From assembly GCA_902762655.1 (NCBI GenBank), contig CACWOZ010000005.1:53408-117407 (forward strand): DNA of 64,000 bases, written 5' to 3'. Positions 1 to 64,000 of the stretch are shown one piece after another (position 1 is the first letter of the stretch; each line of letters starts with the position of its first letter). The translations under genes and the position numbers were made by a program. The stretch is from an uncultured Bacteroidia bacterium. Lineage in GTDB: Bacteria; Bacteroidota; Bacteroidia; Bacteroidales; UBA932. Below the pieces are notes generated by a model. That model searched no databases. It saw only the letters and a program-made list of their open reading frames with translations, and had not been told where the DNA came from.

Positions 1-1566
1 GTTCACATAATACTGTATAAGATCTCCAAAAATAAGGTTAAAATAGTAGGTATCATCTATATTATCGTCATATATTGATTTTGTTTTGATGCCGTGTAGA
101 TACTCAATAGCTTTAGTATGTACTATATCAAGAATCATATTTAAATTGTTTATTACATACTGTGCATCAAGATAAGCTTTTTCTGGATGAGTTCCATAAT
201 ATAAGAGTTGTGCTTGAACAACTCTCAGTACTTGCCATAAGCCATCACCATATAACAAGTCATATCCATTGACAATCGAGACAATGGTTAGTTTATCTTC
301 AAATGGCAAATCTAGGATTCCTGCTTGAATATATGCTATTGGGTGTAGATCAAAAGCATTTGATTGAAGGTCTTCCCAAGAATCCTCAATCCTAGGGTTA
401 GTCTGTAATCGTTTTTCGAGTAAATCTTGAAGATAATAAGCTGTTAAATTTACCCATTGTTTTCCCTGTTCAGAGAACTTGTATTGATTATCAAAAAACA
501 AGGCATAATAATAGGGGCCATAATCATTGTAATAATTACTGTTCAGCGCTAAATCCCCATATCGTCTTAAATAGTCATAATAGCGAGCAGAATAATAATC
601 TGGTGTTCCAACAAAGTTGCTAAGATTATTTGGAGGCGCAATTGTTCGAGTAACATTACTGCTAGAGTTCCCGTAAGTGTGGCTGTTTTCTCCTCCTGTG
701 CCACCATTATTTTCCCCTTCATCAAAGTTATTGCCCCATCCAGGAGACCCACCAATACTACTATCACCATTTTCATCAAAAAAATATGATGTGTCCATCC
801 CGCACAAAACGAACCATTCATAAGCATTTATAGGCCATGAAATCATGGGCGGGTAGCGATAACCAACAACAATAGAAGCTGCAAGGGTATCTACTAAAGT
901 TGAGTCGTCGGGGTTATACTCATTATATCCACCAGATACAGAATCATCAGGATTGTAATAAGATTTGATTAATGGATAATCAATTCTCTCAATCTCATAA
1001 TCATACATTAGCTGAGCTAAAGACAAGAAATGAAAAACAACAGAGGGCTCGTCTTTATCCTGTAGAAAATCAACCGTTGTCTTAATCCCGTTTCGTGTTT
1101 CAGAAAGCCTTAAAACACGTCCATCGATAGAAGTTGTAGCAAATAGGGAGTTGCCCTTAGCTCCTTTTAGATAATAATTAAGAAATACTGTATGCTCTTG
1201 ACGGTTATTATTAAAACAAATGGTTAAAAATGCAATCTTTTGCTTAAGAGCACTTCCATCATTTTCATTTTTAAATCTGGCAAAAAAATGAAATTGCGTA
1301 ATAATAGGAACATGGACAAGCGTTAATCCTTGATTTCCAGTGTCTACCGTCGCTTTTTTCCATATTGGTAAAACTGTTCCTGGATTCCAATACACAGGGA
1401 GATAGTTGTCCACATACGGAATCTTATTATCCAAATTAAATGCTTCTATTGCAGTGTTGATAATTTCAGTCTGTTCTGTAGAAACTGAAGGGAAATCTAT
1501 CCGGACACAGGAAACCGATAAGAAGATAAGATAGAGATATATTTCAAGTCTAATAAGATGCTTCAT
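1..1566 (-). CDS. Large AT-rich lipoprotein, 3' end outside window
   Basis: An open frame runs without a stop from ATG at 1566 to the window edge (522 codons; C-terminus missing). The start MKHLIRLEIYLYLIFLSVSC is a lipoprotein signal with Cys20 as the lipidation residue. The middle (about residues 265-300) is rich in Gly, Asn and Ser, like a linker, and is followed by a Tyr-rich stretch. I recognise no family. It is probably surface or periplasmic. Base composition is far more AT-rich than all downstream genes, which suggests recent acquisition. It lies downstream of secDF on the same strand but is separated from it by a terminator hairpin, so it is probably transcribed independently. Whether the frame is intact beyond position 1 is unknown. 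Confidence 0.8.
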   Translation of the reverse strand, partial: MKHLIRLEIYLYLIFLSVSCVRIDFPSVSTEQTEIINTAIEAFNLDNKIPYVDNYLPVYWNPGTVLPIWKKATVDTGNQGLTLVHVPIITQFHFFARFKNENDGSALKQKIAFLTICFNNNRQEHTVFLNYYLKGAKGNSLFATTSIDGRVLRLSETRNGIKTTVDFLQDKDEPSVVFHFLSLAQLMYDYEIERIDYPLIKSYYNPDDSVSGGYNEYNPDDSTLVDTLAASIVVGYRYPPMISWPINAYEWFVLCGMDTSYFFDENGDSSIGGSPGWGNNFDEGENNGGTGGENSHTYGNSSSNVTRTIAPPNNLSNFVGTPDYYSARYYDYLRRYGDLALNSNYYNDYGPYYYALFFDNQYKFSEQGKQWVNLTAYYLQDLLEKRLQTNPRIEDSWEDLQSNAFDLHPIAYIQAGILDLPFEDKLTIVSIVNGYDLLYGDGLWQVLRVVQAQLLYYGTHPEKAYLDAQYVINNLNMILDIVHTKAIEYLHGIKTKSIYDDNIDDTYYFNLIFGDLIQYYVN

Positions 1567-1582
1567 AGTTAAGTGTACTAAT

Positions 1583-1621
1583 AATCCCGTGCGTAATAAC
1601 ATTGGTTTCACGCACGGGATT
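1583..1621 (-). terminator. Hairpin terminator after secDF
   Basis: A perfect 12-bp inverted repeat (AATCCCGTGCGT at 1583-1594 and its complement at 1610-1621) with a 15-nt loop begins about 20 nt past the secDF stop. The T-tract on the minus strand is weak, so termination may be partial. Confidence 0.65.
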
Positions 1622-1641
1622 TAATGATTGATAGTGATAGA

Positions 1642-4600
1642 TTACTTCTTCGAAGCAACCTTCTTGGTGCTGTCGAACATCACGGGGGTACCGATCATGA
1701 TGGAAGCGTAGGTTCCGATGAGGATACCGAGGATGAGGGCGACAGAAAGACCGCGGATGCTCTCGCCGCCGAAGATTGCGATGGCAACCATAGGGAGGAG
1801 GGTGGATACCGAGGTGTTCACCGTACGGGTGAGGGTTGCGTTCAGCGAAGTGTTCACCGTCTCAGCGAAGTCTGCATTAGGATGCAGGAACTTGTTTTCG
1901 CGGATACGGTCGAAGATCACCACGTTGTCGTTGATGGCGTAACCGATGATTGTCAGGATAGCTGCGATGAAAGTCTGGTCCACATCGAGGTTGAACGGCA
2001 GGATACCGGTGAACAGCGAGAAGAAGCCGATCACGATGATAGCGGTATGAGCCAGCGAAACAACGCCGCCGAGACCCCAGTTCCAGCCCTTGAAGCGGAA
2101 TGCGATGTAGGCGAAGATAATGATCAGCGCAAGGATAACTGCGATGATGGCATCACGCCTGATATCGCTTGCGATGGATGCACCCACCTTGTCGGAAGAC
2201 ACGATACCGTTGGGATTCTCCAGAGTCTGGGTGAAGTCGCTGAGAGTCATTTCCTCTACGAACATTCCCTTGAGAGCCTGATAGAGCATGCCTTCGATTT
2301 CTGCGTCGACGCTGGAGGACTCATCTTCGATCTTGTAAGAAGTCGTGATCTTCATCTGGCTGTCACCACCGAACTGCTTGACCTCTACGGAAGAGTTCTT
2401 GATGTTCTCGTCTGCAGCGGCAGCGGCATTGAACACGTCGTTCACGGCTGCGCGCACGTCCTCAGCAAGCACGGGCTTGTCGAAACGCACCACATATGTA
2501 CGGCCGCCGGTGAAGTCGACACCATAGGTAAAGCCCTTGGTGAAGATGCTCACGAGAGCGATCACGATCACAATACCGGAAATGGTGTAAGACCACTTGC
2601 GGGCACCGAGGAAGTTGACGTGGGTGTTCTTGAGGAAGTTGCGGGTAGCGCTGTTGTCGAAAGTGATGTTCTTGCCTCTTGCAACACGGGACTCGAAAAT
2701 GAGCCTGGTGATGAAGATGGCGGTAAGCATCGAGGTGATGATACCGATAATCAGCGTGGTAGCGAAGCCCTTGACAGGACCAGAACCGAAGAAGAAGAGC
2801 ACGAGACCGGTGAGCAGAGTGGTCAACTGGCCGTCGATGATTGCGGAATAAGCGTTGCTGTAACCGTCGGCGATAGCCTTGCTGAGGCCCTTGCCAGCCT
2901 TCAACTCTTCCTTGATACGTTCATAGATGATAACGTTTGCATCCACTGCCATACCCAGAGTCAGCACGAGACCTGCGATACCGGGCAGGGTCAGAACAGC
3001 ACCGAACGATGCGAGGGTTCCGAAGAGGAGCACCACGTTGGTGAGCAGAGCGACGTCGGCAACAAGGCCAGCACCCTGATAGAAGAGCACCATGTAAAGG
3101 AGCACGAGGATGAAGGCGATGATGAACGAGAACATACCGTCGCGGATGGACTTGGCACCCAGCGAGGGACCTACCACCTGTTCCTGGACGATGGTTGCGG
3201 GAGCGGGAAGTTTACCGGACTTGAGAACGTTCACAAGGTCGGTAGCCTCCTCCACGGTGAAGTGGCCGGAAATCTCGGAATTGCCTCCGCTGATCTCGCT
3301 GTTCACCACAGGATAAGAGTAAACGGTGCCGTCGAGCACGATGGCGATCTGCTTGCCGATGTTGTCCTTGGTAAGGTGTGCCCACACGTTCGCGCCTTCT
3401 GCGTTCATGCTCATCGAAACCTTGGGTTCGCCGTTGGTACGGGAATCATAGGTGACGTTGGCGTTGGTGATGGCGGAACCGTCCAGGGGAGCCTGGCCGT
3501 CGCGGGAAGATGCCTTGATGGCGACGAGTTCATAGATGTTCTCGGTGTTGCCCACGGGCTTCACACCCCACATGGGGCGGAACTCTGCCGGGAAGAGGGC
3601 CGCGATCTGGGGCATTGCCAGATAGCGGTTCACCTTAGCGGTGTCGGCGGAAGTGGCATAGCCGATGCAAGCGCCGCTATTGCCCTGGACAGGCTGCAGC
3701 ACTGCATAGAGAGGGTTCTGTGCGCGGAGAGCGTCATCAGCCTCGGCCTCAGCATTGCCTGCGAGTTCCTCTGCGACGATGTCTTCTGTGGGTGCGGTCT
3801 CAGCCTTTGCGACATTCTCATTCTCTTCGGCGAGGATGCCGGCGAGAACCTCGTTGGCCTCTGCGAGATAGGGAGCGATCTCACTATTCTCGAACGTTGT
3901 CCAAAACTCGAGGGATGCGGTTCCCTGAAGGAGTTTACGCACACGCTCAGGCTCCTTCACACCGGGGAGTTCCACGAGGATACGGCCGGAGTTTCCGAGT
4001 TTCTGGATGGAAGGCTGGGTTACGCCGAAACGGTCGATACGGTTGCGGAGAACGTTGAACGAGTTGGCTACTGCGCTTTCAGCCTCTTTCTTGATAACGG
4101 AAAGGACCTCTGCGTTGGTGGACTCGGGTTTGATGCTCTCGCGCATCTCGTAAGTTCCGAAGATCTGGCTCAGGCGTGCGCCGCCGGTAACTTCTTCCCA
4201 AGCCTCACCGAAAAGGGTGATGAAGTCGGACTGGGAATTCACACTGCGGCTCTTTGCAAGAGCGAGGGCCTGATGGAACTGAGGCTCGGTGCTGTTGCCG
4301 GAGAGGGCCTTCACGAGGTCTTCCAACTGCACCTGCAGCATGACGTTCATACCGCCCTTGAGGTCGAGGCCGAGATTTATCTCCTTGGACCTGACATCTT
4401 TGAACTTGTAACCGAAATAAACTTTCTCATTGGAAATGGAATCGGTATACCATTTCTGCTGTTCTTTCTTGATGGAGTCAAGATAATAAGCCTGGTCCTC
4501 TGCTGCCACTTTCGAGAAGGCGGGAGTGCTTTGCACTGCTACTGCGGCGGCCTCGGCATACTTTTTGGCCTTCTTGTTCTGGAGCGCTGTCACTGCTGTG

Positions 4601-4671
4601 AAGGAAAGCTGCCAGAAGCAAGCGATGAGCAGCAGGATGGCTACTAATCTGATTGCACCTTTGCTTTGCAT
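1642..4671 (-). CDS. secDF: Protein translocase subunit SecDF (fused)
   Basis: At 1009 residues this is the single-chain SecD-SecF fusion usual in Bacteroidota. It uses the proton-motive force to help the SecYEG/SecA pathway release exported proteins on the periplasmic side. An N-terminal membrane segment (about 7-30) is followed by the SecD signature GLDLKGGMNVMLQVQ near residue 100, a large periplasmic P1 domain and a first six-helix membrane block (about 510-670). A second SecF-type head (TYGVDFTGGRTYVVRF, about 730) precedes a second membrane block. An Ala/Glu-rich stretch around 285-320 is an insertion in the periplasmic part. It stands alone, with a TAAATTTG box 49 bp upstream and a hairpin downstream. 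Confidence 0.97.
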   Translation of the reverse strand: MQSKGAIRLVAILLLIACFWQLSFTAVTALQNKKAKKYAEAAAVAVQSTPAFSKVAAEDQAYYLDSIKKEQQKWYTDSISNEKVYFGYKFKDVRSKEINLGLDLKGGMNVMLQVQLEDLVKALSGNSTEPQFHQALALAKSRSVNSQSDFITLFGEAWEEVTGGARLSQIFGTYEMRESIKPESTNAEVLSVIKKEAESAVANSFNVLRNRIDRFGVTQPSIQKLGNSGRILVELPGVKEPERVRKLLQGTASLEFWTTFENSEIAPYLAEANEVLAGILAEENENVAKAETAPTEDIVAEELAGNAEAEADDALRAQNPLYAVLQPVQGNSGACIGYATSADTAKVNRYLAMPQIAALFPAEFRPMWGVKPVGNTENIYELVAIKASSRDGQAPLDGSAITNANVTYDSRTNGEPKVSMSMNAEGANVWAHLTKDNIGKQIAIVLDGTVYSYPVVNSEISGGNSEISGHFTVEEATDLVNVLKSGKLPAPATIVQEQVVGPSLGAKSIRDGMFSFIIAFILVLLYMVLFYQGAGLVADVALLTNVVLLFGTLASFGAVLTLPGIAGLVLTLGMAVDANVIIYERIKEELKAGKGLSKAIADGYSNAYSAIIDGQLTTLLTGLVLFFFGSGPVKGFATTLIIGIITSMLTAIFITRLIFESRVARGKNITFDNSATRNFLKNTHVNFLGARKWSYTISGIVIVIALVSIFTKGFTYGVDFTGGRTYVVRFDKPVLAEDVRAAVNDVFNAAAAADENIKNSSVEVKQFGGDSQMKITTSYKIEDESSSVDAEIEGMLYQALKGMFVEEMTLSDFTQTLENPNGIVSSDKVGASIASDIRRDAIIAVILALIIIFAYIAFRFKGWNWGLGGVVSLAHTAIIVIGFFSLFTGILPFNLDVDQTFIAAILTIIGYAINDNVVIFDRIRENKFLHPNADFAETVNTSLNATLTRTVNTSVSTLLPMVAIAIFGGESIRGLSVALILGILIGTYASIMIGTPVMFDSTKKVASKK

Positions 4672-4719
4672 AACGAAATTATAAGTTTTAAATAAAATTT
4701 AATTCAGCAAATTAGTCGG

Positions 4720-4727
4720 CAAATTTA
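4720..4727 (-). promoter_or_regulatory. -7 box for secDF
   Basis: TAAATTTG on the minus strand fits the Bacteroidota -7 consensus TAnnTTTG, 49 bp before the secDF ATG. No clear -33 TTG was found. Confidence 0.5.
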
Positions 4728-4768
4728 CGATTTTTTTCCGATAAAGAAATTATCTACGGGTTATTTCT

Positions 4769-4776
4769 TATTTTTG
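4769..4776 (+). promoter_or_regulatory. -7 box for the PD40 protein gene
   Basis: TATTTTTG is a perfect TAnnTTTG match 22 bp before the ATG at 4799. Confidence 0.5.
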
Positions 4777-4798
4777 CAGTCTGTTTGAGTGCATTTTG

Positions 4799-6067
4799 AT
4801 GAGTTTTGTCATTGAGAGAGTGGCCCTTGTGGCGGTGGTTCTGATGGCCGCCGTCCCTTCACTCCATTCTCAGCAACTCTCCATCCCGGAATACGAAATC
4901 CTGCTGATGGATGCCGAGGCCTACCATGCCGACTATGACTTCGGAGCTGCAGTCCAGACCTACAGCGAGGCTCTCCGTAAATGCACCGACAGCACCCGAC
5001 GTGCCGAAATCGAAAAACGACTCTCCCAGAGCCGCAACGGCCGTTCGATGTCCAGTTACTGCCAGCGCCCTAAAGTAGTGGCCCGCAAGAACTTCTCCCG
5101 CCACGACTTCTTCCTCTACTACCCCCTGGCCGACCGTTCGTGGCGCAAGGGCCCGAACCGCCTGGATCCCCGTCCTTCCCCCGAATCCCCGGTGGTCTGG
5201 TACCCCCAGGGCAGCAGGGAGGCCTACTGGTCGATGGCAGATACCGCCGGCGTTCGCAACATCTACTATGCCCGCGATCTCGGCAACCGTTGGTCTGCTC
5301 CCTACCGCATGCCATTCTCATCCTCCGAAGACGAGATATTCCCAATGGTGTCGGGAGGTAAACTCTACTTCGCCTCCAAAGGGCTTTTCGGGGTGGGAGG
5401 ATACGATATATACGTCTGCGAACGCGGGCCCGACGGGCACTGGGGCGAGCCCCGCAACATGGGCTTCCCGTACTCTTCTCCCTACGACGACTACCTCTTC
5501 ATCAACTCCCCCGACGGGCGTTACAGCATCTTCGCGAGCAACCGCAACTGCTCCGTCGACAGCGTCAGCATATATGTACTGGAATACGAGCCTGTGCCTG
5601 TCAGTTCGTCCGTGCGCACAGTGGAGGACCTGCAGAAACTCTGCCGTCTGGATCCTCCCCGGGATCTGAAAAAGGTAGACAACAAGAGCGCGATGTCCGA
5701 CTCTAAGGCCTCAGATCCCAACACCGAACTCTACGCCCGGAAGGCTGCAGAAGTCCGCCGGCTCCGCGAAGAAATCTCCCGCCTGAACCGCGAGCTCTCC
5801 ACGCTGCGCGCCTTCTACAATAACGCCTCGCCCTCCGAAAAAAGCGAGATGGCGGAGAAGATAGTTAAAAAAGAAGCCCGTTTGCCCGGGCTCCAGTCGC
5901 AGCTTGTCGCTGCAAATAAAGATCTTCAGAAAACGGAGATGGACTTTCTCCTGCACGGCGTACTCATCGACCGCAGCCGCGTCGAGGCGGAGAGCGACAA
6001 CGAGGTGGTGGGTGTGGAATCCTCTTACACCTTCACCCGCCGCAGCCTCGGGTCCTCCGATTTCTAG
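4799..6067 (+). CDS. Exported PD40/beta-propeller protein with coiled-coil tail
   Basis: A 422-residue exported protein. I chose ATG 4799 over the in-frame TTG at 4796. A signal peptide (about 1-25, ending LHSQ) is followed by a short TPR-like helical pair (AEAYHADYDFGAAVQTYSEA, about 38-57). WD40-like PD40 repeats come next (about 125-265; blocks such as GGKLYFASKGLFGVGGYDIY and SPDGRYSIFASNRN). The C-terminal third is a charged predicted coiled coil (about 310-390). The architecture resembles PD40/TPR proteins related to gliding or OmpA-type envelope proteins, but no OmpA domain is present. Its stop overlaps the convergent malQ stop within one CTAG. The exact role is unknown. Confidence 0.8.
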   Translation: MSFVIERVALVAVVLMAAVPSLHSQQLSIPEYEILLMDAEAYHADYDFGAAVQTYSEALRKCTDSTRRAEIEKRLSQSRNGRSMSSYCQRPKVVARKNFSRHDFFLYYPLADRSWRKGPNRLDPRPSPESPVVWYPQGSREAYWSMADTAGVRNIYYARDLGNRWSAPYRMPFSSSEDEIFPMVSGGKLYFASKGLFGVGGYDIYVCERGPDGHWGEPRNMGFPYSSPYDDYLFINSPDGRYSIFASNRNCSVDSVSIYVLEYEPVPVSSSVRTVEDLQKLCRLDPPRDLKKVDNKSAMSDSKASDPNTELYARKAAEVRRLREEISRLNRELSTLRAFYNNASPSEKSEMAEKIVKKEARLPGLQSQLVAANKDLQKTEMDFLLHGVLIDRSRVEAESDNEVVGVESSYTFTRRSLGSSDF

Positions 6068-7932
6068 CGACCGCTATCTTTCACCAGCGAAGCCACCTTC
6101 GTGCAGAACTCCGCACTCTCAAGCAGCTGAGTGGTAGTCAGATGCATCCTCCAGCGCCATTTGTTGTCGGGATCCGCGGGGTCGTTGATGCGCTCCTCGG
6201 CGGGATTCGGCCAGCGCAGCGCACCGTCCATCGACAGCCAGTCCTGCAGAGGGAAAATGGCCAGCATGCTCAGCGAATCCAGATGCTCCTTGAGGATGCG
6301 CCGGCACTCTTCCGGACTCTTCTCGTTCCCGTTCCACAGACGGATGGAGGTCATGTCGTGCGAAGATGTGGCAACCACGCTCAGGTAGGGCCAGGGACGG
6401 CCTTTTTCCATGCGCTGCATCTCCAGGCTCAATATCTTTTCGTGATCCATCACCCCGGGTACGCAGTCGGGCACCATGCCGAGGTCCTCGCCGCAGGCAA
6501 GCATTCCTGTGCAGGATAGCAACTTGGGAAGTTTGCGCATGGCGTTGCGGGCCCAGAAATCATTGTGGCGGTGGAAGAAGAAGTCGGTGTACAGGGCGTC
6601 GAAGCGCTCCTTCTGCCAACTCTCCAGTTTGGAAGTGTCGGGGGTGATGAGCGGATGGAACCAGCCCGGCTTGCGCGGATCCTCTATGAACAGGCCGAGG
6701 ATGGGCAGGCCGAGAGCGTTGATTTCATCCCTGCTATACGGCATCGCGGGATTGAAGTGCCCCAGAAGGCCGCTTTTGTGAGGGAGAGGAATCTCCCAGA
6801 TGCGGAAGAATCCCAGGATGTGGTCGATACGGTAGGCGTCGAAATACTTGGCCATGGTGCGCAGGCGGGCCTTCCACCAGGCGTAATCGTCCTTCGCCAT
6901 CTCCTCCCAGTTGTAGGTGGGGAATCCCCAGTTCTGGCCGTCCGTGCTGAAGAAATCCGGCGGTGCGCCTGCGCTCGAATCAAGATTGTATAGCTGAGGA
7001 TAAGTTGCTGCATCCACACTGTCGCGGCCTACTCCGATGGGAAGATCCCCCTTCAGGAAGACACCCTTCTCATGCGCGTACTTCACGGCTCGGGAGAGTT
7101 GCTTGTCGAGATGGAACTGCACCCAGCGGTAGAAGTCCGGGGATATGCCGTCGCGCTTCGCGCAGAACTGGGCATAAGGCTCCAGCCAGAAAGCGTTATC
7201 TTTGATGAATTTCCTGCAGGCGGGTGTTGCGAGGTCCTTTGCCCCGTTCTTTGCGAACGCCAGCTTCAGATATTTGATTTTCAGTTTGACGACACGTGGA
7301 TAATCCACTGTCGGGAGAGCGTTCAACTCCTTCTTTGCCTTAAGGTAGGCGGCGTCTTCCTTGACCCCGACTTCCGGCAGATGGATGTAGATGGGGTGCA
7401 GGGCGAATGACGAGACCGGGCTGTAGGGATAGGAATCTCCCCACTCTCCATGGCGGGTCGTGTCATTGATTGGGAGGAGCTGCAGCACGCACTGGCCGGT
7501 GCGCTCCATCCAGTCCACGAACTTGGGAATATCGCGGAATTCTCCCACCCCGAAACCTTCTTCACTACGTAGGGAGAAAACTGGAATGGCGGTTCCTGCT
7601 CCGCGGAATCCGGGCCGGTCGAAAATCTTTGCAGAATGCTCCCTTGGGAAGGGGCATCCGGCTATGGGGCAGTCGATCCATGAGTCGCAAATCTCCCTTT
7701 TTGCATCCTCCGCGCCGCGGTGATGATGTGCCCATTCGGTGCGCATCCAGAGGCCGTCCTCGATCACGACATAGAAGTAATCCTTGATAAGGGCGGCGCT
7801 CCCTTTTGCCACCTTGAGAGTCCAGATGCCGTCGGCTGCATAGTTCATGGGATATACGGTATCGTCAGAAGCAACGAGGGCGAGAGATTCTCCCCATCTG
7901 GTGTGGTATTCGATTTTGAAATTCAGCGTCAT
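6064..7932 (-). CDS. malQ: 4-alpha-glucanotransferase (GH77)
   Basis: A 622-residue GH77 amylomaltase that transfers alpha-1,4-glucan segments between maltodextrins. About 90 N-terminal residues resemble a single starch-binding CBM20-like module, whereas many Bacteroidota MalQ proteins carry two and are nearer 900 residues. The catalytic barrel starts near the FSLRSEEGFGVGEF segment (about 120). The nucleophile Asp lies in AYRIDHILGFFRIWEIP and the acid/base Glu in GEDLGMVPDC; the late VATSSHDMTSIRLW motif is also present. There is no signal peptide, so it is cytoplasmic. It is divergent from susB with a 55-bp spacer, which suggests shared maltodextrin control. Confidence 0.95.
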   Translation of the reverse strand: MTLNFKIEYHTRWGESLALVASDDTVYPMNYAADGIWTLKVAKGSAALIKDYFYVVIEDGLWMRTEWAHHHRGAEDAKREICDSWIDCPIAGCPFPREHSAKIFDRPGFRGAGTAIPVFSLRSEEGFGVGEFRDIPKFVDWMERTGQCVLQLLPINDTTRHGEWGDSYPYSPVSSFALHPIYIHLPEVGVKEDAAYLKAKKELNALPTVDYPRVVKLKIKYLKLAFAKNGAKDLATPACRKFIKDNAFWLEPYAQFCAKRDGISPDFYRWVQFHLDKQLSRAVKYAHEKGVFLKGDLPIGVGRDSVDAATYPQLYNLDSSAGAPPDFFSTDGQNWGFPTYNWEEMAKDDYAWWKARLRTMAKYFDAYRIDHILGFFRIWEIPLPHKSGLLGHFNPAMPYSRDEINALGLPILGLFIEDPRKPGWFHPLITPDTSKLESWQKERFDALYTDFFFHRHNDFWARNAMRKLPKLLSCTGMLACGEDLGMVPDCVPGVMDHEKILSLEMQRMEKGRPWPYLSVVATSSHDMTSIRLWNGNEKSPEECRRILKEHLDSLSMLAIFPLQDWLSMDGALRWPNPAEERINDPADPDNKWRWRMHLTTTQLLESAEFCTKVASLVKDSGR

Positions 7933-7973
7933 CTTTATTCAGTTTTGGACTACGAAGATACGAATAATCTTTG

Positions 7974-7981
7974 TATTTTTG
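7974..7981 (+). promoter_or_regulatory. -7 box giving a predicted leaderless susB transcript
   Basis: TATTTTTG ends 6 nt before the susB ATG (7988), so transcription would start at or next to the start codon. No good -33 TTG was seen. Confidence 0.6.
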
Positions 7982-7987
7982 TAAGTT

Positions 7988-10246
7988 ATGAAAGCAGCAT
8001 TGATACTGATAGCCCTTGTCAGCACCCTGTCCAGTCCGGACGGAAAACTAAGTATGGATTTCGATCTTACGAAAAAGGGCGAACCTTCCTACGAATTGAT
8101 TTATGACGGACGCCAGGCGGTAAAGCCGAGCAAGATGGGTTTCATATTCCGCGGGCCCAAGAAGGCGACCCGCCGTACCCTCGAAAACCGTGGCAAGCGT
8201 TACGGCCGGCCGGTGGACATGAGCAAAGGCTTTACTCTGAAAGATGTTCAGACCTGCAGTTTCGATGAAACCTGGCAGACCGTATGGGGCGAAGAATCCC
8301 ATATCCGCAATAACTACAACGAGATGGCTGTCACCCTCGAGAAGAACGGTGTGGAAATGGTCATACGCTTCCGCCTTTACGATGACGGCCTGGGGTTCCG
8401 CTATGAATTCCCCGAGCAGCCGGGGCTGGTGGATTTCGTTGTCAAAGAAGAACTTACAGAGTTTGCAATGGCGGGTGACCATACCGCTTTCTGGATTCCC
8501 GGCGATTATGACACGCAAGAGTACAGTTACAATGTGACTCGTATGAGCGATATCCGCCGGACAGCAAGGAAGATGAAGGTCGGCAATGCCTCCCAGCAGA
8601 CATTCAGCCCGTCCGGGGTGCAGACCGCCCTTCAGTTGAAAACAGACGACGGTCTCTACATCAACATCCACGAGGCTGCGGTGGTGAACTATCCCACCAC
8701 CAGCCTGGAACTCAGGCGCAGGACCTTCCGCACGCACCTTACTCCCGACGCCGAAGGCTGGGGTGCCCTCCTGCAGGCCGGCAGCCGCACTCCCTGGCGC
8801 ACGGTGATGGTGGTAGATGATGCGCGCAAAGTGCTGTCCTCCAGGCTTATATTGAATCTGAACGAACCCTGCGCCCTGGAAGACGTGAGTTGGATCCATC
8901 CTACCAAATACATGGGAGTGTGGTGGGAGATGATAGTCGGGCGCAGCACCTGGTCCTACAGCGATGACCACAACGTAATCATCATTGGAGAAACCGATTA
9001 TGCGGGATCGAAACCCCATGGCAGGCACGGCGCGAACAACGAGAATGTCCGCCGCTACATCGACTTTGCCGCCGCCAGCGGAATGGACGGCCTCTTGATA
9101 GAAGGCTGGAATATCGGCTGGGAAAACTGGTTCGGGCATCAGAAAGACAGGGTGTTCGACTTTGTCACCCCTTATCCGGACTTCGACCTGCCAGCCCTCA
9201 ACGCATACGCCCATTCCAAGGGCATACGTCTGATAATGCATCACGAAACATCCTCATCCACGGCTAATTACGAACGCTGCATCCCCGAGGCATACGCGCT
9301 TATGAACAAGTATGGATACGATGCGGTCAAAACGGGCTACGTGGGCGACATCCTCCCCATAGGAGAGCATCACTACAGTCAGAGCATTATCAACCACTAC
9401 AATTACGTCCTGAAGCGTGCGGCCGAGCATCACATAATGGTTAACGGGCATGAGGCGGTGCGTCCCACGGGGCTTTGCCGAACCTGGCCCAATCTGGTGG
9501 GCAACGAGGCTGCCAAGGGCGGAGAGTTCTGCGACAGCGTCGAGCCAAAGCACCTCACCATCCTGCCTTTCACCCGCCTGCAGGGCGGTCCCATGGACTA
9601 TACTCCCGGTGCGCTGGAGATGAACCTGAAACTCATCACTCCCAAGCGCAACGACGTACTTAAATTCACTGTCTGCAAGCAACTTGGCCTTTATCTGACC
9701 ATGCCATCTCCTTTCCAGATGGCGTGCGACCTGCCGGAAAACTATGAGCGCTATGCCGACGCCTTCCAGTTCATCAAAGACGTCGCTGTCGACTGGGAGC
9801 AGAGCAAGTACCTGTATGCCGAGCCCGGCGACTATATCGTGGTTGCCCGCCAGCCCCGCAAGTCCACAATGGAACTCGCAGCCAAGGGTGTCGCCTCTCT
9901 CGCTGACGGCAAGAAGGACTATGTGAACGGCGCCAGCCGCTTCTGCCTCACCGACGTCAACGGAAATCCGGATGCAACGAAAGATATCTGGTTCGTAGGC
10001 GGAATCACCGATGAGGAACCCCGCACTTTCGACATCCCCTTCGACTACCTCAAACCCGGCGCGAAATACGAGGCCACCATCTATGCCGACGCGCCCGATG
10101 CCGACGGCGTGAACGTGTCGCAGGAAACCGGCTCCGCCCCCTGCGCCCGCTATAACATTACAAAACAGACCGTTGACGCCTCCACTGTCCTCACCATCCG
10201 AATGGCTCCCTCGGGTGGATTTGCAATATCCCTGAAAGAAATATGA
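7988..10246 (+). CDS. susB: GH97 alpha-glucosidase, SusB type
   Basis: A 752-residue periplasmic GH97 enzyme with a short signal peptide. An N-terminal beta-sandwich leads into a barrel beginning near KYMGVWWEMIVGRSTWSY. Glutamates in NGHEAVRPTG (E489), NEAAKGGEF (E507 and E513) have the same 18- and 24-residue offsets as Bacteroides thetaiotaomicron SusB E508, E526 and E532, which are base, calcium ligand and acid. This places it in the inverting, glutamate-based alpha-glucosidase group rather than the retaining alpha-galactosidase group. It would hydrolyse maltooligosaccharides and work with the divergent malQ. No susCD pair is nearby. Its stop overlaps the next start as ATGA. Confidence 0.93.
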   Translation: MKAALILIALVSTLSSPDGKLSMDFDLTKKGEPSYELIYDGRQAVKPSKMGFIFRGPKKATRRTLENRGKRYGRPVDMSKGFTLKDVQTCSFDETWQTVWGEESHIRNNYNEMAVTLEKNGVEMVIRFRLYDDGLGFRYEFPEQPGLVDFVVKEELTEFAMAGDHTAFWIPGDYDTQEYSYNVTRMSDIRRTARKMKVGNASQQTFSPSGVQTALQLKTDDGLYINIHEAAVVNYPTTSLELRRRTFRTHLTPDAEGWGALLQAGSRTPWRTVMVVDDARKVLSSRLILNLNEPCALEDVSWIHPTKYMGVWWEMIVGRSTWSYSDDHNVIIIGETDYAGSKPHGRHGANNENVRRYIDFAAASGMDGLLIEGWNIGWENWFGHQKDRVFDFVTPYPDFDLPALNAYAHSKGIRLIMHHETSSSTANYERCIPEAYALMNKYGYDAVKTGYVGDILPIGEHHYSQSIINHYNYVLKRAAEHHIMVNGHEAVRPTGLCRTWPNLVGNEAAKGGEFCDSVEPKHLTILPFTRLQGGPMDYTPGALEMNLKLITPKRNDVLKFTVCKQLGLYLTMPSPFQMACDLPENYERYADAFQFIKDVAVDWEQSKYLYAEPGDYIVVARQPRKSTMELAAKGVASLADGKKDYVNGASRFCLTDVNGNPDATKDIWFVGGITDEEPRTFDIPFDYLKPGAKYEATIYADAPDADGVNVSQETGSAPCARYNITKQTVDASTVLTIRMAPSGGFAISLKEI

Positions 10247-11760
10247 AAAGAATACTGATAATACCCCTTCTGCTCTTCGCAACTCTCGCGTCCGCACAAG
10301 ACTATGAATTCGATTATCTGGACTGTACCAGCATAGCAGTGGGGCGCCTGGCTTCCGTAGACGGCAGCGTGATGACATCCCATACCTGCGACGGAAAGTC
10401 CCGCACCTGGCTCACCCAGGAACCTGCCGCCAAATACCCTAAAGGCACGATGCATCCCGTCTACCGCGGCGGACGGCATGTGGCGTTCCCCGGCGACACT
10501 ACCGGGCTTCGCAAAACGGGCGAGATTCCCGAGGCGCGCAAGACCTTCGCGTATCTGAATACGGCCTATCCTTCCCTCAATGAGAAGCAGGTGGCCATAG
10601 GAGAGACGACATTCTCCGGCCCGGACACCCTGCGCAGCAGCAACGGCATCTTCCTGGTAGAAGAACTCTGCCGTCTGGCTCTCCAGCGCTGCGACAACGC
10701 CCGCGACGCCGTCAAACTGATGGGCGAACTCGCAGAGGAGTACGGATACATCGACGGCGGAGAGTGCCTGACGGTGGCCGACCCGAAAGAGGTCTGGTTC
10801 TTCGAGGTTCTCGGTGCCGGCAAAGGTGAGAAGGGCGCTGTCTGGGCTGCCCAGCGCGTTCCAGACGACGAGGTGGCGGTATCCGCCAACATCCCCCGCA
10901 TCGGAAAAATAGACAGGAGCGACAAGCGCAACTTCATGGCTTCCTCGAACGTTGAGGAAGTGGCGCTCAAGTACGGCCTTTGGGACGGTCAGGGAGACTT
11001 CTACTTCTACAAGGCCTACCATGCCGCATACGGCGCCGGCAAGAACTTCCGCGAGCGCGAGTGGTGGATACTCAGCACCTTGGCACCCTCGCTCGGTCTC
11101 AAGTACGAAGATGACGAAATGCCCTTCAGCGTTAAGCCCGAGAAGCCGGTGAGTGTGCGCGATGTGATGCAACTCCTGCGCTCTACCTACGATGGTGTGG
11201 ACGGATTTGACATGACCCAGAACATAAAGATGGGAGGTAAGGTCAGTCCTCTGGCCAACCCCTGGCCCACTACAAACTACCAGAAGACCATCAACGAAAT
11301 AGCCCCCGGCACCATCACCTTCCGCCGCACCGTAGCGGTGGCCTGGTGCGCATATTCCACAGTCATCCAGCTTCGCGGATGGCTGCCGGATGCGGTGGGC
11401 GGCATCTGCTGGCTTGCAGTAGATAACCCCGCGCAGAGCCCCCACATCCCCATCTTCGCCGGCGGCAAGACCCTCCCGGAGCCGATGTCGGCCTGCGGCC
11501 AGAAGAAATACGATCCATCGCTCTTCGTATGGCAGTTCCGCAAGGCCAACAAACTCGCCACCCTCAGCTGGCAGACAACCAAGGACGGATTCAACAAGGT
11601 GCTGAAGGAGGTTGAGGATGAGACCTTCGATGGCCTGCCCGGAGCAAAAGCCACTCCCGCGGAACTCGACGCCTACACCCAGAAGGTCTACGACAATGCC
11701 GCTGCCCGATGGGCAGAACTCGAAGCGAAATACTGGGTAGAATTCGGCAGAGGATTCTAG
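10243..11760 (+). CDS. Exported C69 family dipeptidase
   Basis: A 505-residue Ntn-hydrolase dipeptidase related to PepD/U34. A signal peptide (about 1-18) is followed by DCTSIAVGR with Cys28 as the probable nucleophile that becomes N-terminal after processing. The conserved ASVDGSVMTSHTCDG and GETTFSG segments follow. It probably hydrolyses dipeptides in the periplasm. Its start overlaps the susB stop by 4 nt, so the two are translationally coupled. A second C69 member lies at 21787-23490 and shares the fold, with similar DGS, GETT and GWLPD blocks. Confidence 0.88.
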   Translation: MKRILIIPLLLFATLASAQDYEFDYLDCTSIAVGRLASVDGSVMTSHTCDGKSRTWLTQEPAAKYPKGTMHPVYRGGRHVAFPGDTTGLRKTGEIPEARKTFAYLNTAYPSLNEKQVAIGETTFSGPDTLRSSNGIFLVEELCRLALQRCDNARDAVKLMGELAEEYGYIDGGECLTVADPKEVWFFEVLGAGKGEKGAVWAAQRVPDDEVAVSANIPRIGKIDRSDKRNFMASSNVEEVALKYGLWDGQGDFYFYKAYHAAYGAGKNFREREWWILSTLAPSLGLKYEDDEMPFSVKPEKPVSVRDVMQLLRSTYDGVDGFDMTQNIKMGGKVSPLANPWPTTNYQKTINEIAPGTITFRRTVAVAWCAYSTVIQLRGWLPDAVGGICWLAVDNPAQSPHIPIFAGGKTLPEPMSACGQKKYDPSLFVWQFRKANKLATLSWQTTKDGFNKVLKEVEDETFDGLPGAKATPAELDAYTQKVYDNAAARWAELEAKYWVEFGRGF

Positions 11761-11769
11761 AACTATTGC

Positions 11770-11777
11770 TATATTTG
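11770..11777 (+). promoter_or_regulatory. -7 box for the nucleoside-gate gene
   Basis: TATATTTG lies 10 nt after the C69 stop and 23 bp before the next ATG (11801). It suggests separate or additional transcription of that gene. Confidence 0.5.
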
Positions 11778-11800
11778 AGGCCCGTAATCCAATTAACCTG

Positions 11801-12940
11801 ATGAAAGCATCTAAAAGATCTACCATCGAAGCGGTAGTCTTCCTTACTATTCTGGTAGCCGTTTTCTGGGCCCTGGGTGCCCGTATGGGCGGAGGGAATA
11901 TGCTCAAGACTATGATGAACACGGCGCACGACCTGCTTTTGAACACCGTGTTTTACCTGATGGGCATAACCGTTCTTACCGGAGCCCTGTCGAAGTTGCT
12001 GGCAGAGTTTGGCGTGGTCAGCCTGCTGGAGAAGTTCCTCCGTCCGCTGATGAAGCCTCTCTTCAACCTTCCCGGCGTAGCGGCCCTGGGTGCCATCATG
12101 ACCTTCTTGTCGGACAATCCCGCCATCATCGCGCTCAGCAAGGACCGTTCCTTCGCATCCTATTTCAAGAAGTACCAACTTGTTTCGCTCACCAACTTTG
12201 GAACCGCGTTCGGAATGGGCTTCGTGGTGCTCATCACCATGTTCGGCTACGGTAACGTCAGTGCGGCTTTCATCGGCTTATTCGGCGCCTTCTGCGGATC
12301 CATCATCTCCACGCGCCTCATGCAGCGCTCCTGCCGCAAGGCCTGGCCGGAGGAGATGGAAGAGAAGGTAATCGAGGCCTCCCAAGAGGAACTTGCGGAA
12401 GAACGCATCGAGGGCGGCAGGAAGGACGGCATCTTCATGCGTTTCCTGAATGCCATGCTCGACGGTGGCAAGAACGGCGTTGAACTCGGCCTGCAGATCA
12501 TCCCCGGCGTGCTCATCATCACCACCGCAGTCATAATGGTGACCTTCGGCCCCGGAGCGGATGGTTACACTGGAGCCGCCACGCAGGGCGTGCCCATCCT
12601 TCCCTGGCTCGCGGGCAAGATACATTGGGTGTTCGAGTGGCTCTTCGGTTTCCAGGCGATGGAACTGATTGCCTTCCCCATGACGGCTCTCGGTTCAGTG
12701 GGAGCCTCCCTGGGCCTGCTACCCAGTTTCAATGCTGCCGGATTCCTTGACGGAAATGCCATCGCGGTCTGCACTGCCATCGGCATGTGCTGGTCCGGCT
12801 ATCTCTCCACCCACACCGCGATGCTCGACTCCCTCGGCTGGCGCAAAGCCATCCCCAAGGCCCTCGGCGCCCACACCATCGCAGGCCTCTGCGCCGGCAT
12901 CATCGCCCACTTCTCCTTCTTGATTATCAGCATGTTATGA
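11801..12940 (+). CDS. Nucleoside recognition (Gate) domain membrane protein
   Basis: A 379-residue polytopic inner-membrane protein with helices near 10-27, 42-62, 85-105, 125-165 and several more in the last third. It matches the nucleoside-recognition/Gate family (spore-maturation SpmA/B and YjiH relatives); MTFLSDNPAIIALSKDRSFA resembles a Gate segment. A charged cytoplasmic loop (about 185-215, EEMEEKVIEASQEELAEERI) separates the halves. The substrate is unknown; members are assumed to move nucleosides or other small solutes. The gene follows the dipeptidase, and a 13-bp hairpin closes the unit. Confidence 0.8.
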   Translation: MKASKRSTIEAVVFLTILVAVFWALGARMGGGNMLKTMMNTAHDLLLNTVFYLMGITVLTGALSKLLAEFGVVSLLEKFLRPLMKPLFNLPGVAALGAIMTFLSDNPAIIALSKDRSFASYFKKYQLVSLTNFGTAFGMGFVVLITMFGYGNVSAAFIGLFGAFCGSIISTRLMQRSCRKAWPEEMEEKVIEASQEELAEERIEGGRKDGIFMRFLNAMLDGGKNGVELGLQIIPGVLIITTAVIMVTFGPGADGYTGAATQGVPILPWLAGKIHWVFEWLFGFQAMELIAFPMTALGSVGASLGLLPSFNAAGFLDGNAIAVCTAIGMCWSGYLSTHTAMLDSLGWRKAIPKALGAHTIAGLCAGIIAHFSFLIISML

Positions 12941-12942
12941 AA

Positions 12943-12972
12943 AATCGTCTGGTGATAACTCACCAGACGATT
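12943..12972. terminator. Bidirectional hairpin terminator
   Basis: A perfect 13-bp inverted repeat (AATCGTCTGGTGA, 4-nt loop TAAC, complement) sits between the stop at 12940 and the convergent GH3 stop at 13006. Flanking A and T residues allow it to act on both strands. Confidence 0.8.
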
Positions 12973-13005
12973 ATGTGTAAGTGCCTGATAATCAGCGAGG
13001 GCTTA

Positions 13006-15126
13006 CTAGAAGCGGTATTTCCTGGTGCGGAGGTCCTTCGCTGCGGAACTGTTGCCGACCTCCAGCACGTACTTGCCGTGAACTGGAACCATATCCTGAG
13101 CAGCCTCATCCCACCAGAGGAAGGTCTCGTCATCAATGGGTATCTCAACCTTCACGCTCTTGCCGGCAGGCACGGAAACCCTCTTGAAGCCGCGCAGGGT
13201 GCGTACGGGGCCGCCCACATCGCCGGGCTTCGAAACATAGAGTTGCACGACCTCGGTGCCATCGCGCTTACCCTTATTGCGGACTTTGACCACCACCTTT
13301 CCGTCGCGTACGCGAGGCCTTCCGACCTTGAAAGAAGTATAACTCAGGCCGTAGCCGAACTGCCACAGGGGCTCGCCCGTGAAGAAACGATAGGTATGTC
13401 CCGCCATGTTATAATCCGAGAAATCAGGCAGTTGCTCCGTGCTCTTGTAGAAGGTCAGAGGCAGTTTTCCGCAAGGGTTATAATCCCCGAAGAGCACATC
13501 TGCGATCGCGGTGCCGCCCTCCTGTCCGGGGTACCATGCCTGGAGGATGGCCTCGCAACAAGCGGTCTCGTCAGTCAGAGCCATCGCGGAACCGCTGAAG
13601 TTCACGAGGATGATCTTCTTCCCGGCCTTATGCAGCGCTGCGATCAGATCTTTCTGTACCTGAGGGAGTTCGATCTTCGTGCGGTCGCCACCCTCGAATC
13701 CTGGGAAGCCGCCTGCGTCACCCTGCTCTCCTTCCAGGAAGGGGGTGATGCCGGATGCGAAGATAACGGTCTCGACCCCATCCAGGGCGGCAAGGACCTT
13801 GTTGAACTCTCCGGCACTTTCGAGATGGCCGCAGCCCTTTACGTAGCGTACGTCACCCAGGCGCGCCTTCAATGCGCTCAGCAGGGTGACCGTCTCCTTT
13901 GGCACGGGGCTGTAGTTGCCCCACTGCATGGTTGTATCGTCCGCATTGGGACCTACCAGCGCCACCGGTACGTCCGCCCTAAGAGGAAGGATGCCACCGC
14001 GGTTCTGAAGGAGTACCATGGTCTCGCGTGCCATCTTAAGCGCAAGCGCCTTATGCTCAGGGCCTTCCACTATCTCTTCCGGAAGATTCGCCCAGGGGTC
14101 CACTCCGTCTATCTCGCCGAGGCGGATGCGTGCGACGATGATTCTCTTGAGGTTGCGGTCGAGTTCTTCCTCGGTCAGCAGGCCCTTCCTGACGGCCTCG
14201 GGGATGGTGTGATATGCATGCCCGCACTCGACATCCACCCCGTATTTTACGGCAAGGGCCGCAGCCTCTTCCTGGGTTTCCACATACTCGTGGCGGCCTT
14301 TGATATAGAAGTCGGCAACCGCCCAGCAGTCGGAAACGATGACTCCCTTGTACCCCCATTTCCCGCGCAGCACGGTGTCGATCAGATAGTCGCTCGCGCC
14401 GCATGGCTGACCCTCGAAGGCATTGTAGGCGGTCATCACCTGTTCCACGTCCGCCTTGGTTACAAGGTCCTTGAATGCAGGCAGATAGGTCTCGTACAGA
14501 TCCCTGCGTGAAGGGCGCGCGTCAAAGCGGTGTCTGTCCGGCTCGGGACCGGAATGCACGGCGTAGTGCTTTGCGCAGGCAAATAGCTTTCGCACCGGGC
14601 TGTCGTACGGGCCCTGCAGGCCGCGCACAACCGCCATACCCATCTGGCCCATCAGATAGGGATCTTCCCCGTAAGTCTCCATCCCGCGGCCCCAGCGGGG
14701 ATCTCGGAAGATATTGATGTTCGGGGTCCAGAATGTGAGGTTCTGATAGCGCTCGTGGCTGCCCTCCGCATCTGCGATGCGATGCTTCACACGGGCCTCG
14801 TCGCTCACCGCGGTAAACACATCGTATACCAGCGCATCATCGAAAGATGCGGCCATTGCGATAGGCATGGGAAAGGTGGTGGCGGAACCGTTGCGACCCA
14901 CTCCGTGCAAGGCCTCGTTCCACCAGTCATACTGCTTGATGCCGAAGCGCGGAATGGCCTGGGATGCGTTGAGGGTTAGCCCTGTCTTCTCTTCGAGCGT
15001 CAGGCGGGAGATAAGGTCGTCCGCCCTTTCCTCGGGGCTCAAGCTTTTATCTTGGAACGGATAAGGCTGCGCAGAAGCGGCTGCAGAGATGCAGAGAACT
15101 GCAATCAGAAGATGTGGTTTGAACAT
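13006..15126 (-). CDS. GH3 beta-glycosidase (beta-xylosidase-like)
   Basis: A 706-residue exported GH3 enzyme that removes sugars from non-reducing ends of beta-linked oligosaccharides. A signal peptide (about 1-20) leads to the barrel with YDWWNEALHGVGR, typical of the xylosidase branch. KHYAVHSGPEPDRHRFDA binds substrate, and VSDCWAV carries the probable nucleophile Asp266. The (alpha/beta)6 sandwich follows (about 350-580), and a fibronectin-III-like domain forms the last 90 residues. No PA14 insertion is seen. The xylosidase-like motifs favour xylosides or arabinosides, but glucosides remain possible. It is transcribed alone, opposite the DUF975-GH28 chain. Confidence 0.93.
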   Translation of the reverse strand: MFKPHLLIAVLCISAAASAQPYPFQDKSLSPEERADDLISRLTLEEKTGLTLNASQAIPRFGIKQYDWWNEALHGVGRNGSATTFPMPIAMAASFDDALVYDVFTAVSDEARVKHRIADAEGSHERYQNLTFWTPNINIFRDPRWGRGMETYGEDPYLMGQMGMAVVRGLQGPYDSPVRKLFACAKHYAVHSGPEPDRHRFDARPSRRDLYETYLPAFKDLVTKADVEQVMTAYNAFEGQPCGASDYLIDTVLRGKWGYKGVIVSDCWAVADFYIKGRHEYVETQEEAAALAVKYGVDVECGHAYHTIPEAVRKGLLTEEELDRNLKRIIVARIRLGEIDGVDPWANLPEEIVEGPEHKALALKMARETMVLLQNRGGILPLRADVPVALVGPNADDTTMQWGNYSPVPKETVTLLSALKARLGDVRYVKGCGHLESAGEFNKVLAALDGVETVIFASGITPFLEGEQGDAGGFPGFEGGDRTKIELPQVQKDLIAALHKAGKKIILVNFSGSAMALTDETACCEAILQAWYPGQEGGTAIADVLFGDYNPCGKLPLTFYKSTEQLPDFSDYNMAGHTYRFFTGEPLWQFGYGLSYTSFKVGRPRVRDGKVVVKVRNKGKRDGTEVVQLYVSKPGDVGGPVRTLRGFKRVSVPAGKSVKVEIPIDDETFLWWDEAAQDMVPVHGKYVLEVGNSSAAKDLRTRKYRF

Positions 15127-15146
15127 AATTTCGTGTTATATTGCCA

Positions 15147-15154
15147 CAAATTTA
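15147..15154 (-). promoter_or_regulatory. -7 box for the GH3 gene
   Basis: TAAATTTG on the minus strand, 20 bp before the GH3 ATG at 15126. Confidence 0.55.
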
Positions 15155-15190
15155 ACAAATAATTGCTACATTGCAGAAAACCTTGTTAAA

Positions 15191-15862
15191 ATGAAAAAGA
15201 CATTCAAAGAACTTAAGCGTGAAGCCCGTGCGGCCCTTAAAGGTAAATGGGGCGAGGGAGTACTCCTGGTGTTCGTACTGCTGCTTTTCGCTTTCCTCTG
15301 CGACCTGCCGAGCGGTTATTATCAGATAACACATCCTAATTTTCAGCAGGAATTGCTGACCTACGGAATGCAGTGGAGTTTTTTCAAGTTCATCATTCCT
15401 ACCAGCCTCCTTGGATTATTTGTTTTCTACCCTTTGGCTGTGGGCGCCTCGAACTCTTTCCGCGTGCTTCTCGCAGGGGATAAGAATCTGGTAGACAATT
15501 CATTCAAAATGGGATTCGGGAATTATCTGCACAATGTAGGCGGAATGTTCTTCATGATGCTGTTCATTTTTCTCTGGTCTTTGCTTCTGGTCATTCCCGG
15601 CATAATAAAAGCGTTTGCCTATGCCATGACCCCCTTCGTACTGGTAGATAATCCCGAACTGTCCTGCTATGAGGCAATCAAACGCAGCCAGGAACTGATG
15701 AAAGGAAACAAATGGCGCTATTTCCTGCTTGCCCTCAGTTTCCTCGGGTGGATACTTCTCGGCATCCTGACCCTGGGCATAGGCTTATTCTGGATTATTC
15801 CTTATATAGAGACAACCATTGCAGCCTTCTACAACGACATCAAAGCCCAGAAAGGCCTATGA
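15191..15862 (+). CDS. DUF975 family membrane protein
   Basis: A 223-residue polytopic membrane protein. I chose ATG 15191 (MKKTFKELKREARAALKGKW), whose basic amphipathic start is typical of DUF975; an upstream in-frame extension lacks that pattern. Predicted helices are near 24-42, 66-90, 115-145 and 180-210. The MTPFVLVDNPELSCYEAIKRSQELMKGNKWRYF segment (partly quoted: ELSCYEAIKRSQELMKGNK) is the family signature. The function of DUF975 is unknown. Its TGA overlaps the ATG of the next gene, which suggests coupled translation. Confidence 0.85.
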   Translation: MKKTFKELKREARAALKGKWGEGVLLVFVLLLFAFLCDLPSGYYQITHPNFQQELLTYGMQWSFFKFIIPTSLLGLFVFYPLAVGASNSFRVLLAGDKNLVDNSFKMGFGNYLHNVGGMFFMMLFIFLWSLLLVIPGIIKAFAYAMTPFVLVDNPELSCYEAIKRSQELMKGNKWRYFLLALSFLGWILLGILTLGIGLFWIIPYIETTIAAFYNDIKAQKGL

Positions 15863-17070
15863 TTGCAATCTATACCATAACCTCCGGCCTGCACGACGAG
15901 GCCGCTGTCCGCAGCCTCTCGGATGAATTCCTGGGCAGCATCTTTCCGGACGGCGGATACGATTTCAAAGGTGCGGACTTCACCGGGTTCGGCTCCGCCA
16001 CTCTTAATATCATCTATGTACGCACCGGCGGCGCCGAAGGTATTTTCGAGGAATTGCTGCCAAAACTGCTCGAGACCGGCGTGTCGTTTTTCACCCTCCT
16101 GACCTCCGGCACCAGCAACTCCCTCGCAGCCTCGCTGGAAATACTTTCCTACCTTAAGCAGAAAGGCTTGAAGGGCGAGGTCCTGCACGGATCCCCCGAA
16201 TACATCCGCGGCCGCATCTCTAATTTGGAGAAGATCGCGAAGGCCCGCGAGAACCTCTACGGCACCACCCTCGGCGTTATCGGCCAGCCCTCCGACTGGC
16301 TCATCTCCAGCATCTACGACGAAGGAACCATCCTCCAGAAACTCGGGGTGCTGGTGAAGGATATCCCGATGGAGGACCTGCTGGACGAATTCGACAGGCA
16401 GAAGGATCGCGAAGTCAACCCCGGCCCAGTCCCCGAAGTCCGCGAAGCTCTCCCCGGCGCCATCCGTATCTACAACGCCCTAAAGGTCCTCGTCGAAGAC
16501 CACGACCTAGGCGCCCTCACCCTCCGCTGCTTCGACCTCCTCGGCACGGTGCACAACACCGGCTGCTACGCCCTCGCAAAACTCAACTCCGAAGGCATCC
16601 CCTCCAGTTGCGAAGGAGACGTCCCCGCCCTTCTGAGCATGATGGTCGCCCAGGCCCTCACCGGTCGTACAGGCTTCCAGGCCAATCCCGCCCGCATCGA
16701 CTTGCAGACCGGAGAGATGCTTTTCGCACACTGCACCATCCCCTTCAACATGGTGGATGAGTTCAACTACGACACCCACTTCGAATCCGGCATAGGTGTC
16801 GGCATCCACGGACACTTCCCCGAAGGCCCCGTCACCGTATTCAAACTCTCCGGTACCTTGGACCGCGCCTTCATCGCCGAAGGGGAACTCTTCCGCAACC
16901 AGTACGAGCAGAACCTCTGCCGCACGCAGGTCTGGCTGCGCATGAGTCCGGACGACGCCCGCTATTTCCTCACCGACCCCATCGGAAACCACCACATCAT
17001 CATCCCCGGGCACTGCGGCGACCTGCTCCGCGAATTCGTTCGTGGCACCTTAATGGTTGATTATCAATAA
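15859..17070 (+). CDS. L-fucose/L-arabinose isomerase-like protein
   Basis: A 403-residue cytoplasmic protein starting at ATG 15859, overlapping the previous stop as ATGA. The body resembles the COG2407 group (L-fucose isomerase and relatives): an N-terminal Rossmann-like half is followed by metal-site-type segments such as SEGIPSSCEGDVPALLSMM (about 252-270) and a late FSGTLDR-like turn (KLSGTLDRAFIAEGEL). Members interconvert aldoses and ketoses or, in some branches, have no proven activity. Next to a GH28 pectinase and opposite a GH3 enzyme, a role with plant-polysaccharide sugars is reasonable, but the substrate cannot be read from sequence. Confidence 0.75.
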   Translation: MIAIYTITSGLHDEAAVRSLSDEFLGSIFPDGGYDFKGADFTGFGSATLNIIYVRTGGAEGIFEELLPKLLETGVSFFTLLTSGTSNSLAASLEILSYLKQKGLKGEVLHGSPEYIRGRISNLEKIAKARENLYGTTLGVIGQPSDWLISSIYDEGTILQKLGVLVKDIPMEDLLDEFDRQKDREVNPGPVPEVREALPGAIRIYNALKVLVEDHDLGALTLRCFDLLGTVHNTGCYALAKLNSEGIPSSCEGDVPALLSMMVAQALTGRTGFQANPARIDLQTGEMLFAHCTIPFNMVDEFNYDTHFESGIGVGIHGHFPEGPVTVFKLSGTLDRAFIAEGELFRNQYEQNLCRTQVWLRMSPDDARYFLTDPIGNHHIIIPGHCGDLLREFVRGTLMVDYQ

Positions 17071-17122
17071 AATAAGCAAACCTACCCCCGAGAAACAGAA
17101 GGGGAAGATAATAGATAAAGCT

Positions 17123-18520
17123 ATGATTATCAGACAGTTATCCGCCACAGCTATAGTGCTGGCCCTCGCCATCACCCCAATTAAAGCCGGCGACTACGCC
17201 CGATACTACGACAACTTGCCGACGAAGATGGCGGAGCCCGCGGCTCCGCAGATTCCGGACAACACGGTGATTCTCACCGACTTCGATGCGATGCCGGACG
17301 GCATAACTCTGAATACCGCCGCCTTCGGCAAGGCCATCAAGGCCCTCGAAAAACTTGGAGGCGGACATCTGGTGGTGCCCGCAGGCATCTGGCTTACCGG
17401 CCCCATCACCCTTAAGGACCGCATTGACCTCCATCTCGAGCGCAATGCCCTGATTCTCTTCAGCCCGGACAAGAAAGACCATCTGAAAGACGGAAAAGTG
17501 CAATCTTGCATCAGCGCCAGCAAGCGCAGCGACATCAGCATCACCGGCGACGGCATAATCGACGGCAACGGGGAATGGTGGCGTGCGGTCAAACGCGGCA
17601 AGGTCAGCGATGTGGAGTGGAAAGATTACCAGCGCATGGGAGGTACTGAGGCTGACGAAGGCAAACTCTGGTATCCCTTCGGCCTTAAGAATTATGATGA
17701 TATCGCCCCCGATTTCAAGGCACAGGAGAAGATGCGCGTGCACATGATACGCCTTACCGACTGCGACCGCGTGCTGGTGAAGGGCGTGACCATACAGAAC
17801 TCTCCCAAATTCCACCTGATTCCCACCCGTTGCAAGAACGTAATCATCGATGGCGTCACCGTCCGTTGCCCCTGGAACGCCCAGAACGGCGACGGCATCG
17901 ACATCTCCTGCTGCCAGGACGTACTGATTGTGAATAACACGGTAGATGTTGGAGATGACGGAATCTGCATGAAGGCTGGTGGTGGTGCGGCCGCGCTGAA
18001 ATATCCCCCTGTCGCTCGCGTCCTGATCCAGGACAACACCGTTTTCCATGCGCACGGCGGATTTGTGATCGGTTCCGAGTTTTCGGCCGGGGTGGAAGAT
18101 GTAGTAGTTAGGGGAAATGTCTTCTCCGGCACCGATACGGGCCTTCGATTCAAGAGTGCCCCCGGTCGCGGAGGAAAGACCTCAAGAATTTATATATCAG
18201 ATATTTATATGAGTGATATCCGGGACCAGGCGCTGGTGTTCGAGACCTCCTATGTCGATGTGCCGGTGGGCACCGGCGGCAAGGCGGTCACCGCTCAGGA
18301 CTTTCTCCCGGAATTCACCGACATCCACATCTCGAACGTCGTCGCCCGCGACACCCGCATAGGAATATCTGCCAAAGGCACCGCGGAGATGATACACGGG
18401 ATCTCTCTGAAGGACTGCAGTTTCTTCTGCACGGAAAAGAAGACAGACCTCAGCAGCGAGTCCCTGCTTGGCCCGGATGGTATCAAGCTCGAGAATGTAA
18501 AGCTGATTACTAACAACTGA
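17123..18520 (+). CDS. GH28 polygalacturonase-like enzyme
   Basis: A 465-residue exported glycoside hydrolase. I chose ATG 17123 because it opens a standard signal peptide (MIIRQLSATAIVLALAITPI); the upstream extension has none. The right-handed beta-helix signature is clear: a pectate-lyase-like start (GHLVVPAGIWLTGPI), then NGDGIDISCC and VGDDGICMK supplying the catalytic Asp residues, and AHGGFVIGSE with the conserved His. GH28 enzymes invert and hydrolyse galacturonic acid or rhamnogalacturonan linkages. It probably acts in the periplasm on pectic oligosaccharides. It follows the isomerase-like gene by about 50 nt. Confidence 0.93.
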   Translation: MIIRQLSATAIVLALAITPIKAGDYARYYDNLPTKMAEPAAPQIPDNTVILTDFDAMPDGITLNTAAFGKAIKALEKLGGGHLVVPAGIWLTGPITLKDRIDLHLERNALILFSPDKKDHLKDGKVQSCISASKRSDISITGDGIIDGNGEWWRAVKRGKVSDVEWKDYQRMGGTEADEGKLWYPFGLKNYDDIAPDFKAQEKMRVHMIRLTDCDRVLVKGVTIQNSPKFHLIPTRCKNVIIDGVTVRCPWNAQNGDGIDISCCQDVLIVNNTVDVGDDGICMKAGGGAAALKYPPVARVLIQDNTVFHAHGGFVIGSEFSAGVEDVVVRGNVFSGTDTGLRFKSAPGRGGKTSRIYISDIYMSDIRDQALVFETSYVDVPVGTGGKAVTAQDFLPEFTDIHISNVVARDTRIGISAKGTAEMIHGISLKDCSFFCTEKKTDLSSESLLGPDGIKLENVKLITNN

Positions 18521-18527
18521 AATAGAT

Positions 18528-19253
18528 ATGTGGATTATTTTTGCCGCGGCGGTCGTGCCGGGCCTGCTGTTTCTGTATTACGTTTATAGCAAGGATTTCA
18601 ATCCCGAGCCCAAAAGGATGGTGTGGAAGGGTTTCCTTTACGGTGTCATCTCCGTATTCGTGTCCACCCTCATATCGGGGCCGCTGCTCAATCTCGGTCT
18701 CTATGTGAATGAGCCGAAAACGCTGCTGGAGGCGGTGAAGGTTTCCTTCTTCGGTGCTGCGATTCCGGAGGAGAGTGCCAAGTTGTTCATGTTGTGGCTG
18801 CTTCTGCGTAACTGCAAGGAGTTCGACGAGCGTTACGACGGAATGGTCTATGCCGCCGCGGTCGGCCTGGGCTTCGCATGCGTCGAGAACCTGATGTATG
18901 TGCTCTCGTCGGGCGCCGCCTGGTTCTACGTCAGCACGACCCGCGCCCTCTTCGCTGTGCCCGGACACTTTGCGTTCGCCATCGCCATGGGATATTATTA
19001 TTCGAAGAATCACTTCGAATGGCACAGAAGCTCCGAGTTCGACAAACTCAAGGTCTGGCTCGTCCCGGTGCTGCTGCATGGAGTATACGATACCCTGGCA
19101 TTCTCATCCGAACTGGAAGTCGCCTGGTCCGGCCTCATAACCGTGGCCCTCATCTACTTCTGCTACAGGCTGTTCAAGTCTACCCGCGCCCGTATCCTCG
19201 AGGAAGCGGAACGCAACAAGTTCGAATCTGTCAATAATGTGGAAGAACAATGA
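18528..19253 (+). CDS. PrsW family intramembrane metalloprotease
   Basis: A 241-residue polytopic membrane protein. The hallmark motifs are all visible: PEESAKLFMLW (EExxK), GFACVENLMY (family E-N motif), AVPGHFAFAIAMGYYYSK (His) and LLHGVYDTLAF (second His). PrsW enzymes cut substrates such as anti-sigma factors within or near the membrane. No sigma/anti-sigma pair is nearby, so the target is unknown. It starts 8 nt after the GH28 stop and its own stop overlaps the next start as ATGA. Confidence 0.9.
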   Translation: MWIIFAAAVVPGLLFLYYVYSKDFNPEPKRMVWKGFLYGVISVFVSTLISGPLLNLGLYVNEPKTLLEAVKVSFFGAAIPEESAKLFMLWLLLRNCKEFDERYDGMVYAAAVGLGFACVENLMYVLSSGAAWFYVSTTRALFAVPGHFAFAIAMGYYYSKNHFEWHRSSEFDKLKVWLVPVLLHGVYDTLAFSSELEVAWSGLITVALIYFCYRLFKSTRARILEEAERNKFESVNNVEEQ

Positions 19254-20176
19254 AAAAGACAGCTTATATTCTTCTCAGCATCCTTGCGCTGGCATCGGCC
19301 TGCAGTCCCAAATATGCCAATAAGGCTGAGAAGGTGGTCGCGGAGATGCACAATCCATCTTCGAAGTATGTGGTAGTGGTGGCTCACCGCGGCGACTGGC
19401 GTAACTATCCCGAGAATTCCATCCCCGCCATTGAATCTGTAATACGCATGGGCGTTGATATAGTGGAACTCGACCTCAAACTCACCAAGGACAGCGTATT
19501 GGTGCTCAGCCACGATGATACTGCCAACCGCACGACCACAGGTAAGGGACTTATCTCCTCCATGACTCTGGATTCCCTCAAGGGATTCAACCTGCGTTAT
19601 GTAAACGGTGTGAAGTCGAAGTACAAGATGCCCACCCTCAAGGAAGCCCTGGAGGTCTGCAAAGACCGCATTTCCGTCAATATAGACCAGGGCTACCAGT
19701 ACTACGACCTTGTTCTCGCCATAACGGAAGAACTGGGTGTCACCGACCAGATTCTCATCAAGGGCAAGAAGATGCTGTCGGAGGTCAAGGAGAAGACCGG
19801 GGAACACGAGCACAATATGATGTATATGCCAATCATCGACATCCAGACGACGCGCGGGGCAGAACTCTTCCGTCAGTATATGGACGCTGGAGAGGTGCCG
19901 CTTGCCTATGAAGTCTGTTTCAGCAAATTAGATGATGTAGTGAAAGACTGCTGTAAGCGTGTGGTGGAATCCGGCTCCAAGCTTTGGATAAATACCCTCT
20001 GGCCTTCGTTGAATGGCGGATATGACGACAATGCCGCCTTCGAGGGCGGGGATCCGGACAGCATTTACGGCGTAATCCTCAGCCTCGGCACATCCATCAT
20101 CCAGACCGACCGTCCGGAGATGCTCATAAAGTATCTTGAGAAAAAAGGACGCCGCGGTCGTCTATGCCCGGCATAA
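19250..20176 (+). CDS. Glycerophosphodiester phosphodiesterase lipoprotein
   Basis: A 308-residue lipoprotein (signal ending LALASACS, Cys18). The GDPD motifs are complete: VVVAHRGDWRNYPENS with the catalytic His-Arg, DIVELDLKLTKDSVLVLSHD with the metal-binding acidic residues and second His, and DRISVNIDQGY. The family hydrolyses glycerophosphodiesters to glycerol-3-phosphate and an alcohol. This copy is probably anchored to the periplasmic side of a membrane. It is the last gene of the overlapping 15.2-20.2 kb chain. The short C-terminus is basic (KKGRRGRLCPA). Confidence 0.9.
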   Translation: MKKTAYILLSILALASACSPKYANKAEKVVAEMHNPSSKYVVVVAHRGDWRNYPENSIPAIESVIRMGVDIVELDLKLTKDSVLVLSHDDTANRTTTGKGLISSMTLDSLKGFNLRYVNGVKSKYKMPTLKEALEVCKDRISVNIDQGYQYYDLVLAITEELGVTDQILIKGKKMLSEVKEKTGEHEHNMMYMPIIDIQTTRGAELFRQYMDAGEVPLAYEVCFSKLDDVVKDCCKRVVESGSKLWINTLWPSLNGGYDDNAAFEGGDPDSIYGVILSLGTSIIQTDRPEMLIKYLEKKGRRGRLCPA

Positions 20177-20294
20177 CTGTATCCCGGCTATGATGATTCC
20201 GTACACCATCAGCGCGATGATGGGTACTAGGATGAAGAAACAGGGTAAGATGAGCCCCAGAACGAGAGTCGGGAGATATCAGGAGAGTATCAGA

Positions 20295-20374
20295 TGTATG
20301 CAAAAGTGGGCTTTCTGCATACAACTACTGTCAAAAAGACCGACTTGTATGCAAATTATGGCTTTTTGCATACG
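20295..20374. repeat. Pair of 29-nt TGTATGCA palindromes
   Basis: Two imperfect hairpins, 20295-20323 and 20346-20374, each start TGTATGCAAA and end with the complementary TTTGCATAC or TTCTGCATACA. They are 22 nt apart and are enclosed by an outer inverted repeat AGATGTAT (20292-20299) and ATACATCT (20376-20383). They lie between the 3' ends of the phosphodiesterase and ogt genes. The half-site TTTTGCATACAAA recurs in the antitoxin promoter at 21432-21444. Confidence 0.7.
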
Positions 20375-20381
20375 GATACAT

Positions 20382-20879
20382 CTAAATATGGATGTTTTCC
20401 ATTTGCAGGAGACGGATTTTTTTGTCGAGGCCGCCGGCATATCCAGTGAGACTGCCACCTGCGCCAAGAACCCGGTGGCAGGGAATGATCAGGGAGATAG
20501 GATTGTGTCCTACGGCGCCGCCAACCGCCTGCGCCGACATCTTTCCGAGCCCGTTTTCGGCGGCGATGCGTGCGGCTATCTCGCCGTAGGTCATGGTTTT
20601 ACCGAAAGGGATGGTGAGCAGAATCTCCCATACTGCTTTGCGGAACGGGGTGCCCCGCAGGCAGAGTTTCGGAGTAAATCCCGGGTCCCTGCCGCTGAAA
20701 TAGATGTTCAGCCACCTGTGGGTCTCCTGAAATACAGGCAGATCCGCCTCCCGGCACTGCGGCTGAAGCGTATCACCGAAGAACTTCTGCCCGTCGAACC
20801 AAAGTCCGGTCAGCGCCTCGCCGTTGCTTGCCAAGGTGATGCCCCCGAGCGGGGAATTGTAGTGGGAGATGTAATCCAT
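20382..20879 (-). CDS. ogt: Methylated-DNA-protein-cysteine methyltransferase
   Basis: A 165-residue cytoplasmic suicide repair protein that moves the alkyl group from O6-methylguanine to its own cysteine. The active site SLIIPCHRVLGAGG contains the acceptor Cys in PCHRV. The DNA-binding helix-turn-helix (GKTMTYGEIAARI) precedes it, and the N-terminal methylguanine-methyltransferase fold is present. No Ada regulatory domain is fused, and the length is normal for Ogt. It lies downstream of the toxin gene with a 15-nt gap, so it may be read from the toxin-antitoxin promoter. Confidence 0.96.
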   Translation of the reverse strand: MDYISHYNSPLGGITLASNGEALTGLWFDGQKFFGDTLQPQCREADLPVFQETHRWLNIYFSGRDPGFTPKLCLRGTPFRKAVWEILLTIPFGKTMTYGEIAARIAAENGLGKMSAQAVGGAVGHNPISLIIPCHRVLGAGGSLTGYAGGLDKKIRLLQMENIHI

Positions 20880-20894
20880 AGGTGCTAGAGTTTT

Positions 20895-21167
20895 TTATTT
20901 GAACAACTCCGCATGGGTCCCAGTTCGGACCAGTTTAATGGTTTGAGTATCCTTGTCTATCCAAATCAGGAGAAAGTCATTTTGAACGTGACACTCCATA
21001 CATCCAAAATATTCGCCCGAGAGCATATGCGGCTTTAAGGAGCGGTCAACTGTTCCATATTTGGCCAAATGATTCAAAACATCTTTTAGCACCTGTATTA
21101 TTGCTGCCTGATGCTTGATCCGTTTCAGGTCTTTCTTGAATTGAGTGGAGTATTCCAGTGTCCACAT
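20895..21167 (-). CDS. YafQ/RelE-type mRNA interferase toxin
   Basis: A 90-residue protein of the YafQ branch of RelE/ParE toxins. The start LEYSTQFKKDLKRIKHQ is the helical hairpin. LKPHMLSGEYFGCMECHVQNDFLLIWI (key part ECHVQNDFLLIW) carries the conserved His-x-x-x-Asp/Phe pattern, and VRTGTHAELF holds the C-terminal His-x-x-x-Phe of the active site. YafQ toxins cut mRNA on the ribosome. The toxin starts 1 nt before the antitoxin stop ends, the usual coupled layout with antitoxin first. Confidence 0.9.
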   Translation of the reverse strand: MWTLEYSTQFKKDLKRIKHQAAIIQVLKDVLNHLAKYGTVDRSLKPHMLSGEYFGCMECHVQNDFLLIWIDKDTQTIKLVRTGTHAELFK

Positions 21168-21168
21168 A

Positions 21169-21414
21169 TCACAACCCGGCTACAAATTCATCAAAGTTAC
21201 CCATATTTAGACGCTCCAACTCCTTCCCGCTTTTGACCTCATTGATGGCGGCGACTGTTTCCTCATTGGGTTCGTCATAAACGACATCCATCAAGATGGT
21301 TTCAACGTAGTTATTGAGGCTCCGATTCTCTTTCTTCGCCTTAATTTTAAGCCTCCTGATCAGTTCTTTTTCAAATCTGAAGGCTGTTTGTACTTTTGTC
21401 GTTGTTGTCTGCAT
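21169..21414 (-). CDS. Ribbon-helix-helix antitoxin
   Basis: An 81-residue protein. Residues 8-45 (QTAFRFEKELIRRLKIKAKK then NRSLNNYVETIL) form a ribbon-helix-helix DNA-binding fold. The acidic C-terminal half (NEETVAAINEVKSGKELERL) probably wraps the toxin. The pair should autoregulate through the palindrome at 21445-21465, which overlaps the promoter. It is DinJ-like in layout but distinct in sequence. Confidence 0.85.
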   Translation of the reverse strand: MQTTTTKVQTAFRFEKELIRRLKIKAKKENRSLNNYVETILMDVVYDEPNEETVAAINEVKSGKELERLNMGNFDEFVAGL

Positions 21415-21440
21415 CGCTCAAATTGTTATTGTTTTGCATA

Positions 21441-21448
21441 CAAATATA
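21441..21448 (-). promoter_or_regulatory. -7 box of the toxin-antitoxin operon
   Basis: TATATTTG on the minus strand, 26 bp before the antitoxin ATG (21414). It overlaps the operator palindrome by 4 bp. Confidence 0.6.
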
Positions 21449-21465
21449 TAACATTTTGTTATATA
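21445..21465. promoter_or_regulatory. Operator palindrome of the toxin-antitoxin operon
   Basis: Perfect 9-bp arms (TATATAACA and TGTTATATA) around a 3-nt centre. The site overlaps the upstream part of the -7 box, so a bound antitoxin complex would block transcription. Confidence 0.65.
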
Positions 21466-21603
21466 GCGCAAAAAAATACCAGATTTTAATGCTCCCAACT
21501 GGTTTGCCAGCCGAGATTCCGCTCCCGGAGGTCGCGCTATCTCGGGGGTCCCACCGAGATTTCGTCGCTTCGCTCCGACATCTCTGCCGCCTGCGGCGGG
21601 CTT

Positions 21604-21659
21604 GCAAAAGAAGAGAGCCTGCATTCAAGTAAACTTGACGCAGGCTCTCTTTCTTTTGC
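21604..21659 (-). terminator. Long hairpin immediately after tRNA-Ser
   Basis: Arms at 21604-21622 and 21640-21659 pair over 19 bp with one bulge, and the loop holds a smaller palindrome (TCAAGTTTACTTGA). On the minus strand the stem begins at the discriminator base of tRNA-Ser. It would terminate transcription or guide 3' processing. Confidence 0.7.
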
Positions 21660-21745
21660 GGTGGGGACGAGATTCGAACTCGTGGTACGGTTACCCGTAC
21701 GGCAGTTTAGCAAACTGCTGGTTTCAGCCACTCACCCACCCCACC
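21659..21745 (-). tRNA. tRNA-Ser (GCU)
   Basis: An 87-nt class II tRNA with a long variable arm. The acceptor stem GGTGGGG/CCCCACC, the anticodon loop with GCT flanked by a paired CAGTTT/AAACTG stem, and the T-loop GTTCGAATC are all visible. Anticodon GCU reads AGC and AGU. The discriminator is G, and CCA is not encoded. Confidence 0.95.
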
Positions 21746-21771
21746 GGAAGATTCGTGTTGAAATCGGAGTG

Positions 21772-21779
21772 CAAATATA
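21772..21779 (-). promoter_or_regulatory. -7 box for tRNA-Ser
   Basis: TATATTTG on the minus strand, 26 bp upstream of the tRNA 5' end. Confidence 0.55.
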
Positions 21780-21786
21780 CGAATTA

Positions 21787-23490
21787 TTATCTAACTTCCA
21801 ACACTTTTCCGTGCTCACTTTCGGCAACGGCACGGCGCCAGGCCTCGACATATGGCACGTTGGTAATGCCGGAAGGGGTGCCTTCGTGGTATTCGCTGTG
21901 CTTGAAGGAACCGTCTTCGTTCTGGGCCTTCACATTTCCGTCCAGATACTTGAGCAATAACATCTCCTCAAGGGCGACCCAGGCATCAAACTGCTTGGAA
22001 GCGGTTTCGACCGTGTAGCGTGTCATGAGTTTGCGGGCCTTGCGGATGCGGCCGCGGGATACGAGCCTGGCCACCTTCTCGTCAAAAGCAGGCACTGCGG
22101 AGAACATCTGCTCCTGCTCGAAGGCGTCGATAGCGCAGCGCACTGTGGGAGCCATCACATTGTACATCTTGTAGCATGCCTGGGCAATCCTGTTGGAGAT
22201 CCAGAACTGTGATGTAGCGGAGTAGTGCAGCATGTCGCCGTTACCTACGCGAAGGCACTCGGGAACCTTCTTCGTCGCCACGTAAATAGGTGTCAGATAA
22301 GACGTTGCCGCATCGTCGGTGCCGAACCATACCAGTGCCCCCACCTCGTCAGGCAGCCAGCCGCGAGCCTGCGCCACGAACCAGAAACCGGTCTGCTGGG
22401 TAGCTATTGCGCGCTCGTTCACGTATGTCTTTCCGTTCCAGGAGAACCTCATGGGCCTCCAGCGGTAAGGCAGGGCGTTTCCGCCGGCACCCGGGTCGAC
22501 AGTCATATCGAGGGGCGTACCTTCGAAATGGTCCCGCATCACTTCGGCCACATCCTTGGGAGTAATCTTGCGGGAAGGCTTCACGAAGAGAGGCATCTCT
22601 CCGGAAAGGTCGTGCCCGAGAGCATACTCCGTCCAGTCGGACGCGGGCCGCGAAACTTCGACACCATTCTCTTCATAAACGAAAACTCCGTCGCAGAGGA
22701 TATTGAATGCGCTCCATGCGCGGGCATCGCAGGCGCGCGCACCCCCGAAATCAAGAGGATTGTATGCTTCGCGGAAAGAGAATTCCGCATCTTCTCCGGA
22801 AAACCATCCCTGCTCGCGGGCGAAGGAGATGACGTCCGGCGCATAAAGGCAGTTCTCGGGATCGTCCAGGGGAAATCTGGTGATCCTGGCCTGGTTGGCG
22901 TGTGCGCAGATATATCCGTCCGGAATCCTGCGGGCCACCCACACTATGCCCTTGTTATCCGGTCCCTTGCCAACGAGGTCCATCACCCATGCCTCGTCCT
23001 TGTCGGCAATCGAGAAGGTCTCGCCTTCCGAAGGATAGCCGTAGCGGTTCGCAAGGGATACTATCGTGTCGATGGCGGCACGTGCGGTCGCGGCTCTTTG
23101 AAGCGTGATGTAAATCAGTGAGCCATAGTCCATAATACCTGTAGAATCGGCTTGTTCTTCGCGGCCGCCCCAGGTGGTTTCGCCTATGATCAGTTGTTTC
23201 TCGTTCATGTTGCCGACCGTCTGGTAGGTCCTGGCGATCTGGTGTATCTGCCCAAGGGGCTTGTAGGTATCCCATTCAGTTATGTCCAGTTTCGCTCCTG
23301 AACGGAACTTGCCGGCCGGATGGAAGTACAGTTCTCCGTAAAGGACATGGGAATCCGCAGCATACGACACCATGCAGGAGCCGTCGGCACTGGCGCCCTT
23401 TGTGACGATGACATTCGAGCAGGCCTCGCCCCGAAGCCCGGAAATGAGCAGCGCCGCAAGCGCTGCAAGGCACATTGTCTTAACTTTCAT
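21787..23490 (-). CDS. Exported C69 family dipeptidase
   Basis: A 567-residue member of peptidase family C69. A signal peptide (about 1-23, ending GLRGEA) is followed directly by CSNVIVTKGASADGS, so Cys24 is both the cleavage-site residue and the likely Ntn nucleophile. GETTWGGREEQADSTGIMDY and ARGWLPDEVGALVW are further family blocks. It probably hydrolyses dipeptides in the periplasm. It is longer than the 10.2-kb paralogue because of an extra C-terminal helical region (about 480-550). It is monocistronic, with its promoter back to back with that of the next gene. Confidence 0.9.
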   Translation of the reverse strand: MKVKTMCLAALAALLISGLRGEACSNVIVTKGASADGSCMVSYAADSHVLYGELYFHPAGKFRSGAKLDITEWDTYKPLGQIHQIARTYQTVGNMNEKQLIIGETTWGGREEQADSTGIMDYGSLIYITLQRAATARAAIDTIVSLANRYGYPSEGETFSIADKDEAWVMDLVGKGPDNKGIVWVARRIPDGYICAHANQARITRFPLDDPENCLYAPDVISFAREQGWFSGEDAEFSFREAYNPLDFGGARACDARAWSAFNILCDGVFVYEENGVEVSRPASDWTEYALGHDLSGEMPLFVKPSRKITPKDVAEVMRDHFEGTPLDMTVDPGAGGNALPYRWRPMRFSWNGKTYVNERAIATQQTGFWFVAQARGWLPDEVGALVWFGTDDAATSYLTPIYVATKKVPECLRVGNGDMLHYSATSQFWISNRIAQACYKMYNVMAPTVRCAIDAFEQEQMFSAVPAFDEKVARLVSRGRIRKARKLMTRYTVETASKQFDAWVALEEMLLLKYLDGNVKAQNEDGSFKHSEYHEGTPSGITNVPYVEAWRRAVAESEHGKVLEVR

Positions 23491-23511
23491 ACCCTGAAAT
23501 TTACTTGTTTA

Positions 23512-23519
23512 CAAATTTA
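23512..23519 (-). promoter_or_regulatory. -7 box for the second C69 gene
   Basis: TAAATTTG on the minus strand, 21 bp before ATG 23490. Confidence 0.55.
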
Positions 23520-23524
23520 ATGAT

Positions 23525-23532
23525 TATTTTTG
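23525..23532 (+). promoter_or_regulatory. -7 box giving a predicted leaderless transcript
   Basis: TATTTTTG ends 6 nt before ATG 23539. A TTG at 23505-23507 lies 17 bp upstream and can serve as the -33 element. Confidence 0.65.
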
Positions 23533-23538
23533 CAAGTT

Positions 23539-23958
23539 ATGAAAACAAAGCACATACTTATCATTCTTATCGGCATGCTGATGCCGCTGGCCGCCAAGGC
23601 ACAGCAGCAGCCGCTTACTCCCGAGCAGGAAGAGAAGAAGATGCGCGAAGGGATAGAGCAGTTGGTGCTCCGTTACGAAGAGACCCTCGGCCTCGAGGTA
23701 TGGCAGACATTCTACGTCGATTCCATCCTTGTACATAACTATACCGCGATGAGCGAGGAAACCAAGGCTCTCGCCGAGAACCGTGTCGAGAATCCGGATT
23801 TGTACCAGATAATCTCGGACAAATGGGAGAATGCCACATACGAGGCATTCCACAAGATTCTGGATGAGGCCCAGTGGAAGAAGTACCTCAAGGGCGGTGC
23901 GTCCCGTGCGAAGAAGGCCAGGGACGTGCGGGCCGCTAAAAGGGAAGGAAAGAAATAG
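23539..23958 (+). CDS. Small exported protein of unknown function
   Basis: A 139-residue exported protein. I chose ATG 23539 (MKTKHILIILIGMLMPLAAK) over an in-frame TTG at 23530, which would lie inside the promoter. After the signal peptide (about 1-22, ending AKAQ) it is highly charged and helical: EQEEKKMREGIEQLVLRYEE, then a Trp-rich middle and a very basic tail (SRAKKARDVRAAKREGKK). It recalls small helical periplasmic proteins of the Spy/LTXXQ kind, but I cannot assign a family. It sits 3 nt before pheS and is probably co-transcribed with it. Confidence 0.75.
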   Translation: MKTKHILIILIGMLMPLAAKAQQQPLTPEQEEKKMREGIEQLVLRYEETLGLEVWQTFYVDSILVHNYTAMSEETKALAENRVENPDLYQIISDKWENATYEAFHKILDEAQWKKYLKGGASRAKKARDVRAAKREGKK

Positions 23959-23961
23959 ACT

Positions 23962-24999
<1,038 letters not shown>

Positions 25000-25038
25000 T
25001 TTTTTTGTAGAGGAATTGATAATGGCTCCAGATTTTTC

Positions 25039-25046
25039 TATATTTG
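25039..25046 (+). promoter_or_regulatory. -7 box for operon A
   Basis: TATATTTG lies 100 bp before the receptor ATG (25147), in the first unique sequence after pheS. It implies a leader of about 90-95 nt. Confidence 0.55.
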
Positions 25047-25146
25047 GTGTCATTATTTGTTGGTATTTTGCCTGATGGCAGGTGCAAAACAGGGATTATT
25101 TCTCCTATATTTACAATCCGTTTTGCACATTAATAGTAGTGTAACT

Positions 25147-27939
25147 ATGGTTTCAAGGGTCTTCAGATATCTGATCGCAGGGCTTATTATGCTCGCTCCG
25201 GTACTAGCTTTCGGACAGGTTTCTTCCATTAGGGGGAACGTGACTGACCAGGAAGGCAGGCCTGTGGATTTTGCAACCGTTGTCATCCAGCCTTCCGGGC
25301 AGTACGCCGTTACAGACGCTCAGGGGAACTTCAATATAAGAAGTGTGCCTTCGGGAAAGACAAGGCTGCAAATATCTTTCTACGGAATGGAAACCATCGA
25401 CACAACTGTGGTCGTGGCGCCGTCGAGAATGGCTGAATTCTATTTCCGCATGACGGAAACCTCTTTTTCCCTTGAAAATGTGACGGTGGTGGCCAAACGG
25501 AATGAATCGGGGCACAGCACGGCCTCAGAGATTTCCCGTCAGGCGATGGACCACATGCAGACCAGTTCTCTGGGCGATATCATGGCGCTGCTACCCGGCG
25601 TGCAGATAAGCAATCCCACCCTCGATGAGGCCCAGTCGATATCTGTCCGAAACAAGGCCGGTACGAATATGGCCAGCCTCGGAACCGCGGTGCTGGTGGA
25701 CGGAGCACCACTCTCCAACAATGCGAACATGCAGTTCCTCTCCACTGCCATCTCCGGCAACTCCAAGAACGAAGCGACATCGGGCTATGCCTCTACCGGA
25801 ATAGATGTGCGCGGGCTGTCGACCGACAATGTCGAATCCGTGGAGGTCATCCGCGGCATCCCTTCGGTCGAGTATGGCGACATGACATCCGGCGCTGTCC
25901 TTGTCAAGTCGAAGGCCGGCCGCTCTCCGCTGACACTGCGCTTCAAGACGAATCCCAATATCTACCAGGCCAGCGCCGCCAAGGGATTCAAACTGTCCGG
26001 CAAGGCAGGAGACCTTAACGTCAGCGGTGATTATGCATACAACCGCAAGGACCTGATCCGCGATTTCGACAGTTACCGCAGGGCCAATGCCAAGTTCCTG
26101 TGGTCGGTGATGCTCGATGGAAGCGGACGCTCCACGGCCAATACTTCCATCACCTTGACTTACGCTCGCGACCGCGCGAAGATGAATCCCGATGCGTTCG
26201 GGCGCGACCAGAGCTGGGGCAACACCTATGGCGTAGCCTTCAACCACAACGGGCATGCGTTCGTCAACAAGGGTTTGCTTAAAAACATCAACTGGCTGAT
26301 TTCCGGAAGCTACAACAACAAGGTCTCCCACATCGAATCTACCGCTACCAATGCCCTGAATCTGTATTCGACAGCCATGGAGGACGGCGTTATCTATACC
26401 AATACCCCGGGACAGCATGTTTTCGATATCAACGGCAATGAAATCACCAATGCGGCCGACCGTATGCTGAAGGGCGTAGTGCTGCCTTACAACTACTTCT
26501 ATACCTACGACATATATGGCAAGGAGGTTGGGGTGTTCGCAAAGCTGAACGCAGATTTCTCCAGGACCTGGGGTGATGTTACCGACAAGTTGCTGGTGGG
26601 AACCGATTTCAAGACAGACGGCAACCTTGGCAAGGGGGCTGTTTATGACGATGATTTTCCCCCATACAGGAATGTCGATAACGCATCGTCGGGATACCGC
26701 AGGAGGCCATTCTATGATATCCCCTTCATCAACCAGTTCGGTCTCTATGCCGAAGACAATCTGCTTTGGCGTATAGGAGAGAGGGAACTGAATGTTACCG
26801 CCGGAGTCCGTTACGACCTGGTCAACAGCCTGACGTCGCTTGCTCCCCGTATCAATGCCAGCTTCGACATTTTCCCTTGGATGACGGTCCGCGGGGGCTG
26901 GGGCATCGCTTCAAAGGCCCCCACCTCCATGTATATGTATCCTAACTATGCCTACCTCGACAATATCCTGTATAACGGCATGAGCGAGACCCTGCCTGCC
27001 GAAGAACGGCTGCTGGTGGCCAAGACCAGCGTGTTCAGCAGCGAGAACCCCGACCTGCAGATAGCCCGCAACCGCAAGGCGGAGATAGGACTGGACTTTA
27101 CGATAGCAAAGCGCATCAACGTGTCGGTCACGGCCTTCGACGAGCTGATGAAAAACGGCTACAGGCTTGGTCTGGACATCCCTTCGTTCATTTGGTACCG
27201 CCTTGCTCCGTATGTGGTTGCCAGCGAAAATCCCGGTTCTCAGCCTACTCTCAAGCAGGGAACCGAATACGGGCTCTTCTTCAATGTCTATAAGCCGTAC
27301 AACAATGTAAAGGCTTCGAACAGGGGCGTGGAGTATGAAATAGATTTCGGCCGTTTCGATGCCATCAGGACTTCCTTCTATCTTAATGGCGCCTGGAGTT
27401 ACAGCACAAGCACCAACCCCTCCTACTCCTTCCAGACACGTACAAACGGGAACAACCCCGAACATCACATAGGAATTTACAACCCCGAGCGGCAGCTGTC
27501 CCACGACGAAGACCTCGTAAGCACCCTGCGCATCACGCACAATATACCTAAGATCGGTTTCGTGGTCACGCTGACCGCCCAGGCCGACTGGTTCTGCCAC
27601 GAATGGAGTACTTTCAACAATCCGGACATGTTCGTTAAGTACATATCTTACAAGGATGGCCAGGTCTATGATTTCGATCCCGCCATGAAGAACGATCCCG
27701 AGTTCGGATATCTTTTCGTCACCCCCGACCCGACCCGCGATGTGGTGGAAAAGACCACTTCGTACTTCCTCTTCAATCTCAACCTTACAAAAGAGATAGG
27801 CGATGCCATGACAGCGTCGTTCTACGTGAACAATATTTTCAACTTCCGTCCTTCCGACCGTTATGAAACCTCGGGAGCCTTCCGAGAACTTGGAATCCCC
27901 ATGTTCTTCGGATTTGAACTGAAAGTCAATATCAAATAA
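25147..27939 (+). CDS. TonB-dependent receptor, operon A
   Basis: A 930-residue outer-membrane receptor. I chose ATG 25147, which opens a signal peptide (MVSRVFRYLIAGLIMLAPVL). A carboxypeptidase-regulatory-like domain follows (about 25-105, SIRGNVTDQEGRPVDFATVV). The plug starts near residue 130 (SSLGDIMALLPGVQI) and includes VESVEVIRGIPSVEYGDMTSGAV, the equivalent of the usual TonB plug motif. The rest is a 22-strand barrel ending YNNIFNF-like and aromatic (FFGFELKVNIK). It is closely paralogous to the receptor at 37913. No SusD partner is present; a DUF4876-like lipoprotein takes that position instead. The substrate is unknown, and context suggests haem, metal or peptide. Confidence 0.93.
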   Translation: MVSRVFRYLIAGLIMLAPVLAFGQVSSIRGNVTDQEGRPVDFATVVIQPSGQYAVTDAQGNFNIRSVPSGKTRLQISFYGMETIDTTVVVAPSRMAEFYFRMTETSFSLENVTVVAKRNESGHSTASEISRQAMDHMQTSSLGDIMALLPGVQISNPTLDEAQSISVRNKAGTNMASLGTAVLVDGAPLSNNANMQFLSTAISGNSKNEATSGYASTGIDVRGLSTDNVESVEVIRGIPSVEYGDMTSGAVLVKSKAGRSPLTLRFKTNPNIYQASAAKGFKLSGKAGDLNVSGDYAYNRKDLIRDFDSYRRANAKFLWSVMLDGSGRSTANTSITLTYARDRAKMNPDAFGRDQSWGNTYGVAFNHNGHAFVNKGLLKNINWLISGSYNNKVSHIESTATNALNLYSTAMEDGVIYTNTPGQHVFDINGNEITNAADRMLKGVVLPYNYFYTYDIYGKEVGVFAKLNADFSRTWGDVTDKLLVGTDFKTDGNLGKGAVYDDDFPPYRNVDNASSGYRRRPFYDIPFINQFGLYAEDNLLWRIGERELNVTAGVRYDLVNSLTSLAPRINASFDIFPWMTVRGGWGIASKAPTSMYMYPNYAYLDNILYNGMSETLPAEERLLVAKTSVFSSENPDLQIARNRKAEIGLDFTIAKRINVSVTAFDELMKNGYRLGLDIPSFIWYRLAPYVVASENPGSQPTLKQGTEYGLFFNVYKPYNNVKASNRGVEYEIDFGRFDAIRTSFYLNGAWSYSTSTNPSYSFQTRTNGNNPEHHIGIYNPERQLSHDEDLVSTLRITHNIPKIGFVVTLTAQADWFCHEWSTFNNPDMFVKYISYKDGQVYDFDPAMKNDPEFGYLFVTPDPTRDVVEKTTSYFLFNLNLTKEIGDAMTASFYVNNIFNFRPSDRYETSGAFRELGIPMFFGFELKVNIK

Positions 27940-27947
27940 ATAGTGTT

Positions 27948-29189
27948 ATGAAAAAGTTTGTTTTGATTCTCGCAGCTGCAGTTGCTGCCCTTACCATTTC
28001 TTCCTGCAAGAAGGACAATGGTACCAAAACCGTCACCGTCACCGTATCGGTCGATGAATCCGCTGTTGAGGCTGGTATTACCAAGCCCGATTCCTATGTT
28101 ATCACTGTTACCAACAATTCCACCACTACGGCTGTAACAGCCAATACCGAGAACGGCAAAGCTGAATTCCCCGGCCTTGTTCCCGGCATTTACAGCGTCG
28201 CTGCAAATGCAGTTGTAGTAACGGATGGCCGCCAGTACGTTTTCACCGGTACAGAAGCTTCTGTCGATGCGACAGTCGACGCAGCAGTTACCGTCAAGGT
28301 TTCTGCAGCCAAGGAGTCCGCACTCGTTTTCAAGGAAATCTATTACACCGGATGCAAGATCGGCGAAGGTGAATATGATACCTATTTCCGCGATCAGTTC
28401 TGGGAGGTTTACAACAACTCCTCCGAGACTGTCTATGCCGACGGCCTCTGCATCACCTGCCTTGGCAACAACTATGCAAGCTGGGACTGGAGCACCATTT
28501 ATGAGTACGATATCCCCAACCCCGAGAAGTATGTATTCGTAAAGACCGTATGGCAGATTCCCGGAACCGGCAACCAGTATCCCATCAAGCCCGGCGAGTC
28601 TATCGTAATCGCCCAGTGGGGAACCGACCACACCGCTGCCACCCTTGGCACAAGCAACTCCATCAACCTCTCCGGAGCCGACTTTGAAGCTATCCTTGGT
28701 GAGTCCACTCTCTGGAACGGAACTGTCATTACCGACAACAAGGCAATCAACATGGACCGCGTAATCGAGTCCGGATATGCCATGCCTCAGTGGCTTGTTT
28801 CCGTAGGTGATGATGCCATCGTACTCTTCAAGCCCAGCCAGGCTCTTGTGAACGAGAACTTTATCGCCAGCACCAATGGCGGATACACCGATGCCCGCGA
28901 AATACTCCGTTCCGATATCCTCGACGCGGTCCAGTGGCGTACAAATGAGGAAGACGGCCTTAAGGAAGGCGGACTGTTCCTCCCTTCGGATATCGATGCA
29001 GGCTTCAAGTTCCTCGGCAGTTCCTACACAGGCGAGAGTTTCTCCCGCAAGGTTGCTTACACCCGCGAGGATGGAACCGTCGTTTACCAGGATACCAACA
29101 ATTCTACCAACGACTTCGAGAAGAACACAAAACCTCAGATCCGTCGCAACGGAGCAGGTGTAGCTTCTTGGAACACTTGGGCTAAGTAA
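27948..29189 (+). CDS. DUF4876-like lipoprotein, operon A
   Basis: A 413-residue lipoprotein (signal ending TISSC, Cys20). Residues 25-120 form an Ig-like or transthyretin-like sandwich (TVTVTVSVDESAVEAGITKP). The remainder is a lamin-tail-like domain beginning ALVFKEIYYTGCKIGEGEYD, with YDTYFRDQFWEVYNNSSETV and NQYPIKPGESIVIAQWGTDH. This matches the DUF4876 layout as I recall it. It starts 8 nt after the receptor gene and is probably its surface partner. The paralogue is at 40813. The biochemical role is not known. Confidence 0.8.
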   Translation: MKKFVLILAAAVAALTISSCKKDNGTKTVTVTVSVDESAVEAGITKPDSYVITVTNNSTTTAVTANTENGKAEFPGLVPGIYSVAANAVVVTDGRQYVFTGTEASVDATVDAAVTVKVSAAKESALVFKEIYYTGCKIGEGEYDTYFRDQFWEVYNNSSETVYADGLCITCLGNNYASWDWSTIYEYDIPNPEKYVFVKTVWQIPGTGNQYPIKPGESIVIAQWGTDHTAATLGTSNSINLSGADFEAILGESTLWNGTVITDNKAINMDRVIESGYAMPQWLVSVGDDAIVLFKPSQALVNENFIASTNGGYTDAREILRSDILDAVQWRTNEEDGLKEGGLFLPSDIDAGFKFLGSSYTGESFSRKVAYTREDGTVVYQDTNNSTNDFEKNTKPQIRRNGAGVASWNTWAK

Positions 29190-29195
29190 TTGGAT

Positions 29196-30722
29196 ATGAA
29201 TAAGATTGTTCCTATCGTCATAGCTCTGTGCCTGGGTGGCTCGTCCGCCCTGGCACAGGGTGCTTATACTCCCGTCGCGCTCAGGCTTATGGAAGAAAGG
29301 TCGCTTTGGACTTCTTCCGACAATGCAGCCGCCTTTTATTTCAACCCGCTGCCACACTTTGGCTCGGTAGGCTTGTCTGCATCAAGGCTGGACGGCGAAT
29401 ATCGCCAAGCCCAGCAGGCCACAGCTTCTACCGTGGTCGCTGCAAGCGCTGCGGGAGACGCGACGGTGGGAAGAATCAATCTGATCGGAGATTTCGCATT
29501 CAGGAATATCTTCGACAGCGGTTGCAAATACAACACCAATCTTTATGAGGTGGCAGACGACATGCCTTACTACATCCTTGACAGCAACCCCAGCAGGTGG
29601 ATACGTCAGGAATATGAAATGCAGGTCAAGGCATCTGCGCCTCTCTCGGAGAATCTTGCTGCAGGCATGATTGTGCATTACACCGACAAGGTGGGCGCCA
29701 AGCAGAAAGACCCTCGCAGTGAGACCTATGTGATGGACATCGACCTCCGCCCTTCGCTTGCGTTGAAGCTTGGAGGAAAGCACGTAATAGGCCTCTCCGG
29801 CTTTTTTATTTACGATTACGAAAGGGCTTATCCCTCCAACAACAACTTCAGGATAGACCAGAAGACGGCCTGTACTCTCGGGCTCGGCGAGGTAAACAAT
29901 TCTTATGTGGGCGGTAATAATGGCCTTAAGGAATACTATTACAACAAATACCTCTATGGCGGAGCCATCCAATATGCGTTCGAGGGCGACCTGACGGTAC
30001 GTACCCAGATAAGAGCCTTAACGGGTTCCACCGAGGTGCAGCATAAGAAATCCCTTCCCGAAAGCAAGGGCCGCACCCAGACCATGCGTCTCGATGCATC
30101 CGCTCTTGTCCTGTGGGGAGAGAAACATAGCAACAGGCTGGACATCTGTGGTTTATATCGCTATACCGATGGCATCGAGAAAGTGCAGCAGCTCGACAAG
30201 ACAGCGTTCAACCAGAAATGGGTGACAATTGCCGAGAACACGATGAGTTCCTACAACCGCGTTGAAGCTGCTGCCGGGTATGATCATCTTTTCGGTCTTG
30301 ACGGACTGTCGTACGACTGGAGCGTGGGAGGCAAGGCTCTCTTCTCGATGGAGGATGATGCCTATTTCATTCCATCTTCAAGTTATAACTGGACGCGGCT
30401 GGGGGCGGAAGCCTACGGTGCGCACAATTTCAAATTAAAGGCTGGTTCCCTTTTCGTCCGTGCCGGAGCAGGTTACGGAAAGAGCCTTGGCGGGGAATAT
30501 GTGTACGGCGGCTCCAAAACCGATTCCCAGGCCATAAACCTGTATAAGGAAGATATAGAGTTTTACACTTCGGACTGCGCAGAGGCTGAATTGTCCGTAG
30601 TATGGAGCCTGATGCATCGCAAGGCCTGGTTCAACCTTGGTCTGGATGCTGCTTGCAAGAAATCTTTGACATCGGACCGGGTCCGCATGGTAGCAGGCCT
30701 TTCGTTCGATGTATTTTTCTGA
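29196..30722 (+). CDS. DUF6850-like outer-membrane beta-barrel protein, operon A
   Basis: A 508-residue exported protein. ATG 29196 is preferred to the in-frame TTG at 29190. A signal peptide (about 1-21, ending SALAQG) is followed by alternating hydrophobic beta-strands with aromatic girdles, ending VRMVAGLSFDVFF with a terminal Phe as in outer-membrane barrels. ALRLMEERSLWTSSDNAAAF near the start is conserved with the paralogue's opening region. I assign it to the DUF6850 group with moderate confidence. It sits third in the operon, 6 nt after the DUF4876-like gene, so the trio probably forms one envelope complex. Confidence 0.75.
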   Translation: MNKIVPIVIALCLGGSSALAQGAYTPVALRLMEERSLWTSSDNAAAFYFNPLPHFGSVGLSASRLDGEYRQAQQATASTVVAASAAGDATVGRINLIGDFAFRNIFDSGCKYNTNLYEVADDMPYYILDSNPSRWIRQEYEMQVKASAPLSENLAAGMIVHYTDKVGAKQKDPRSETYVMDIDLRPSLALKLGGKHVIGLSGFFIYDYERAYPSNNNFRIDQKTACTLGLGEVNNSYVGGNNGLKEYYYNKYLYGGAIQYAFEGDLTVRTQIRALTGSTEVQHKKSLPESKGRTQTMRLDASALVLWGEKHSNRLDICGLYRYTDGIEKVQQLDKTAFNQKWVTIAENTMSSYNRVEAAAGYDHLFGLDGLSYDWSVGGKALFSMEDDAYFIPSSSYNWTRLGAEAYGAHNFKLKAGSLFVRAGAGYGKSLGGEYVYGGSKTDSQAINLYKEDIEFYTSDCAEAELSVVWSLMHRKAWFNLGLDAACKKSLTSDRVRMVAGLSFDVFF

Positions 30723-30727
30723 TATAT

Positions 30728-32764
30728 ATGAAGAGAATTACGATACTGTTGAGTCTGATGCTCTCAAGCGTGGTGGTGCACGCTCAAGGATTTGCCATAC
30801 TGGCTGATATGGATTCATACGATCATTGCAGGCCTCAACTCGAGGCCTACGCTGCATCTGTGAGAGCCGATGGTTTCGATGCATTCGTTGCAGCTGGCAA
30901 ATGGGAAACGCCCGAGGAAGTGCGCGATTCCCTGCGTCGCTGGCATGAAACCCGCGCCTTGGAAGGATGCGTGTTCGTAGGTGAAATCCCCGTGCCAATG
31001 ATTCGCAAGGCTCAACACCTTACATCCGCTTTCAAGATGGATGAGCTTAGTTTCCCCATGCGGGATTCATCGGTGCCATCCGACCGTTTCTACGACGACT
31101 TCGACCTTGTTTTCCGCCCGGTCGGCCGCGACAGCGTGGAAACCCGCTTTTTCTATTATGAACTCGCCCCGGAGTCTCCGCAGGAAATAACCTGCGACAT
31201 ATTCTCAGGACGCATCCATCCTTCGGACAAATTTCAGGACCGCTATACCGAACTGTCCAAGTATCTTACGAAGCTGGTCCGCCTCCGCAGCGAGAACAAC
31301 GAGCTCGACAGGGTGATGTCCTACACTGGAGAGGGTTCCTTCTCCGACAGCATGATCGCATGGAAAGACGAGACGGTTACCCTGCAGGAGCAGGTGCCTG
31401 GTGCCTTCAGCAGTATAGACGGGGCAAAGTTCTATGTGTTCTATCAGTTCCCTTACATAAAGGATGTTGTGCTGAAGGAATGCCGGCGCGACGACCTTGA
31501 CCTCGTGCTCTTCCACTGCCACGGCACCCCGGAACGCCAGTGGATTCAGAGTGCGCCTCCGGCAACTTACGACGACGAGTATTATGCTGCAGCAAAACTT
31601 CAGGCCCGGCAGGCCGTGCGGCGTAAGGTCCGTCTCGGATCCGCTCCCGAAAAAGCAATGGCAGAAGTTATGCAACGCTACGGGCTTGACACGACATGGG
31701 TGACCGACAGTTTCGACCCCGATGTGATGTGTGCTGATTCACTCGAGGACATCCGTCTCGGAATCGTCCTGGAAGACGTATGGGCCGCCAAACCCAACGC
31801 CCGCATGTATATTTTCGATGCATGCTACAACGGGGATTTCCGCGAAGAGGACAACATCGCGTCGCGCTATATCTTTTCTGACGGCAATGCTGTGGTAGGC
31901 CTTGGAAATACCGTCAATGTGCTGCAGGACAAGGCATCCAGCACTTATCTCGGTCTTCTTACACAGGGCTTAACGGTTGGAGAATGGCATCGTCGCACCG
32001 CTATTCTGGAATCGCACGTCATTGGAGACCCAGCCTTCCATTTCACCCCCACACAACTGACGGTTAAGGACCGTTACATCACTCCTGGGGACGACCTTCT
32101 GGATATCGTGAAGAACGGGGAAGGATTTATGGAACGCCTGAACGCACTCACACTTCTGAAGCACTATGATATAGATCGTTATCGTGAAGGGCTTCGCGCC
32201 GCTCTGGAAGATCCTTACGAGTATACCCGCCGCAAGGCTGCTTACTACCTCTGCCGCGTTGGCAATCCCGACGACATCCCTGCCATTCTCAAGGCATATT
32301 TCGAGGATATCAACGCCAAGCGCATCGCCTTCAATATTACCAATAACTCCGCATGCTTCCCGGACAGCACCTTCCTGAAGGCCTTCGACGCTGCCGACAA
32401 GTCTTTCATCCATTCTGGCATGGACGACGGCAGGAAGGCTTTGGTGAGCGCCGTGGGGCTCAAGGACTATGCGGCAGAAGCTATCTCCCGTCATGGCAGC
32501 GACAAGCGGGCGCGCGCATCCATGCTGCACATCCTGCGCAACAACCCCTATCCCGAACTTGCGCCGGAACTGGTGAAACTCGTCAAGGACGAGACCGAGC
32601 CCCTGAACATTCGTGTGGTGGTAGCCGAAGCCCTCGGCTGGTACACTGTAGCATACAACCGGGCATGGATTGTGAAGCAGCTCCGCGATTATCATCCCGC
32701 CGAGCCCGAACTGCAGGATGAAGTAACCCGTACAGTAGGACGCTTAAATGTTTATCTGCGATGA
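30728..32764 (+). CDS. Caspase-fold (C25/gingipain-like) protease with HEAT repeats, first copy
   Basis: A 678-residue exported protein; ATG 30728 opens the signal peptide MKRITILLSLMLSSVVVHAQ. Residues 20-140 resemble the gingipain N-subdomain (ALEGCVFVGEIPVPMIRKAQ; SSVPSDRFYDDFDL). The clan CD dyad is visible as His265 in LVLFHCHGTPE and Cys366 in IFDACYNGDF, followed by SDGNAVVGLGNTVNVLQDKA. From about 450 on, helical repeats (YTRRKAAYYLCRVGNPDDIP; LNIRVVVAEALGWYTV) look like HEAT repeats. No C25-type Por secretion domain is seen. It probably acts in the periplasm or on the surface. Stop and next start overlap as ATGA. Confidence 0.78.
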   Translation: MKRITILLSLMLSSVVVHAQGFAILADMDSYDHCRPQLEAYAASVRADGFDAFVAAGKWETPEEVRDSLRRWHETRALEGCVFVGEIPVPMIRKAQHLTSAFKMDELSFPMRDSSVPSDRFYDDFDLVFRPVGRDSVETRFFYYELAPESPQEITCDIFSGRIHPSDKFQDRYTELSKYLTKLVRLRSENNELDRVMSYTGEGSFSDSMIAWKDETVTLQEQVPGAFSSIDGAKFYVFYQFPYIKDVVLKECRRDDLDLVLFHCHGTPERQWIQSAPPATYDDEYYAAAKLQARQAVRRKVRLGSAPEKAMAEVMQRYGLDTTWVTDSFDPDVMCADSLEDIRLGIVLEDVWAAKPNARMYIFDACYNGDFREEDNIASRYIFSDGNAVVGLGNTVNVLQDKASSTYLGLLTQGLTVGEWHRRTAILESHVIGDPAFHFTPTQLTVKDRYITPGDDLLDIVKNGEGFMERLNALTLLKHYDIDRYREGLRAALEDPYEYTRRKAAYYLCRVGNPDDIPAILKAYFEDINAKRIAFNITNNSACFPDSTFLKAFDAADKSFIHSGMDDGRKALVSAVGLKDYAAEAISRHGSDKRARASMLHILRNNPYPELAPELVKLVKDETEPLNIRVVVAEALGWYTVAYNRAWIVKQLRDYHPAEPELQDEVTRTVGRLNVYLR

Positions 32765-34854
32765 AAAAGATTCTGACAATCATAGTTCTAGCCGCGATTT
32801 GCGCGGCAGCACAGGCAAAGAATGTCTTCGGCATCTTCATCGACAGCCGCACACACGGAGCATGCCGCGCAGAAGTGGAGGCTTATCGCGATGTCCTTCG
32901 CTCGGAGGGCCTGGATGCACGCATCTTTTCTGACGGATGGCAGACTCCGGAGCAGGTGCGTGAGCGTATCCGTAGCCTTGCCGCCGACAGCCGCCATCCC
33001 CTCGAAGGGGTTGTATTCATAGGAGATATCCCCATAGCCATGATACGCGAGGCCCAGTGGCTCACTACGGCATTCAAGATGAATGAACAGCGTTTCCCGA
33101 TATTCGAGTCAAGTGTGGCTTCCGATCGTTACTACGACGATTTCGACCTGGATTTCGAGCTCATCAGCCGCGATCCGGACCATAAGGGAGTATCCTACTA
33201 TCGTCTCACCGAAAAGGGGGATGTGCGCATCTCCTGCGATATATACTCCGGACGCATCAAGGTGCCTCAGTGCATGATCGATGCCGGCATGGATGCAGAC
33301 GAACTGATGCGCGGGTATCTGCGCAAGGTAGTGGCAGCACACAGAGAGAACAATCCGTTGGACAAGTTCGCCTTTTTCTATGGCAGCGGATATAATTCCG
33401 AAGACATGAATATCTGGCGCCAGCGTCCTGTCCAGTACAAGGAGTATTTCCCTTACGCCTTCCGCAAGGCTTCCGGCAACCGCTTCCTGAATTTCCACCA
33501 GGAGAAGGAGATGAAGTGGAATCTTTTCACCGAACTCCAGCGCGACGATGTCGACCTTTTCCAGTTCACCGAGCATGGCGCCCCCGAAACCCAGTACATC
33601 AGTCCGAGTGGCGAGGCCCGTACCATTGACGAGAACCTCTATAATCTCAAGCGTGTCACCGCCAGGCAGTATCTGCGCTGGAAAGGCACCAAAGAAGATG
33701 AGAAGTTCCAGCGCGCAGCCCTGGATTCTGTTTTCCACCTGTCCCGCGAGATTGTCAGCGAGTCTTCCCTGGCTGCTTTTGCCAAGGACGATTCGCTCAT
33801 CCAGCGCAATGCCAATATCTATCAGGATGAACTGGCCTCCGTGCGCAGCAATCCCCGCGTAGTTATCTTGAACGCTTGTTTCAACGGCTCTTTCCATAAT
33901 CCTGAAGGCTATATTGCGGGAGTCCACATCTTCGGCCCCGGAAAATGCGTCGCGGTTCAGGCTAATACGGTGAACACCCTGCAGGACAAGTGGGAAGACA
34001 AGCTTCTGGGATATCTCTCCGAGGGCCTCAGGATAGGCTTCTGGCAGCAGGAATTCACCTTCCTCGAGAGCCACATCATAGGAGATCCTACCTTCCGTTT
34101 CAGCCCTCACGACAAGGCGGAAGCCAAGCGTGCAGCAAGGCTGGAAAAGGACCTTGTCAGCCGCCGGCACGACACGAGGACCTGGGAGAAATATCTCAAG
34201 TCGGAATATCCTAACGACAGGGCGGCAGCTATACTGCATCTGGCCGATTCCCGAAAGGCCCTTGACCTTCTTAAGGAAGACCCGTCCTGGGTTGTCCGCA
34301 TCAGCGCTTTCGACGTGCTCCGCGAAAATGCCGGTCCCGATTCCGAAGAGGCTATCCTCACAGCCGTGAACGATCCTTTTGAGCTTGTGGTCCGTCAGGC
34401 CTGCCGCTTTGCATCCGCCCGTGGCGATGCCGGCAAGGACAGTTGTCTGGTGCGCGCCATGGAGAAACTGATTGAATACAATCAGGATCTTGCCCGTGTA
34501 AACTGGGATGCCGACGATGCCCTCACGATTATGCGCGGGCATGAGCATCTGGACGAAGAACTGGCTAAGGCTGCAGATCCTGCCCTTCCTGGTATGCAGC
34601 GTATCTATGCCATGCGAAGCTTCCGCAACTACCGCTATCTCAAAGCTGTGCCTGTATTGCTTGCCAATGCCGGAGACAGTGCTCTGGATGCCAATGTACG
34701 ACAAGTGGCCCTGGAGACGCTCGGATGGTTTGACAGTGCACCTGTACGCGGGCATATCGTCGCCGTGCTGAAGCAGATGATCGAGAATGAACCGAATATG
34801 CCGGAGATATTGAAAAGCGAGAACATCAAGACTCAGAAAAGGCTGTCTGAATGA
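32761..34854 (+). CDS. Caspase-fold (C25/gingipain-like) protease with HEAT repeats, second copy
   Basis: A 697-residue paralogue of the preceding protein with the same order: signal peptide (about 1-19), N-subdomain (LEGVVFIGDIPIAMIREAQW; SSVASDRYYDDFDL), His272 in FTEHGAPETQY, Cys373 in ILNACFNGSFHN, then VQANTVNTLQDKWEDK. The His-Cys distance is 101 residues in both copies, which argues that both dyads are real. HEAT-like repeats fill the C-terminal 200 residues (DPFELVVRQACRFASARGD; LDANVRQVALETLGWFD), and the end is a charged tail. Tandem divergent copies suggest different cleavage preferences. The C-terminal solenoid may bind substrate or a partner. Confidence 0.78.
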   Translation: MKKILTIIVLAAICAAAQAKNVFGIFIDSRTHGACRAEVEAYRDVLRSEGLDARIFSDGWQTPEQVRERIRSLAADSRHPLEGVVFIGDIPIAMIREAQWLTTAFKMNEQRFPIFESSVASDRYYDDFDLDFELISRDPDHKGVSYYRLTEKGDVRISCDIYSGRIKVPQCMIDAGMDADELMRGYLRKVVAAHRENNPLDKFAFFYGSGYNSEDMNIWRQRPVQYKEYFPYAFRKASGNRFLNFHQEKEMKWNLFTELQRDDVDLFQFTEHGAPETQYISPSGEARTIDENLYNLKRVTARQYLRWKGTKEDEKFQRAALDSVFHLSREIVSESSLAAFAKDDSLIQRNANIYQDELASVRSNPRVVILNACFNGSFHNPEGYIAGVHIFGPGKCVAVQANTVNTLQDKWEDKLLGYLSEGLRIGFWQQEFTFLESHIIGDPTFRFSPHDKAEAKRAARLEKDLVSRRHDTRTWEKYLKSEYPNDRAAAILHLADSRKALDLLKEDPSWVVRISAFDVLRENAGPDSEEAILTAVNDPFELVVRQACRFASARGDAGKDSCLVRAMEKLIEYNQDLARVNWDADDALTIMRGHEHLDEELAKAADPALPGMQRIYAMRSFRNYRYLKAVPVLLANAGDSALDANVRQVALETLGWFDSAPVRGHIVAVLKQMIENEPNMPEILKSENIKTQKRLSE

Positions 34855-36323
34855 AGAAACTGTTAATTGTCTGCACTGTTCTCATGCCGCTCGCGTTGCA
34901 TGCCCAGGTGCCTGTAATCAAGAAGGCGCCTATGGCAGTGACGTCCGAACTGCCATCCAGTGTCGACAACACTCTCAATAAATACTTTCCTCCGCTGATC
35001 GACCAGAAGGGCGGTTCCTGCGCCCAGGCATCGGCGATAGGATATATGTACACCTACGAGATGAACCGTCTGCTCGACAGGGACGCATCCGCTTCTGCCG
35101 CAAACAGGTTCTCGTATCAGTACACATACAATTTCGTGAACGAAGGCCATGACAACGGCTCTTTCGGTTGGGATGGCCTGGGGCTTGCCACGGCCAACGG
35201 AGTCATTACGGAAGAAGACTGGCCGGCGTCTGGAGCCACTTCCTTCAAATGGGCAACGGGCTACGAGAAATATCTTACTGCCATCCATTACAGGGCGAAA
35301 TCATTCGAGATGATACCCTTGGAAAAGTGGGATGACCTGGCTGCCATCAAGCAGTTCCTTTTCAACCGTGGCGTTGAAGGAAGTGCAGGAGGCGTAGTCG
35401 TTTTTTCTACCTATGCAGGCGACTGGGGCATGGATAAATCTTACGCCGGGCCCTCAGAGACCGGATACAAGTGTATCCAGACAAAACTTGGAACGGATGG
35501 GGGACATGCCCTTACCATTGCCGGCTATGACGATCTCGTGGAGTTCACCACTCCGTCTGGAGAAGTTACCAGGGGCGCATTCATTGTGGTGAACACCTGG
35601 GGGGCCTATGCGCACGACAACGGTCGTTTCTACCTGCCTTACTGGTTTTTCTTCAACTATACAAAGGAAACCAAGATGTCGGACTATGTGACCAGTGTCG
35701 AGCCGTATTATCAAGAACCGAAAATCGTCTTCAAGGTGGGCGTGGAATGTGACTCCCGCGACGACCTTTCCTTCCAGCTCGGAGTGTCGGACAATCCTTC
35801 CGATAAGGTGCCCAGGCATAAGATGCAGGTAAGGATCGCGGACCATCAGGGGGGTGACCATCCCATGCAGGGGGCCTGGTGGCCGAACGACATAGAGTTC
35901 GGTTTCGACTTCAGCAGCGTCGCCCATCTGGTGGACGAAATTGAGAATCCCAACTATTTCCTGATAGTGGCCCGCTACGCCAGGGGCAACAAGGAGGCAA
36001 GCGTGGCCAGACTTACCGGTTTCTCAGTATACGATTATCGCGAGAGCATGACCAATCCAAAAGTGTTCGAGTACGATGGGGGCGGAGATCTGGAAAAGGG
36101 CCTCAATTATTACAGCATCTACACCGTGCCACCTGTAAAAACCTCATACAGCCCGGTTGAATGGATATCTGCGCAGACTTCCCAGCCTGTGTCGGCGCCG
36201 CTGGTTGTGCGAACGGCAAGCGGCAAATATGCAAAAGTACGGTTTAGCGAGTATGACCGCAGCGCTGGCACCATCAGAATCAAATACGTATATAATCCGG
36301 AAGGAAGGAGGAACCTGAAATGA
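34851..36323 (+). CDS. Papain-like (C1) cysteine protease
   Basis: A 490-residue exported protein overlapping the previous stop as ATGA. After the signal peptide (about 1-19) the C1 catalytic set is clear: PPLIDQKGGSCAQASAIGYM with Gln52 and Cys57, DGGHALTIAGYDD with His219, and IVVNTWG with Asn248. There is no long propeptide, since Cys57 is only about 38 residues after the signal site. The C-terminal half (about 285-490) is beta-rich and of unknown family. It probably degrades proteins in the periplasm or outside the cell and feeds products to the operon's receptor. Confidence 0.85.
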   Translation: MKKLLIVCTVLMPLALHAQVPVIKKAPMAVTSELPSSVDNTLNKYFPPLIDQKGGSCAQASAIGYMYTYEMNRLLDRDASASAANRFSYQYTYNFVNEGHDNGSFGWDGLGLATANGVITEEDWPASGATSFKWATGYEKYLTAIHYRAKSFEMIPLEKWDDLAAIKQFLFNRGVEGSAGGVVVFSTYAGDWGMDKSYAGPSETGYKCIQTKLGTDGGHALTIAGYDDLVEFTTPSGEVTRGAFIVVNTWGAYAHDNGRFYLPYWFFFNYTKETKMSDYVTSVEPYYQEPKIVFKVGVECDSRDDLSFQLGVSDNPSDKVPRHKMQVRIADHQGGDHPMQGAWWPNDIEFGFDFSSVAHLVDEIENPNYFLIVARYARGNKEASVARLTGFSVYDYRESMTNPKVFEYDGGGDLEKGLNYYSIYTVPPVKTSYSPVEWISAQTSQPVSAPLVVRTASGKYAKVRFSEYDRSAGTIRIKYVYNPEGRRNLK

Positions 36324-36697
36324 AGAAGATAATGCTGATACTCTCTCTTGTCCTGAGTCTTGCGGCCTGCAAGAACAGGGGCGGAGAATCGAAAGTCCCC
36401 AATCTGAAGGATGAGATAACCATCAGCGGGTTGTCCGATGACAGATGGACATATTTCTCCTTCGAGTCCGGAGATGTTGTTGGGCAAAGCAGCTTTGCAA
36501 ATGAGGAGGAAGATGCTCTCTGGGCAGAAAGGAAGGACTGGGACCTTGCCATTTGCGGGGAGCATATCAAAACCAACGGAGGAACTTCCGGCAATGGTGC
36601 CGGCGGCATCCAGCGCGACAAAGAAAATACTTTCCAGTCTTTGGAAGAAGCCCCGCTGGAGGGCTATCTTACAGATACGCTGTTTGTGGTGAAATAG
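36320..36697 (+). CDS. Short HmuY-like lipoprotein, probably C-terminally truncated
   Basis: A 125-residue lipoprotein (signal ending SLAAC, Cys17). WTYFSFESGDVVG, then RKDWDLAICGEHIKTNGGTS and GNGAGGIQ match the first conserved blocks of HmuY-type haem-binding lipoproteins. HmuY proteins are about 200 residues; here a TAG follows FVVK where the family normally continues with more strands. The stop lies 26 nt before the right pheS-tail repeat, so the gene may have lost its 3' half at the insertion junction. It overlaps the C1 protease stop by 4 nt. Haem binding is unproven, and the truncated form may be inactive. Confidence 0.65.
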   Translation: MKKIMLILSLVLSLAACKNRGGESKVPNLKDEITISGLSDDRWTYFSFESGDVVGQSSFANEEEDALWAERKDWDLAICGEHIKTNGGTSGNGAGGIQRDKENTFQSLEEAPLEGYLTDTLFVVK

Positions 36698-36723
36698 GAC
36701 TATTTCGCCGGCCCGGGCATCGA

Positions 36724-36765
36724 CTCCGCTTCCTGCGGGAATTCGAGGGAGCCACATAAGTGTAA
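36724..36765 (+). repeat. Right copy of 42-bp pheS-tail direct repeat
   Basis: Matches 24958-24999 at 40 of 42 positions, in the same orientation. The two mismatches (36756-36757) turn the pheS reading GATEV-stop into GAT-stop. No other pheS sequence is present here. Confidence 0.85.
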
Positions 36766-36810
36766 ACCTTATTATTGGATTTGGATATTATATACTTCGG
36801 CAGAGTTGCA

Positions 36811-36818
36811 TAACTTTG
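36811..36818 (+). promoter_or_regulatory. -7 box for operon B, inside a hairpin
   Basis: TAACTTTG lies 39 bp before ATG 36858. It overlaps the right arm of a 9-bp inverted repeat (ACTTCGGCA at 36794-36802 and TGCCGAAGT at 36817-36825), a possible operator. Confidence 0.5.
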
Positions 36819-36857
36819 CCGAAGTAGTGTTTTTATGGTTAACCAAAAATAATTGAT

Positions 36858-37904
36858 ATGAAAAAAATTTTATTCTTGGCAGCCGTTGTATCAGTTGTGT
36901 TGGCCGGCTGCGCAAAAGATCCCGAAGCAAAAGTCGCCGCAGACAGAGAGACCATCGAGGTTTCATATGCGGGTGAAGTCGTTACAGTAAAGCTTGAAGC
37001 TAATTATGCATGGACTGCCGCCGTTGCAGGTGACGTGAAGGTTGTCGTAGATCCCGCCCAGGGAACGGGCAATGCAGAAGTAACCCTGAAGATCGAAGAG
37101 AATCTTGGTAACAGCGCACTTGAAGGCACCGTGACGTTCTCGGCAACCGGAGGCGGCACCACAGCTTCCACCGTAATCGCTATCAAGCAGGGCGTACTCA
37201 CCGAAGTTGACTATGGCGGATATAAATATAAAGTCAAGATGCTTGCCGACGGCAACTTCTGGTTTGTAGAGAATCTCCGCTTTGTTCCCCAGGGGAAAGA
37301 GGTTAGCGATGATCTTTCAAACCTTGATAACGGAATCTGGTATCCCGTAGACCACGCTAAGAAGGCCCTCACCGACAATGCCGACACCATAAAAGTCAAG
37401 GGATATCTCTACAGTGCAGAAGCTGCTCTCGGGCTTGCTCCACATACCGTTAATGATGATAACTTCACAACCTATAGTGGAGCGAAGGGCCTTTGCCCCG
37501 ATGGATGGCATATCCCCACTCTTGACGAACTTGCAAATCTTGTCGGCCGTGTTGCACAGTCGAAGTACGACCTCAAGCAGACTCCTGGCCCTGTCGCCAG
37601 CGCTCCTTATTGGGATGCTACCGCTGGCGTGGCCCTCATTTCCAAGGCCAATGCCGATGGTTTCAACATTGACAACAAGGTTGGATATATCAATGCAAAT
37701 GCGACTGCCACCCAAGGAACCGTCCTTAATGTGATGAATTACATTCTTTCGTCGACAGCTGTCCCCAAGTCGACAGATGCAGGTGTATTCAACAATCAGT
37801 TCTATGGAATATTGGTTGCCTCGACGAGCGGCGGTTCCTGCAACGGAGCCTGCTTCAACTATCGTGGCGGCGCATCCGTGCGTTGCATAAAGGACCACAA
37901 GTAA
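36858..37904 (+). CDS. BACON and FISUMP domain lipoprotein
   Basis: A 348-residue lipoprotein (signal ending VVLAGC, Cys18). Residues 25-115 resemble a BACON domain (ANYAWTAAVAGDVKVVVDPA; GNAEVTLKI). From about 120 the pattern GYKYKVKMLADGNFWFVENL, AKGLCPDGWHIPTLDELANL and the end SVRCIKDHK is the FISUMP (Fibrobacter succinogenes major paralogous) domain. Such proteins are surface-exposed and of unknown role, sometimes thought to bind carbohydrate or mucin. It heads operon B, with the GTG of the next gene 8 nt after its stop. Confidence 0.85.
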   Translation: MKKILFLAAVVSVVLAGCAKDPEAKVAADRETIEVSYAGEVVTVKLEANYAWTAAVAGDVKVVVDPAQGTGNAEVTLKIEENLGNSALEGTVTFSATGGGTTASTVIAIKQGVLTEVDYGGYKYKVKMLADGNFWFVENLRFVPQGKEVSDDLSNLDNGIWYPVDHAKKALTDNADTIKVKGYLYSAEAALGLAPHTVNDDNFTTYSGAKGLCPDGWHIPTLDELANLVGRVAQSKYDLKQTPGPVASAPYWDATAGVALISKANADGFNIDNKVGYINANATATQGTVLNVMNYILSSTAVPKSTDAGVFNNQFYGILVASTSGGSCNGACFNYRGGASVRCIKDHK

Positions 37905-37912
37905 CACGCCCG

Positions 37913-40816
37913 GTGAGATGCTATAGCCTTTCCTTTGTCATATGCCTGCTACTCACTGCCTTTGAAGCCGCAGGCAGTGTAGTTTGTGCCGCCCCTGCCC
38001 GCAGATGCACCATTTCGGGCCGGGTGACAGACGCTCTCAGCGGAGAGCCGATGTATATGGCATATGTCATGGCAAAGGAGGCCGGCCTCTGGGCCGTGAC
38101 CGATGCGGAGGGCCGCTTTTCCTTGAAAGACATCCCTGTCGGGCAGAATACCATCGTGGTCAGTTTCCTTGGATTCGAAGACTGGCAGAAAATAATAAAT
38201 CTTACCGGAGATATTTCTGACTTTATCATCAGGCTCAATGCCTTAAGCCTTTCGCTTGAAGAGGTTGTGGTTACAGCAAGAGAGGGCGGTGAAATATCCT
38301 CATCCTCCAAAATATCATCCCAGACGCTGGAGCATATTCAGCCCTCCAGCCTCAAGGACGTGATGCAGCTTCTCCCGGGCGGCATCACTGCGAACCCTTC
38401 GCTCACAATCACCAATCAGCTGTCCATCAGAGATATAGGTACTACTTCTGCGAATGTTGCAGGCACAGCTCTTATCCTTGACGGTGCTTCGGTGAGCAAT
38501 GACTCCAACATGCAGATGCTCTCTGGAGGCACAGCCATGAATAGTGATTCCAAGAACGTTGCAAGTACTGCCGGAGGAGGTGTGGATGCCAGGCAGGTGA
38601 CTACAGACAACATCGAATCTGTCGAGGTCATCCGCGGCATACCTTCCGTGGTTTACGGGAATCTTACCTCAGGTGCGGTGGTTGTAAAGACAAAGGCAGG
38701 GCCATCACCGTGGTCCGTCCGCCTGAAAAGCGACCCTCAGCTCAAGCAGGTGGCTGTCGGGAAGGGTTTCAAACTTACTGACGGCAAGGGTGTAATCAAT
38801 TTCGACACGGATTATGCAAACGCATACAGTGACGTCCGTACCCCATCTTACGCCTATCGCCGCTTCAATTTTCAGACAGGCTGGTCCAACACCTTCTGGA
38901 AAAGCTTCACCGTAAACACAAAGTTTCAAGCCTTCTTTTCCAACGCCAGCGACCGATCCGATCCGGATCTCGTGCTGGATGAACTTAAAGAGTCGCGCGA
39001 CATGGGACTGCGCGTGAATATTAACGGCCGCTGGAGCCTTAATAAGCCTTGGATTACGGATATAGAGTATCTGCTTGCCGGCAGTGCTGCCAGTCAGCGT
39101 TCCCGCGAACGCAAGTATCAGGGTTCTGCAGGATACTCTCCCTCCACTACATCCATGGACAGCGGGGAGTCCGTGGGCTTTTTCACCGAACCACAATACT
39201 ATTCCGATGTGTCTGTAAACGGCATCCCACTGGATGCACAGGCAAAATTGACAGCCAGACTGTTCGGCAAATACGGTCGCATTTCAAACAAGTTGCTATC
39301 CGGAGCAGAGTGGATGATCCAAGGGAACAAAGGCCCTGGAAAGATATTTGATGCCAGGCGGCCACCTTCTCCCGGTTCCGCCTCTGCTTTCCGTGAGCGT
39401 AGTTTTGCAGACATCCCCATGCTGAACCGTTTCACGGCTTATGCAGAAGATGATTTCTCCCTCCCTATCGGTCCCACCGTCCTGGAGCTAAGGGCAGGAT
39501 TGAGAGCTAACGCGATTATCGCAGATGGCGTCTCCTCCGGTCAATTCAATTGTTTGGAACCGCGCGTGAATGTCAAGTATCACCTGATAAAGAAGAATAC
39601 TGGATTCCGTGCACTCAGCGTCAGGGCGGGTCGCGGGATTTCCTGCAAGATGCCCTCAATGATATATCTCTACCCAGAACCTGCCTGGAAAGATCAAGTT
39701 TCATTCGTTTACAACGACTTCGATGCAAACAACTACGGACTTGCGGTTGTTACCACACGCAAGGTGGATACTGTTAATCCCGGACTCCAACTCCAGAAAT
39801 CCCTCAACACCGAACTGGCCTTAGAGTTCGACCAGGGCAAAGTCAGCGGCTCTTTGGTCTGGTATGACGAGAGGATGAGCGGAGGATACGGTTTCGTTAC
39901 GGAGTTCATGCCGATGGAATACCGGCGCTACAACTTCACATGGGTGAACAATGTTCCGTCACAGGCAGTCCTCCCTTCCGGGCAGGTCCCGGTATATGCC
40001 GACGGAGTGGTGAGCAATGCCGGCACCCCTCTGCCCTTCATTACAGACACCACTTTCCTCGCACGTTCCGTGCCATCCAACAGCATCTCCAACCATAAAA
40101 AAGGACTGGAGTTCACCCTGGAGTTCCCGGCCATCAAAACTATCAACACATCCATAAGCGTCAGTGGCGCATGGCAACGGATGGAACTGCACAATGATGA
40201 CCTCACCGGGCGGCTCTATGGAGGCCTGGAGAACGGACGCAGTTATCCATGGGTCGGCATTTATGCTGGTTCTGCCAGTGCTTCCAACGCAAGCATACGT
40301 GAGCGTTTCAACACAAACCTGCGCTTTGTGACCCATATTCCGCGTATAGCCATGGTTTTTACCCTCACTGCTCAAATGGTCTTCCACGAAAGCACAACTT
40401 ACCTGTGCGAATATGACGGATTAAGTCTCCCTTACTATTATAACGAGACAGGCAATCGTGTTTCCGGTCCAGATGTGTTGAAGGATACAGAACACACCAA
40501 ATATATCGCACCCCTCTTCATCATGGGCAGGGATGGCAGGGTGGTGCGTTTCTCCCAGATTATGGAGCAGGACCCTATCTATAGGAATCTAATTCTCAGC
40601 ACAAACACTGCCACCTACTACCTTACGCAGGGATATCCCTTCTATTCCATGTTTAATCTTCGCCTGACAAAGGAGATGAAGGGCGCCACCATATCCTTCT
40701 ACGCAAACAACTTCTTGAATATGAAGGGGCGCGTCCGCAATACTGTAACAGGATATCCCTCAGATAAAAACACTCCGCTATATTTCGGTGCCGAGATCAA
40801 ATTGACCATAAGATGA
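37913..40816 (+). CDS. TonB-dependent receptor, operon B
   Basis: A 967-residue outer-membrane receptor with no suitable ATG. GTG 37913 gives the best signal peptide (MRCYSLSFVICLLLTAFEAA), and an upstream TTG at 37883 is less likely because it overlaps the previous gene. A carboxypeptidase-like domain (CTISGRVTDALSGEPMYMAY) precedes the plug (SSLKDVMQLLPGGITANPSL; IESVEVIRGIPSVVYGNLTS) and a barrel ending YFGAEIKLTIR. The plug is very similar to that of the operon A receptor, whereas the barrels differ more, which suggests related machinery with different ligands. It is followed by the DUF4876/DUF6850 pair with overlapping ends. Confidence 0.9.
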   Translation: MRCYSLSFVICLLLTAFEAAGSVVCAAPARRCTISGRVTDALSGEPMYMAYVMAKEAGLWAVTDAEGRFSLKDIPVGQNTIVVSFLGFEDWQKIINLTGDISDFIIRLNALSLSLEEVVVTAREGGEISSSSKISSQTLEHIQPSSLKDVMQLLPGGITANPSLTITNQLSIRDIGTTSANVAGTALILDGASVSNDSNMQMLSGGTAMNSDSKNVASTAGGGVDARQVTTDNIESVEVIRGIPSVVYGNLTSGAVVVKTKAGPSPWSVRLKSDPQLKQVAVGKGFKLTDGKGVINFDTDYANAYSDVRTPSYAYRRFNFQTGWSNTFWKSFTVNTKFQAFFSNASDRSDPDLVLDELKESRDMGLRVNINGRWSLNKPWITDIEYLLAGSAASQRSRERKYQGSAGYSPSTTSMDSGESVGFFTEPQYYSDVSVNGIPLDAQAKLTARLFGKYGRISNKLLSGAEWMIQGNKGPGKIFDARRPPSPGSASAFRERSFADIPMLNRFTAYAEDDFSLPIGPTVLELRAGLRANAIIADGVSSGQFNCLEPRVNVKYHLIKKNTGFRALSVRAGRGISCKMPSMIYLYPEPAWKDQVSFVYNDFDANNYGLAVVTTRKVDTVNPGLQLQKSLNTELALEFDQGKVSGSLVWYDERMSGGYGFVTEFMPMEYRRYNFTWVNNVPSQAVLPSGQVPVYADGVVSNAGTPLPFITDTTFLARSVPSNSISNHKKGLEFTLEFPAIKTINTSISVSGAWQRMELHNDDLTGRLYGGLENGRSYPWVGIYAGSASASNASIRERFNTNLRFVTHIPRIAMVFTLTAQMVFHESTTYLCEYDGLSLPYYYNETGNRVSGPDVLKDTEHTKYIAPLFIMGRDGRVVRFSQIMEQDPIYRNLILSTNTATYYLTQGYPFYSMFNLRLTKEMKGATISFYANNFLNMKGRVRNTVTGYPSDKNTPLYFGAEIKLTIR

Positions 40817-42027
40817 AGCGCCTTCCCCTCATAATTCTTTTGCCCCTGCTTGCCGGATGTCTTCGGAATGAAGTGTCCGACAAGGCGTTCGTGAAGGAAG
40901 GTGCTGCTTGCCTGACTGTTACTTTCGACGTTCCTGCAGGGATGGACATTGACCTTGGTGCCCTGACGGTGAAGCTGCAGAATAAAGAAAAACCATTCTC
41001 CTATAGCATGCACCCTGCAAGCGACGGCCGGGCGGAATTCAGTGTCCAGCCTGGAAAATACGACATTCTGGCAAGCGCATTTTTTAGCGATACGCATATA
41101 TCCGTGGTGGGTAGCGTGCCGTATTTCCTTCTGACCGCAGACGGAATTGTGGCGGAAGATGGCAGTGTCTCTGCGGCGCAGATCCGTGTTCCGCTGAACG
41201 TGTCGGTGCCGGGAGAGTTGGTGTTCAGGGAGGTATACTATCATGGTTGCGTCACTCTAGACGGAGCTTCCTACACAAAGGATACCTATCTGGAAATCTA
41301 CAACAACACAGGCTCGAATGGAAAGACCATGTACCTGGATTCCCTCTGCATAGCCGCCCTTTATCCCGCAAATTCCACCACCGGGAGCAATGCCTGGGCA
41401 GGGCGGGACACCATCCCCATCTTCCAGATGTTCTGGATGTTTCCGGGCGATGGAAATAGTCACCCATTGAAGCCTGGAGAATCTGCTGTTGTGGCCGCAA
41501 TTGCCGCCGTGGACCATGGTGGGCGCTGCACTTCGGGCTTGAATCTAGGGAAGGCCCATTTCGGTTGCTACGACGAGACTTTGCCAAAACACGAAATCTC
41601 CGCCGGAGTAACCCCGATGATAATGTACATGACCGGGCAGGGCACAGCATGGGCGCTTTCCATCCATTCTCCTGCCGTTGTGCTGTTCAAGCCTTCGATG
41701 GGTGTTGCAAATTACATGAAGGATGCCGCTACCTGGGAGCGATACGCCCCCGGAGAATCTTCGGGCACCCGTTATCGCCACATAGCGAAGGAGTGGATCC
41801 TGGATGGGGTGGACTGCGCAGATTCCCCTTACGCATCCATTAAGCGTCTGCCTGCCTCGGTGGATGCCTCATACGTGTGGATGCGCTCCTCGCACTATTC
41901 CGGCAAATGCATCAGCCGTGTGCCGGAATCTGTAGAAAACGGCATAATCTTCTACCGTGATACGAATAATTCCGCGGAGGATTTTCTCTCGGACCAAACC
42001 CCTGCACCGCACCTGAATAATGATTAA
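40813..42027 (+). CDS. DUF4876-like lipoprotein, operon B
   Basis: A 404-residue lipoprotein (signal ending LLPLLAGC, Cys16), overlapping the receptor stop by 4 nt. It has the same two-part layout as the operon A protein: a beta-sandwich (about 30-125), then GELVFREVYYHGCVTLDGAS, TKDTYLEIYNNTGSNGKTMY and SHPLKPGESAVVAAIAAVDH. Near the end IIFYRDTNNSAEDF corresponds to VVYQDTNNSTNDF in the paralogue. It probably caps or assists the receptor; the substrate is unknown. Confidence 0.8.
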   Translation: MKRLPLIILLPLLAGCLRNEVSDKAFVKEGAACLTVTFDVPAGMDIDLGALTVKLQNKEKPFSYSMHPASDGRAEFSVQPGKYDILASAFFSDTHISVVGSVPYFLLTADGIVAEDGSVSAAQIRVPLNVSVPGELVFREVYYHGCVTLDGASYTKDTYLEIYNNTGSNGKTMYLDSLCIAALYPANSTTGSNAWAGRDTIPIFQMFWMFPGDGNSHPLKPGESAVVAAIAAVDHGGRCTSGLNLGKAHFGCYDETLPKHEISAGVTPMIMYMTGQGTAWALSIHSPAVVLFKPSMGVANYMKDAATWERYAPGESSGTRYRHIAKEWILDGVDCADSPYASIKRLPASVDASYVWMRSSHYSGKCISRVPESVENGIIFYRDTNNSAEDFLSDQTPAPHLNND

Positions 42028-43429
42028 TTCCTTGTTTGCCATACTTTTGGCAGGCATCCTGCCATTTGCCGATACGGTTTCCAACCGCGTCTGGATGGGG
42101 AGTTCCGTGCAGACTGGAGAATTCCGGAACGTGTTCGATGCGGCCACGCAGGTGGAGAACCGGCTGGGCGCGCAGGGGACCGCTTCAAACGGGCGACTAC
42201 TGATGAACGGACGCTTTGAATATGGCTACGATTATGGTACAGGCTCGCGATACCGAGGATGGACAGATCCATATTCGACTCCGTTCATGGTATGCGATAC
42301 CATTCCCGGGAACATATCCAAAGAAACCTACGACATGGCCGCCGGAACGGGTGTGCGATTCGGTCGCTGGACAGTGGGGGTGGATCTGGGTTACAGCACA
42401 GCGACGATGTCTAAACATAAGGACCTCAGGAACAAGAATGTCCGGATGGATTTTTCGTTTGCCCCTGGCGTCTCGTATCGAGGAGAGCGTTTCCTCGCAT
42501 CGGTTTCGGCCGGGCATGGGCGTGGCACGGAACAGGTGGAGTATATGCAGGTGGACGAAAGTACGGAAAAGTACCTGTTCCAGGTTTATGGTCTCTGGCT
42601 TTGCACCGGTTCCGGATTCAGCAGCTCGGAGGACCGGCGCATCATGGAAGAAAACCGCTTATTTGCCAATATCGATATTCGCTACAAATATGGAAAAGCA
42701 CTGTTTTCCAATAGTTTGTCTGCTTCATACAGACGGTCGTGCCAGACTGAAACAGGATACAACAATTTGCACCACGGGGATACACATACTCTGGAATACA
42801 ATGATGCTCTGCGCTTGAGCGTGGGACCCCACGCTGTTGCTGTCGATGCCTGTCTGCAGCAGATGGTCGGGAGCCGCAAAGTGCAGAGGCAGGAACTGGA
42901 CCCTGCGTCCGGGGTGCGTCGCTGGTTCAGTTACGGGGCACCTTCCGATGTGTATTGGAGACAGGTGTTGAAACTGGATGCGGCCTATACCTATACGGCC
43001 CCCGGATGGAATCTGGAAGCCGGGGTCTTCTGGTTGGATGCCGACCATGCATTCAAGGAATATCCGGTGGTTTATGGCCAGACCCTGTCGTTCGTGGAGC
43101 CGCGCCTGGCTTTAGGCTGGACTATCTCCTGCTTCAGGATCGCGCCTTCCATTGCATGGAAGCATTCTCTGTCTGAGAATCACCTTTCAACCAATGTGTT
43201 CGGAGGGGTTTCACTCGAAGCTGCCGAACGTCAGTTGACATCGCCGCTTAAAGCTGAATATGCCTACTGGAGTGTGGATGCCATTCGCACCGGCATGTGT
43301 ATTGAAGTCTGGCGCGCTCTTCGGAACAGCCGTCAGCTGACCTTAGGTTTAGGCATAAACTGCCATTATAATACGGATTCCCGGTCATCCCGGACTGCAA
43401 TCAACATTTTAATCGGATATTGTTTTTAA
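42020..43429 (+). CDS. DUF6850-like outer-membrane beta-barrel protein, operon B
   Basis: A 469-residue exported protein that overlaps the previous gene by 8 nt. A short signal (MINSLFAILLAGILPFADT) precedes beta-strand-rich sequence with many Tyr and Trp residues and a terminal aromatic residue (INILIGYCF), as in outer-membrane barrels. It holds the same operon position as the 29.2-kb protein and has a comparable length. Direct similarity is weaker than for the receptor pair, so the family call relies partly on position. Confidence 0.7.
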   Translation: MINSLFAILLAGILPFADTVSNRVWMGSSVQTGEFRNVFDAATQVENRLGAQGTASNGRLLMNGRFEYGYDYGTGSRYRGWTDPYSTPFMVCDTIPGNISKETYDMAAGTGVRFGRWTVGVDLGYSTATMSKHKDLRNKNVRMDFSFAPGVSYRGERFLASVSAGHGRGTEQVEYMQVDESTEKYLFQVYGLWLCTGSGFSSSEDRRIMEENRLFANIDIRYKYGKALFSNSLSASYRRSCQTETGYNNLHHGDTHTLEYNDALRLSVGPHAVAVDACLQQMVGSRKVQRQELDPASGVRRWFSYGAPSDVYWRQVLKLDAAYTYTAPGWNLEAGVFWLDADHAFKEYPVVYGQTLSFVEPRLALGWTISCFRIAPSIAWKHSLSENHLSTNVFGGVSLEAAERQLTSPLKAEYAYWSVDAIRTGMCIEVWRALRNSRQLTLGLGINCHYNTDSRSSRTAINILIGYCF

Positions 43430-43440
43430 AAGATAAAACT

Positions 43441-45456
43441 ATGGCAAAAAAAACCCGCAACTGGCCACGAATAATCCTTCAGTGGGGCACCATGGCCGCA
43501 CTGGTATTCTTCCTCAGTGGTCTGGCAGTCAAACTGATTCCCGGGCAGGATTCGGCGGATCCGGAAGCTCTCTGTCCCGTTGGTGGCCTACAGGCCCTTA
43601 CGACCTTCTTTGTGAAGGGGTCGCTACCCTGCTCTATGAGTTCTGCCCAGATACTGATGGGGCTGGCGCTTGCCGCCGCTGTCATCCTGTTCAGCAAACT
43701 GTTCTGCGGCTATCTCTGCCCTATCGGCACAATCGAGGATCTGCTCACCCGTTTCGGCAAAGCCCTTGGTATCCGCATGGAATGGCCTAAAGCCGGCAGT
43801 TTTGCAGATAAGGCACTGCGCATCATAAAATATGTCCTGCTGTTCTATGTGTTCTATATGACTGTGGGCGCGAGCGAACTTTTCTGCAAAAAGCTGGATC
43901 CTTACTATGCGGCAGCAACCGGCTTCAAGGGCGAGATTGTGCTGTGGATGTCCGTAACAACGGTGAGCATTGTGGTGCTGGGTGGTCTATTTATAAAGCG
44001 CTTTTGGTGCCGTTACATCTGTCCTATGGGTGCAGCTTCCAACACACTCAAATTCTGGCTTCCGCTGATAGGCATCGGTATGGTGTGGTGGCTGTTGGGA
44101 CTCTGTGGAGTAAAACTTGCCTGGTGGTGGCTGCTGGGTGCAGTCTGCCTGCTGGGATACCTGCTTGAGATTCTTTTGGGAGAATCTCACCTGCAGACAC
44201 TTTATGTGGTCAAGGACGATGAAGCCTGCACCCATTGCGGCCTCTGCAGCAAAGCTTGCCCATATGCCATCGACGTTGTTAACCGCAGACGACGCATCAC
44301 TTCCGTAGACTGCACTCTCTGTGGAGAATGCGTGAATGCCTGCAATGTGGATGCCCTCGGCATCAGCCGTTGCAGCAAGCCTGCCGGCAGGAAGTTTCTG
44401 CGTTGGCTGCCAGCTATCCTTGCGGTGTTGCTCGTGGCTGCCGGATTATTATTCCGCAGCAGTATTGAACTCCCTACCATAGACGAGAAATGGGGTGTGC
44501 CGGAAGGGATGGAACTACAGACCGTAAGGATAGAAAACCTCAGATCCGTCAAATGCTACGGCAGTTCCATGGCTTTCAAGGCAAGGATGGAGAAGGTTCG
44601 TGGAGTACACGGGGTAAAGACATTCGTGGGCAGCCACACTGTGGTTATCAGCTACGACCCGTCTAAGACTACCGCCGAGAAGATTCAGGAAGAAGTATTC
44701 GTGCCTTCGCACTTCCGCGTTTGGAGCCCGGATCCCGCTAAGATTCAGGAACTCAAGATACTTACCATCCGAACCGAGAAGATGTATGATAAACTCGACT
44801 TGAATTATCTGGGGCTTCAGTTCCGTCAGACAGGGAAGAGCATATTCGGATTGGAATCCGAGTATAACTGCCCTCTGATCGTGCGTGTCTATGTTTCTCC
44901 CGACGAGCAACTGGACGAAGCCTGGTTCAAGGAGATCGTTGAAAAGAAGGTGCTGCAGATGCCCGTCCATGGTGGAGGCGTCAAGGAAACTCCGGTTGAT
45001 TTTGAATTTGTACGGATGGAAAAGGGCGAGGAGCGCATAAGTATAGAAGATTATCTGCACCGCATGTTCGATCCGTTCAAGGCAGAATTCAGCGGCCGCT
45101 ATCCGGATGGAGATACAAGCGTCGTGCGCAAGCGCGTTGAAGTATATGAAGGCAAGCCGCAGTTTATCTACGAGGTGGCCGACCAGGATTACGAGAAGCC
45201 CATTATAAAACGCGGCCTGCCATTCCTCAGCAACCATCTCTCAAAGGAAGAGGGTGTGATTGGGGTGTATCTGACGCTCAATAAGAGTCTTGTGCCCAGC
45301 ATCCAGGTTCGTTTTGCCGCCCCCATGACAGCTGAGCGCATCTGGGAGCTCATGACCATGCCCAGGTGGACCATAACCTATAAGGTGGACGAAGTACGCG
45401 AAGAGGATGCCCGCATGAAGTTCGACAAACCAGGAATCTGCTATCCTTATGAATAA
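43441..45456 (+). CDS. NapH-like polyferredoxin membrane protein with HMA-like domain
   Basis: A 671-residue inner-membrane protein starting at ATG 43441. Five or six membrane helices (about 15-240) carry Cys-Pro motifs CGYLCPIG and CRYICPMG typical of NapH/NosR/CcoG-type electron-transfer proteins. Two 4Fe-4S motifs follow (CTHCGLCSKACP and CTLCGECVNACN, about 261-305), then another helix (about 325-343). The rest is periplasmic and includes an HMA-like fold (MELQTVRIENLRSVKCYGSS; VHGVKTFVGSHTVVISYDPS) that has CYGS in place of CxxC. I infer reduction of a metal or cofactor imported by the operon B receptor. Confidence 0.85.
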   Translation: MAKKTRNWPRIILQWGTMAALVFFLSGLAVKLIPGQDSADPEALCPVGGLQALTTFFVKGSLPCSMSSAQILMGLALAAAVILFSKLFCGYLCPIGTIEDLLTRFGKALGIRMEWPKAGSFADKALRIIKYVLLFYVFYMTVGASELFCKKLDPYYAAATGFKGEIVLWMSVTTVSIVVLGGLFIKRFWCRYICPMGAASNTLKFWLPLIGIGMVWWLLGLCGVKLAWWWLLGAVCLLGYLLEILLGESHLQTLYVVKDDEACTHCGLCSKACPYAIDVVNRRRRITSVDCTLCGECVNACNVDALGISRCSKPAGRKFLRWLPAILAVLLVAAGLLFRSSIELPTIDEKWGVPEGMELQTVRIENLRSVKCYGSSMAFKARMEKVRGVHGVKTFVGSHTVVISYDPSKTTAEKIQEEVFVPSHFRVWSPDPAKIQELKILTIRTEKMYDKLDLNYLGLQFRQTGKSIFGLESEYNCPLIVRVYVSPDEQLDEAWFKEIVEKKVLQMPVHGGGVKETPVDFEFVRMEKGEERISIEDYLHRMFDPFKAEFSGRYPDGDTSVVRKRVEVYEGKPQFIYEVADQDYEKPIIKRGLPFLSNHLSKEEGVIGVYLTLNKSLVPSIQVRFAAPMTAERIWELMTMPRWTITYKVDEVREEDARMKFDKPGICYPYE

Positions 45457-47467
45457 GAGACTTATTTTTCTGATATGCCTCCTGCTCCCTTCCCGGCTGC
45501 TTGCCGATGAGGGGATGTGGATGGTGAACGCTCTGTCCCGCGCGTTGGTTCAGACGATGGAAAACGAGGGCTTGAAACTTGGCCCGCGCGAGATTTACAG
45601 CGAAGATGCGGTGTCGCTCAAGGACGCCATCGTGTCGCTGGATTTCGGCTGCACCGGCAGCATGGTGTCGCCGGAGGGGCTGCTCATCACAAACCATCAC
45701 TGCGCCTATAGGGATGTGCACGGCCTCAGCACTCCAGATCACAATTATTTAGAGGAAGGGTTCTGGGCGCATACTCGTTCGGAGGAAGTGCCGATTCCCG
45801 GCAAAAGCGCCTACTTTCTTAAGAAGGTGCTGGACGTAACGGAAGAAGTTGCTGCGCTCACCTCAGAACTGAAGGCCGCAGGGAAGCCTTTCGGCAGCCG
45901 TAAGATAAGTTTCGTGATGGAGCGCCGCTACCATAATCAGACCGGTTTGGAGGCATCATTGAGTTCGATGTGGGCGGGATCCAAATACTATATGGCCCTT
46001 TATGAAGTATATAAGGATGTCCGTCTGGTGGCTGCTCCGCCGGTGAGTATAGCCGCATTCGGCGGAGATGAGGACAATTGGGAATGGCCCCAGCACAAGT
46101 GCGACTTTGCCATGTACCGCATATATACCGGCAGGGATGGTAAGCCTGCCGGATATTCGGCAGACAATGTGCCAATGGTACCAACGCGTTACCTTACAGT
46201 AAGCAGGCGGGGTATCAGCGAGGGGGACTTCGCTATGGTGATGGGATATCCCGGCCGCACCGACCGCTATTCTTCTTCCGCTAAAGTGAGCCATCTCACC
46301 GGGGTTACCCTGCCAATCTCCAACAAGGTGCGGGTAGACCAGATGTCCATTCTGCGCCGTCACATGGACGCCGATCCTGCCATCCGCCTGCGATACTCAG
46401 ACAGTTTTTTCTCGCTCAGCAACGTGCAGGAACTGCAGCAGGGTGAGGTGGACTGCTGCCGCCGCTTCGGCGTTGTAGGAGCCAAGAAAGCCATTGAGGC
46501 AGATATGCCCGGCCTGGGTGGGCTGCTTTCAAAACTGGATTCGCAGTATGCAGCCATCGCCGAGGCTGAAAGGAATCGTACGTGGTATCGCGAAACCCTG
46601 ATTCGTGGCACAAAACTGGCGCTGGTGGCTACCCGTCTGAACTCTCTGAAACGCGGCAAATCAAATTCTGGACGCGAGGCACAAGTACTTTCCAATATAG
46701 AAAAGGACTATGCCGGGATGGACCTGCGTGTGGAGAAAGACATGCTTCGCTATTGCCTGGAGGCATATTATGAGCATGTGGACCCGTCCTACTGGGGCCC
46801 TTTCCAAAGAGCGCTGAAAAAACACTTCGGTTCGGATTATGACGCTCTTCTCGATGCACTCTGGATAGATAGGAGAATGACGGCGGACGATGATTTGTGC
46901 CGTTTTTTCGGCGATGTGAATATTGCCGTCTTCAACAGCGTGTCGGACAAGATACAATCGGATGCTCCTGTAGTTGAGCTAGGGCGCGAGTACACCCACT
47001 TAATGTATCGCTGGCGCGAAGATAACGGTATCCTACAGTATCCGGATGCCAACTCTACCATGCGTCTGACCTTCGGCACGGTGAAGGGATACTCCCCCCG
47101 TGACGGAGTATCTGCTTATTGGCAGAGCTTTTCTGACGGCTTGCTGGCCAAGGCGGATACGTCCAATTACGATTTCCGCTTAAAGCCAGAATGGGAAAAT
47201 CTGCTGGCTGGGAGCAAAAAGGCCCAGCCGGTCAATTTCCTTACCGATAACGATATTACCGGAGGAAATTCTGGCAGCCCGGTAATGAATGCAAAAGGCG
47301 AACTTGTCGGGCTCGCCTTTGACGGGAACAAGGAATCCCTGGCCTCCAATTATTATTTCACACCGGAGTACAACCGCTGCGTGTGTGTTGATATCCGTTT
47401 TGTACTCTGGACGTTGGACTATTATGCCGGCATGCGGTCTGTGCTGAAAGAGATGAAACTTAGGTAG
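45449..47467 (+). CDS. dpp7: S46 dipeptidyl-peptidase, DPP7 type
   Basis: A 672-residue periplasmic serine exopeptidase that releases dipeptides from protein N-termini. A signal peptide (about 1-19) is followed by the catalytic His84 in LITNHHCAYRD, an Asp in GDEDNWEWPQHKCDF and Ser608 in TGGNSGSP. Position 626, 18 residues after the Ser, is Gly (AFDGN). DPP11 has Arg there (S655 to R673) and prefers acidic residues, while DPP7 has Gly and prefers hydrophobic ones. This copy should therefore be DPP7-like. It overlaps the polyferredoxin stop by 8 nt and closes operon B. Confidence 0.93.
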   Translation: MNKRLIFLICLLLPSRLLADEGMWMVNALSRALVQTMENEGLKLGPREIYSEDAVSLKDAIVSLDFGCTGSMVSPEGLLITNHHCAYRDVHGLSTPDHNYLEEGFWAHTRSEEVPIPGKSAYFLKKVLDVTEEVAALTSELKAAGKPFGSRKISFVMERRYHNQTGLEASLSSMWAGSKYYMALYEVYKDVRLVAAPPVSIAAFGGDEDNWEWPQHKCDFAMYRIYTGRDGKPAGYSADNVPMVPTRYLTVSRRGISEGDFAMVMGYPGRTDRYSSSAKVSHLTGVTLPISNKVRVDQMSILRRHMDADPAIRLRYSDSFFSLSNVQELQQGEVDCCRRFGVVGAKKAIEADMPGLGGLLSKLDSQYAAIAEAERNRTWYRETLIRGTKLALVATRLNSLKRGKSNSGREAQVLSNIEKDYAGMDLRVEKDMLRYCLEAYYEHVDPSYWGPFQRALKKHFGSDYDALLDALWIDRRMTADDDLCRFFGDVNIAVFNSVSDKIQSDAPVVELGREYTHLMYRWREDNGILQYPDANSTMRLTFGTVKGYSPRDGVSAYWQSFSDGLLAKADTSNYDFRLKPEWENLLAGSKKAQPVNFLTDNDITGGNSGSPVMNAKGELVGLAFDGNKESLASNYYFTPEYNRCVCVDIRFVLWTLDYYAGMRSVLKEMKLR

Positions 47468-47468
47468 C

Positions 47469-48248
47469 TTATTTCGCCGGCCTGGTATATCCCTCTGCGG
47501 CCGCCTTCTTGTTCACACGGTCGATACGCGACTGGGTATCGGGGTGCGACGAGAAGAGGTTTGCGATGGATGTAACCTGCGCGGAAGTGCCGGTTTGGCT
47601 CTTGTCCATCAATTTTTCGAATGCCAGAGCCATATAATAAGGGTTCTTTCCGGCACCCTTCAGGAAGTCGTAGCCGAAGTCGTCGGCCTCGGTTTCCTGT
47701 TTGCGGGAGTACTTGGCATTCACCATCTGCTCCGCCAACTGTCCGAACACGCTGTCGGTCAGTGCGGCGGCTGTGTTTCCGGTAGATGCCAGCACATCCA
47801 TTGCCGCAGATGAGAACAGGCTTGCCTTGTATGCGTTGAGGGTGTGCTTCATCGCCACATGGCCAACCTCATGCCCGATTACACCGAGGGCCTCGTCATC
47901 CGTCATAACGTCCAGCAGGCCGGTGTATACGCGCACATTTCCGTCAGCGCATGCAAATGCGTTGATTTCGTTGTTCTTGTATACTTTGAATGTCAGCGGA
48001 GTGCCGTCCACCTGGGTAAGCCCCTTGGTAATCTTATTCAGGCGGGTGACATAATTCCCGCTGGTGATGATCTGGTTTTGGGCATCGAGCTTTGCTACGG
48101 ATTGGGTTACATAGCCCTTGATGTCGTTGTCCGAGATGCTGAGGGCCTGCATAACTTTGGCTCCGCTCTGCATGAGGCGGGCCTGGTTGAGGGATGCGCA
48201 GGAAGTGAATGCGAGCGCAACGGCGAAAATGAGAGAGAATCTTTTCAT
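47469..48248 (-). CDS. M48 family metallopeptidase lipoprotein
   Basis: A 259-residue lipoprotein starting at ATG 48248 (signal ending ALAFTSC, Cys16). GVIGHEVGHVAMKHTL contains the zinc-binding HEVGH, and the third ligand lies in KQETEADDFGYDFL. It is a compact periplasmic M48 enzyme of the LoiP/YggG kind, without BepA-type TPRs. Likely roles are envelope protein quality control and stress. It is 17 nt downstream of the nitroreductase gene and probably shares its promoter. Confidence 0.93.
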   Translation of the reverse strand: MKRFSLIFAVALAFTSCASLNQARLMQSGAKVMQALSISDNDIKGYVTQSVAKLDAQNQIITSGNYVTRLNKITKGLTQVDGTPLTFKVYKNNEINAFACADGNVRVYTGLLDVMTDDEALGVIGHEVGHVAMKHTLNAYKASLFSSAAMDVLASTGNTAAALTDSVFGQLAEQMVNAKYSRKQETEADDFGYDFLKGAGKNPYYMALAFEKLMDKSQTGTSAQVTSIANLFSSHPDTQSRIDRVNKKAAAEGYTRPAK

Positions 48249-48265
48249 ATCTTTTGTTTTGATTA

Positions 48266-48886
48266 TTACCAGCGGTTGTAATGGATGTTTTCGGGTTTCC
48301 ACTTGTCCTTGGGCTGCTCGTCGCCTGCGGGATATCCTACAGGCACCAGGCAGTAGGGAGTGACGCCTTCGGGTATGCCGAGGACTTCTATGGCCTTGTC
48401 CATGCGGTTTTCATAAGGATAGCAGGCGGTCCATACTGCTCCTAGGCCTATGGATTCGGCGGCAAGGAGAAGGTTTTCGGTGGCCGCCGCGCAGTCCGCC
48501 GTCCAGTTTCCGTTAGGTACTTTTTCCCCGTTGCGGTTGACAAAGTCGGTTTCGCCGCAGATTACGAACAGGGCTGCGCACTGTGAATACATCCTCTGGG
48601 GGCCGTCGGCCTGGAGCGCTTCCTTGATGCTCTGGTCGGTCACGACGATGAAGCGCCATGGCTGGATGTTGATGCCGGAGGGAGCTGCCATCGCTGCCTT
48701 GAGCAGGGTTTCTATCTGTGCGTCAGTGAGTTTCTGTTCGGTATATGATCGCACGCTCTTGCGGCTCATGATGGTTTCAAGGGTGGAATTGGTTTCCATG
48801 CTGGAATTGCCGCTTTTTGGGGCATTGTTGCAGCCTGCGGAGAGCAGAGCCGATGCAGCAAGGAGGATTATAAGAAAGTGTTTCAT
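48266..48886 (-). CDS. Nitroreductase-family lipoprotein
   Basis: A 206-residue FMN-dependent nitroreductase-family protein. The start at ATG 48886 gives a lipoprotein signal (LLAASALLSAGC, Cys19). The catalytic domain is standard: IMSRKSVRSYTEQKLTDAQI, AAMAAPSGINIQPWRFIVVT, then IGLGAVWTACYP and the closing PKDKWKPENIHYNRW. Most nitroreductases are cytosolic, so lipidation would place this one at the periplasmic face. Its electron source there is unclear. Confidence 0.9.
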   Translation of the reverse strand: MKHFLIILLAASALLSAGCNNAPKSGNSSMETNSTLETIMSRKSVRSYTEQKLTDAQIETLLKAAMAAPSGINIQPWRFIVVTDQSIKEALQADGPQRMYSQCAALFVICGETDFVNRNGEKVPNGNWTADCAAATENLLLAAESIGLGAVWTACYPYENRMDKAIEVLGIPEGVTPYCLVPVGYPAGDEQPKDKWKPENIHYNRW

Positions 48887-48904
48887 ATTGTATGGCCTTT
48901 CCTG

Positions 48905-48912
48905 CAAATATA
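48905..48912 (-). promoter_or_regulatory. -7 box for the nitroreductase-M48 operon
   Basis: TATATTTG on the minus strand, 18 bp before ATG 48886. Confidence 0.6.
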
Positions 48913-49120
48913 ATATTGTTTTTACGAAAAAAAGAAAACAGAAACAGCCTTCTGGAAGGGGTTTCTGTAAAAAAGTTGTGGGAATCTGGCGTTTTTTTTA
49001 CAAAAACAAGCCTTGGAGGCCGATTTGTGTTAAAACATTGCCGGGATTTGCACGGCGGGGGGGACGGGATTCCGCTGCGCAGCCTGCGGCTGCTTGCGCT
49101 ATCCATGGGGATGGGGGCTT

Positions 49121-49137
49121 TCAAAGATTTGAAGCCT
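49121..49137 (+). repeat. Inverted copy of the tRNA-Gly trailer
   Basis: TCAAAGATTTGAAGCCT here is the exact reverse complement of 49233-49249, which is the tRNA-Gly discriminator plus the first 16 nt of its trailer. The two copies are 95 nt apart. Confidence 0.75.
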
Positions 49138-49209
49138 CGCAGCCGCCGGCTGCTCAGGGCTTTTCCGGCCCCCGGCCTTACAAAAACGAGTTTTTGACGG
49201 CCGGGTACC

Positions 49210-49237
49210 AAAAAAGCCCGGTGCGATGCACCAGGCT
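49210..49237 (-). terminator. Rho-independent terminator after tRNA-Gly
   Basis: On the minus strand, AGCCTGGTGC and GCACCGGGCT pair around a 3-nt loop with one G-T wobble, followed by six T. It starts about 12 nt after the tRNA 3' end. Confidence 0.85.
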
Positions 49238-49248
49238 TCAAATCTTTG

Positions 49249-49321
49249 AGCGGAAAACGGGATTCGGACCCGCGACCTCAACCTTGGCAAGGTTGCGCTC
49301 TACCAACTGAGCTATTTCCGC
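49249..49321 (-). tRNA. tRNA-Gly (GCC)
   Basis: A 73-nt tRNA with acceptor stem GCGGAAA/TTTCCGC, a D-arm with AGCTCAGTTGGTAGAGC, anticodon loop CTTGCCAAG and T-arm GGTCCGAATCC. Anticodon GCC reads GGC and GGU. The discriminator is T, and CCA is not encoded. Confidence 0.96.
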
Positions 49322-49332
49322 GATTGGGACTG

Positions 49333-49340
49333 CAAATATA
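49333..49340 (-). promoter_or_regulatory. -7 box for tRNA-Gly
   Basis: TATATTTG on the minus strand, 11 nt upstream of the tRNA 5' end, which implies a very short leader. Confidence 0.55.
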
Positions 49341-49374
49341 AGCCGAAAAATTGAAAGCGCAAAATTTTTTTTAG

Positions 49375-49382
49375 TACATTTG
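49375..49382 (+). promoter_or_regulatory. Promoter of rhaT
   Basis: TACATTTG, with a TTG at 49351-49353 about 21 bp upstream as the -33 element. The ATG at 49403 is 20 nt downstream of the box. Confidence 0.6.
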
Positions 49383-49402
49383 AACACTAAAACCAAAGAA
49401 CA

Positions 49403-50407
49403 ATGAAAATCATCATCGGTCTGCTCATTATTGCAATCGGCGCATTCTGCCAGTCGTCAAGCTATGTTCCTATCAACAAGATCAAGCAATGGAGTTGGGA
49501 GAGTTACTGGATAGTCCAGGGTGTATTCGCCTGGCTGTTGTTCCCGCTTCTTGGGGCACTGCTCGCCGTTCCGTCAGGGGAATCACTCTTTGCAATGTAT
49601 GCCGCGCATCCTGCCGAGACCCTCAAAACCATCTTCTTCGGCATTCTCTGGGGTGTAGGTGGGCTTACCTTCGGTCTCTCCATGCGCTATCTGGGCGTAG
49701 CCCTTGGCCAGTCTATCGCTCTCGGCACCTGCGCCGGACTGGGCACAATCCTTACCCCTGTTTTCACCGGTAATACATCCGATCTCACCGCTCCCGTAAT
49801 CGTCGGAGTGGTGGTCACTCTCGTTGGTATCGCCATCATCGGCGCGGCCGGAGCGCGTAAGGCAAAGGAGGCTGGAGACGGGGCGAAGGACGCTGTCAAG
49901 GACTTCAACTTCGGCAAGGGAATCTTCGTGGCGCTGCTCGCCGGATTCATGAGTGCATGCTTCGCTATCGGCCTTGGCTTTGGAGAAAATCTGGCCTGGG
50001 CGGCCACCAAACCCATATTCAAGACCCTGCCCGCCACACTTCTCGTGACTTTCGGTGGATTCCTGACCAACGCCTGCTACTGCTTCTACCAAAATAGCAG
50101 GAACAAGACTTGGAGCGACTACTCCAAGGGCTCGCTTTGGGGCAACAACATCTTCTTCTGCTGCCTCGCCGGTCTGCTCTGGTACAGCCAATTCTTCGGC
50201 CTAAGCCTTGGCAAGGGCTTCCTCACCGAGGCTCCCGTGCTGCTCGCATTCAGCTGGTGCATACTCCAGGCCCTCAATGTTACCTTCTCCAATGTCTGGG
50301 GCATAATCCTCAAGGAGTGGAAAGGTTGCTCCCGCAAGACCATCACCATACTCTTAATCGGCCTGGCGGTGCTGATCGTATCCTCCTTCCTGCCTCAGTT
50401 GCTCTAA
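49403..50407 (+). CDS. rhaT: L-rhamnose/proton symporter
   Basis: A 334-residue inner-membrane carrier of the RhaT (DMT superfamily) type with ten predicted helices. Family segments include AFCQSSSYVPINKIKQWSWE at the start, LWGVGGLTFGLSMRYLGVAL and LGTCAGLGTILTPVF. It imports L-rhamnose with protons. No rhamnose catabolic genes (rhaA, rhaB) are in the window, so it may serve the genome-wide pathway alone. The nearby GH28 pectinase (30 kb away) would release rhamnose-containing oligomers, but any link is speculative. Confidence 0.92.
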   Translation: MKIIIGLLIIAIGAFCQSSSYVPINKIKQWSWESYWIVQGVFAWLLFPLLGALLAVPSGESLFAMYAAHPAETLKTIFFGILWGVGGLTFGLSMRYLGVALGQSIALGTCAGLGTILTPVFTGNTSDLTAPVIVGVVVTLVGIAIIGAAGARKAKEAGDGAKDAVKDFNFGKGIFVALLAGFMSACFAIGLGFGENLAWAATKPIFKTLPATLLVTFGGFLTNACYCFYQNSRNKTWSDYSKGSLWGNNIFFCCLAGLLWYSQFFGLSLGKGFLTEAPVLLAFSWCILQALNVTFSNVWGIILKEWKGCSRKTITILLIGLAVLIVSSFLPQLL

Positions 50408-50424
50408 GAATCCAGCATATAAAC

Positions 50425-50456
50425 AATGAAAGCGACCCCAAAAGGCCGCTTTCATT
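50425..50456. terminator. Bidirectional hairpin terminator
   Basis: AATGAAAGCG (50425-50434) pairs perfectly with CGCTTTCATT (50447-50456), flanked by A and T residues, between the convergent stops of rhaT and the DUF1508 gene. Confidence 0.75.
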
Positions 50457-50472
50457 TTATATATAGGGAAAA

Positions 50473-50802
50473 TTAGATTTCCTCCACCACGGGAGCTTCG
50501 GGAGCGTTCTTTGCTACGGATGCGATGCCGAGTTTCATAGTGCGCTCGGAAGCATACATCTGGCTGGCGCCGATTACCTGACCATTGCTGGCCTTGAGGT
50601 TGAAGAAGGGCTTGCCGTTCTTGGCAACCTTGATTTCGTAACGATCCTCGATAGCGGCGTTCTTCTTTACAGATTCGACGCCATTGAGGCATGCGGTTTT
50701 GGTGTTGTAGCCCTCGCTGGTGAGGATTACCTGGCCGTTGCTGGCCTTGAGGTTGAACTGGAATTCTCCGTTCTTCCTGACGGTGATAACAAATTTACCC
50801 AT
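50473..50802 (-). CDS. DUF1508 (YegP-like) tandem-repeat protein
   Basis: A 109-residue cytoplasmic protein; ATG 50802 (MGKFVITVRKNGEFQFNLKA) is chosen over an upstream start that lies in the promoter. Two DUF1508 repeats are evident: residues 2-47 and about 54-100, each with FxFNLKASNGQVI and a later Ser-x-x-Tyr. YegP-like proteins are small alpha/beta proteins of unknown function. The C-terminal tail is acidic (APEAPVVEEI). Confidence 0.92.
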   Translation of the reverse strand: MGKFVITVRKNGEFQFNLKASNGQVILTSEGYNTKTACLNGVESVKKNAAIEDRYEIKVAKNGKPFFNLKASNGQVIGASQMYASERTMKLGIASVAKNAPEAPVVEEI

Positions 50803-50838
50803 AGTTATAATTATAATTGGTTGTAGTCGCGATACATA

Positions 50839-50846
50839 CAAATGTA
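50839..50846 (-). promoter_or_regulatory. -7 box for the DUF1508 gene
   Basis: TACATTTG on the minus strand, 36 bp before ATG 50802. Confidence 0.55.
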
Positions 50847-50862
50847 GGTAAATTTTTTATAA

Positions 50863-51834
50863 TTACAACCGCATTTTTCTCATTTGTATCTTGCCGGCGC
50901 TCCGGACTGCGTCAATAGCCTTTATGTTCGGGGTCCCGGTAATCTTCAGCGTGGTTTTGCCGTACCTGCCGGTAATGTGTCCGTTAAGGAGCATTTCCAC
51001 AGTGTAGACATCGTAGGTTCCGGTACCGGTCAAGGTATAATCCATGTAACCGCTTTCGACATCTTTGCCACCCTTGGCAAGAAGCCAGTCGAGGCCTGCC
51101 TGATAATTAAAGTTTGGCGCCAGCATCTTATACCATTCCAGAAGTCCGTTACCGCCTTTAAGGTCGTCGACATCCGATCCATTCTGGAAAGCATCCAGCA
51201 GATCTCTTTCATTCTTGATGCTGCCTGCGGGGCACAGCACGTGATAATAGTATGCGTCTCCTGTGCCGGAAGAGGAGATACGGTCGCATAAGATGGGATT
51301 GCCCATCCCGTTGACATCCTCATATCTGCCAAGGTATTCCGCCTTCCAGTCTACCTGGGGAGAAAGGGCTCCGTCAACGGCGTACGAAATGTATTCAGAT
51401 ACGGAGAAACTCTTGGTGTAGCAAACCCCTGTCGACTTTCCGGAACCATCTACTTCCATAACCAGGGCCTTGTAGTCTCCCTGGGGAAGAATCCCGTGGA
51501 TATAAGATCCGGTGCCTGCGGCGAAATAGTCATCCAAGTCGATGTTCTGGGCATTGAGGTTGCCGACAATATTTTCGAGATGCAAACTGACAAACGTGCC
51601 GAGCGAAGAAATCTGCGAACCCGTCACAACGGTGAAGTCGTAGCGGAAATCGTCGCCGGTCTCTATCTGGAAGATATCGCCGTACCTGGCATTGTCGAAA
51701 CCTTTGCCCATATAGGTAATCTTCACCGAATTGTCCGGGTTCTCTTCGATTGTCAAATTGGAAGCGTCTTTATTACAAGCCGGAAGTATGGCCGCGGCGG
51801 CCATCAACACCGGAATTAATCTCCATATTTTCAT
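50863..51834 (-). CDS. Lipoprotein of unknown family
   Basis: A 323-residue lipoprotein; ATG 51834 opens MKIWRLIPVLMAAAAILPAC with Cys20 as lipid site. The first half is beta-rich (ITYMGKGFDNARYGDIFQIE; FVSLHLENIVGNLN). Near 170 there is WKAEYLGRYEDVNGMGNPIL, and the last part (TLTGTGTYDVYTVEMLLNGH; GKTTLKITG) is again beta-rich. I do not recognise a family; it resembles Bacteroidota surface lipoproteins with Ig-like domains. It is divergent from the metallophosphoesterase gene, 69 nt away. Confidence 0.75.
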   Translation of the reverse strand: MKIWRLIPVLMAAAAILPACNKDASNLTIEENPDNSVKITYMGKGFDNARYGDIFQIETGDDFRYDFTVVTGSQISSLGTFVSLHLENIVGNLNAQNIDLDDYFAAGTGSYIHGILPQGDYKALVMEVDGSGKSTGVCYTKSFSVSEYISYAVDGALSPQVDWKAEYLGRYEDVNGMGNPILCDRISSSGTGDAYYYHVLCPAGSIKNERDLLDAFQNGSDVDDLKGGNGLLEWYKMLAPNFNYQAGLDWLLAKGGKDVESGYMDYTLTGTGTYDVYTVEMLLNGHITGRYGKTTLKITGTPNIKAIDAVRSAGKIQMRKMRL

Positions 51835-51889
51835 AGCGTTAACTAGATGAAGAAAAGGTCGGATTCGTTGCATTACGGAAATAAAACCT

Positions 51890-51897
51890 TAAATTTG
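51890..51897 (+). promoter_or_regulatory. Promoter giving a predicted leaderless transcript
   Basis: TAAATTTG ends 6 nt before ATG 51904. A TTG at 51868-51870, 19 bp upstream, gives the consensus -33/-7 spacing. Confidence 0.7.
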
Positions 51898-51903
51898 CGA
51901 TAT

Positions 51904-54204
51904 ATGAGAAAAAATCTCGCATTTTTGGCCGCCATTCTCCTGTTGTTTTCCTGCGGCGGCAAGGAGGTTCTGCCTGAACCCGACAATCCTGTCGTTGTCG
52001 TTCCCGACGACCCGGACACGCCGGACACGCCGGATGAGCCGGATACACCGGACGACCCCGACGAGCCTGACGAGCCCGAAACTCCGTCCTGGACGAAAAG
52101 CGAGGTATTCGATGAAGGGAGTATCGTCTTTTCTCTCGGAGCATTCAGCGACGTGCACATCGGCAACGGCTACAATTCCGAGGCCAAGTTCACCAATGCC
52201 TTGAACCAGCTGAAAGCTAAGGCTGCGGAGCACGACCCCGACGGCCTGGACGCCACGATGTTCGTAGGCGACATCGCCAACACGAACAGCACTTCACAGG
52301 CTCAGACATTTATAAATCTCTATGAAAATATCCTGAAACACCACGATATCCCGCTGATTTATACACCGGGCAACCATGATATCAACGACCCTCTCCGCGA
52401 TGTCATGGACGACAGTTACTTCACGACGGATCTCGACAATGATCTCCGCCTTCAGTACAACTGCCGGCACTGCGTGGTTGACAGCACCCATATCCTCTGC
52501 CTCCTTCCCAGGCAGTTCTCACCGATGACCTACGATCCGGTAGCGGTACATTGGCTGGATACCACGCTGGCCTCCGTAACCGCCAGGGCACCCGAAAAGT
52601 ACGTGATGGTCATCACCCATCCAATGATCTACAACACTTGCTACGGCAGCTTGCTCGGAGAATTCTGGTATACCAAGGGCCTCTCCTCCGTACTGGTCAA
52701 ATATCCACAGGCAGTGGTTTTCGGCGGGCATCTGCATTTCCCCCTGAATGACCCGCGCAGTATCTGGCAGGGCGATTTTACTTCGATGGGATGCGGCTCC
52801 TGCAGTTACATGGCCATCGAAGACGGAAAATACGAAGATATGAAGAGCGCGACGGTCATGAAAGACGCCGGAGAATTCTCTCAGGGGCTGCTTCTCCAGT
52901 TCGACCGCAGCGGCAATGTCCGCATCTACAGGATGGACTATTACCACAACGCCACTATCGGCGAGCCGTGGGAGATCTCATACCCACGTGCGGACAAGAC
53001 TCATCTGCAGAGATATAATCACGCCGCCCTTTCCGGCCATAACTCCGCCCCGGTTCTCTCCTCGATGGAATTCATTCAGGGAGAAGGATCTGACTCACTG
53101 CGTTTTGCGGCCGGCACCGACGACGAGTTCGTCCATCGTTATGTCATAACCATAAAGAAAGATGGGGCGGTATTAACCACTAAACGCATACTCTCAGACT
53201 GGTACCGCCATCCCCAGACATCCGGTATGCGCAAAGTCTGGACTCGGCCTCTCGGCAAACTCCCGGGAGGCTCATACGACATTCTTCTGACCGCCTATGA
53301 TTCCTGGGATGCTGTAAGCAATACGCTCGTGCAGCAAGTGAGCATAAAGGACCCGACCACCTTATGGGTAACGGATGCAGCAGGATCATGCAATGTGGAA
53401 GGTGGCAGCGGCGACGTTACAGAAGATTGGCTCAAATATGATTCCGGCAAGGTGGAATGGACAGCCAACACCACCGGCCTGCCAAGGGTGTTGGAAATCA
53501 CACTCCCGAACGGAACAAAGTGTAAGGTAATCCAGGTTTCGGAAGATGATTTCCGCGGGGAATGGAAATTCTTTTCGAAGGTCTTCCACCTGCTTGGCAA
53601 CTACATATCCTCCAACTCTGGCACCTCGCAGGAGACCAAGGTCCGCTTCGGCGAACCCCTCGACGCCACTTTGAACAATATAGGCATCCGCGGCCTGGCC
53701 GGAACGGCGGAGGAACTGGTAATGGATGCCAGGCTGAGCATAGATTATGAAAACAGAAGTGCCCGGCTCGGCTTATTCTTCGACGGGCGCAAAGCGCAGA
53801 AGATTCTGTCCGGCAGTCATGCCGGAGGATACGCGGCTTTCCTGCCGGAACTGGTCGGCAAGGCCTGGGCCAACGACTACTTCGAATTCGGCCGCACACA
53901 GATAGGCACTCCCAACTACGACTGGGTCCGGCTTGCGCTGAAGGTAGAAAACGGACGGATTACTGCGACCCTGGTCCCGTTTACGGAGAAAGTTTCGGTG
54001 AGCCACGACTATGCCGAAGACTACATAATAGGCATAGAACTGATGCATTTCAACAGTGATGAAATCTCCGATGCCGGCCTCACCCGTGGCACCCAGACCT
54101 TCACACACGTCCCCGGCCAGACAAACTCCGCCGCCTACCTGGTAATCCATCAGGCCAACTACAAGGACTCCCAGTCGGGAGGCATGTATTTTGTGAAGGA
54201 GTAG
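51904..54204 (+). CDS. Calcineurin-like metallophosphoesterase lipoprotein
   Basis: A 766-residue lipoprotein (signal ending LLLFSC, Cys17). A linker of about 30 residues made of Asp, Pro, Thr and Glu (about 25-60) holds the enzyme away from the membrane. The metallophosphoesterase motifs are complete: GAFSDVHIG, FVGDIANT, TPGNHDIND, VITHPMIY and VFGGHLHFP. An Ig-like domain follows (about 390-490). The C-terminal 270 residues are beta-rich and unassigned. The substrate is unknown; phosphodiesters or sugar phosphates are possible. The next gene starts 5 nt after the stop. Confidence 0.88.
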   Translation: MRKNLAFLAAILLLFSCGGKEVLPEPDNPVVVVPDDPDTPDTPDEPDTPDDPDEPDEPETPSWTKSEVFDEGSIVFSLGAFSDVHIGNGYNSEAKFTNALNQLKAKAAEHDPDGLDATMFVGDIANTNSTSQAQTFINLYENILKHHDIPLIYTPGNHDINDPLRDVMDDSYFTTDLDNDLRLQYNCRHCVVDSTHILCLLPRQFSPMTYDPVAVHWLDTTLASVTARAPEKYVMVITHPMIYNTCYGSLLGEFWYTKGLSSVLVKYPQAVVFGGHLHFPLNDPRSIWQGDFTSMGCGSCSYMAIEDGKYEDMKSATVMKDAGEFSQGLLLQFDRSGNVRIYRMDYYHNATIGEPWEISYPRADKTHLQRYNHAALSGHNSAPVLSSMEFIQGEGSDSLRFAAGTDDEFVHRYVITIKKDGAVLTTKRILSDWYRHPQTSGMRKVWTRPLGKLPGGSYDILLTAYDSWDAVSNTLVQQVSIKDPTTLWVTDAAGSCNVEGGSGDVTEDWLKYDSGKVEWTANTTGLPRVLEITLPNGTKCKVIQVSEDDFRGEWKFFSKVFHLLGNYISSNSGTSQETKVRFGEPLDATLNNIGIRGLAGTAEELVMDARLSIDYENRSARLGLFFDGRKAQKILSGSHAGGYAAFLPELVGKAWANDYFEFGRTQIGTPNYDWVRLALKVENGRITATLVPFTEKVSVSHDYAEDYIIGIELMHFNSDEISDAGLTRGTQTFTHVPGQTNSAAYLVIHQANYKDSQSGGMYFVKE

Positions 54205-54209
54205 ATAAG

Positions 54210-55163
54210 ATGAAGCATTCCAGAATCATTATTTCAGCTGCCATCCTCCTCTTAACCATCTCTTGCGGAGGGCGGAAGAAGGCTGCGGCTCCTGCGGCCC
54301 AGGTTGTCAGATCCTTCCCGCAGGTGAGTATCCCGTCTGCGTATACCGACGATGACGAACGCATAGCATATGCCGTAGAGCATTACTGGGACGGCTTTTT
54401 CGATGGTCCCGGGCGGACTGATTCCGCCCGCGTGCTGGGCGTCCCCAAAGTAGAAGTCGAGCAAGCCCTGTCAAATTATATAGGGGTACTCGATCATTTG
54501 CCGCTGAATGAGGCACAGAAGAGTATGTCCGTCCTGTTCGACAAAATCGCTGCCCGTCAGATGGCTGATACCGTCGACAGGGTCTATCTCGCTATGACAG
54601 AGATGGTGGCGCGTTATCTTTACGACCCCAATTCTCCGATGCGCGACGAAGATATCTACCTGCCCTTCGTCCATAAGATGGCCGCTTCTCCCCTCACGCG
54701 GGATGATATGCGCACGGCCTACAGGCATGAGGAGCAGATGTGCTCGATGAACCCTCGCGGCAGCGTGGCCCCGGACTTCACCATCACATTGAAGAATGGC
54801 ACACATGTCAGTATGCATTCGGTCCGCGCCGAACGGACACTGCTTTTCTTCAGCAACCCAGGATGCCACACATGTCTGGAGATCATCGAAAAGCTGAAAG
54901 CGGATCCAAATGTTCAGAAGCTCTTGGATGAAGGCCGCCTCGCCGTTCTCAATGTTTATATAGATGAAGACCTGGAGGCCTGGCGTGAGTATATGCCGGT
55001 CTATCCAAAAGAATGGATGAACGGCTATGACGCCTCCCACATCATCCGCGAAGACATCCTCTACTGCATCCGGGCCATCCCTTCCCTCTACCTCCTCGAT
55101 GCCGACAAGCGCATTCTGCTGAAGGACCCTCCGGTAGAAAGAGTGCTTCAGGCTCTCCCGTAG
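54210..55163 (+). CDS. DUF5106 and thioredoxin-like lipoprotein
   Basis: A 317-residue lipoprotein (signal ending LLLTISC, Cys19). Residues 40-165 match the helical DUF5106 region found before thioredoxin folds in Bacteroidota (RIAYAVEHYWDGFFDGPGRT). The thioredoxin-like domain begins near GSVAPDFTITLKNGTHVSMH and has the redox motif NPGCHTCLEII. A cis-Pro loop is seen in AIPSLYLLDADKRILLKD. It probably acts as a periplasmic thiol-disulfide exchanger. Its 3' end overlaps the convergent DUF4249 gene by 16 nt. Confidence 0.85.
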   Translation: MKHSRIIISAAILLLTISCGGRKKAAAPAAQVVRSFPQVSIPSAYTDDDERIAYAVEHYWDGFFDGPGRTDSARVLGVPKVEVEQALSNYIGVLDHLPLNEAQKSMSVLFDKIAARQMADTVDRVYLAMTEMVARYLYDPNSPMRDEDIYLPFVHKMAASPLTRDDMRTAYRHEEQMCSMNPRGSVAPDFTITLKNGTHVSMHSVRAERTLLFFSNPGCHTCLEIIEKLKADPNVQKLLDEGRLAVLNVYIDEDLEAWREYMPVYPKEWMNGYDASHIIREDILYCIRAIPSLYLLDADKRILLKDPPVERVLQALP

Positions 55164-56152
55164 TAGATGATTTCGTCGTATTTCCTTGTCCCAAGCCAGA
55201 ATCTGGCAGATACGGAGCTGGACACTCCAACGAAGCCGATTCCTCCTTCCACGTTGTCAGGTATCTGGACATCCTCGAGGGCAAGGTCGCCGCTGCCGTT
55301 GCGCAGCATATTCAAGGCCTTAATGTGATAAAAGTACCTCCGCGGCAGATGCTGTATGGTCGCGATTGCATAAGTGTCCAGAGTAGCCGATTTTGTGCCT
55401 TCGATAAGTGCGGGCATTAACCCGAACGAGTTGGCATCTACCATAGGCCTCAACGTGGCCGATGCTCCTGGGAACTGCATATCGCTGAAGGCACAGTAGG
55501 TATTGGGAGTTCCCAGTTCTATCTCGAACCCTCCGTCACCACTGTTGATATATCCTCCGTTAAGGATGGGGTCGTTGTCTATATTCAGCATCTTCATCCA
55601 TGAATGCGAGGCACGCCCGAGTTCTTTACCGTCCTCATCATAGTAGATGGCCTCTGCGTGATCGTCTACCTTGATGCGGAAATAGTTCTCGGCAGGCTCC
55701 GTATCCTGAACCCGGAAATCGAAACGCAGATACTCATTGACCCTCACCGTATCTATCCCCAAAACCATAGGGGCGGGAGGCACCACCTGCTCGTTGTATG
55801 CGCTGAACTTGCCGTCCGCATCCACTTCCAGACGCACCACGTCGCCGGCCTTGAAGGATGCCTCGAAACACATCCCTTTGCCTGCTGTGTCGCCATACCA
55901 TTCAATGTCTTCGAACTCCGAAGTCTTTGCTTTCAACTCGCCATTGACATAGAATCGCAGTTCGGCCTTTTCGACGGGCCTCACATATTCAGTATTGCTG
56001 ACGGCAAGTTGCACCAGATGCGAAGTCTCCCCAGCATCCAGAAATGCATTCACGATCAGTTCGTCCGCCTTGTTCTCGGGTTTGTATTCCAGAGGATTGT
56101 CGCAAGCGGCCAGCGCCGTCGCAATCATCACTAATATAAAAATCTTCTTCAT
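55148..56152 (-). CDS. DUF4249 family lipoprotein
   Basis: A 334-residue lipoprotein (signal ending ATALAAC, Cys16). The start DNPLEYKPENKADELIVNAF and the strands RLEVDADGKFSAYNEQVVPP fit DUF4249, a two-domain beta-sandwich family that almost always follows a TonB receptor. Here it starts 5 nt after the receptor stop and is co-transcribed with it. It probably sits at the cell surface as the receptor's partner. The ligand is unknown. Confidence 0.9.
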   Translation of the reverse strand: MKKIFILVMIATALAACDNPLEYKPENKADELIVNAFLDAGETSHLVQLAVSNTEYVRPVEKAELRFYVNGELKAKTSEFEDIEWYGDTAGKGMCFEASFKAGDVVRLEVDADGKFSAYNEQVVPPAPMVLGIDTVRVNEYLRFDFRVQDTEPAENYFRIKVDDHAEAIYYDEDGKELGRASHSWMKMLNIDNDPILNGGYINSGDGGFEIELGTPNTYCAFSDMQFPGASATLRPMVDANSFGLMPALIEGTKSATLDTYAIATIQHLPRRYFYHIKALNMLRNGSGDLALEDVQIPDNVEGGIGFVGVSSSVSARFWLGTRKYDEIIYYGRA

Positions 56153-56157
56153 GGCGG

Positions 56158-58722
56158 CTAGAATTTATAAGTATATGAAATTGAAGGGATGATGGGCAGG
56201 AGAGTAATCTTGGTCAGAGTCATCTTCTTGCGGTAGGCGGGCTGGCCCGGAGCCGGACTGTCGTCATATTCACTTTCGTAGTCAGTGAACACGAAGTTCG
56301 GATTCATGTTGTTATAAGCGTTATATAACCCGAAACTCCATACGGCCTGCCCGTGCCTCTTCTGCTTTGTATGGTTGAGACTGAGGTTCAGCCTGTGGCT
56401 CGGCGGCAGACGGTAGTTGTTGCGCGAAGGAGAATAATCCTCGGTACTCACCTGACCGTTGGGGTAATAAACCTGGGTCTGGCGCTCGGGGATGGTCATA
56501 GTGCCCCCGCTGGCATAGGTCCAGGTGGCGCTGAGCGAGAGTTTCTTGCTGAACTTGTGATTCAAGACGAGCGACAGGTTGTGCCTGCGGTCGTAGCGGT
56601 AGGGGAAGGGCTCTCCTCCGTTTATCACGCCGTCCGGGAAAACGCGGTCGCTCCATGCGAGGGTGTATCCCAGCCAGCCGGTGGTAGCCCCGGTCTTCTT
56701 CTCAACGAAGAGTTCCACTCCGCGGGCGCGGCCTTCCCCCATCTCCACATTGTTCTGCCAGTTCGCGGAATTGCCGAAGAAGGAGGTTCCGTCGCTGTAT
56801 TCCAGGATATTATGCATCCACTTGTAGTAGCCCTCCAGCGAAAACTCCCATCCGGGGATGCCGTTGTAGTAGGCCCCGAGCGACACCTGGTCGGAGGTAA
56901 CGGGCTTTATCTTGTCGGTGATAGGCACCCAGAGGTCGATAGGCAGGGTAATCTTTGCGGGCGAGAGCAGATGTACGTACTGCGCCATACGCGAGTAGGA
57001 TGCCTTGGCGGACCAGTCTCTTGAGAAGTTATACTTGGCACTCATCCGCGGCTCCAGCGACCAGTAGGGCTTGCCCATAGTGTAGAACAGGGCCGCGTGC
57101 AGGCCCGGATTCAGGGTGAGACGGTCGCTCACGCTGATGTCATCCTCCGCATAAATCGAAATCTCATGGCCATGGAGAATAGAGTTGCCGCTGGCGGTAA
57201 AGGTGGTATCTATCCGAATGTCAGATGCTTCGCTCTCATACACATATCCTCCGAGGGTCTCGGGGATGAAAGTGTGGTTCACGTACTCCGCCCCGAACTT
57301 CACCAGATGCTTTGGCGACGGGGTATAATCGAAGTCTATCTTAGCGGTCAGGTCCCTCATTCCGGAATGATAATCGAAATTGTAGATGTCCCTGCTCTTC
57401 ACGCCATCATACACATTCACCTCGTCCATCTTGTAACCGACCATCATCTTGTAGCGGGTGTAGGCGACGGTGGTGTTCGAGAAGAGTGTATTGTTGAAAA
57501 CGTGGTTCCAGCGCAGCGCCGCGAGGGTGTTTCCCCAACGTATGCCGATGTTGTTGGATTCGGTGTAGGAATGGTTGCGGACCTCATCTCCGTATGAGGC
57601 CGTCCCGCTGCCGGAAGACCTGTCTTTATAGTAGAAGATGTCTCGCCCGTTGTAAGCATTGAAATACAGGCGGTTACGATTGGAGATGCGCCAGCTGAGC
57701 TTGCCGTTGAGGTCGTAGAAGAAGTAGTTTCCATGGAGGCCCTTCGCTTCCAGGATCGGGGTGAAGAACACCGTGTGCATGCCGCGTCCGCTGATCGAGT
57801 AGGCGAGTTTGTCCTTTATGATTGGCCCTTCGAGATGCAGGCGATCGCTGATGGCCCCCACGCTCACTGTCCCGTGCGTCTCCTTCATGTTTCCGTCGTT
57901 GGTGCGGATATCGATGATGGAGGAGATGCGGCCGCCGTACCTGGCCGGGAAGGAACCCTTGTAGAGGGTTACCTTCTTCACCGCCTCAGGCTGGAATATA
58001 CTGAAGATGCCCAGCAGGTGCTCTGCGTTGTAGAGGGAGATGCCGTCGAGAAGAAGCAGGTTCTCCTCCGGGCCTCCGCCCCGTACGTAGATGCCTGAAA
58101 AGCCCTCCATGCCGGCCTGTACGCCCGGCATCAACTGAATGGTCTTGAGCACATCGGCTTCACCGAACAGAGTCGGAGTCTGCTGGATAACCGTCACAGG
58201 AACCTCGATGGCGCTCATCTTCGTAGAGAGAATGCCCGCATCCTTGGTGGCCACGACCGTAGCGCTGCTGATTTGCAGGTCCGGGTTGAGGCTTATGTTG
58301 ATGGTCGTATCTCTCTGGAGATCGATCGTCAGAACCTGGTCGGAGTATCCCATATAGGAGAAGTTAAGTTCGTGCCTGCCTTTCCCGAGCGTAAGGGTGT
58401 AGAATCCGTAGGGATTGGTCACCGCCCCGGTTATACCCTGGCCCGCGCCCGCCTGGCCTGCGCCCTTCGCCGTTGCACCCTCCTGGCCCGCGCCCTTCGC
58501 CGTTGCCGCGGGTTCGCGCGCCACGACGCCTGCCGAAATCAGGGTTTCCCCCGTTTTGGCATCCGTAATATATCCGCTGATGGTCGCCCGGTCCGGAGTG
58601 CGCGGCGCCCCGGTCTGTGCAGCCGCCCTTGCTTGTGCAGCCGCCCCGGTCTGTGCTGCCGCCTCCGTTCCCGATAATAGTATTGCAAAGGCCAAAGTGG
58701 CCCGTAGAAACCTCAATTTCAT
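56158..58722 (-). CDS. TonB-dependent receptor with N-terminal tandem repeats
   Basis: An 854-residue outer-membrane receptor of the DUF4249-paired kind. ATG 58722 is chosen over an in-frame GTG at 58728. After the signal peptide comes an Ala/Gln/Thr/Gly repeat (AAAQTG, AAAQAR, AAAQTG), then a carboxypeptidase-like domain (ATISGYITDAKTGETLISAG) interrupted by a second low-complexity repeat (GQEGATAKGA). The plug follows (VLKTIQLMPGVQAGMEGFSG; IYVRGGGPEENLLLLDGI), and the barrel ends IPSISYTYKF. The repeats are unusual for the family and are encoded by near-identical DNA units. Confidence 0.93.
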   Translation of the reverse strand: MKLRFLRATLAFAILLSGTEAAAQTGAAAQARAAAQTGAPRTPDRATISGYITDAKTGETLISAGVVAREPAATAKGAGQEGATAKGAGQAGAGQGITGAVTNPYGFYTLTLGKGRHELNFSYMGYSDQVLTIDLQRDTTINISLNPDLQISSATVVATKDAGILSTKMSAIEVPVTVIQQTPTLFGEADVLKTIQLMPGVQAGMEGFSGIYVRGGGPEENLLLLDGISLYNAEHLLGIFSIFQPEAVKKVTLYKGSFPARYGGRISSIIDIRTNDGNMKETHGTVSVGAISDRLHLEGPIIKDKLAYSISGRGMHTVFFTPILEAKGLHGNYFFYDLNGKLSWRISNRNRLYFNAYNGRDIFYYKDRSSGSGTASYGDEVRNHSYTESNNIGIRWGNTLAALRWNHVFNNTLFSNTTVAYTRYKMMVGYKMDEVNVYDGVKSRDIYNFDYHSGMRDLTAKIDFDYTPSPKHLVKFGAEYVNHTFIPETLGGYVYESEASDIRIDTTFTASGNSILHGHEISIYAEDDISVSDRLTLNPGLHAALFYTMGKPYWSLEPRMSAKYNFSRDWSAKASYSRMAQYVHLLSPAKITLPIDLWVPITDKIKPVTSDQVSLGAYYNGIPGWEFSLEGYYKWMHNILEYSDGTSFFGNSANWQNNVEMGEGRARGVELFVEKKTGATTGWLGYTLAWSDRVFPDGVINGGEPFPYRYDRRHNLSLVLNHKFSKKLSLSATWTYASGGTMTIPERQTQVYYPNGQVSTEDYSPSRNNYRLPPSHRLNLSLNHTKQKRHGQAVWSFGLYNAYNNMNPNFVFTDYESEYDDSPAPGQPAYRKKMTLTKITLLPIIPSISYTYKF
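58454..58506. repeat. 30-bp tandem repeat inside the receptor gene
   Basis: A 23-bp core (58454-58476) recurs 30 bp later (58484-58506) with one difference. The period is a multiple of three, so copy number could change in frame. Confidence 0.8.
58611..58664. repeat. 18-bp tandem repeat, three copies, inside the receptor gene
   Basis: Units at 58611-58628, 58629-58646 and 58647-58664 encode AAAQTG, AAAQAR and AAAQTG just after the signal peptide. The period is in frame. Confidence 0.8.
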
Positions 58723-58810
58723 ATTCACTTAAACCGCAGATTTGCGATTCCTTGCATAAGGATGCAAATCTTACGCCCCAGGCTGCACCGAACTCCCCGT
58801 TCTCTATTAG

Positions 58811-58844
58811 TTTGTTCCCGTTTTTGGCCATTTTTCGGAACAAA
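58811..58844. repeat. REP-like palindrome, left pair, unit 1
   Basis: A 34-nt unit starting TTTGTTCCCG and ending CGGAACAAA, with GGCCA in the loop region. It can fold into a hairpin. Confidence 0.85.
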
Positions 58845-58861
58845 ACCCGGAATTACGACGG

Positions 58862-58895
58862 TTTGTTCCCGAAATCAGGTGTTTTTCGGAACAAA
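58862..58895. repeat. REP-like palindrome, left pair, unit 2
   Basis: A 34-nt unit with the same arms as unit 1, separated from it by 17 nt. The loop region differs (CAGGTG). Confidence 0.85.
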
Positions 58896-58936
58896 CAGAC
58901 CGATCCCCCCGTCACCCACGGTTGCTAAACGTCCCA

Positions 58937-59878
58937 TCACGCCCGGTGGCCGAACAATTCCGAAACAATTCTTCTGTCCAGACGAAGCATCCTTTGAATC
59001 TGACTTTCCGATGCATTATAGTCGCTCCGCATAGTTTTAGCCAATTCGATTTTCGAGTTGTTGGGGAGAAGAGTAACCCTGCCGTCTCCGTACTTCTTTT
59101 TAGCCAACAGGGATATGGCTGCAAACATTTCGTCGTCCGTCAGGAACACATCGTCCCCCAACCTTTTGGCAATCTCCGAATAGGCCTCATAGTTTTTGGA
59201 CACAATGGAAAAATACTGGTGTGCGTCACGGAAAAGCCTTTCGCCATATTTGGTTACACAAAAACTCTGCGGAAGAATCCAGCCATCTTTGACCATATAT
59301 CCAGCCGGCAGATCCGGGACCCGGCTTCTGCACAGTTTTAATTTTTCATCCCTGGTCAAATCGCCCCATGGCCGGGCGTCAGTAGTGTATGCCTGTGGAT
59401 TGAAGTACAGATATCCGCCGCCCCACGGATAAGAGAATGGGGTGAAGGCTGGGTTCGCCAAATAGCCGTTCCGGTTGGTGTATGCTATTTCGTATCGCAT
59501 ACTGCGCAAGTTGTCTATAGGTATATATGATGCCTCGAACTTTTCGAAACTTGCAAAACGGCCATTGCTGTTCCTATAGCGCCGCAGTCTTCTTTTGACT
59601 TCTGAAAAGAAGTCCCGGCACATTGTCTCCAAACCTTCCACGATTACGTGTATATGGTTGCTCATTACCTGAAAGGTCAGGATTCTCACCCTTGTAAGCG
59701 CGGCGGCGATCGCAATCACCGTCACGGCAAACTTATAATCTTCTTCCGTTTCGCAGATAATCTCCATCGACTGCCCGTCTGTGCAAATGTGCCAGAAAGG
59801 ACCGCCGTTTAAATAGGTCAATTCGCAGGATTGTTCCTGCTGGGAGGGGGACAGGAGCCCGTAAGAAGGAGCTTGCAT
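58937..59878 (-). CDS. RAYT (REP-associated Y1 tyrosine transposase)
   Basis: About 313 residues from ATG 59878; a GTG at 59914 would add 12. The IS200/IS605-type HUH domain shows MSNHIHVIVEG with the His-hydrophobe-His metal motif. The nucleophile Tyr is probably in RYEIAYTNRNGY. The C-terminal part (LAKTMRSDYNASESQIQRML) looks like a DNA-binding helix-turn-helix. RAYTs are single-copy domesticated relatives of Y1 transposases that bind and nick REP palindromes. Pairs of 34-nt palindromes flank this gene on both sides, as expected. An 11-bp inverted repeat (59881-59891 and 59920-59930) lies in its upstream region. Confidence 0.9.
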   Translation of the reverse strand: MQAPSYGLLSPSQQEQSCELTYLNGGPFWHICTDGQSMEIICETEEDYKFAVTVIAIAAALTRVRILTFQVMSNHIHVIVEGLETMCRDFFSEVKRRLRRYRNSNGRFASFEKFEASYIPIDNLRSMRYEIAYTNRNGYLANPAFTPFSYPWGGGYLYFNPQAYTTDARPWGDLTRDEKLKLCRSRVPDLPAGYMVKDGWILPQSFCVTKYGERLFRDAHQYFSIVSKNYEAYSEIAKRLGDDVFLTDDEMFAAISLLAKKKYGDGRVTLLPNNSKIELAKTMRSDYNASESQIQRMLRLDRRIVSELFGHRA

Positions 59879-59977
59879 AGCGCTGCCATTTAATAATCCA
59901 ACATACAAATCCACCGCACAAATGGCAGCGTTCAGCGAAAATAGTAAAAACCCCGGACCTTGTCAATATTATTTTAA

Positions 59978-60011
59978 TTTGTTCCGAAAAAAGGCCATTT
60001 TCCGGAACAAA
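59978..60011. repeat. REP-like palindrome, right pair, unit 1
   Basis: A 34-nt unit from TTTGTTCCG to CGGAACAAA, sharing GGCCATTTT with left unit 1. Confidence 0.85.
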
Positions 60012-60028
60012 TACCAAAACCACAGATG

Positions 60029-60062
60029 TTTGTTCCCGAAAACAAGCGTTTTCCGGAACAAA
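60029..60062. repeat. REP-like palindrome, right pair, unit 2
   Basis: A 34-nt unit, 17 nt after right unit 1. It starts TTTGTTCCCGAAA like left unit 2. Confidence 0.85.
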
Positions 60063-60113
60063 TGGGCAGAACGGATGGGGCAAGATGGCCCCTAAGTAAA
60101 AGACGGATCCAGC

Positions 60114-60908
60114 CTACACAGCTACCGGAGCCTTGATGGCGGGCCAGGGGTCGTAGTCTATAAGGGTGAAGTCCTCATACTTGAAGTCGAAGACGCTCTT
60201 CACATCGGGGTTGAGCAGCATCTTCGGCAGGGGACGGGGCTCGCGGCTGAGTTGCTCCGCCACCTGATCGAAGTGGTTCAGGTAGATATGCGTGTCTCCG
60301 GTGGTGTGTATGAACTCTCCCGGCTGCAGGCCGCAGGTCTGGGCAATCATCATCGTCAGCAGGGCATAGGAAGCAATATTGAACGGCACTCCCAGGAAGG
60401 TGTCCGCGCTGCGCTGATAAAGCTGGCAGCTCAATTTGCCGTCAGCCACATAGAACTGGAAGAGGCAGTGGCAGGGCGGCAGGGCCATTTTGTCCACCTC
60501 GCCCGGGTTCCAGGCGCACACCAGCATGCGGCGCGAATCCGGATTATTCTTTATAGTGTCTATCACCTGCGAGAGCTGGTCGATGCTGCGTCCGTCCGGA
60601 GCGGGCCAACTGCGCCACTGATGGCCATAGACCGGACCAAGGTCCCCGTTTTCGTCGGCCCACTCATCCCAGATGGTTACCTTGTGGTCCTGAAGATACT
60701 TCACATTGGTATCCCCGGAAATGAACCACAGGAGTTCATAGATAATAGATTTTAGATGCACCTTCTTGGTGGTCAGAAGGGGAAACCCCTTCGAAAGGTC
60801 GAAGCGCATCTGGTATCCGAAGACGCTCTGGGTGCCGACGCCGGTGCGGTCGTGCTTTATTACGCCATTCTCGCGGATGTGCCGCAAAAGGTCCAGGTAC
60901 TGTTTCAT
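60114..60908 (-). CDS. thyA: Thymidylate synthase
   Basis: A 264-residue cytoplasmic enzyme that methylates dUMP to dTMP with methylene-tetrahydrofolate. The active site [12 protein letters not shown] holds the catalytic Cys, and [24 protein letters not shown] and [20 protein letters not shown] are the phosphate- and substrate-binding blocks. The length is that of E. coli ThyA. folA, which regenerates its cofactor, is 1.2 kb away in the opposite orientation, with galM between. It is probably co-transcribed with galM, since the gap is 37 nt. Confidence 0.98.
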
Positions 60909-60923
60909 GTTTTTTTTACTGTC

Positions 60924-60945
60924 ATTCCGAGCGCAGCGAAGGAAT
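60924..60945. repeat. Dispersed-type ATTCCGAG...GGAAT repeat
   Basis: ATTCCGAGCGCAGCGAAGGA followed by AT, a short partly palindromic word between thyA and galM. Similar words recur between genes in many Bacteroidota genomes as I remember them; only one copy is seen here. It abuts the galM stop codon. Confidence 0.45.
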
Positions 60946-61995
60946 CTACTTCGCCGAGAACGCCCAAATTATTGCTTGTTCAAAGGTCTGCCCAGGCTCC
61001 AGCAGGGTAGAAGGATAGTCCGGTTTATTGGGGCTGTCCGGGAAGTGCTGGCACTCGATCGCCACGGCATCGTAGTCGTGATAGACATGCCCGTTCTTGC
61101 CCTCGGGGCAGCCGTTCAGCCAGTTGCCGGTATATACCTGCACGCCAGGCTGGGTGGTATAAACCTTTACCACGCGGCCGCTCTGCGGCGAGCAGAGTTC
61201 CGCAGCTTCCGCCAGCTGGCCCTCTATCCTGCCGTCAATCACCCAGCAGGCGTCGAATCCCTTGCCGTAGTTGATGGCGGGGAAGTCTGCCCGCAGGTCG
61301 CGCCCGATTTCCTTCTCTGTAACGAAATCCATGGGCGTACCGGCCACGGGCTGCGATTCCCCTAAGGGGATAAGTGTTTCATCTGTAGGGAGATACTCGG
61401 ATGCATTCAGCTTGAGAAGGTGTTTCTCGATGCTGCCGGCACCCTCTCCGTCCAGATTGAAATATACGTGGTTCGTGAGGTTCACCACCGTGGCTGCGTC
61501 GGTTACGGCCGCGAATGTGAGTTCAAGTTCATTGTTTTCCGTCCAGACATAGCGCGCGGTCACCTTCAAGTTGCCGGGATAGCCCATTTCCCCGTCGGGA
61601 GAAAAGTACATGAATTCAACAGCGTCGCCGTCTATGCGACTGTCCCAGACTTGATTCTGGAAACCTTCGGGACCTCCATGCAGATGGTTAGGCCCATTGT
61701 TGATGGGAAGGTCATACACCTTGCCGTCAATTTCCAGATGACCCTTTGCGATGCGGTTGGCATAGCGCCCGGGCACTTTCCCCGAGCAGGGGCCGTCGGC
61801 AAAGTAACTCTCCGGCACAGGATAACCGATCACCACGTCACCGAGTTTTCCGTCGCGGTCCGGCACGTGGATCTCCACGATTGCCGCACCCACGCTGCCC
61901 AGCACCACATAGGCGCCGGATGTGTTTTCCATTTTATATTTATAGATTTCCTTGCCATGGGCCTTGCCCCAGAGTTCTTTGCTGATCTTTGCCAT
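60946..61995 (-). CDS. galM: Aldose 1-epimerase (galactose mutarotase)
   Basis: A 349-residue cytoplasmic enzyme that interconverts alpha and beta anomers of aldoses. ATG 61995 is chosen over an in-frame TTG at 62004. Family motifs are [37 protein letters not shown] with catalytic His, [12 protein letters not shown] with the second His, and [12 protein letters not shown]. The catalytic Glu is in [10 protein letters not shown]. There is no signal peptide. It is divergent from folA, and the two have facing -7 boxes 23 bp apart. Confidence 0.96.
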
Positions 61996-62020
61996 AGTAC
62001 ACAATGCTTTGTTGTATCCT

Positions 62021-62028
62021 CAAAGATA
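62021..62028 (-). promoter_or_regulatory. -7 box for galM-thyA
   Basis: TATCTTTG on the minus strand, 25 bp before the galM ATG. Confidence 0.6.
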
Positions 62029-62051
62029 ACAATAATCCCGCAAAATATAAT

Positions 62052-62059
62052 TATCTTTG
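62052..62059 (+). promoter_or_regulatory. -7 box for folA operon
   Basis: TATCTTTG, 20 bp before the folA ATG and identical to the divergent galM box. Confidence 0.6.
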
Positions 62060-62079
62060 ACAATCAAAACGCATCGCTT

Positions 62080-62574
62080 ATGCTCAAATGTCTCATCGTC
62101 GCAATAGCCGACAACTACGGAATAGGTGTCAAAGGGGAACTCCCATGGCATATCTCCGAAGACCTTCAGTATTTCAAGGCGGTTACCCGTGGATATCCCG
62201 TCATAATGGGACGCACGACTTATTTCTCCCTGCCTTTCCGCCCGCTGAAAGGCCGCAAGAACATAGTTCTCAATCTCGGGGGAGAACCCATCCCTGAGGC
62301 AACCTGCGTCTACTCTTTCGAGGAGGCCTACAAAGAGGCGGAAGCCACGGGCAAGGACAAGTGCTTCATCATGGGCGGAGCATCGGTCTACAGGGCTGCG
62401 ATGCCGGAAATGGACCGCCTCTACATCACCCATGTACACACGGAAGTAGAGAACGCCGATGCTTTCTTCCCAGTGATAGATCCCGAAATATGGGAGAGGG
62501 TAAGCACCTCTGAAACCCATGTGGATCCCGAAACCGGATATGAATTCGAATTCGTCGTCTATGAGAAGAAATAG
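62080..62574 (+). CDS. folA: Dihydrofolate reductase
   Basis: A 164-residue cytoplasmic enzyme that reduces dihydrofolate with NADPH. ATG 62080 (MLKCLIVAIADNYGIGVKGE) is the correct start; a longer upstream frame is antisense to galM. The signatures LPWHISEDLQYFKAVTRG and VIMGRTTYFSLP are present, with the NADPH-binding FIMGGASVYRAAMP. The length is normal. Its 3' end overlaps the next gene by 14 nt. Confidence 0.97.
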   Translation: MLKCLIVAIADNYGIGVKGELPWHISEDLQYFKAVTRGYPVIMGRTTYFSLPFRPLKGRKNIVLNLGGEPIPEATCVYSFEEAYKEAEATGKDKCFIMGGASVYRAAMPEMDRLYITHVHTEVENADAFFPVIDPEIWERVSTSETHVDPETGYEFEFVVYEKK

Positions 62575-63166
62575 CCTGATGGTTGCAATCGCCCTGCTTT
62601 CGTGCGCATGTTCCACGTCGAAGCATCTGCCGGAGCCTGCCCCGGTGATTAATGAAATCACCATAGTGGCCCCATACAGCAGGGTGGATATCCTTGGCCA
62701 GGACGGGCATTTCCATTATTCCGACAGTCTTTCGGCATTATCCGAACTCCTGATCGGAACCACCCTTGAAAGCGCCGGCTTGCCCTTCACCAAGGTGATA
62801 ACCGTGGTCGGGCGCAGCAACCAGGAGGTGTTGGACGGAGACTATGAGAGCCTGGCCGGGATTAATCCCAAGAAGCTTGAGAGCACGCGTCTGCCCTCCG
62901 CGCTTCATGCATTCCTTTCCACATATTCAAGCAGATATGCGCTTCTGGTTTATTCGGAGGGCTTTGTGTGGGAAGAACTCCCGGTATTCGTGGATGAAGA
63001 ATTGATTCGTTACGAATCAAAGATATATCTGGTTGTTGCAGACACCCGTACAGGCAGGATCGTACATTTCAAGAGGTCCTGCCCGGAGCAGGCAGATCCA
63101 ATCAGTGCCAGGTTCGTCCCGCGGAGGGTGAACTCTTTACTTGAAGGTCTGAATGTCGCAAGGTAG
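62561..63166 (+). CDS. Small lipoprotein of unknown function
   Basis: A 201-residue lipoprotein that starts inside folA (ATG 62561; ATG 62579 is an alternative). The signal MRRNSLMVAIALLSCAC contains the lipid Cys. The mature part shows alternating strands and helices (INEITIVAPYSRVDILGQDG; SSRYALLVYSEGFVWEELPV), reminiscent of small alpha/beta lipoproteins, and I know no family name. It overlaps folA by 14 nt and the transporter gene also by 14 nt, so the three are tightly coupled. Confidence 0.75.
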   Translation: MRRNSLMVAIALLSCACSTSKHLPEPAPVINEITIVAPYSRVDILGQDGHFHYSDSLSALSELLIGTTLESAGLPFTKVITVVGRSNQEVLDGDYESLAGINPKKLESTRLPSALHAFLSTYSSRYALLVYSEGFVWEELPVFVDEELIRYESKIYLVVADTRTGRIVHFKRSCPEQADPISARFVPRRVNSLLEGLNVAR

Positions 63167-63923
63167 AGGTAATTTCAACAGCCGTTTCGCCGCGATAATG
63201 GCTATGGCCGGCTCTGCCGTCGGGCTTGGCAACATCTGGCGTTTCCCATACATGGTGGGAGAACACGGTGGTGCGGCATTCATCATCATCTACATCCTCT
63301 GCTGCCTCCTGGTGAGCCTGCCCATCTTCTTTGCCGAATCCATTATCGGCAAATCCTCCAGGAAAGACACCTTCGGCGCTCTGGAAAGCCTTGCGCCAAA
63401 AGGCCGGAAAGTGGGTTATGTCGCCATCCTCGCCTCCTTCATAATACTGTCCTTCTACAGTGTGGTGGGAGGCTGGAGCTTTGACTACCTACTCCGTTCC
63501 TGTGCCGGAGGTTTCTGTGGCCTTGGGCTCGACGAGGCAAAGGCCGTTTTCGCCACAATGGGAGAATCTACGGTAGAGAGCGTGAGCTGCATGCTTGTTT
63601 TCCTCGGCCTTACGGCGATGATAGTCGGTGCGGGAGTAGACAAGGGTATAGGCCGGTTTTCCAAGATATCCATCCCCGTCCTTTTCCTGATGGTGCTGCT
63701 TATCGCGGTGGTGTCCCTGCGCCTTCCCGGCGCCGATAAGGGCGTGGAATATCTGGTCCGCCCTGACTTCAGCAAAATCGACGGGCCGGCAGTCGCCGCC
63801 GCGCTCGGCCAGTCTTTCTTCAGCCTTTCGCTGGGCGTCGGAACCATACTAACCTACTCCTCCTATATGCAGGAAGATGAGAATATTCTCAGTGCAGGGG
63901 GTGACATGAACCCCGAAAGTTAG
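63153..63923 (+). pseudogene. Sodium:neurotransmitter symporter family gene, broken by an IS
   Basis: The first 249 codons encode a normal SNF/NSS transporter start: AAIMAMAGSAVGLGNIWRFP (sodium-site helix 1), EHGGAAFIIIYILCCLLVSLP, then six more helices up to GTILTYSSYMQEDENILSAG. NSS proteins have 430-500 residues and 11-12 helices. Here the frame leaves the family right after SAGG, where an IS terminus begins, and stops after six IS-encoded codons (DMNPES). Helices 8-12 are missing in this window. The remainder should lie beyond the IS. The family imports amino acids with sodium. Confidence 0.88.
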
Positions 63924-63942
63924 ACAAAAAACTTTCGGGGTT
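63909..63942 (+). terminator. Terminator-like hairpin in the IS terminus
   Basis: AACCCCGAAAGT pairs perfectly with ACTTTCGGGGTT over 12 bp (10-nt loop), followed by TTGTT. It lies before the transposase start and would block read-through from the host transporter operon. Confidence 0.7.
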
Positions 63943-63947
63943 TTGTT

Positions 63948-64000
63948 ATGCGAAAAAAGCACACTTATGAGGACCGCCTTAAGTATATGAGGCTACTTGA
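63948..64000 (+). CDS. IS transposase orfA, 5' end only
   Basis: ATG 63948 gives MRKKHTYEDRLKYMRLL before the window ends. A basic start followed by an YEDRLK-type helix is typical of the helix-turn-helix at the start of IS3-family OrfA proteins. Only 17 codons are visible. Confidence 0.65.
   Translation, partial: MRKKHTYEDRLKYMRLL

Follow-up and report, generated by a model that had tools for sequence, protein, structure and literature searches.

A HmuY-type fold divided between a papain-like protease and a lipoprotein in a candidate protease-coupled import operon of Bacteroidales

In the window studied here (the whole stretch of 64,000 nucleotides), a HmuY-type fold is divided between two proteins: its C-terminal half forms the tail of a papain-like protease, and its N-terminal half is a small lipoprotein encoded immediately downstream. 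Both genes belong to a run of seven on one strand (+), 25057(25147)-36697, identified from open reading frames and Pfam matches. We lean slightly towards reading this operon as a Fus-like import machine of the kind induced by iron limitation, equipped with its own cysteine proteases, the papain-like one being moored by complementation of the HmuY halves. The division of HmuY between protease tail and lipoprotein was missed by the first-pass annotation; the core of DUF4876, HEAT-repeat and receptor genes is already listed in print as an iron-induced locus. The features are as follows.

25147..27939, + strand: TonB-dependent receptor with a carboxypeptidase-regulatory-like N-terminal domain and a plug (Pfam)
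27948..29189, + strand: DUF4876 lipoprotein (PF16215, 4.3e-32)
29190..30722, + strand: DUF6850 family protein (PF21012, 2.8e-74)
30728..32764, + strand: C25-like (His/Cys dyad) protease a, with C-terminal HEAT repeats; His265, Cys366
32761..34854, + strand: C25-like protease b, with C-terminal HEAT repeats; 36% identical to a
34851..36323, + strand: papain-like (C1) protease with a signal peptide (by eye), Cys57/His219/Asn248 and a C-terminal HmuY half
36135..36320, + strand: HmuY C-terminal half, the tail of the papain-like protease (about residues 429-490; full-length HmuY HMM and hhalign)
36320..36697, + strand: HmuY N-terminal half, a 125-aa lipoprotein with lipobox Cys17 and a second Cys79 (HMM E 2.3e-26)
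36858..47467, + strand: neighbouring operon with the same core, encoding a Fib_succ_major/BACON protein, a TonB receptor, DUF4876, DUF6850, a NapH-type ferredoxin and an S46 peptidase

The first-pass annotation had proposed an operon of a receptor, DUF4876 and DUF6850 proteins, two proteases, a papain-like protease and a HmuY-like protein, and all seven were present on the same strand with backing from Pfam. The receptor, whose frame can also be read from a TTG at 25057, matched the Pfam plug (6.7e-13) and barrel (1.5e-20); against NCBIfam it gave partial TonB-family matches only, far under the cut-offs. A lipobox-like motif was found in 83 of the 91 DUF4876 family members examined, and the DUF6850 protein is presumably an outer-membrane beta-barrel. 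By coordinates, each of the last three junctions of the operon is a 4-bp overlap.

The core of the operon is not unique to the source genome. Among 237 genomes of the order, 38 carried DUF4876 and 9 carried C25-HEAT genes; in each of these nine, one or more copies lay no farther than about 5 kb from DUF4876 (G142 carries an additional one at the edge of a different contig), and co-presence of the two genes alone had a hypergeometric P of 2.9e-8. The linkage between proteases and an outer-membrane receptor that the earlier annotation claimed is therefore real. From at least 549 C25 relatives, 80 C25 loci were kept, 63 of them with receptor, DUF4876 and DUF6850 labels. The papain/HmuY part was present in few (15 of 80 on the match strand, plus L094), and of 99 family genomes 3 gave a full C1-HmuY match. 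The earlier annotation called the operon possibly mobile; the distribution is patchy, but no transposase or integrase was found among the 10 neighbouring ORFs scanned, and mobility was rejected. Several relatives carry rumen labels.

The neighbouring operon repeats the core, the proteins of the two operons being 31%, 30%, and 23% (over 136 aa) identical. Its NapH-type ferredoxin carries an HMA-like stretch and its S46 dipeptidyl peptidase is Dpp7-like. The peptidases recurring beside the core are C25, C1, S46 and M16, the last found in the same-genus relative G008, within its counterpart of the second operon, and in neither window operon. At L048, which was scanned, ABC transporter, DUF4857 and PepSY-TM genes stand beside the core in place of proteases; proteolysis is thus not essential to the core. 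Gene sizes at other core loci are like those of L048. As alternative cargo, the NapH-type ferredoxin/HMA protein and PepSY-TM would fit metal handling.

The two C25-like proteins had been described as caspase-fold proteases. Their His/Cys dyad is indeed conserved, in 201 of 201 aligned ORFs (some being duplicate records), and HEAT_2 was recognized in both window proteins (4.5e-10 and 6.3e-11, Pfam). The fold itself was less well supported. Pfam C25 (PF01364) matched 2 of 16 family members (1.2e-4 and 0.0037), both under the curated cut-off; neither window protease was matched, and no match was found in the source genome. An AF2 model of the C25-like protein (pLDDT 84.9) displayed alternating strands and helices, and Foldseek retrieved mainly HEAT-type proteins, with no gingipain among the top 50. 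Profile-profile comparison was dropped as a route to C25 membership, hhalign giving 0.8% against 19 C25 domains from the order. The C25 assignment is therefore a weak one, drawn from the dyad, the motifs and the two weak Pfam matches.

The papain-like protein had no Pfam match at 0.01. Its Cys57/His219/Asn248 triad was kept in 16 of 16 full-length rows (L078 was left out), and the papain-like fold was observed by AF2 and Foldseek on the L080 homologue rather than on the window protein. Triad and fold, the latter by way of this homologue, place it among the C1 peptidases.

The HmuY halves were recognized with an HMM built from 19 full-length HmuY proteins. The tail of the window protease matched it with an E of 5.9e-8 (residues 452-490) and aligned with full-length HmuY in hhalign (prob 98.6); against 8b6a residues 166-213 the E was 0.055. 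The lipoprotein, whose gene shares its first 4 bp with the end of the protease gene, covers positions 1-117 of the 207 in the profile, reached 99.9% in hhalign against full-length HmuY and matched 3h8t residues 14-95. The label of HmuY-like lipoprotein was right as to family (1.6e-13), but the match spans profile positions 2-72 of 157 only. With half a domain, a complete haemophore is ruled out: no single polypeptide gave a whole-domain PF14064 match, and of the full-length profile the halves, on two proteins, jointly account for about 1-120 and 140-207.

The same division was found in the relatives. All 17 protease tails matched the C-terminal end of the HMM (whole-protein E 1.3e-10 to 6.6e-5), 16 of them at about positions 161-207 and L078, which has a frayed protease end, at 84-197. 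The 17 small lipoproteins all matched about positions 1-120 (E 1.7e-27 to 7.8e-19), and tblastn added an 18th split locus, L175. The halves were paired in 18 of 18 testable loci, neither being found alone, and no full-length HmuY was found among the 1534 ORFs called in 120 loci. L073, whose contig ends inside the protease, was left out of all split counts; L174 was rejected as an independent locus because it has an N-half identical to the one in L094, and a short HmuY in G149 was rejected as a further split, as it runs off the contig end. With script-chosen starts, the protease/N-half junctions were overlaps of 4, 35 or 41 bp or gaps of 2-86 bp (a longer start in L094 would give a 4-bp overlap). 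In L078 the pair precedes the C25 genes, and in L094 it is encoded on the other strand. That the split is an artefact of sequencing or annotation is ruled out by the 18 loci, the several junction types and the purifying selection described below.

In a tree with 22 full-length HmuY proteins, the N-halves formed one clade (UFBoot 99) nested within them, as common descent would have it. As judged from these sequences, the split arose once and has been kept over wide divergence. Where computable, dN/dS for the halves was 0.06-0.15, with several dS >1, and by this measure both halves are under purifying selection. Distances between N-half and protease were compared twice. With 16 loci (again without L078) and another trimming, the N-half correlated at 0.76 with the catalytic part and 0.88 with the tail. 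The second test used 14 of the 17 loci, which are related; L078 (partial protease) and L110 and L113 (near-identical to L148) were dropped. Here r was 0.87 with the tail and 0.60 with the remaining protease, and the N-half/tail partial correlation given the remaining protease was 0.80 (0 of 5000 permutations). Twenty-five control windows of the protease reached at most 0.63 (correlation) and 0.34 (partial), the best being the one nearest to the tail.

In the crystal structure of HmuY, beta1, beta6 and beta13-15 make up sheet I (PMC2671838); thus the cut distributes the strands of a single sheet over two chains. When L080 was modelled by AF2 as an artificial read-through single chain, both halves had a pLDDT of 89-96 (83 for the last 6 residues) and the linker 36-60; this output is a pLDDT and carries no readout of half pairing. 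HmuY was absent from the Foldseek top 50, which papain matches filled, so this comparison is no evidence for an assembled HmuY fold. Our best reading is that the two halves would assemble between two chains, mooring the soluble protease to the lipoprotein.

The arrangement was thought to be undescribed, but PMC10434189 lists BT1933-39 of B. thetaiotaomicron (DUF4876, HEAT-repeat protein and TonB receptor; up 3.5-7.4x under iron limitation) and PG1019-22 of P. gingivalis (DUF4876 and receptor; up 20.8-214.5x, iron stimulon). A hemin table in PMC10470040 gives a DUF4876 gene a log2 change of -5.42, next to HmuY at -6.11. The iron control anticipated for such loci is thus on record for three DUF4876 loci, all measured in species other than the source. 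We found no functional study of BT1933-39 or PG1019-22 in the literature. B. xylanisolvens L143 comprises a receptor (two frames), DUF4876, DUF6850 and three C25-HEAT genes; neither papain-like protease nor HmuY half was found in the Bacteroides/Phocaeicola loci L139, L141-L143, L146, L151 and L152. B. thetaiotaomicron appears to carry a simpler form, so the question of the core can be tested there.

In the mechanism that we favor, the TonB receptor, the DUF4876 lipoprotein and the DUF6850 barrel would form an outer-membrane import machine served by dedicated cysteine proteases. Its ligand would be a protein or peptide that carries iron, possibly as haem; the receptor would bind and import this ligand, and the C25-HEAT and papain-like proteases would then cut it on the cell-envelope side, probably in the periplasm, yielding iron or iron-peptides in the manner of Fus (FusA receptor and FusC protease) with other proteases. 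Signal peptides and the missing T9SS point to this envelope-side location. The soluble papain-like protease would give, through its tail, the last strands of a HmuY-type beta-sandwich and the small lipoprotein the first, the halves folding together on the membrane and thereby tethering the protease. A more specific version falls just short of an even chance in our judgment: the haemophore fold, cut at its ligand-gripping thumb, would become whole only when protease and lipoprotein dock. This strand-complementation anchor would hold the protease at the entrance of a receptor that imports iron proteins, perhaps together with a ligand site at the cut, within a Fus-like cysteine-protease machine spread through gut Bacteroidales.

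The halves might instead no longer meet, the tail being a relic or a protease-stabilizing appendage and the lipoprotein an independent binding protein. They are separate chains with separate signal peptides, and contact between them is a prediction; their strict pairing, their divergence linked beyond that of the remaining protease, their purifying selection and their single, long-retained origin nevertheless make this quite improbable. Haem piracy as in P. gingivalis, where surface proteases digest haemoproteins and a HmuY module binds the freed haem and passes it to the receptor, would account for the HmuY homology, the conserved protease residues and the response of DUF4876 loci to iron/hemin in other species; moreover G060, which has the split, also has SprA. 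In other HmuY members, Met can serve as a haem ligand. However, no His/Met column extended beyond 5 of the 17 N-halves, not counting the start Met, or beyond 4 of the 16 tails, and in the alignment HmuY-type ligation was lacking from the tail and the mature N-half, so that a haem reading through conserved axial ligands was abandoned for the split halves. P. gingivalis HmuY uses His134 (thumb strand beta8) and His166 (beta11) (PMC2671838), and the cut falls after the last N-half strand, at the thumb by our alignment. Furthermore, the window proteases had no T9SS domain, SprA, like Pfam C25, was not found in the source genome, and the receptor only weakly resembles haem receptors (TIGR01785, 21.7 bits against a cut-off of 316.85). 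Haem piracy is therefore unlikely.

We consider it equally unlikely that the system scavenges peptides or small proteins for nitrogen or carbon, or a peptide-like metallophore, with iron as one of several triggers. S46 (Dpp7-like), M16, C1 and C25 peptidases beside the same core would suit such a role, as would the rumen-labelled relatives, but the iron regulation reported in print for three DUF4876 loci and the presumed metal-handling cargo speak against it.

In the split HmuY, one domain is shared between an enzyme and the protein that probably anchors it to the membrane, and this division has persisted in diverged lineages. Should the halves assemble, they would be a natural split-domain docking device in which a haemophore fold is reused as a scaffold. 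Gut and rumen Bacteroidales may thus have a new means of tethering a protease to an import machine. An iron-regulated system of many Bacteroidales, found in print only as expression-study entries, would also gain a testable mechanism.

Several known systems share parts of this arrangement. Lpg2622 and xylellain (PDB 6a0n/6a0q, 3ois) have the fold and catalytic residues of the papain-like protease, which adds an extra beta domain and the HmuY tail. The gingipains and other T9SS C25 peptidases share the His...Cys dyad and the weak Pfam C25 match of 2/16 members, whereas the window proteins end in HEAT repeats. With the absences noted above and a split HmuY devoid of conserved His/Met, the idea of a packed gingipain and HmuY set is not supported, and the haem analogy is weakened. 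P. gingivalis HmuY/HmuR (PMC2671838) has in common the HmuY beta-sandwich family, a lipoprotein and a TonB receptor; here, HmuY is cut in two with permuted gene order, one half is fused to a protease, and the receptor and partners differ. BT1933-39 and PG1019-22 share DUF4876 and the TonB receptor, and the BT locus also has the HEAT-repeat protein and further hypotheticals. Finally, Fus-type systems (FusA/FusC, YddB/PqqL) likewise link a TonB receptor genetically to an envelope protease, with iron-dependent expression (PMC6793856; PMC6071955), a linkage seen here in 9/9 genomes. The Fus protease is an M16, and the survey section of PMC6793856 is on Proteobacteria. In the window operons no M16 was found and the receptor was not recognized as FusA/YddB-type; they carry C25-like and C1 proteases, S46 in the next operon, and the additional DUF4876 and DUF6850 partners.

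The seven genes that the first-pass annotation had listed for this operon were all found on the + strand of the window (C5:53408-117407), which comes from a 2.18-Mb assembly that is 96% complete. A second operon with the same receptor-DUF4876-DUF6850 core follows it.

25147-36697 (+): seven genes head to tail, for a TonB receptor, DUF4876, DUF6850, two C25-like HEAT proteins, a papain-like protein and an HmuY-like lipoprotein
36135-36320 (+): end of the papain-like protease (tail)
36320-36697 (+): HmuY-like lipoprotein, 125 aa (N-half)
36858-47467: second receptor-DUF4876-DUF6850 operon, directly downstream in tandem; its further genes encode a membrane protein (NapH/MauN-type ferredoxin that includes an HMA-like stretch) and a Dpp7-like dipeptidyl peptidase of family S46

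The last three gene junctions of the first operon each overlap by 4 bp. Identity between the two cores is 31% for the receptor, 30% for DUF4876 and 23% over 136 aa for DUF6850. Among the matches listed, the nearest named relatives of the first C25-like protein belong to uncultured Bacteroidales RUG257 (L073, 93% identity) and RUG345 (L074, 82%), RUG standing for rumen uncultured genome; MAGs from roe-deer rumen and elsewhere come next. Two C69 dipeptidases are encoded in the window, at 10243-11760 (+) and 21787-23490 (-); the latter lies upstream of the operon, and similar DNA adjoins the operon of G008, a genome of the same genus (blastn to its locus L071). Window positions 1-2000, adjoining secDF, have a G+C of 0.386, against about 0.50-0.59 in the rest.

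The last gene had been annotated as an HmuY-like lipoprotein. It does match HmuY, but only the first half of PF14064 and not the whole domain. The HmuY domain is split between this N-half and the protease tail. A full-length HmuY HMM, built from 19 proteins of the order, matched nearly the whole N-half (E 2.3e-26) and residues 452-490 of the window protease (E 5.9e-8); in the proteases generally, the match covers about the last 35-45 residues. Both halves were matched in 17/17 loci tested, including L078, where the protease end is frayed and the tail match lies at other coordinates. The weakest whole-protein tail E-value was 6.6e-5 (L094), or 0.002 in a larger search, and an 18th locus, L175, showed both halves by tblastn (tail E 5.6e-5). 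Alignment to full-length HmuY with hhalign gave probabilities of 98.6% for the tail and 99.9% for the N-half. In the reverse test, a profile of 15 papain-like proteins matched ordinary HmuY proteins of G242, G275 and G265 (the window's family; 215-229 aa) through its tail columns only. No full-length HmuY was found by the HmuY HMM among 1534 ORFs called in 120 loci, a set holding 10 of the 16 N-halves of those loci, six having been removed by the overlap filter. Its other matches there at E 0.01 fell in the first 28-44, signal-peptide-like residues of DUF4876 and three other proteins. The type of protease/N-half junction differs between loci; in L078 the pair comes ahead of the C25 genes, and in L094 it is encoded on the opposite strand.

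Across the order, HmuY was matched in 66 of 237 genomes, and stop-terminated short halves occurred in two of the 237, the window's and G060, both adjoining a papain-like gene. The end of the G060 gene matched the C-terminal portion of the HmuY profile. A short match in G149 was rejected as another split, being at a contig end. No description of a split HmuY was found, by title or passage, in the open-access papers searched, nor anything there on HmuY and circular permutation; papers there that bring up HmuY together with papain deal, by title, with peptide docking and drug design.

In the tree, the N-halves group together in a single clade (UFBoot 99) nested within full-length HmuY, with HmuY proteins from the window's own family as neighbours. 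A full-length C1 protease with an HmuY tail was present in 3/99 genomes of that family, in one of seven of the genus (the window's own only) and in one of five of G060's family. For pairs where it was computable (many with dS >1, some saturated), dN/dS was 0.06-0.15 in the catalytic part, tail and N-half. The pair is patchily spread, of one origin and strongly conserved where present. Over 14 loci, pairwise divergence of N-half and tail was correlated (r 0.87; partial 0.80 after controlling for the remainder of the protease, with 0/5000 permutations as high). Against the N-half, none of 25 control windows from that remainder exceeded r 0.63 or partial 0.34, the best being the one nearest the tail. 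An earlier 16-locus run gave 0.88 for N-half and tail, 0.76 for N-half and catalytic part and 0.77 for tail and catalytic part.

Passages on the HmuY crystal structure (PMC2671838) describe one sandwich sheet of strands beta1, beta6 and beta13-15, with the haem ligands His134 and His166 in the thumb and fingers (beta7-12). The N-half aligns to 3h8t chain positions 14-95, probably residues 39-120, i.e. up to the thumb, and the tail to the last HmuY strands (8b6a 166-213, E 0.055). Thus, from these alignments, HmuY would be cut about at the thumb, and sheet completion would need both chains. When the L080 stop was read through to give an artificial single chain, AF2 predicted both halves with pLDDT 89-96 (last 6 residues 83) and the linker with 36-60. 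This supports assembled halves but is not decisive, because the output gives no contacts between them. No His/Met column was shared by more than 4/16 tails or 5/17 N-halves (start Met excluded), and no Cys column by more than 4/16 tails. The second Cys of the N-half (window Cys79, 36554-36556), possibly a ligand or disulphide site, is kept in 17/17 N-halves and is Gly in L175.

The C25-like proteins had been proposed as caspase-fold proteases. The His and Cys of their dyad were kept in 201/201 C25-HEAT ORFs of 600-830 aa, a count in which some ORFs come from one genome entered under two locus numbers; neither sequence comparison nor Foldseek established the caspase fold. In the papain-like protein, Cys57, His219 and Asn248 are conserved in 16/16 full-length rows, and the predicted model of its L080 homologue matched Lpg2622, xylellain and cathepsins.

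Both protease types have signal-peptide-like starts by eye. Lipobox-like motifs were present in 6/163 C25-like, 1/11 papain-like and 83/91 DUF4876 proteins; 16/17 N-halves fit the lipobox pattern, and all 17 have its Cys. NCBIfam gave no T9SS domain on window proteins, SprA was not matched in the window's genome (nor in G008, G224 or G106), and the window's genome had no Pfam C25 match, against 53/60 order genomes with one. Therefore, export to the surface by the gingipain route seems shut off in this genome, and a periplasmic or lipoprotein-tethered location of the proteases is likelier. SprA was matched in G060, G025, G001 and G021; G060 carries the split, so this closure does not hold for every carrier.

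Among the 237 genomes, DUF4876 was present in 38, DUF6850 in 44 (36 over cut-off) and the C25-HEAT family in nine. In all nine carriers, at least one C25-HEAT copy shares a contig with DUF4876 and lies no more than about 5 kb from it (hypergeometric P = 2.9e-8 for co-presence alone). A further copy in G142 sits at a contig edge, where proximity is unreadable. A scan of genomic contigs gave at least 549 stretches encoding C25-HEAT relatives. In the best 80 of these, the receptor was labelled in 67, DUF4876 in 65, DUF6850 in 73 and all three in 63; ten of the other 17 were short or began near the C25 genes, leaving L084, L086, L091, L130, L139, L145 and L146. The number of C25-HEAT frames per locus ranges from one to five, and some of them precede the receptor. 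Two are fused as a single frame of about 1230-1452 aa in L082:9893, L096:7787, L097:1 (cut by the contig start), L101:2433 and L134:358, which hints at neighbouring copies working in pairs.

Passages of PMC10434189 report that iron depletion raised PG1019-22 20.8-214.5-fold, BT3625-33 36.7-128-fold and BT1933-39 3.5-7.4-fold, the last comprising an IS256 transposase, hypotheticals, a HEAT-repeat protein, DUF4876 and a TonB receptor. The B. xylanisolvens locus L143 holds a receptor, DUF4876, DUF6850 and three C25-HEAT genes, which would fit the six genes BT1934-39; B. thetaiotaomicron itself is outside the locus set. In a table of PMC10470040, a DUF4876 gene (log2 change -5.42) stands beside HmuY (-6.11), negative values being taken as lower expression with more hemin. 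In other genomes the core carries alternative cargo. In L048:6756-10821 this is an ABC ATPase/transporter, DUF4857 and PepSY-TM, a set resembling the strongly iron-responsive BT3625-33 genes.

No paper on DUF6850 was found among the open-access papers searched. The operon may be read as an import-and-proteolysis system like Fus; its function, substrate and protein location are inferred, whereas the HmuY split was itself observed. Protease-associated import systems built around M16 proteases are described in passages of Grinter et al. (PMC6793856). In G008, the core stands with M16, ferredoxin and S46 genes, i.e. the second-operon set plus an M16 peptidase that recalls FusC. The window operon would share its logic with Fus-type systems, whereas the protein families differ.
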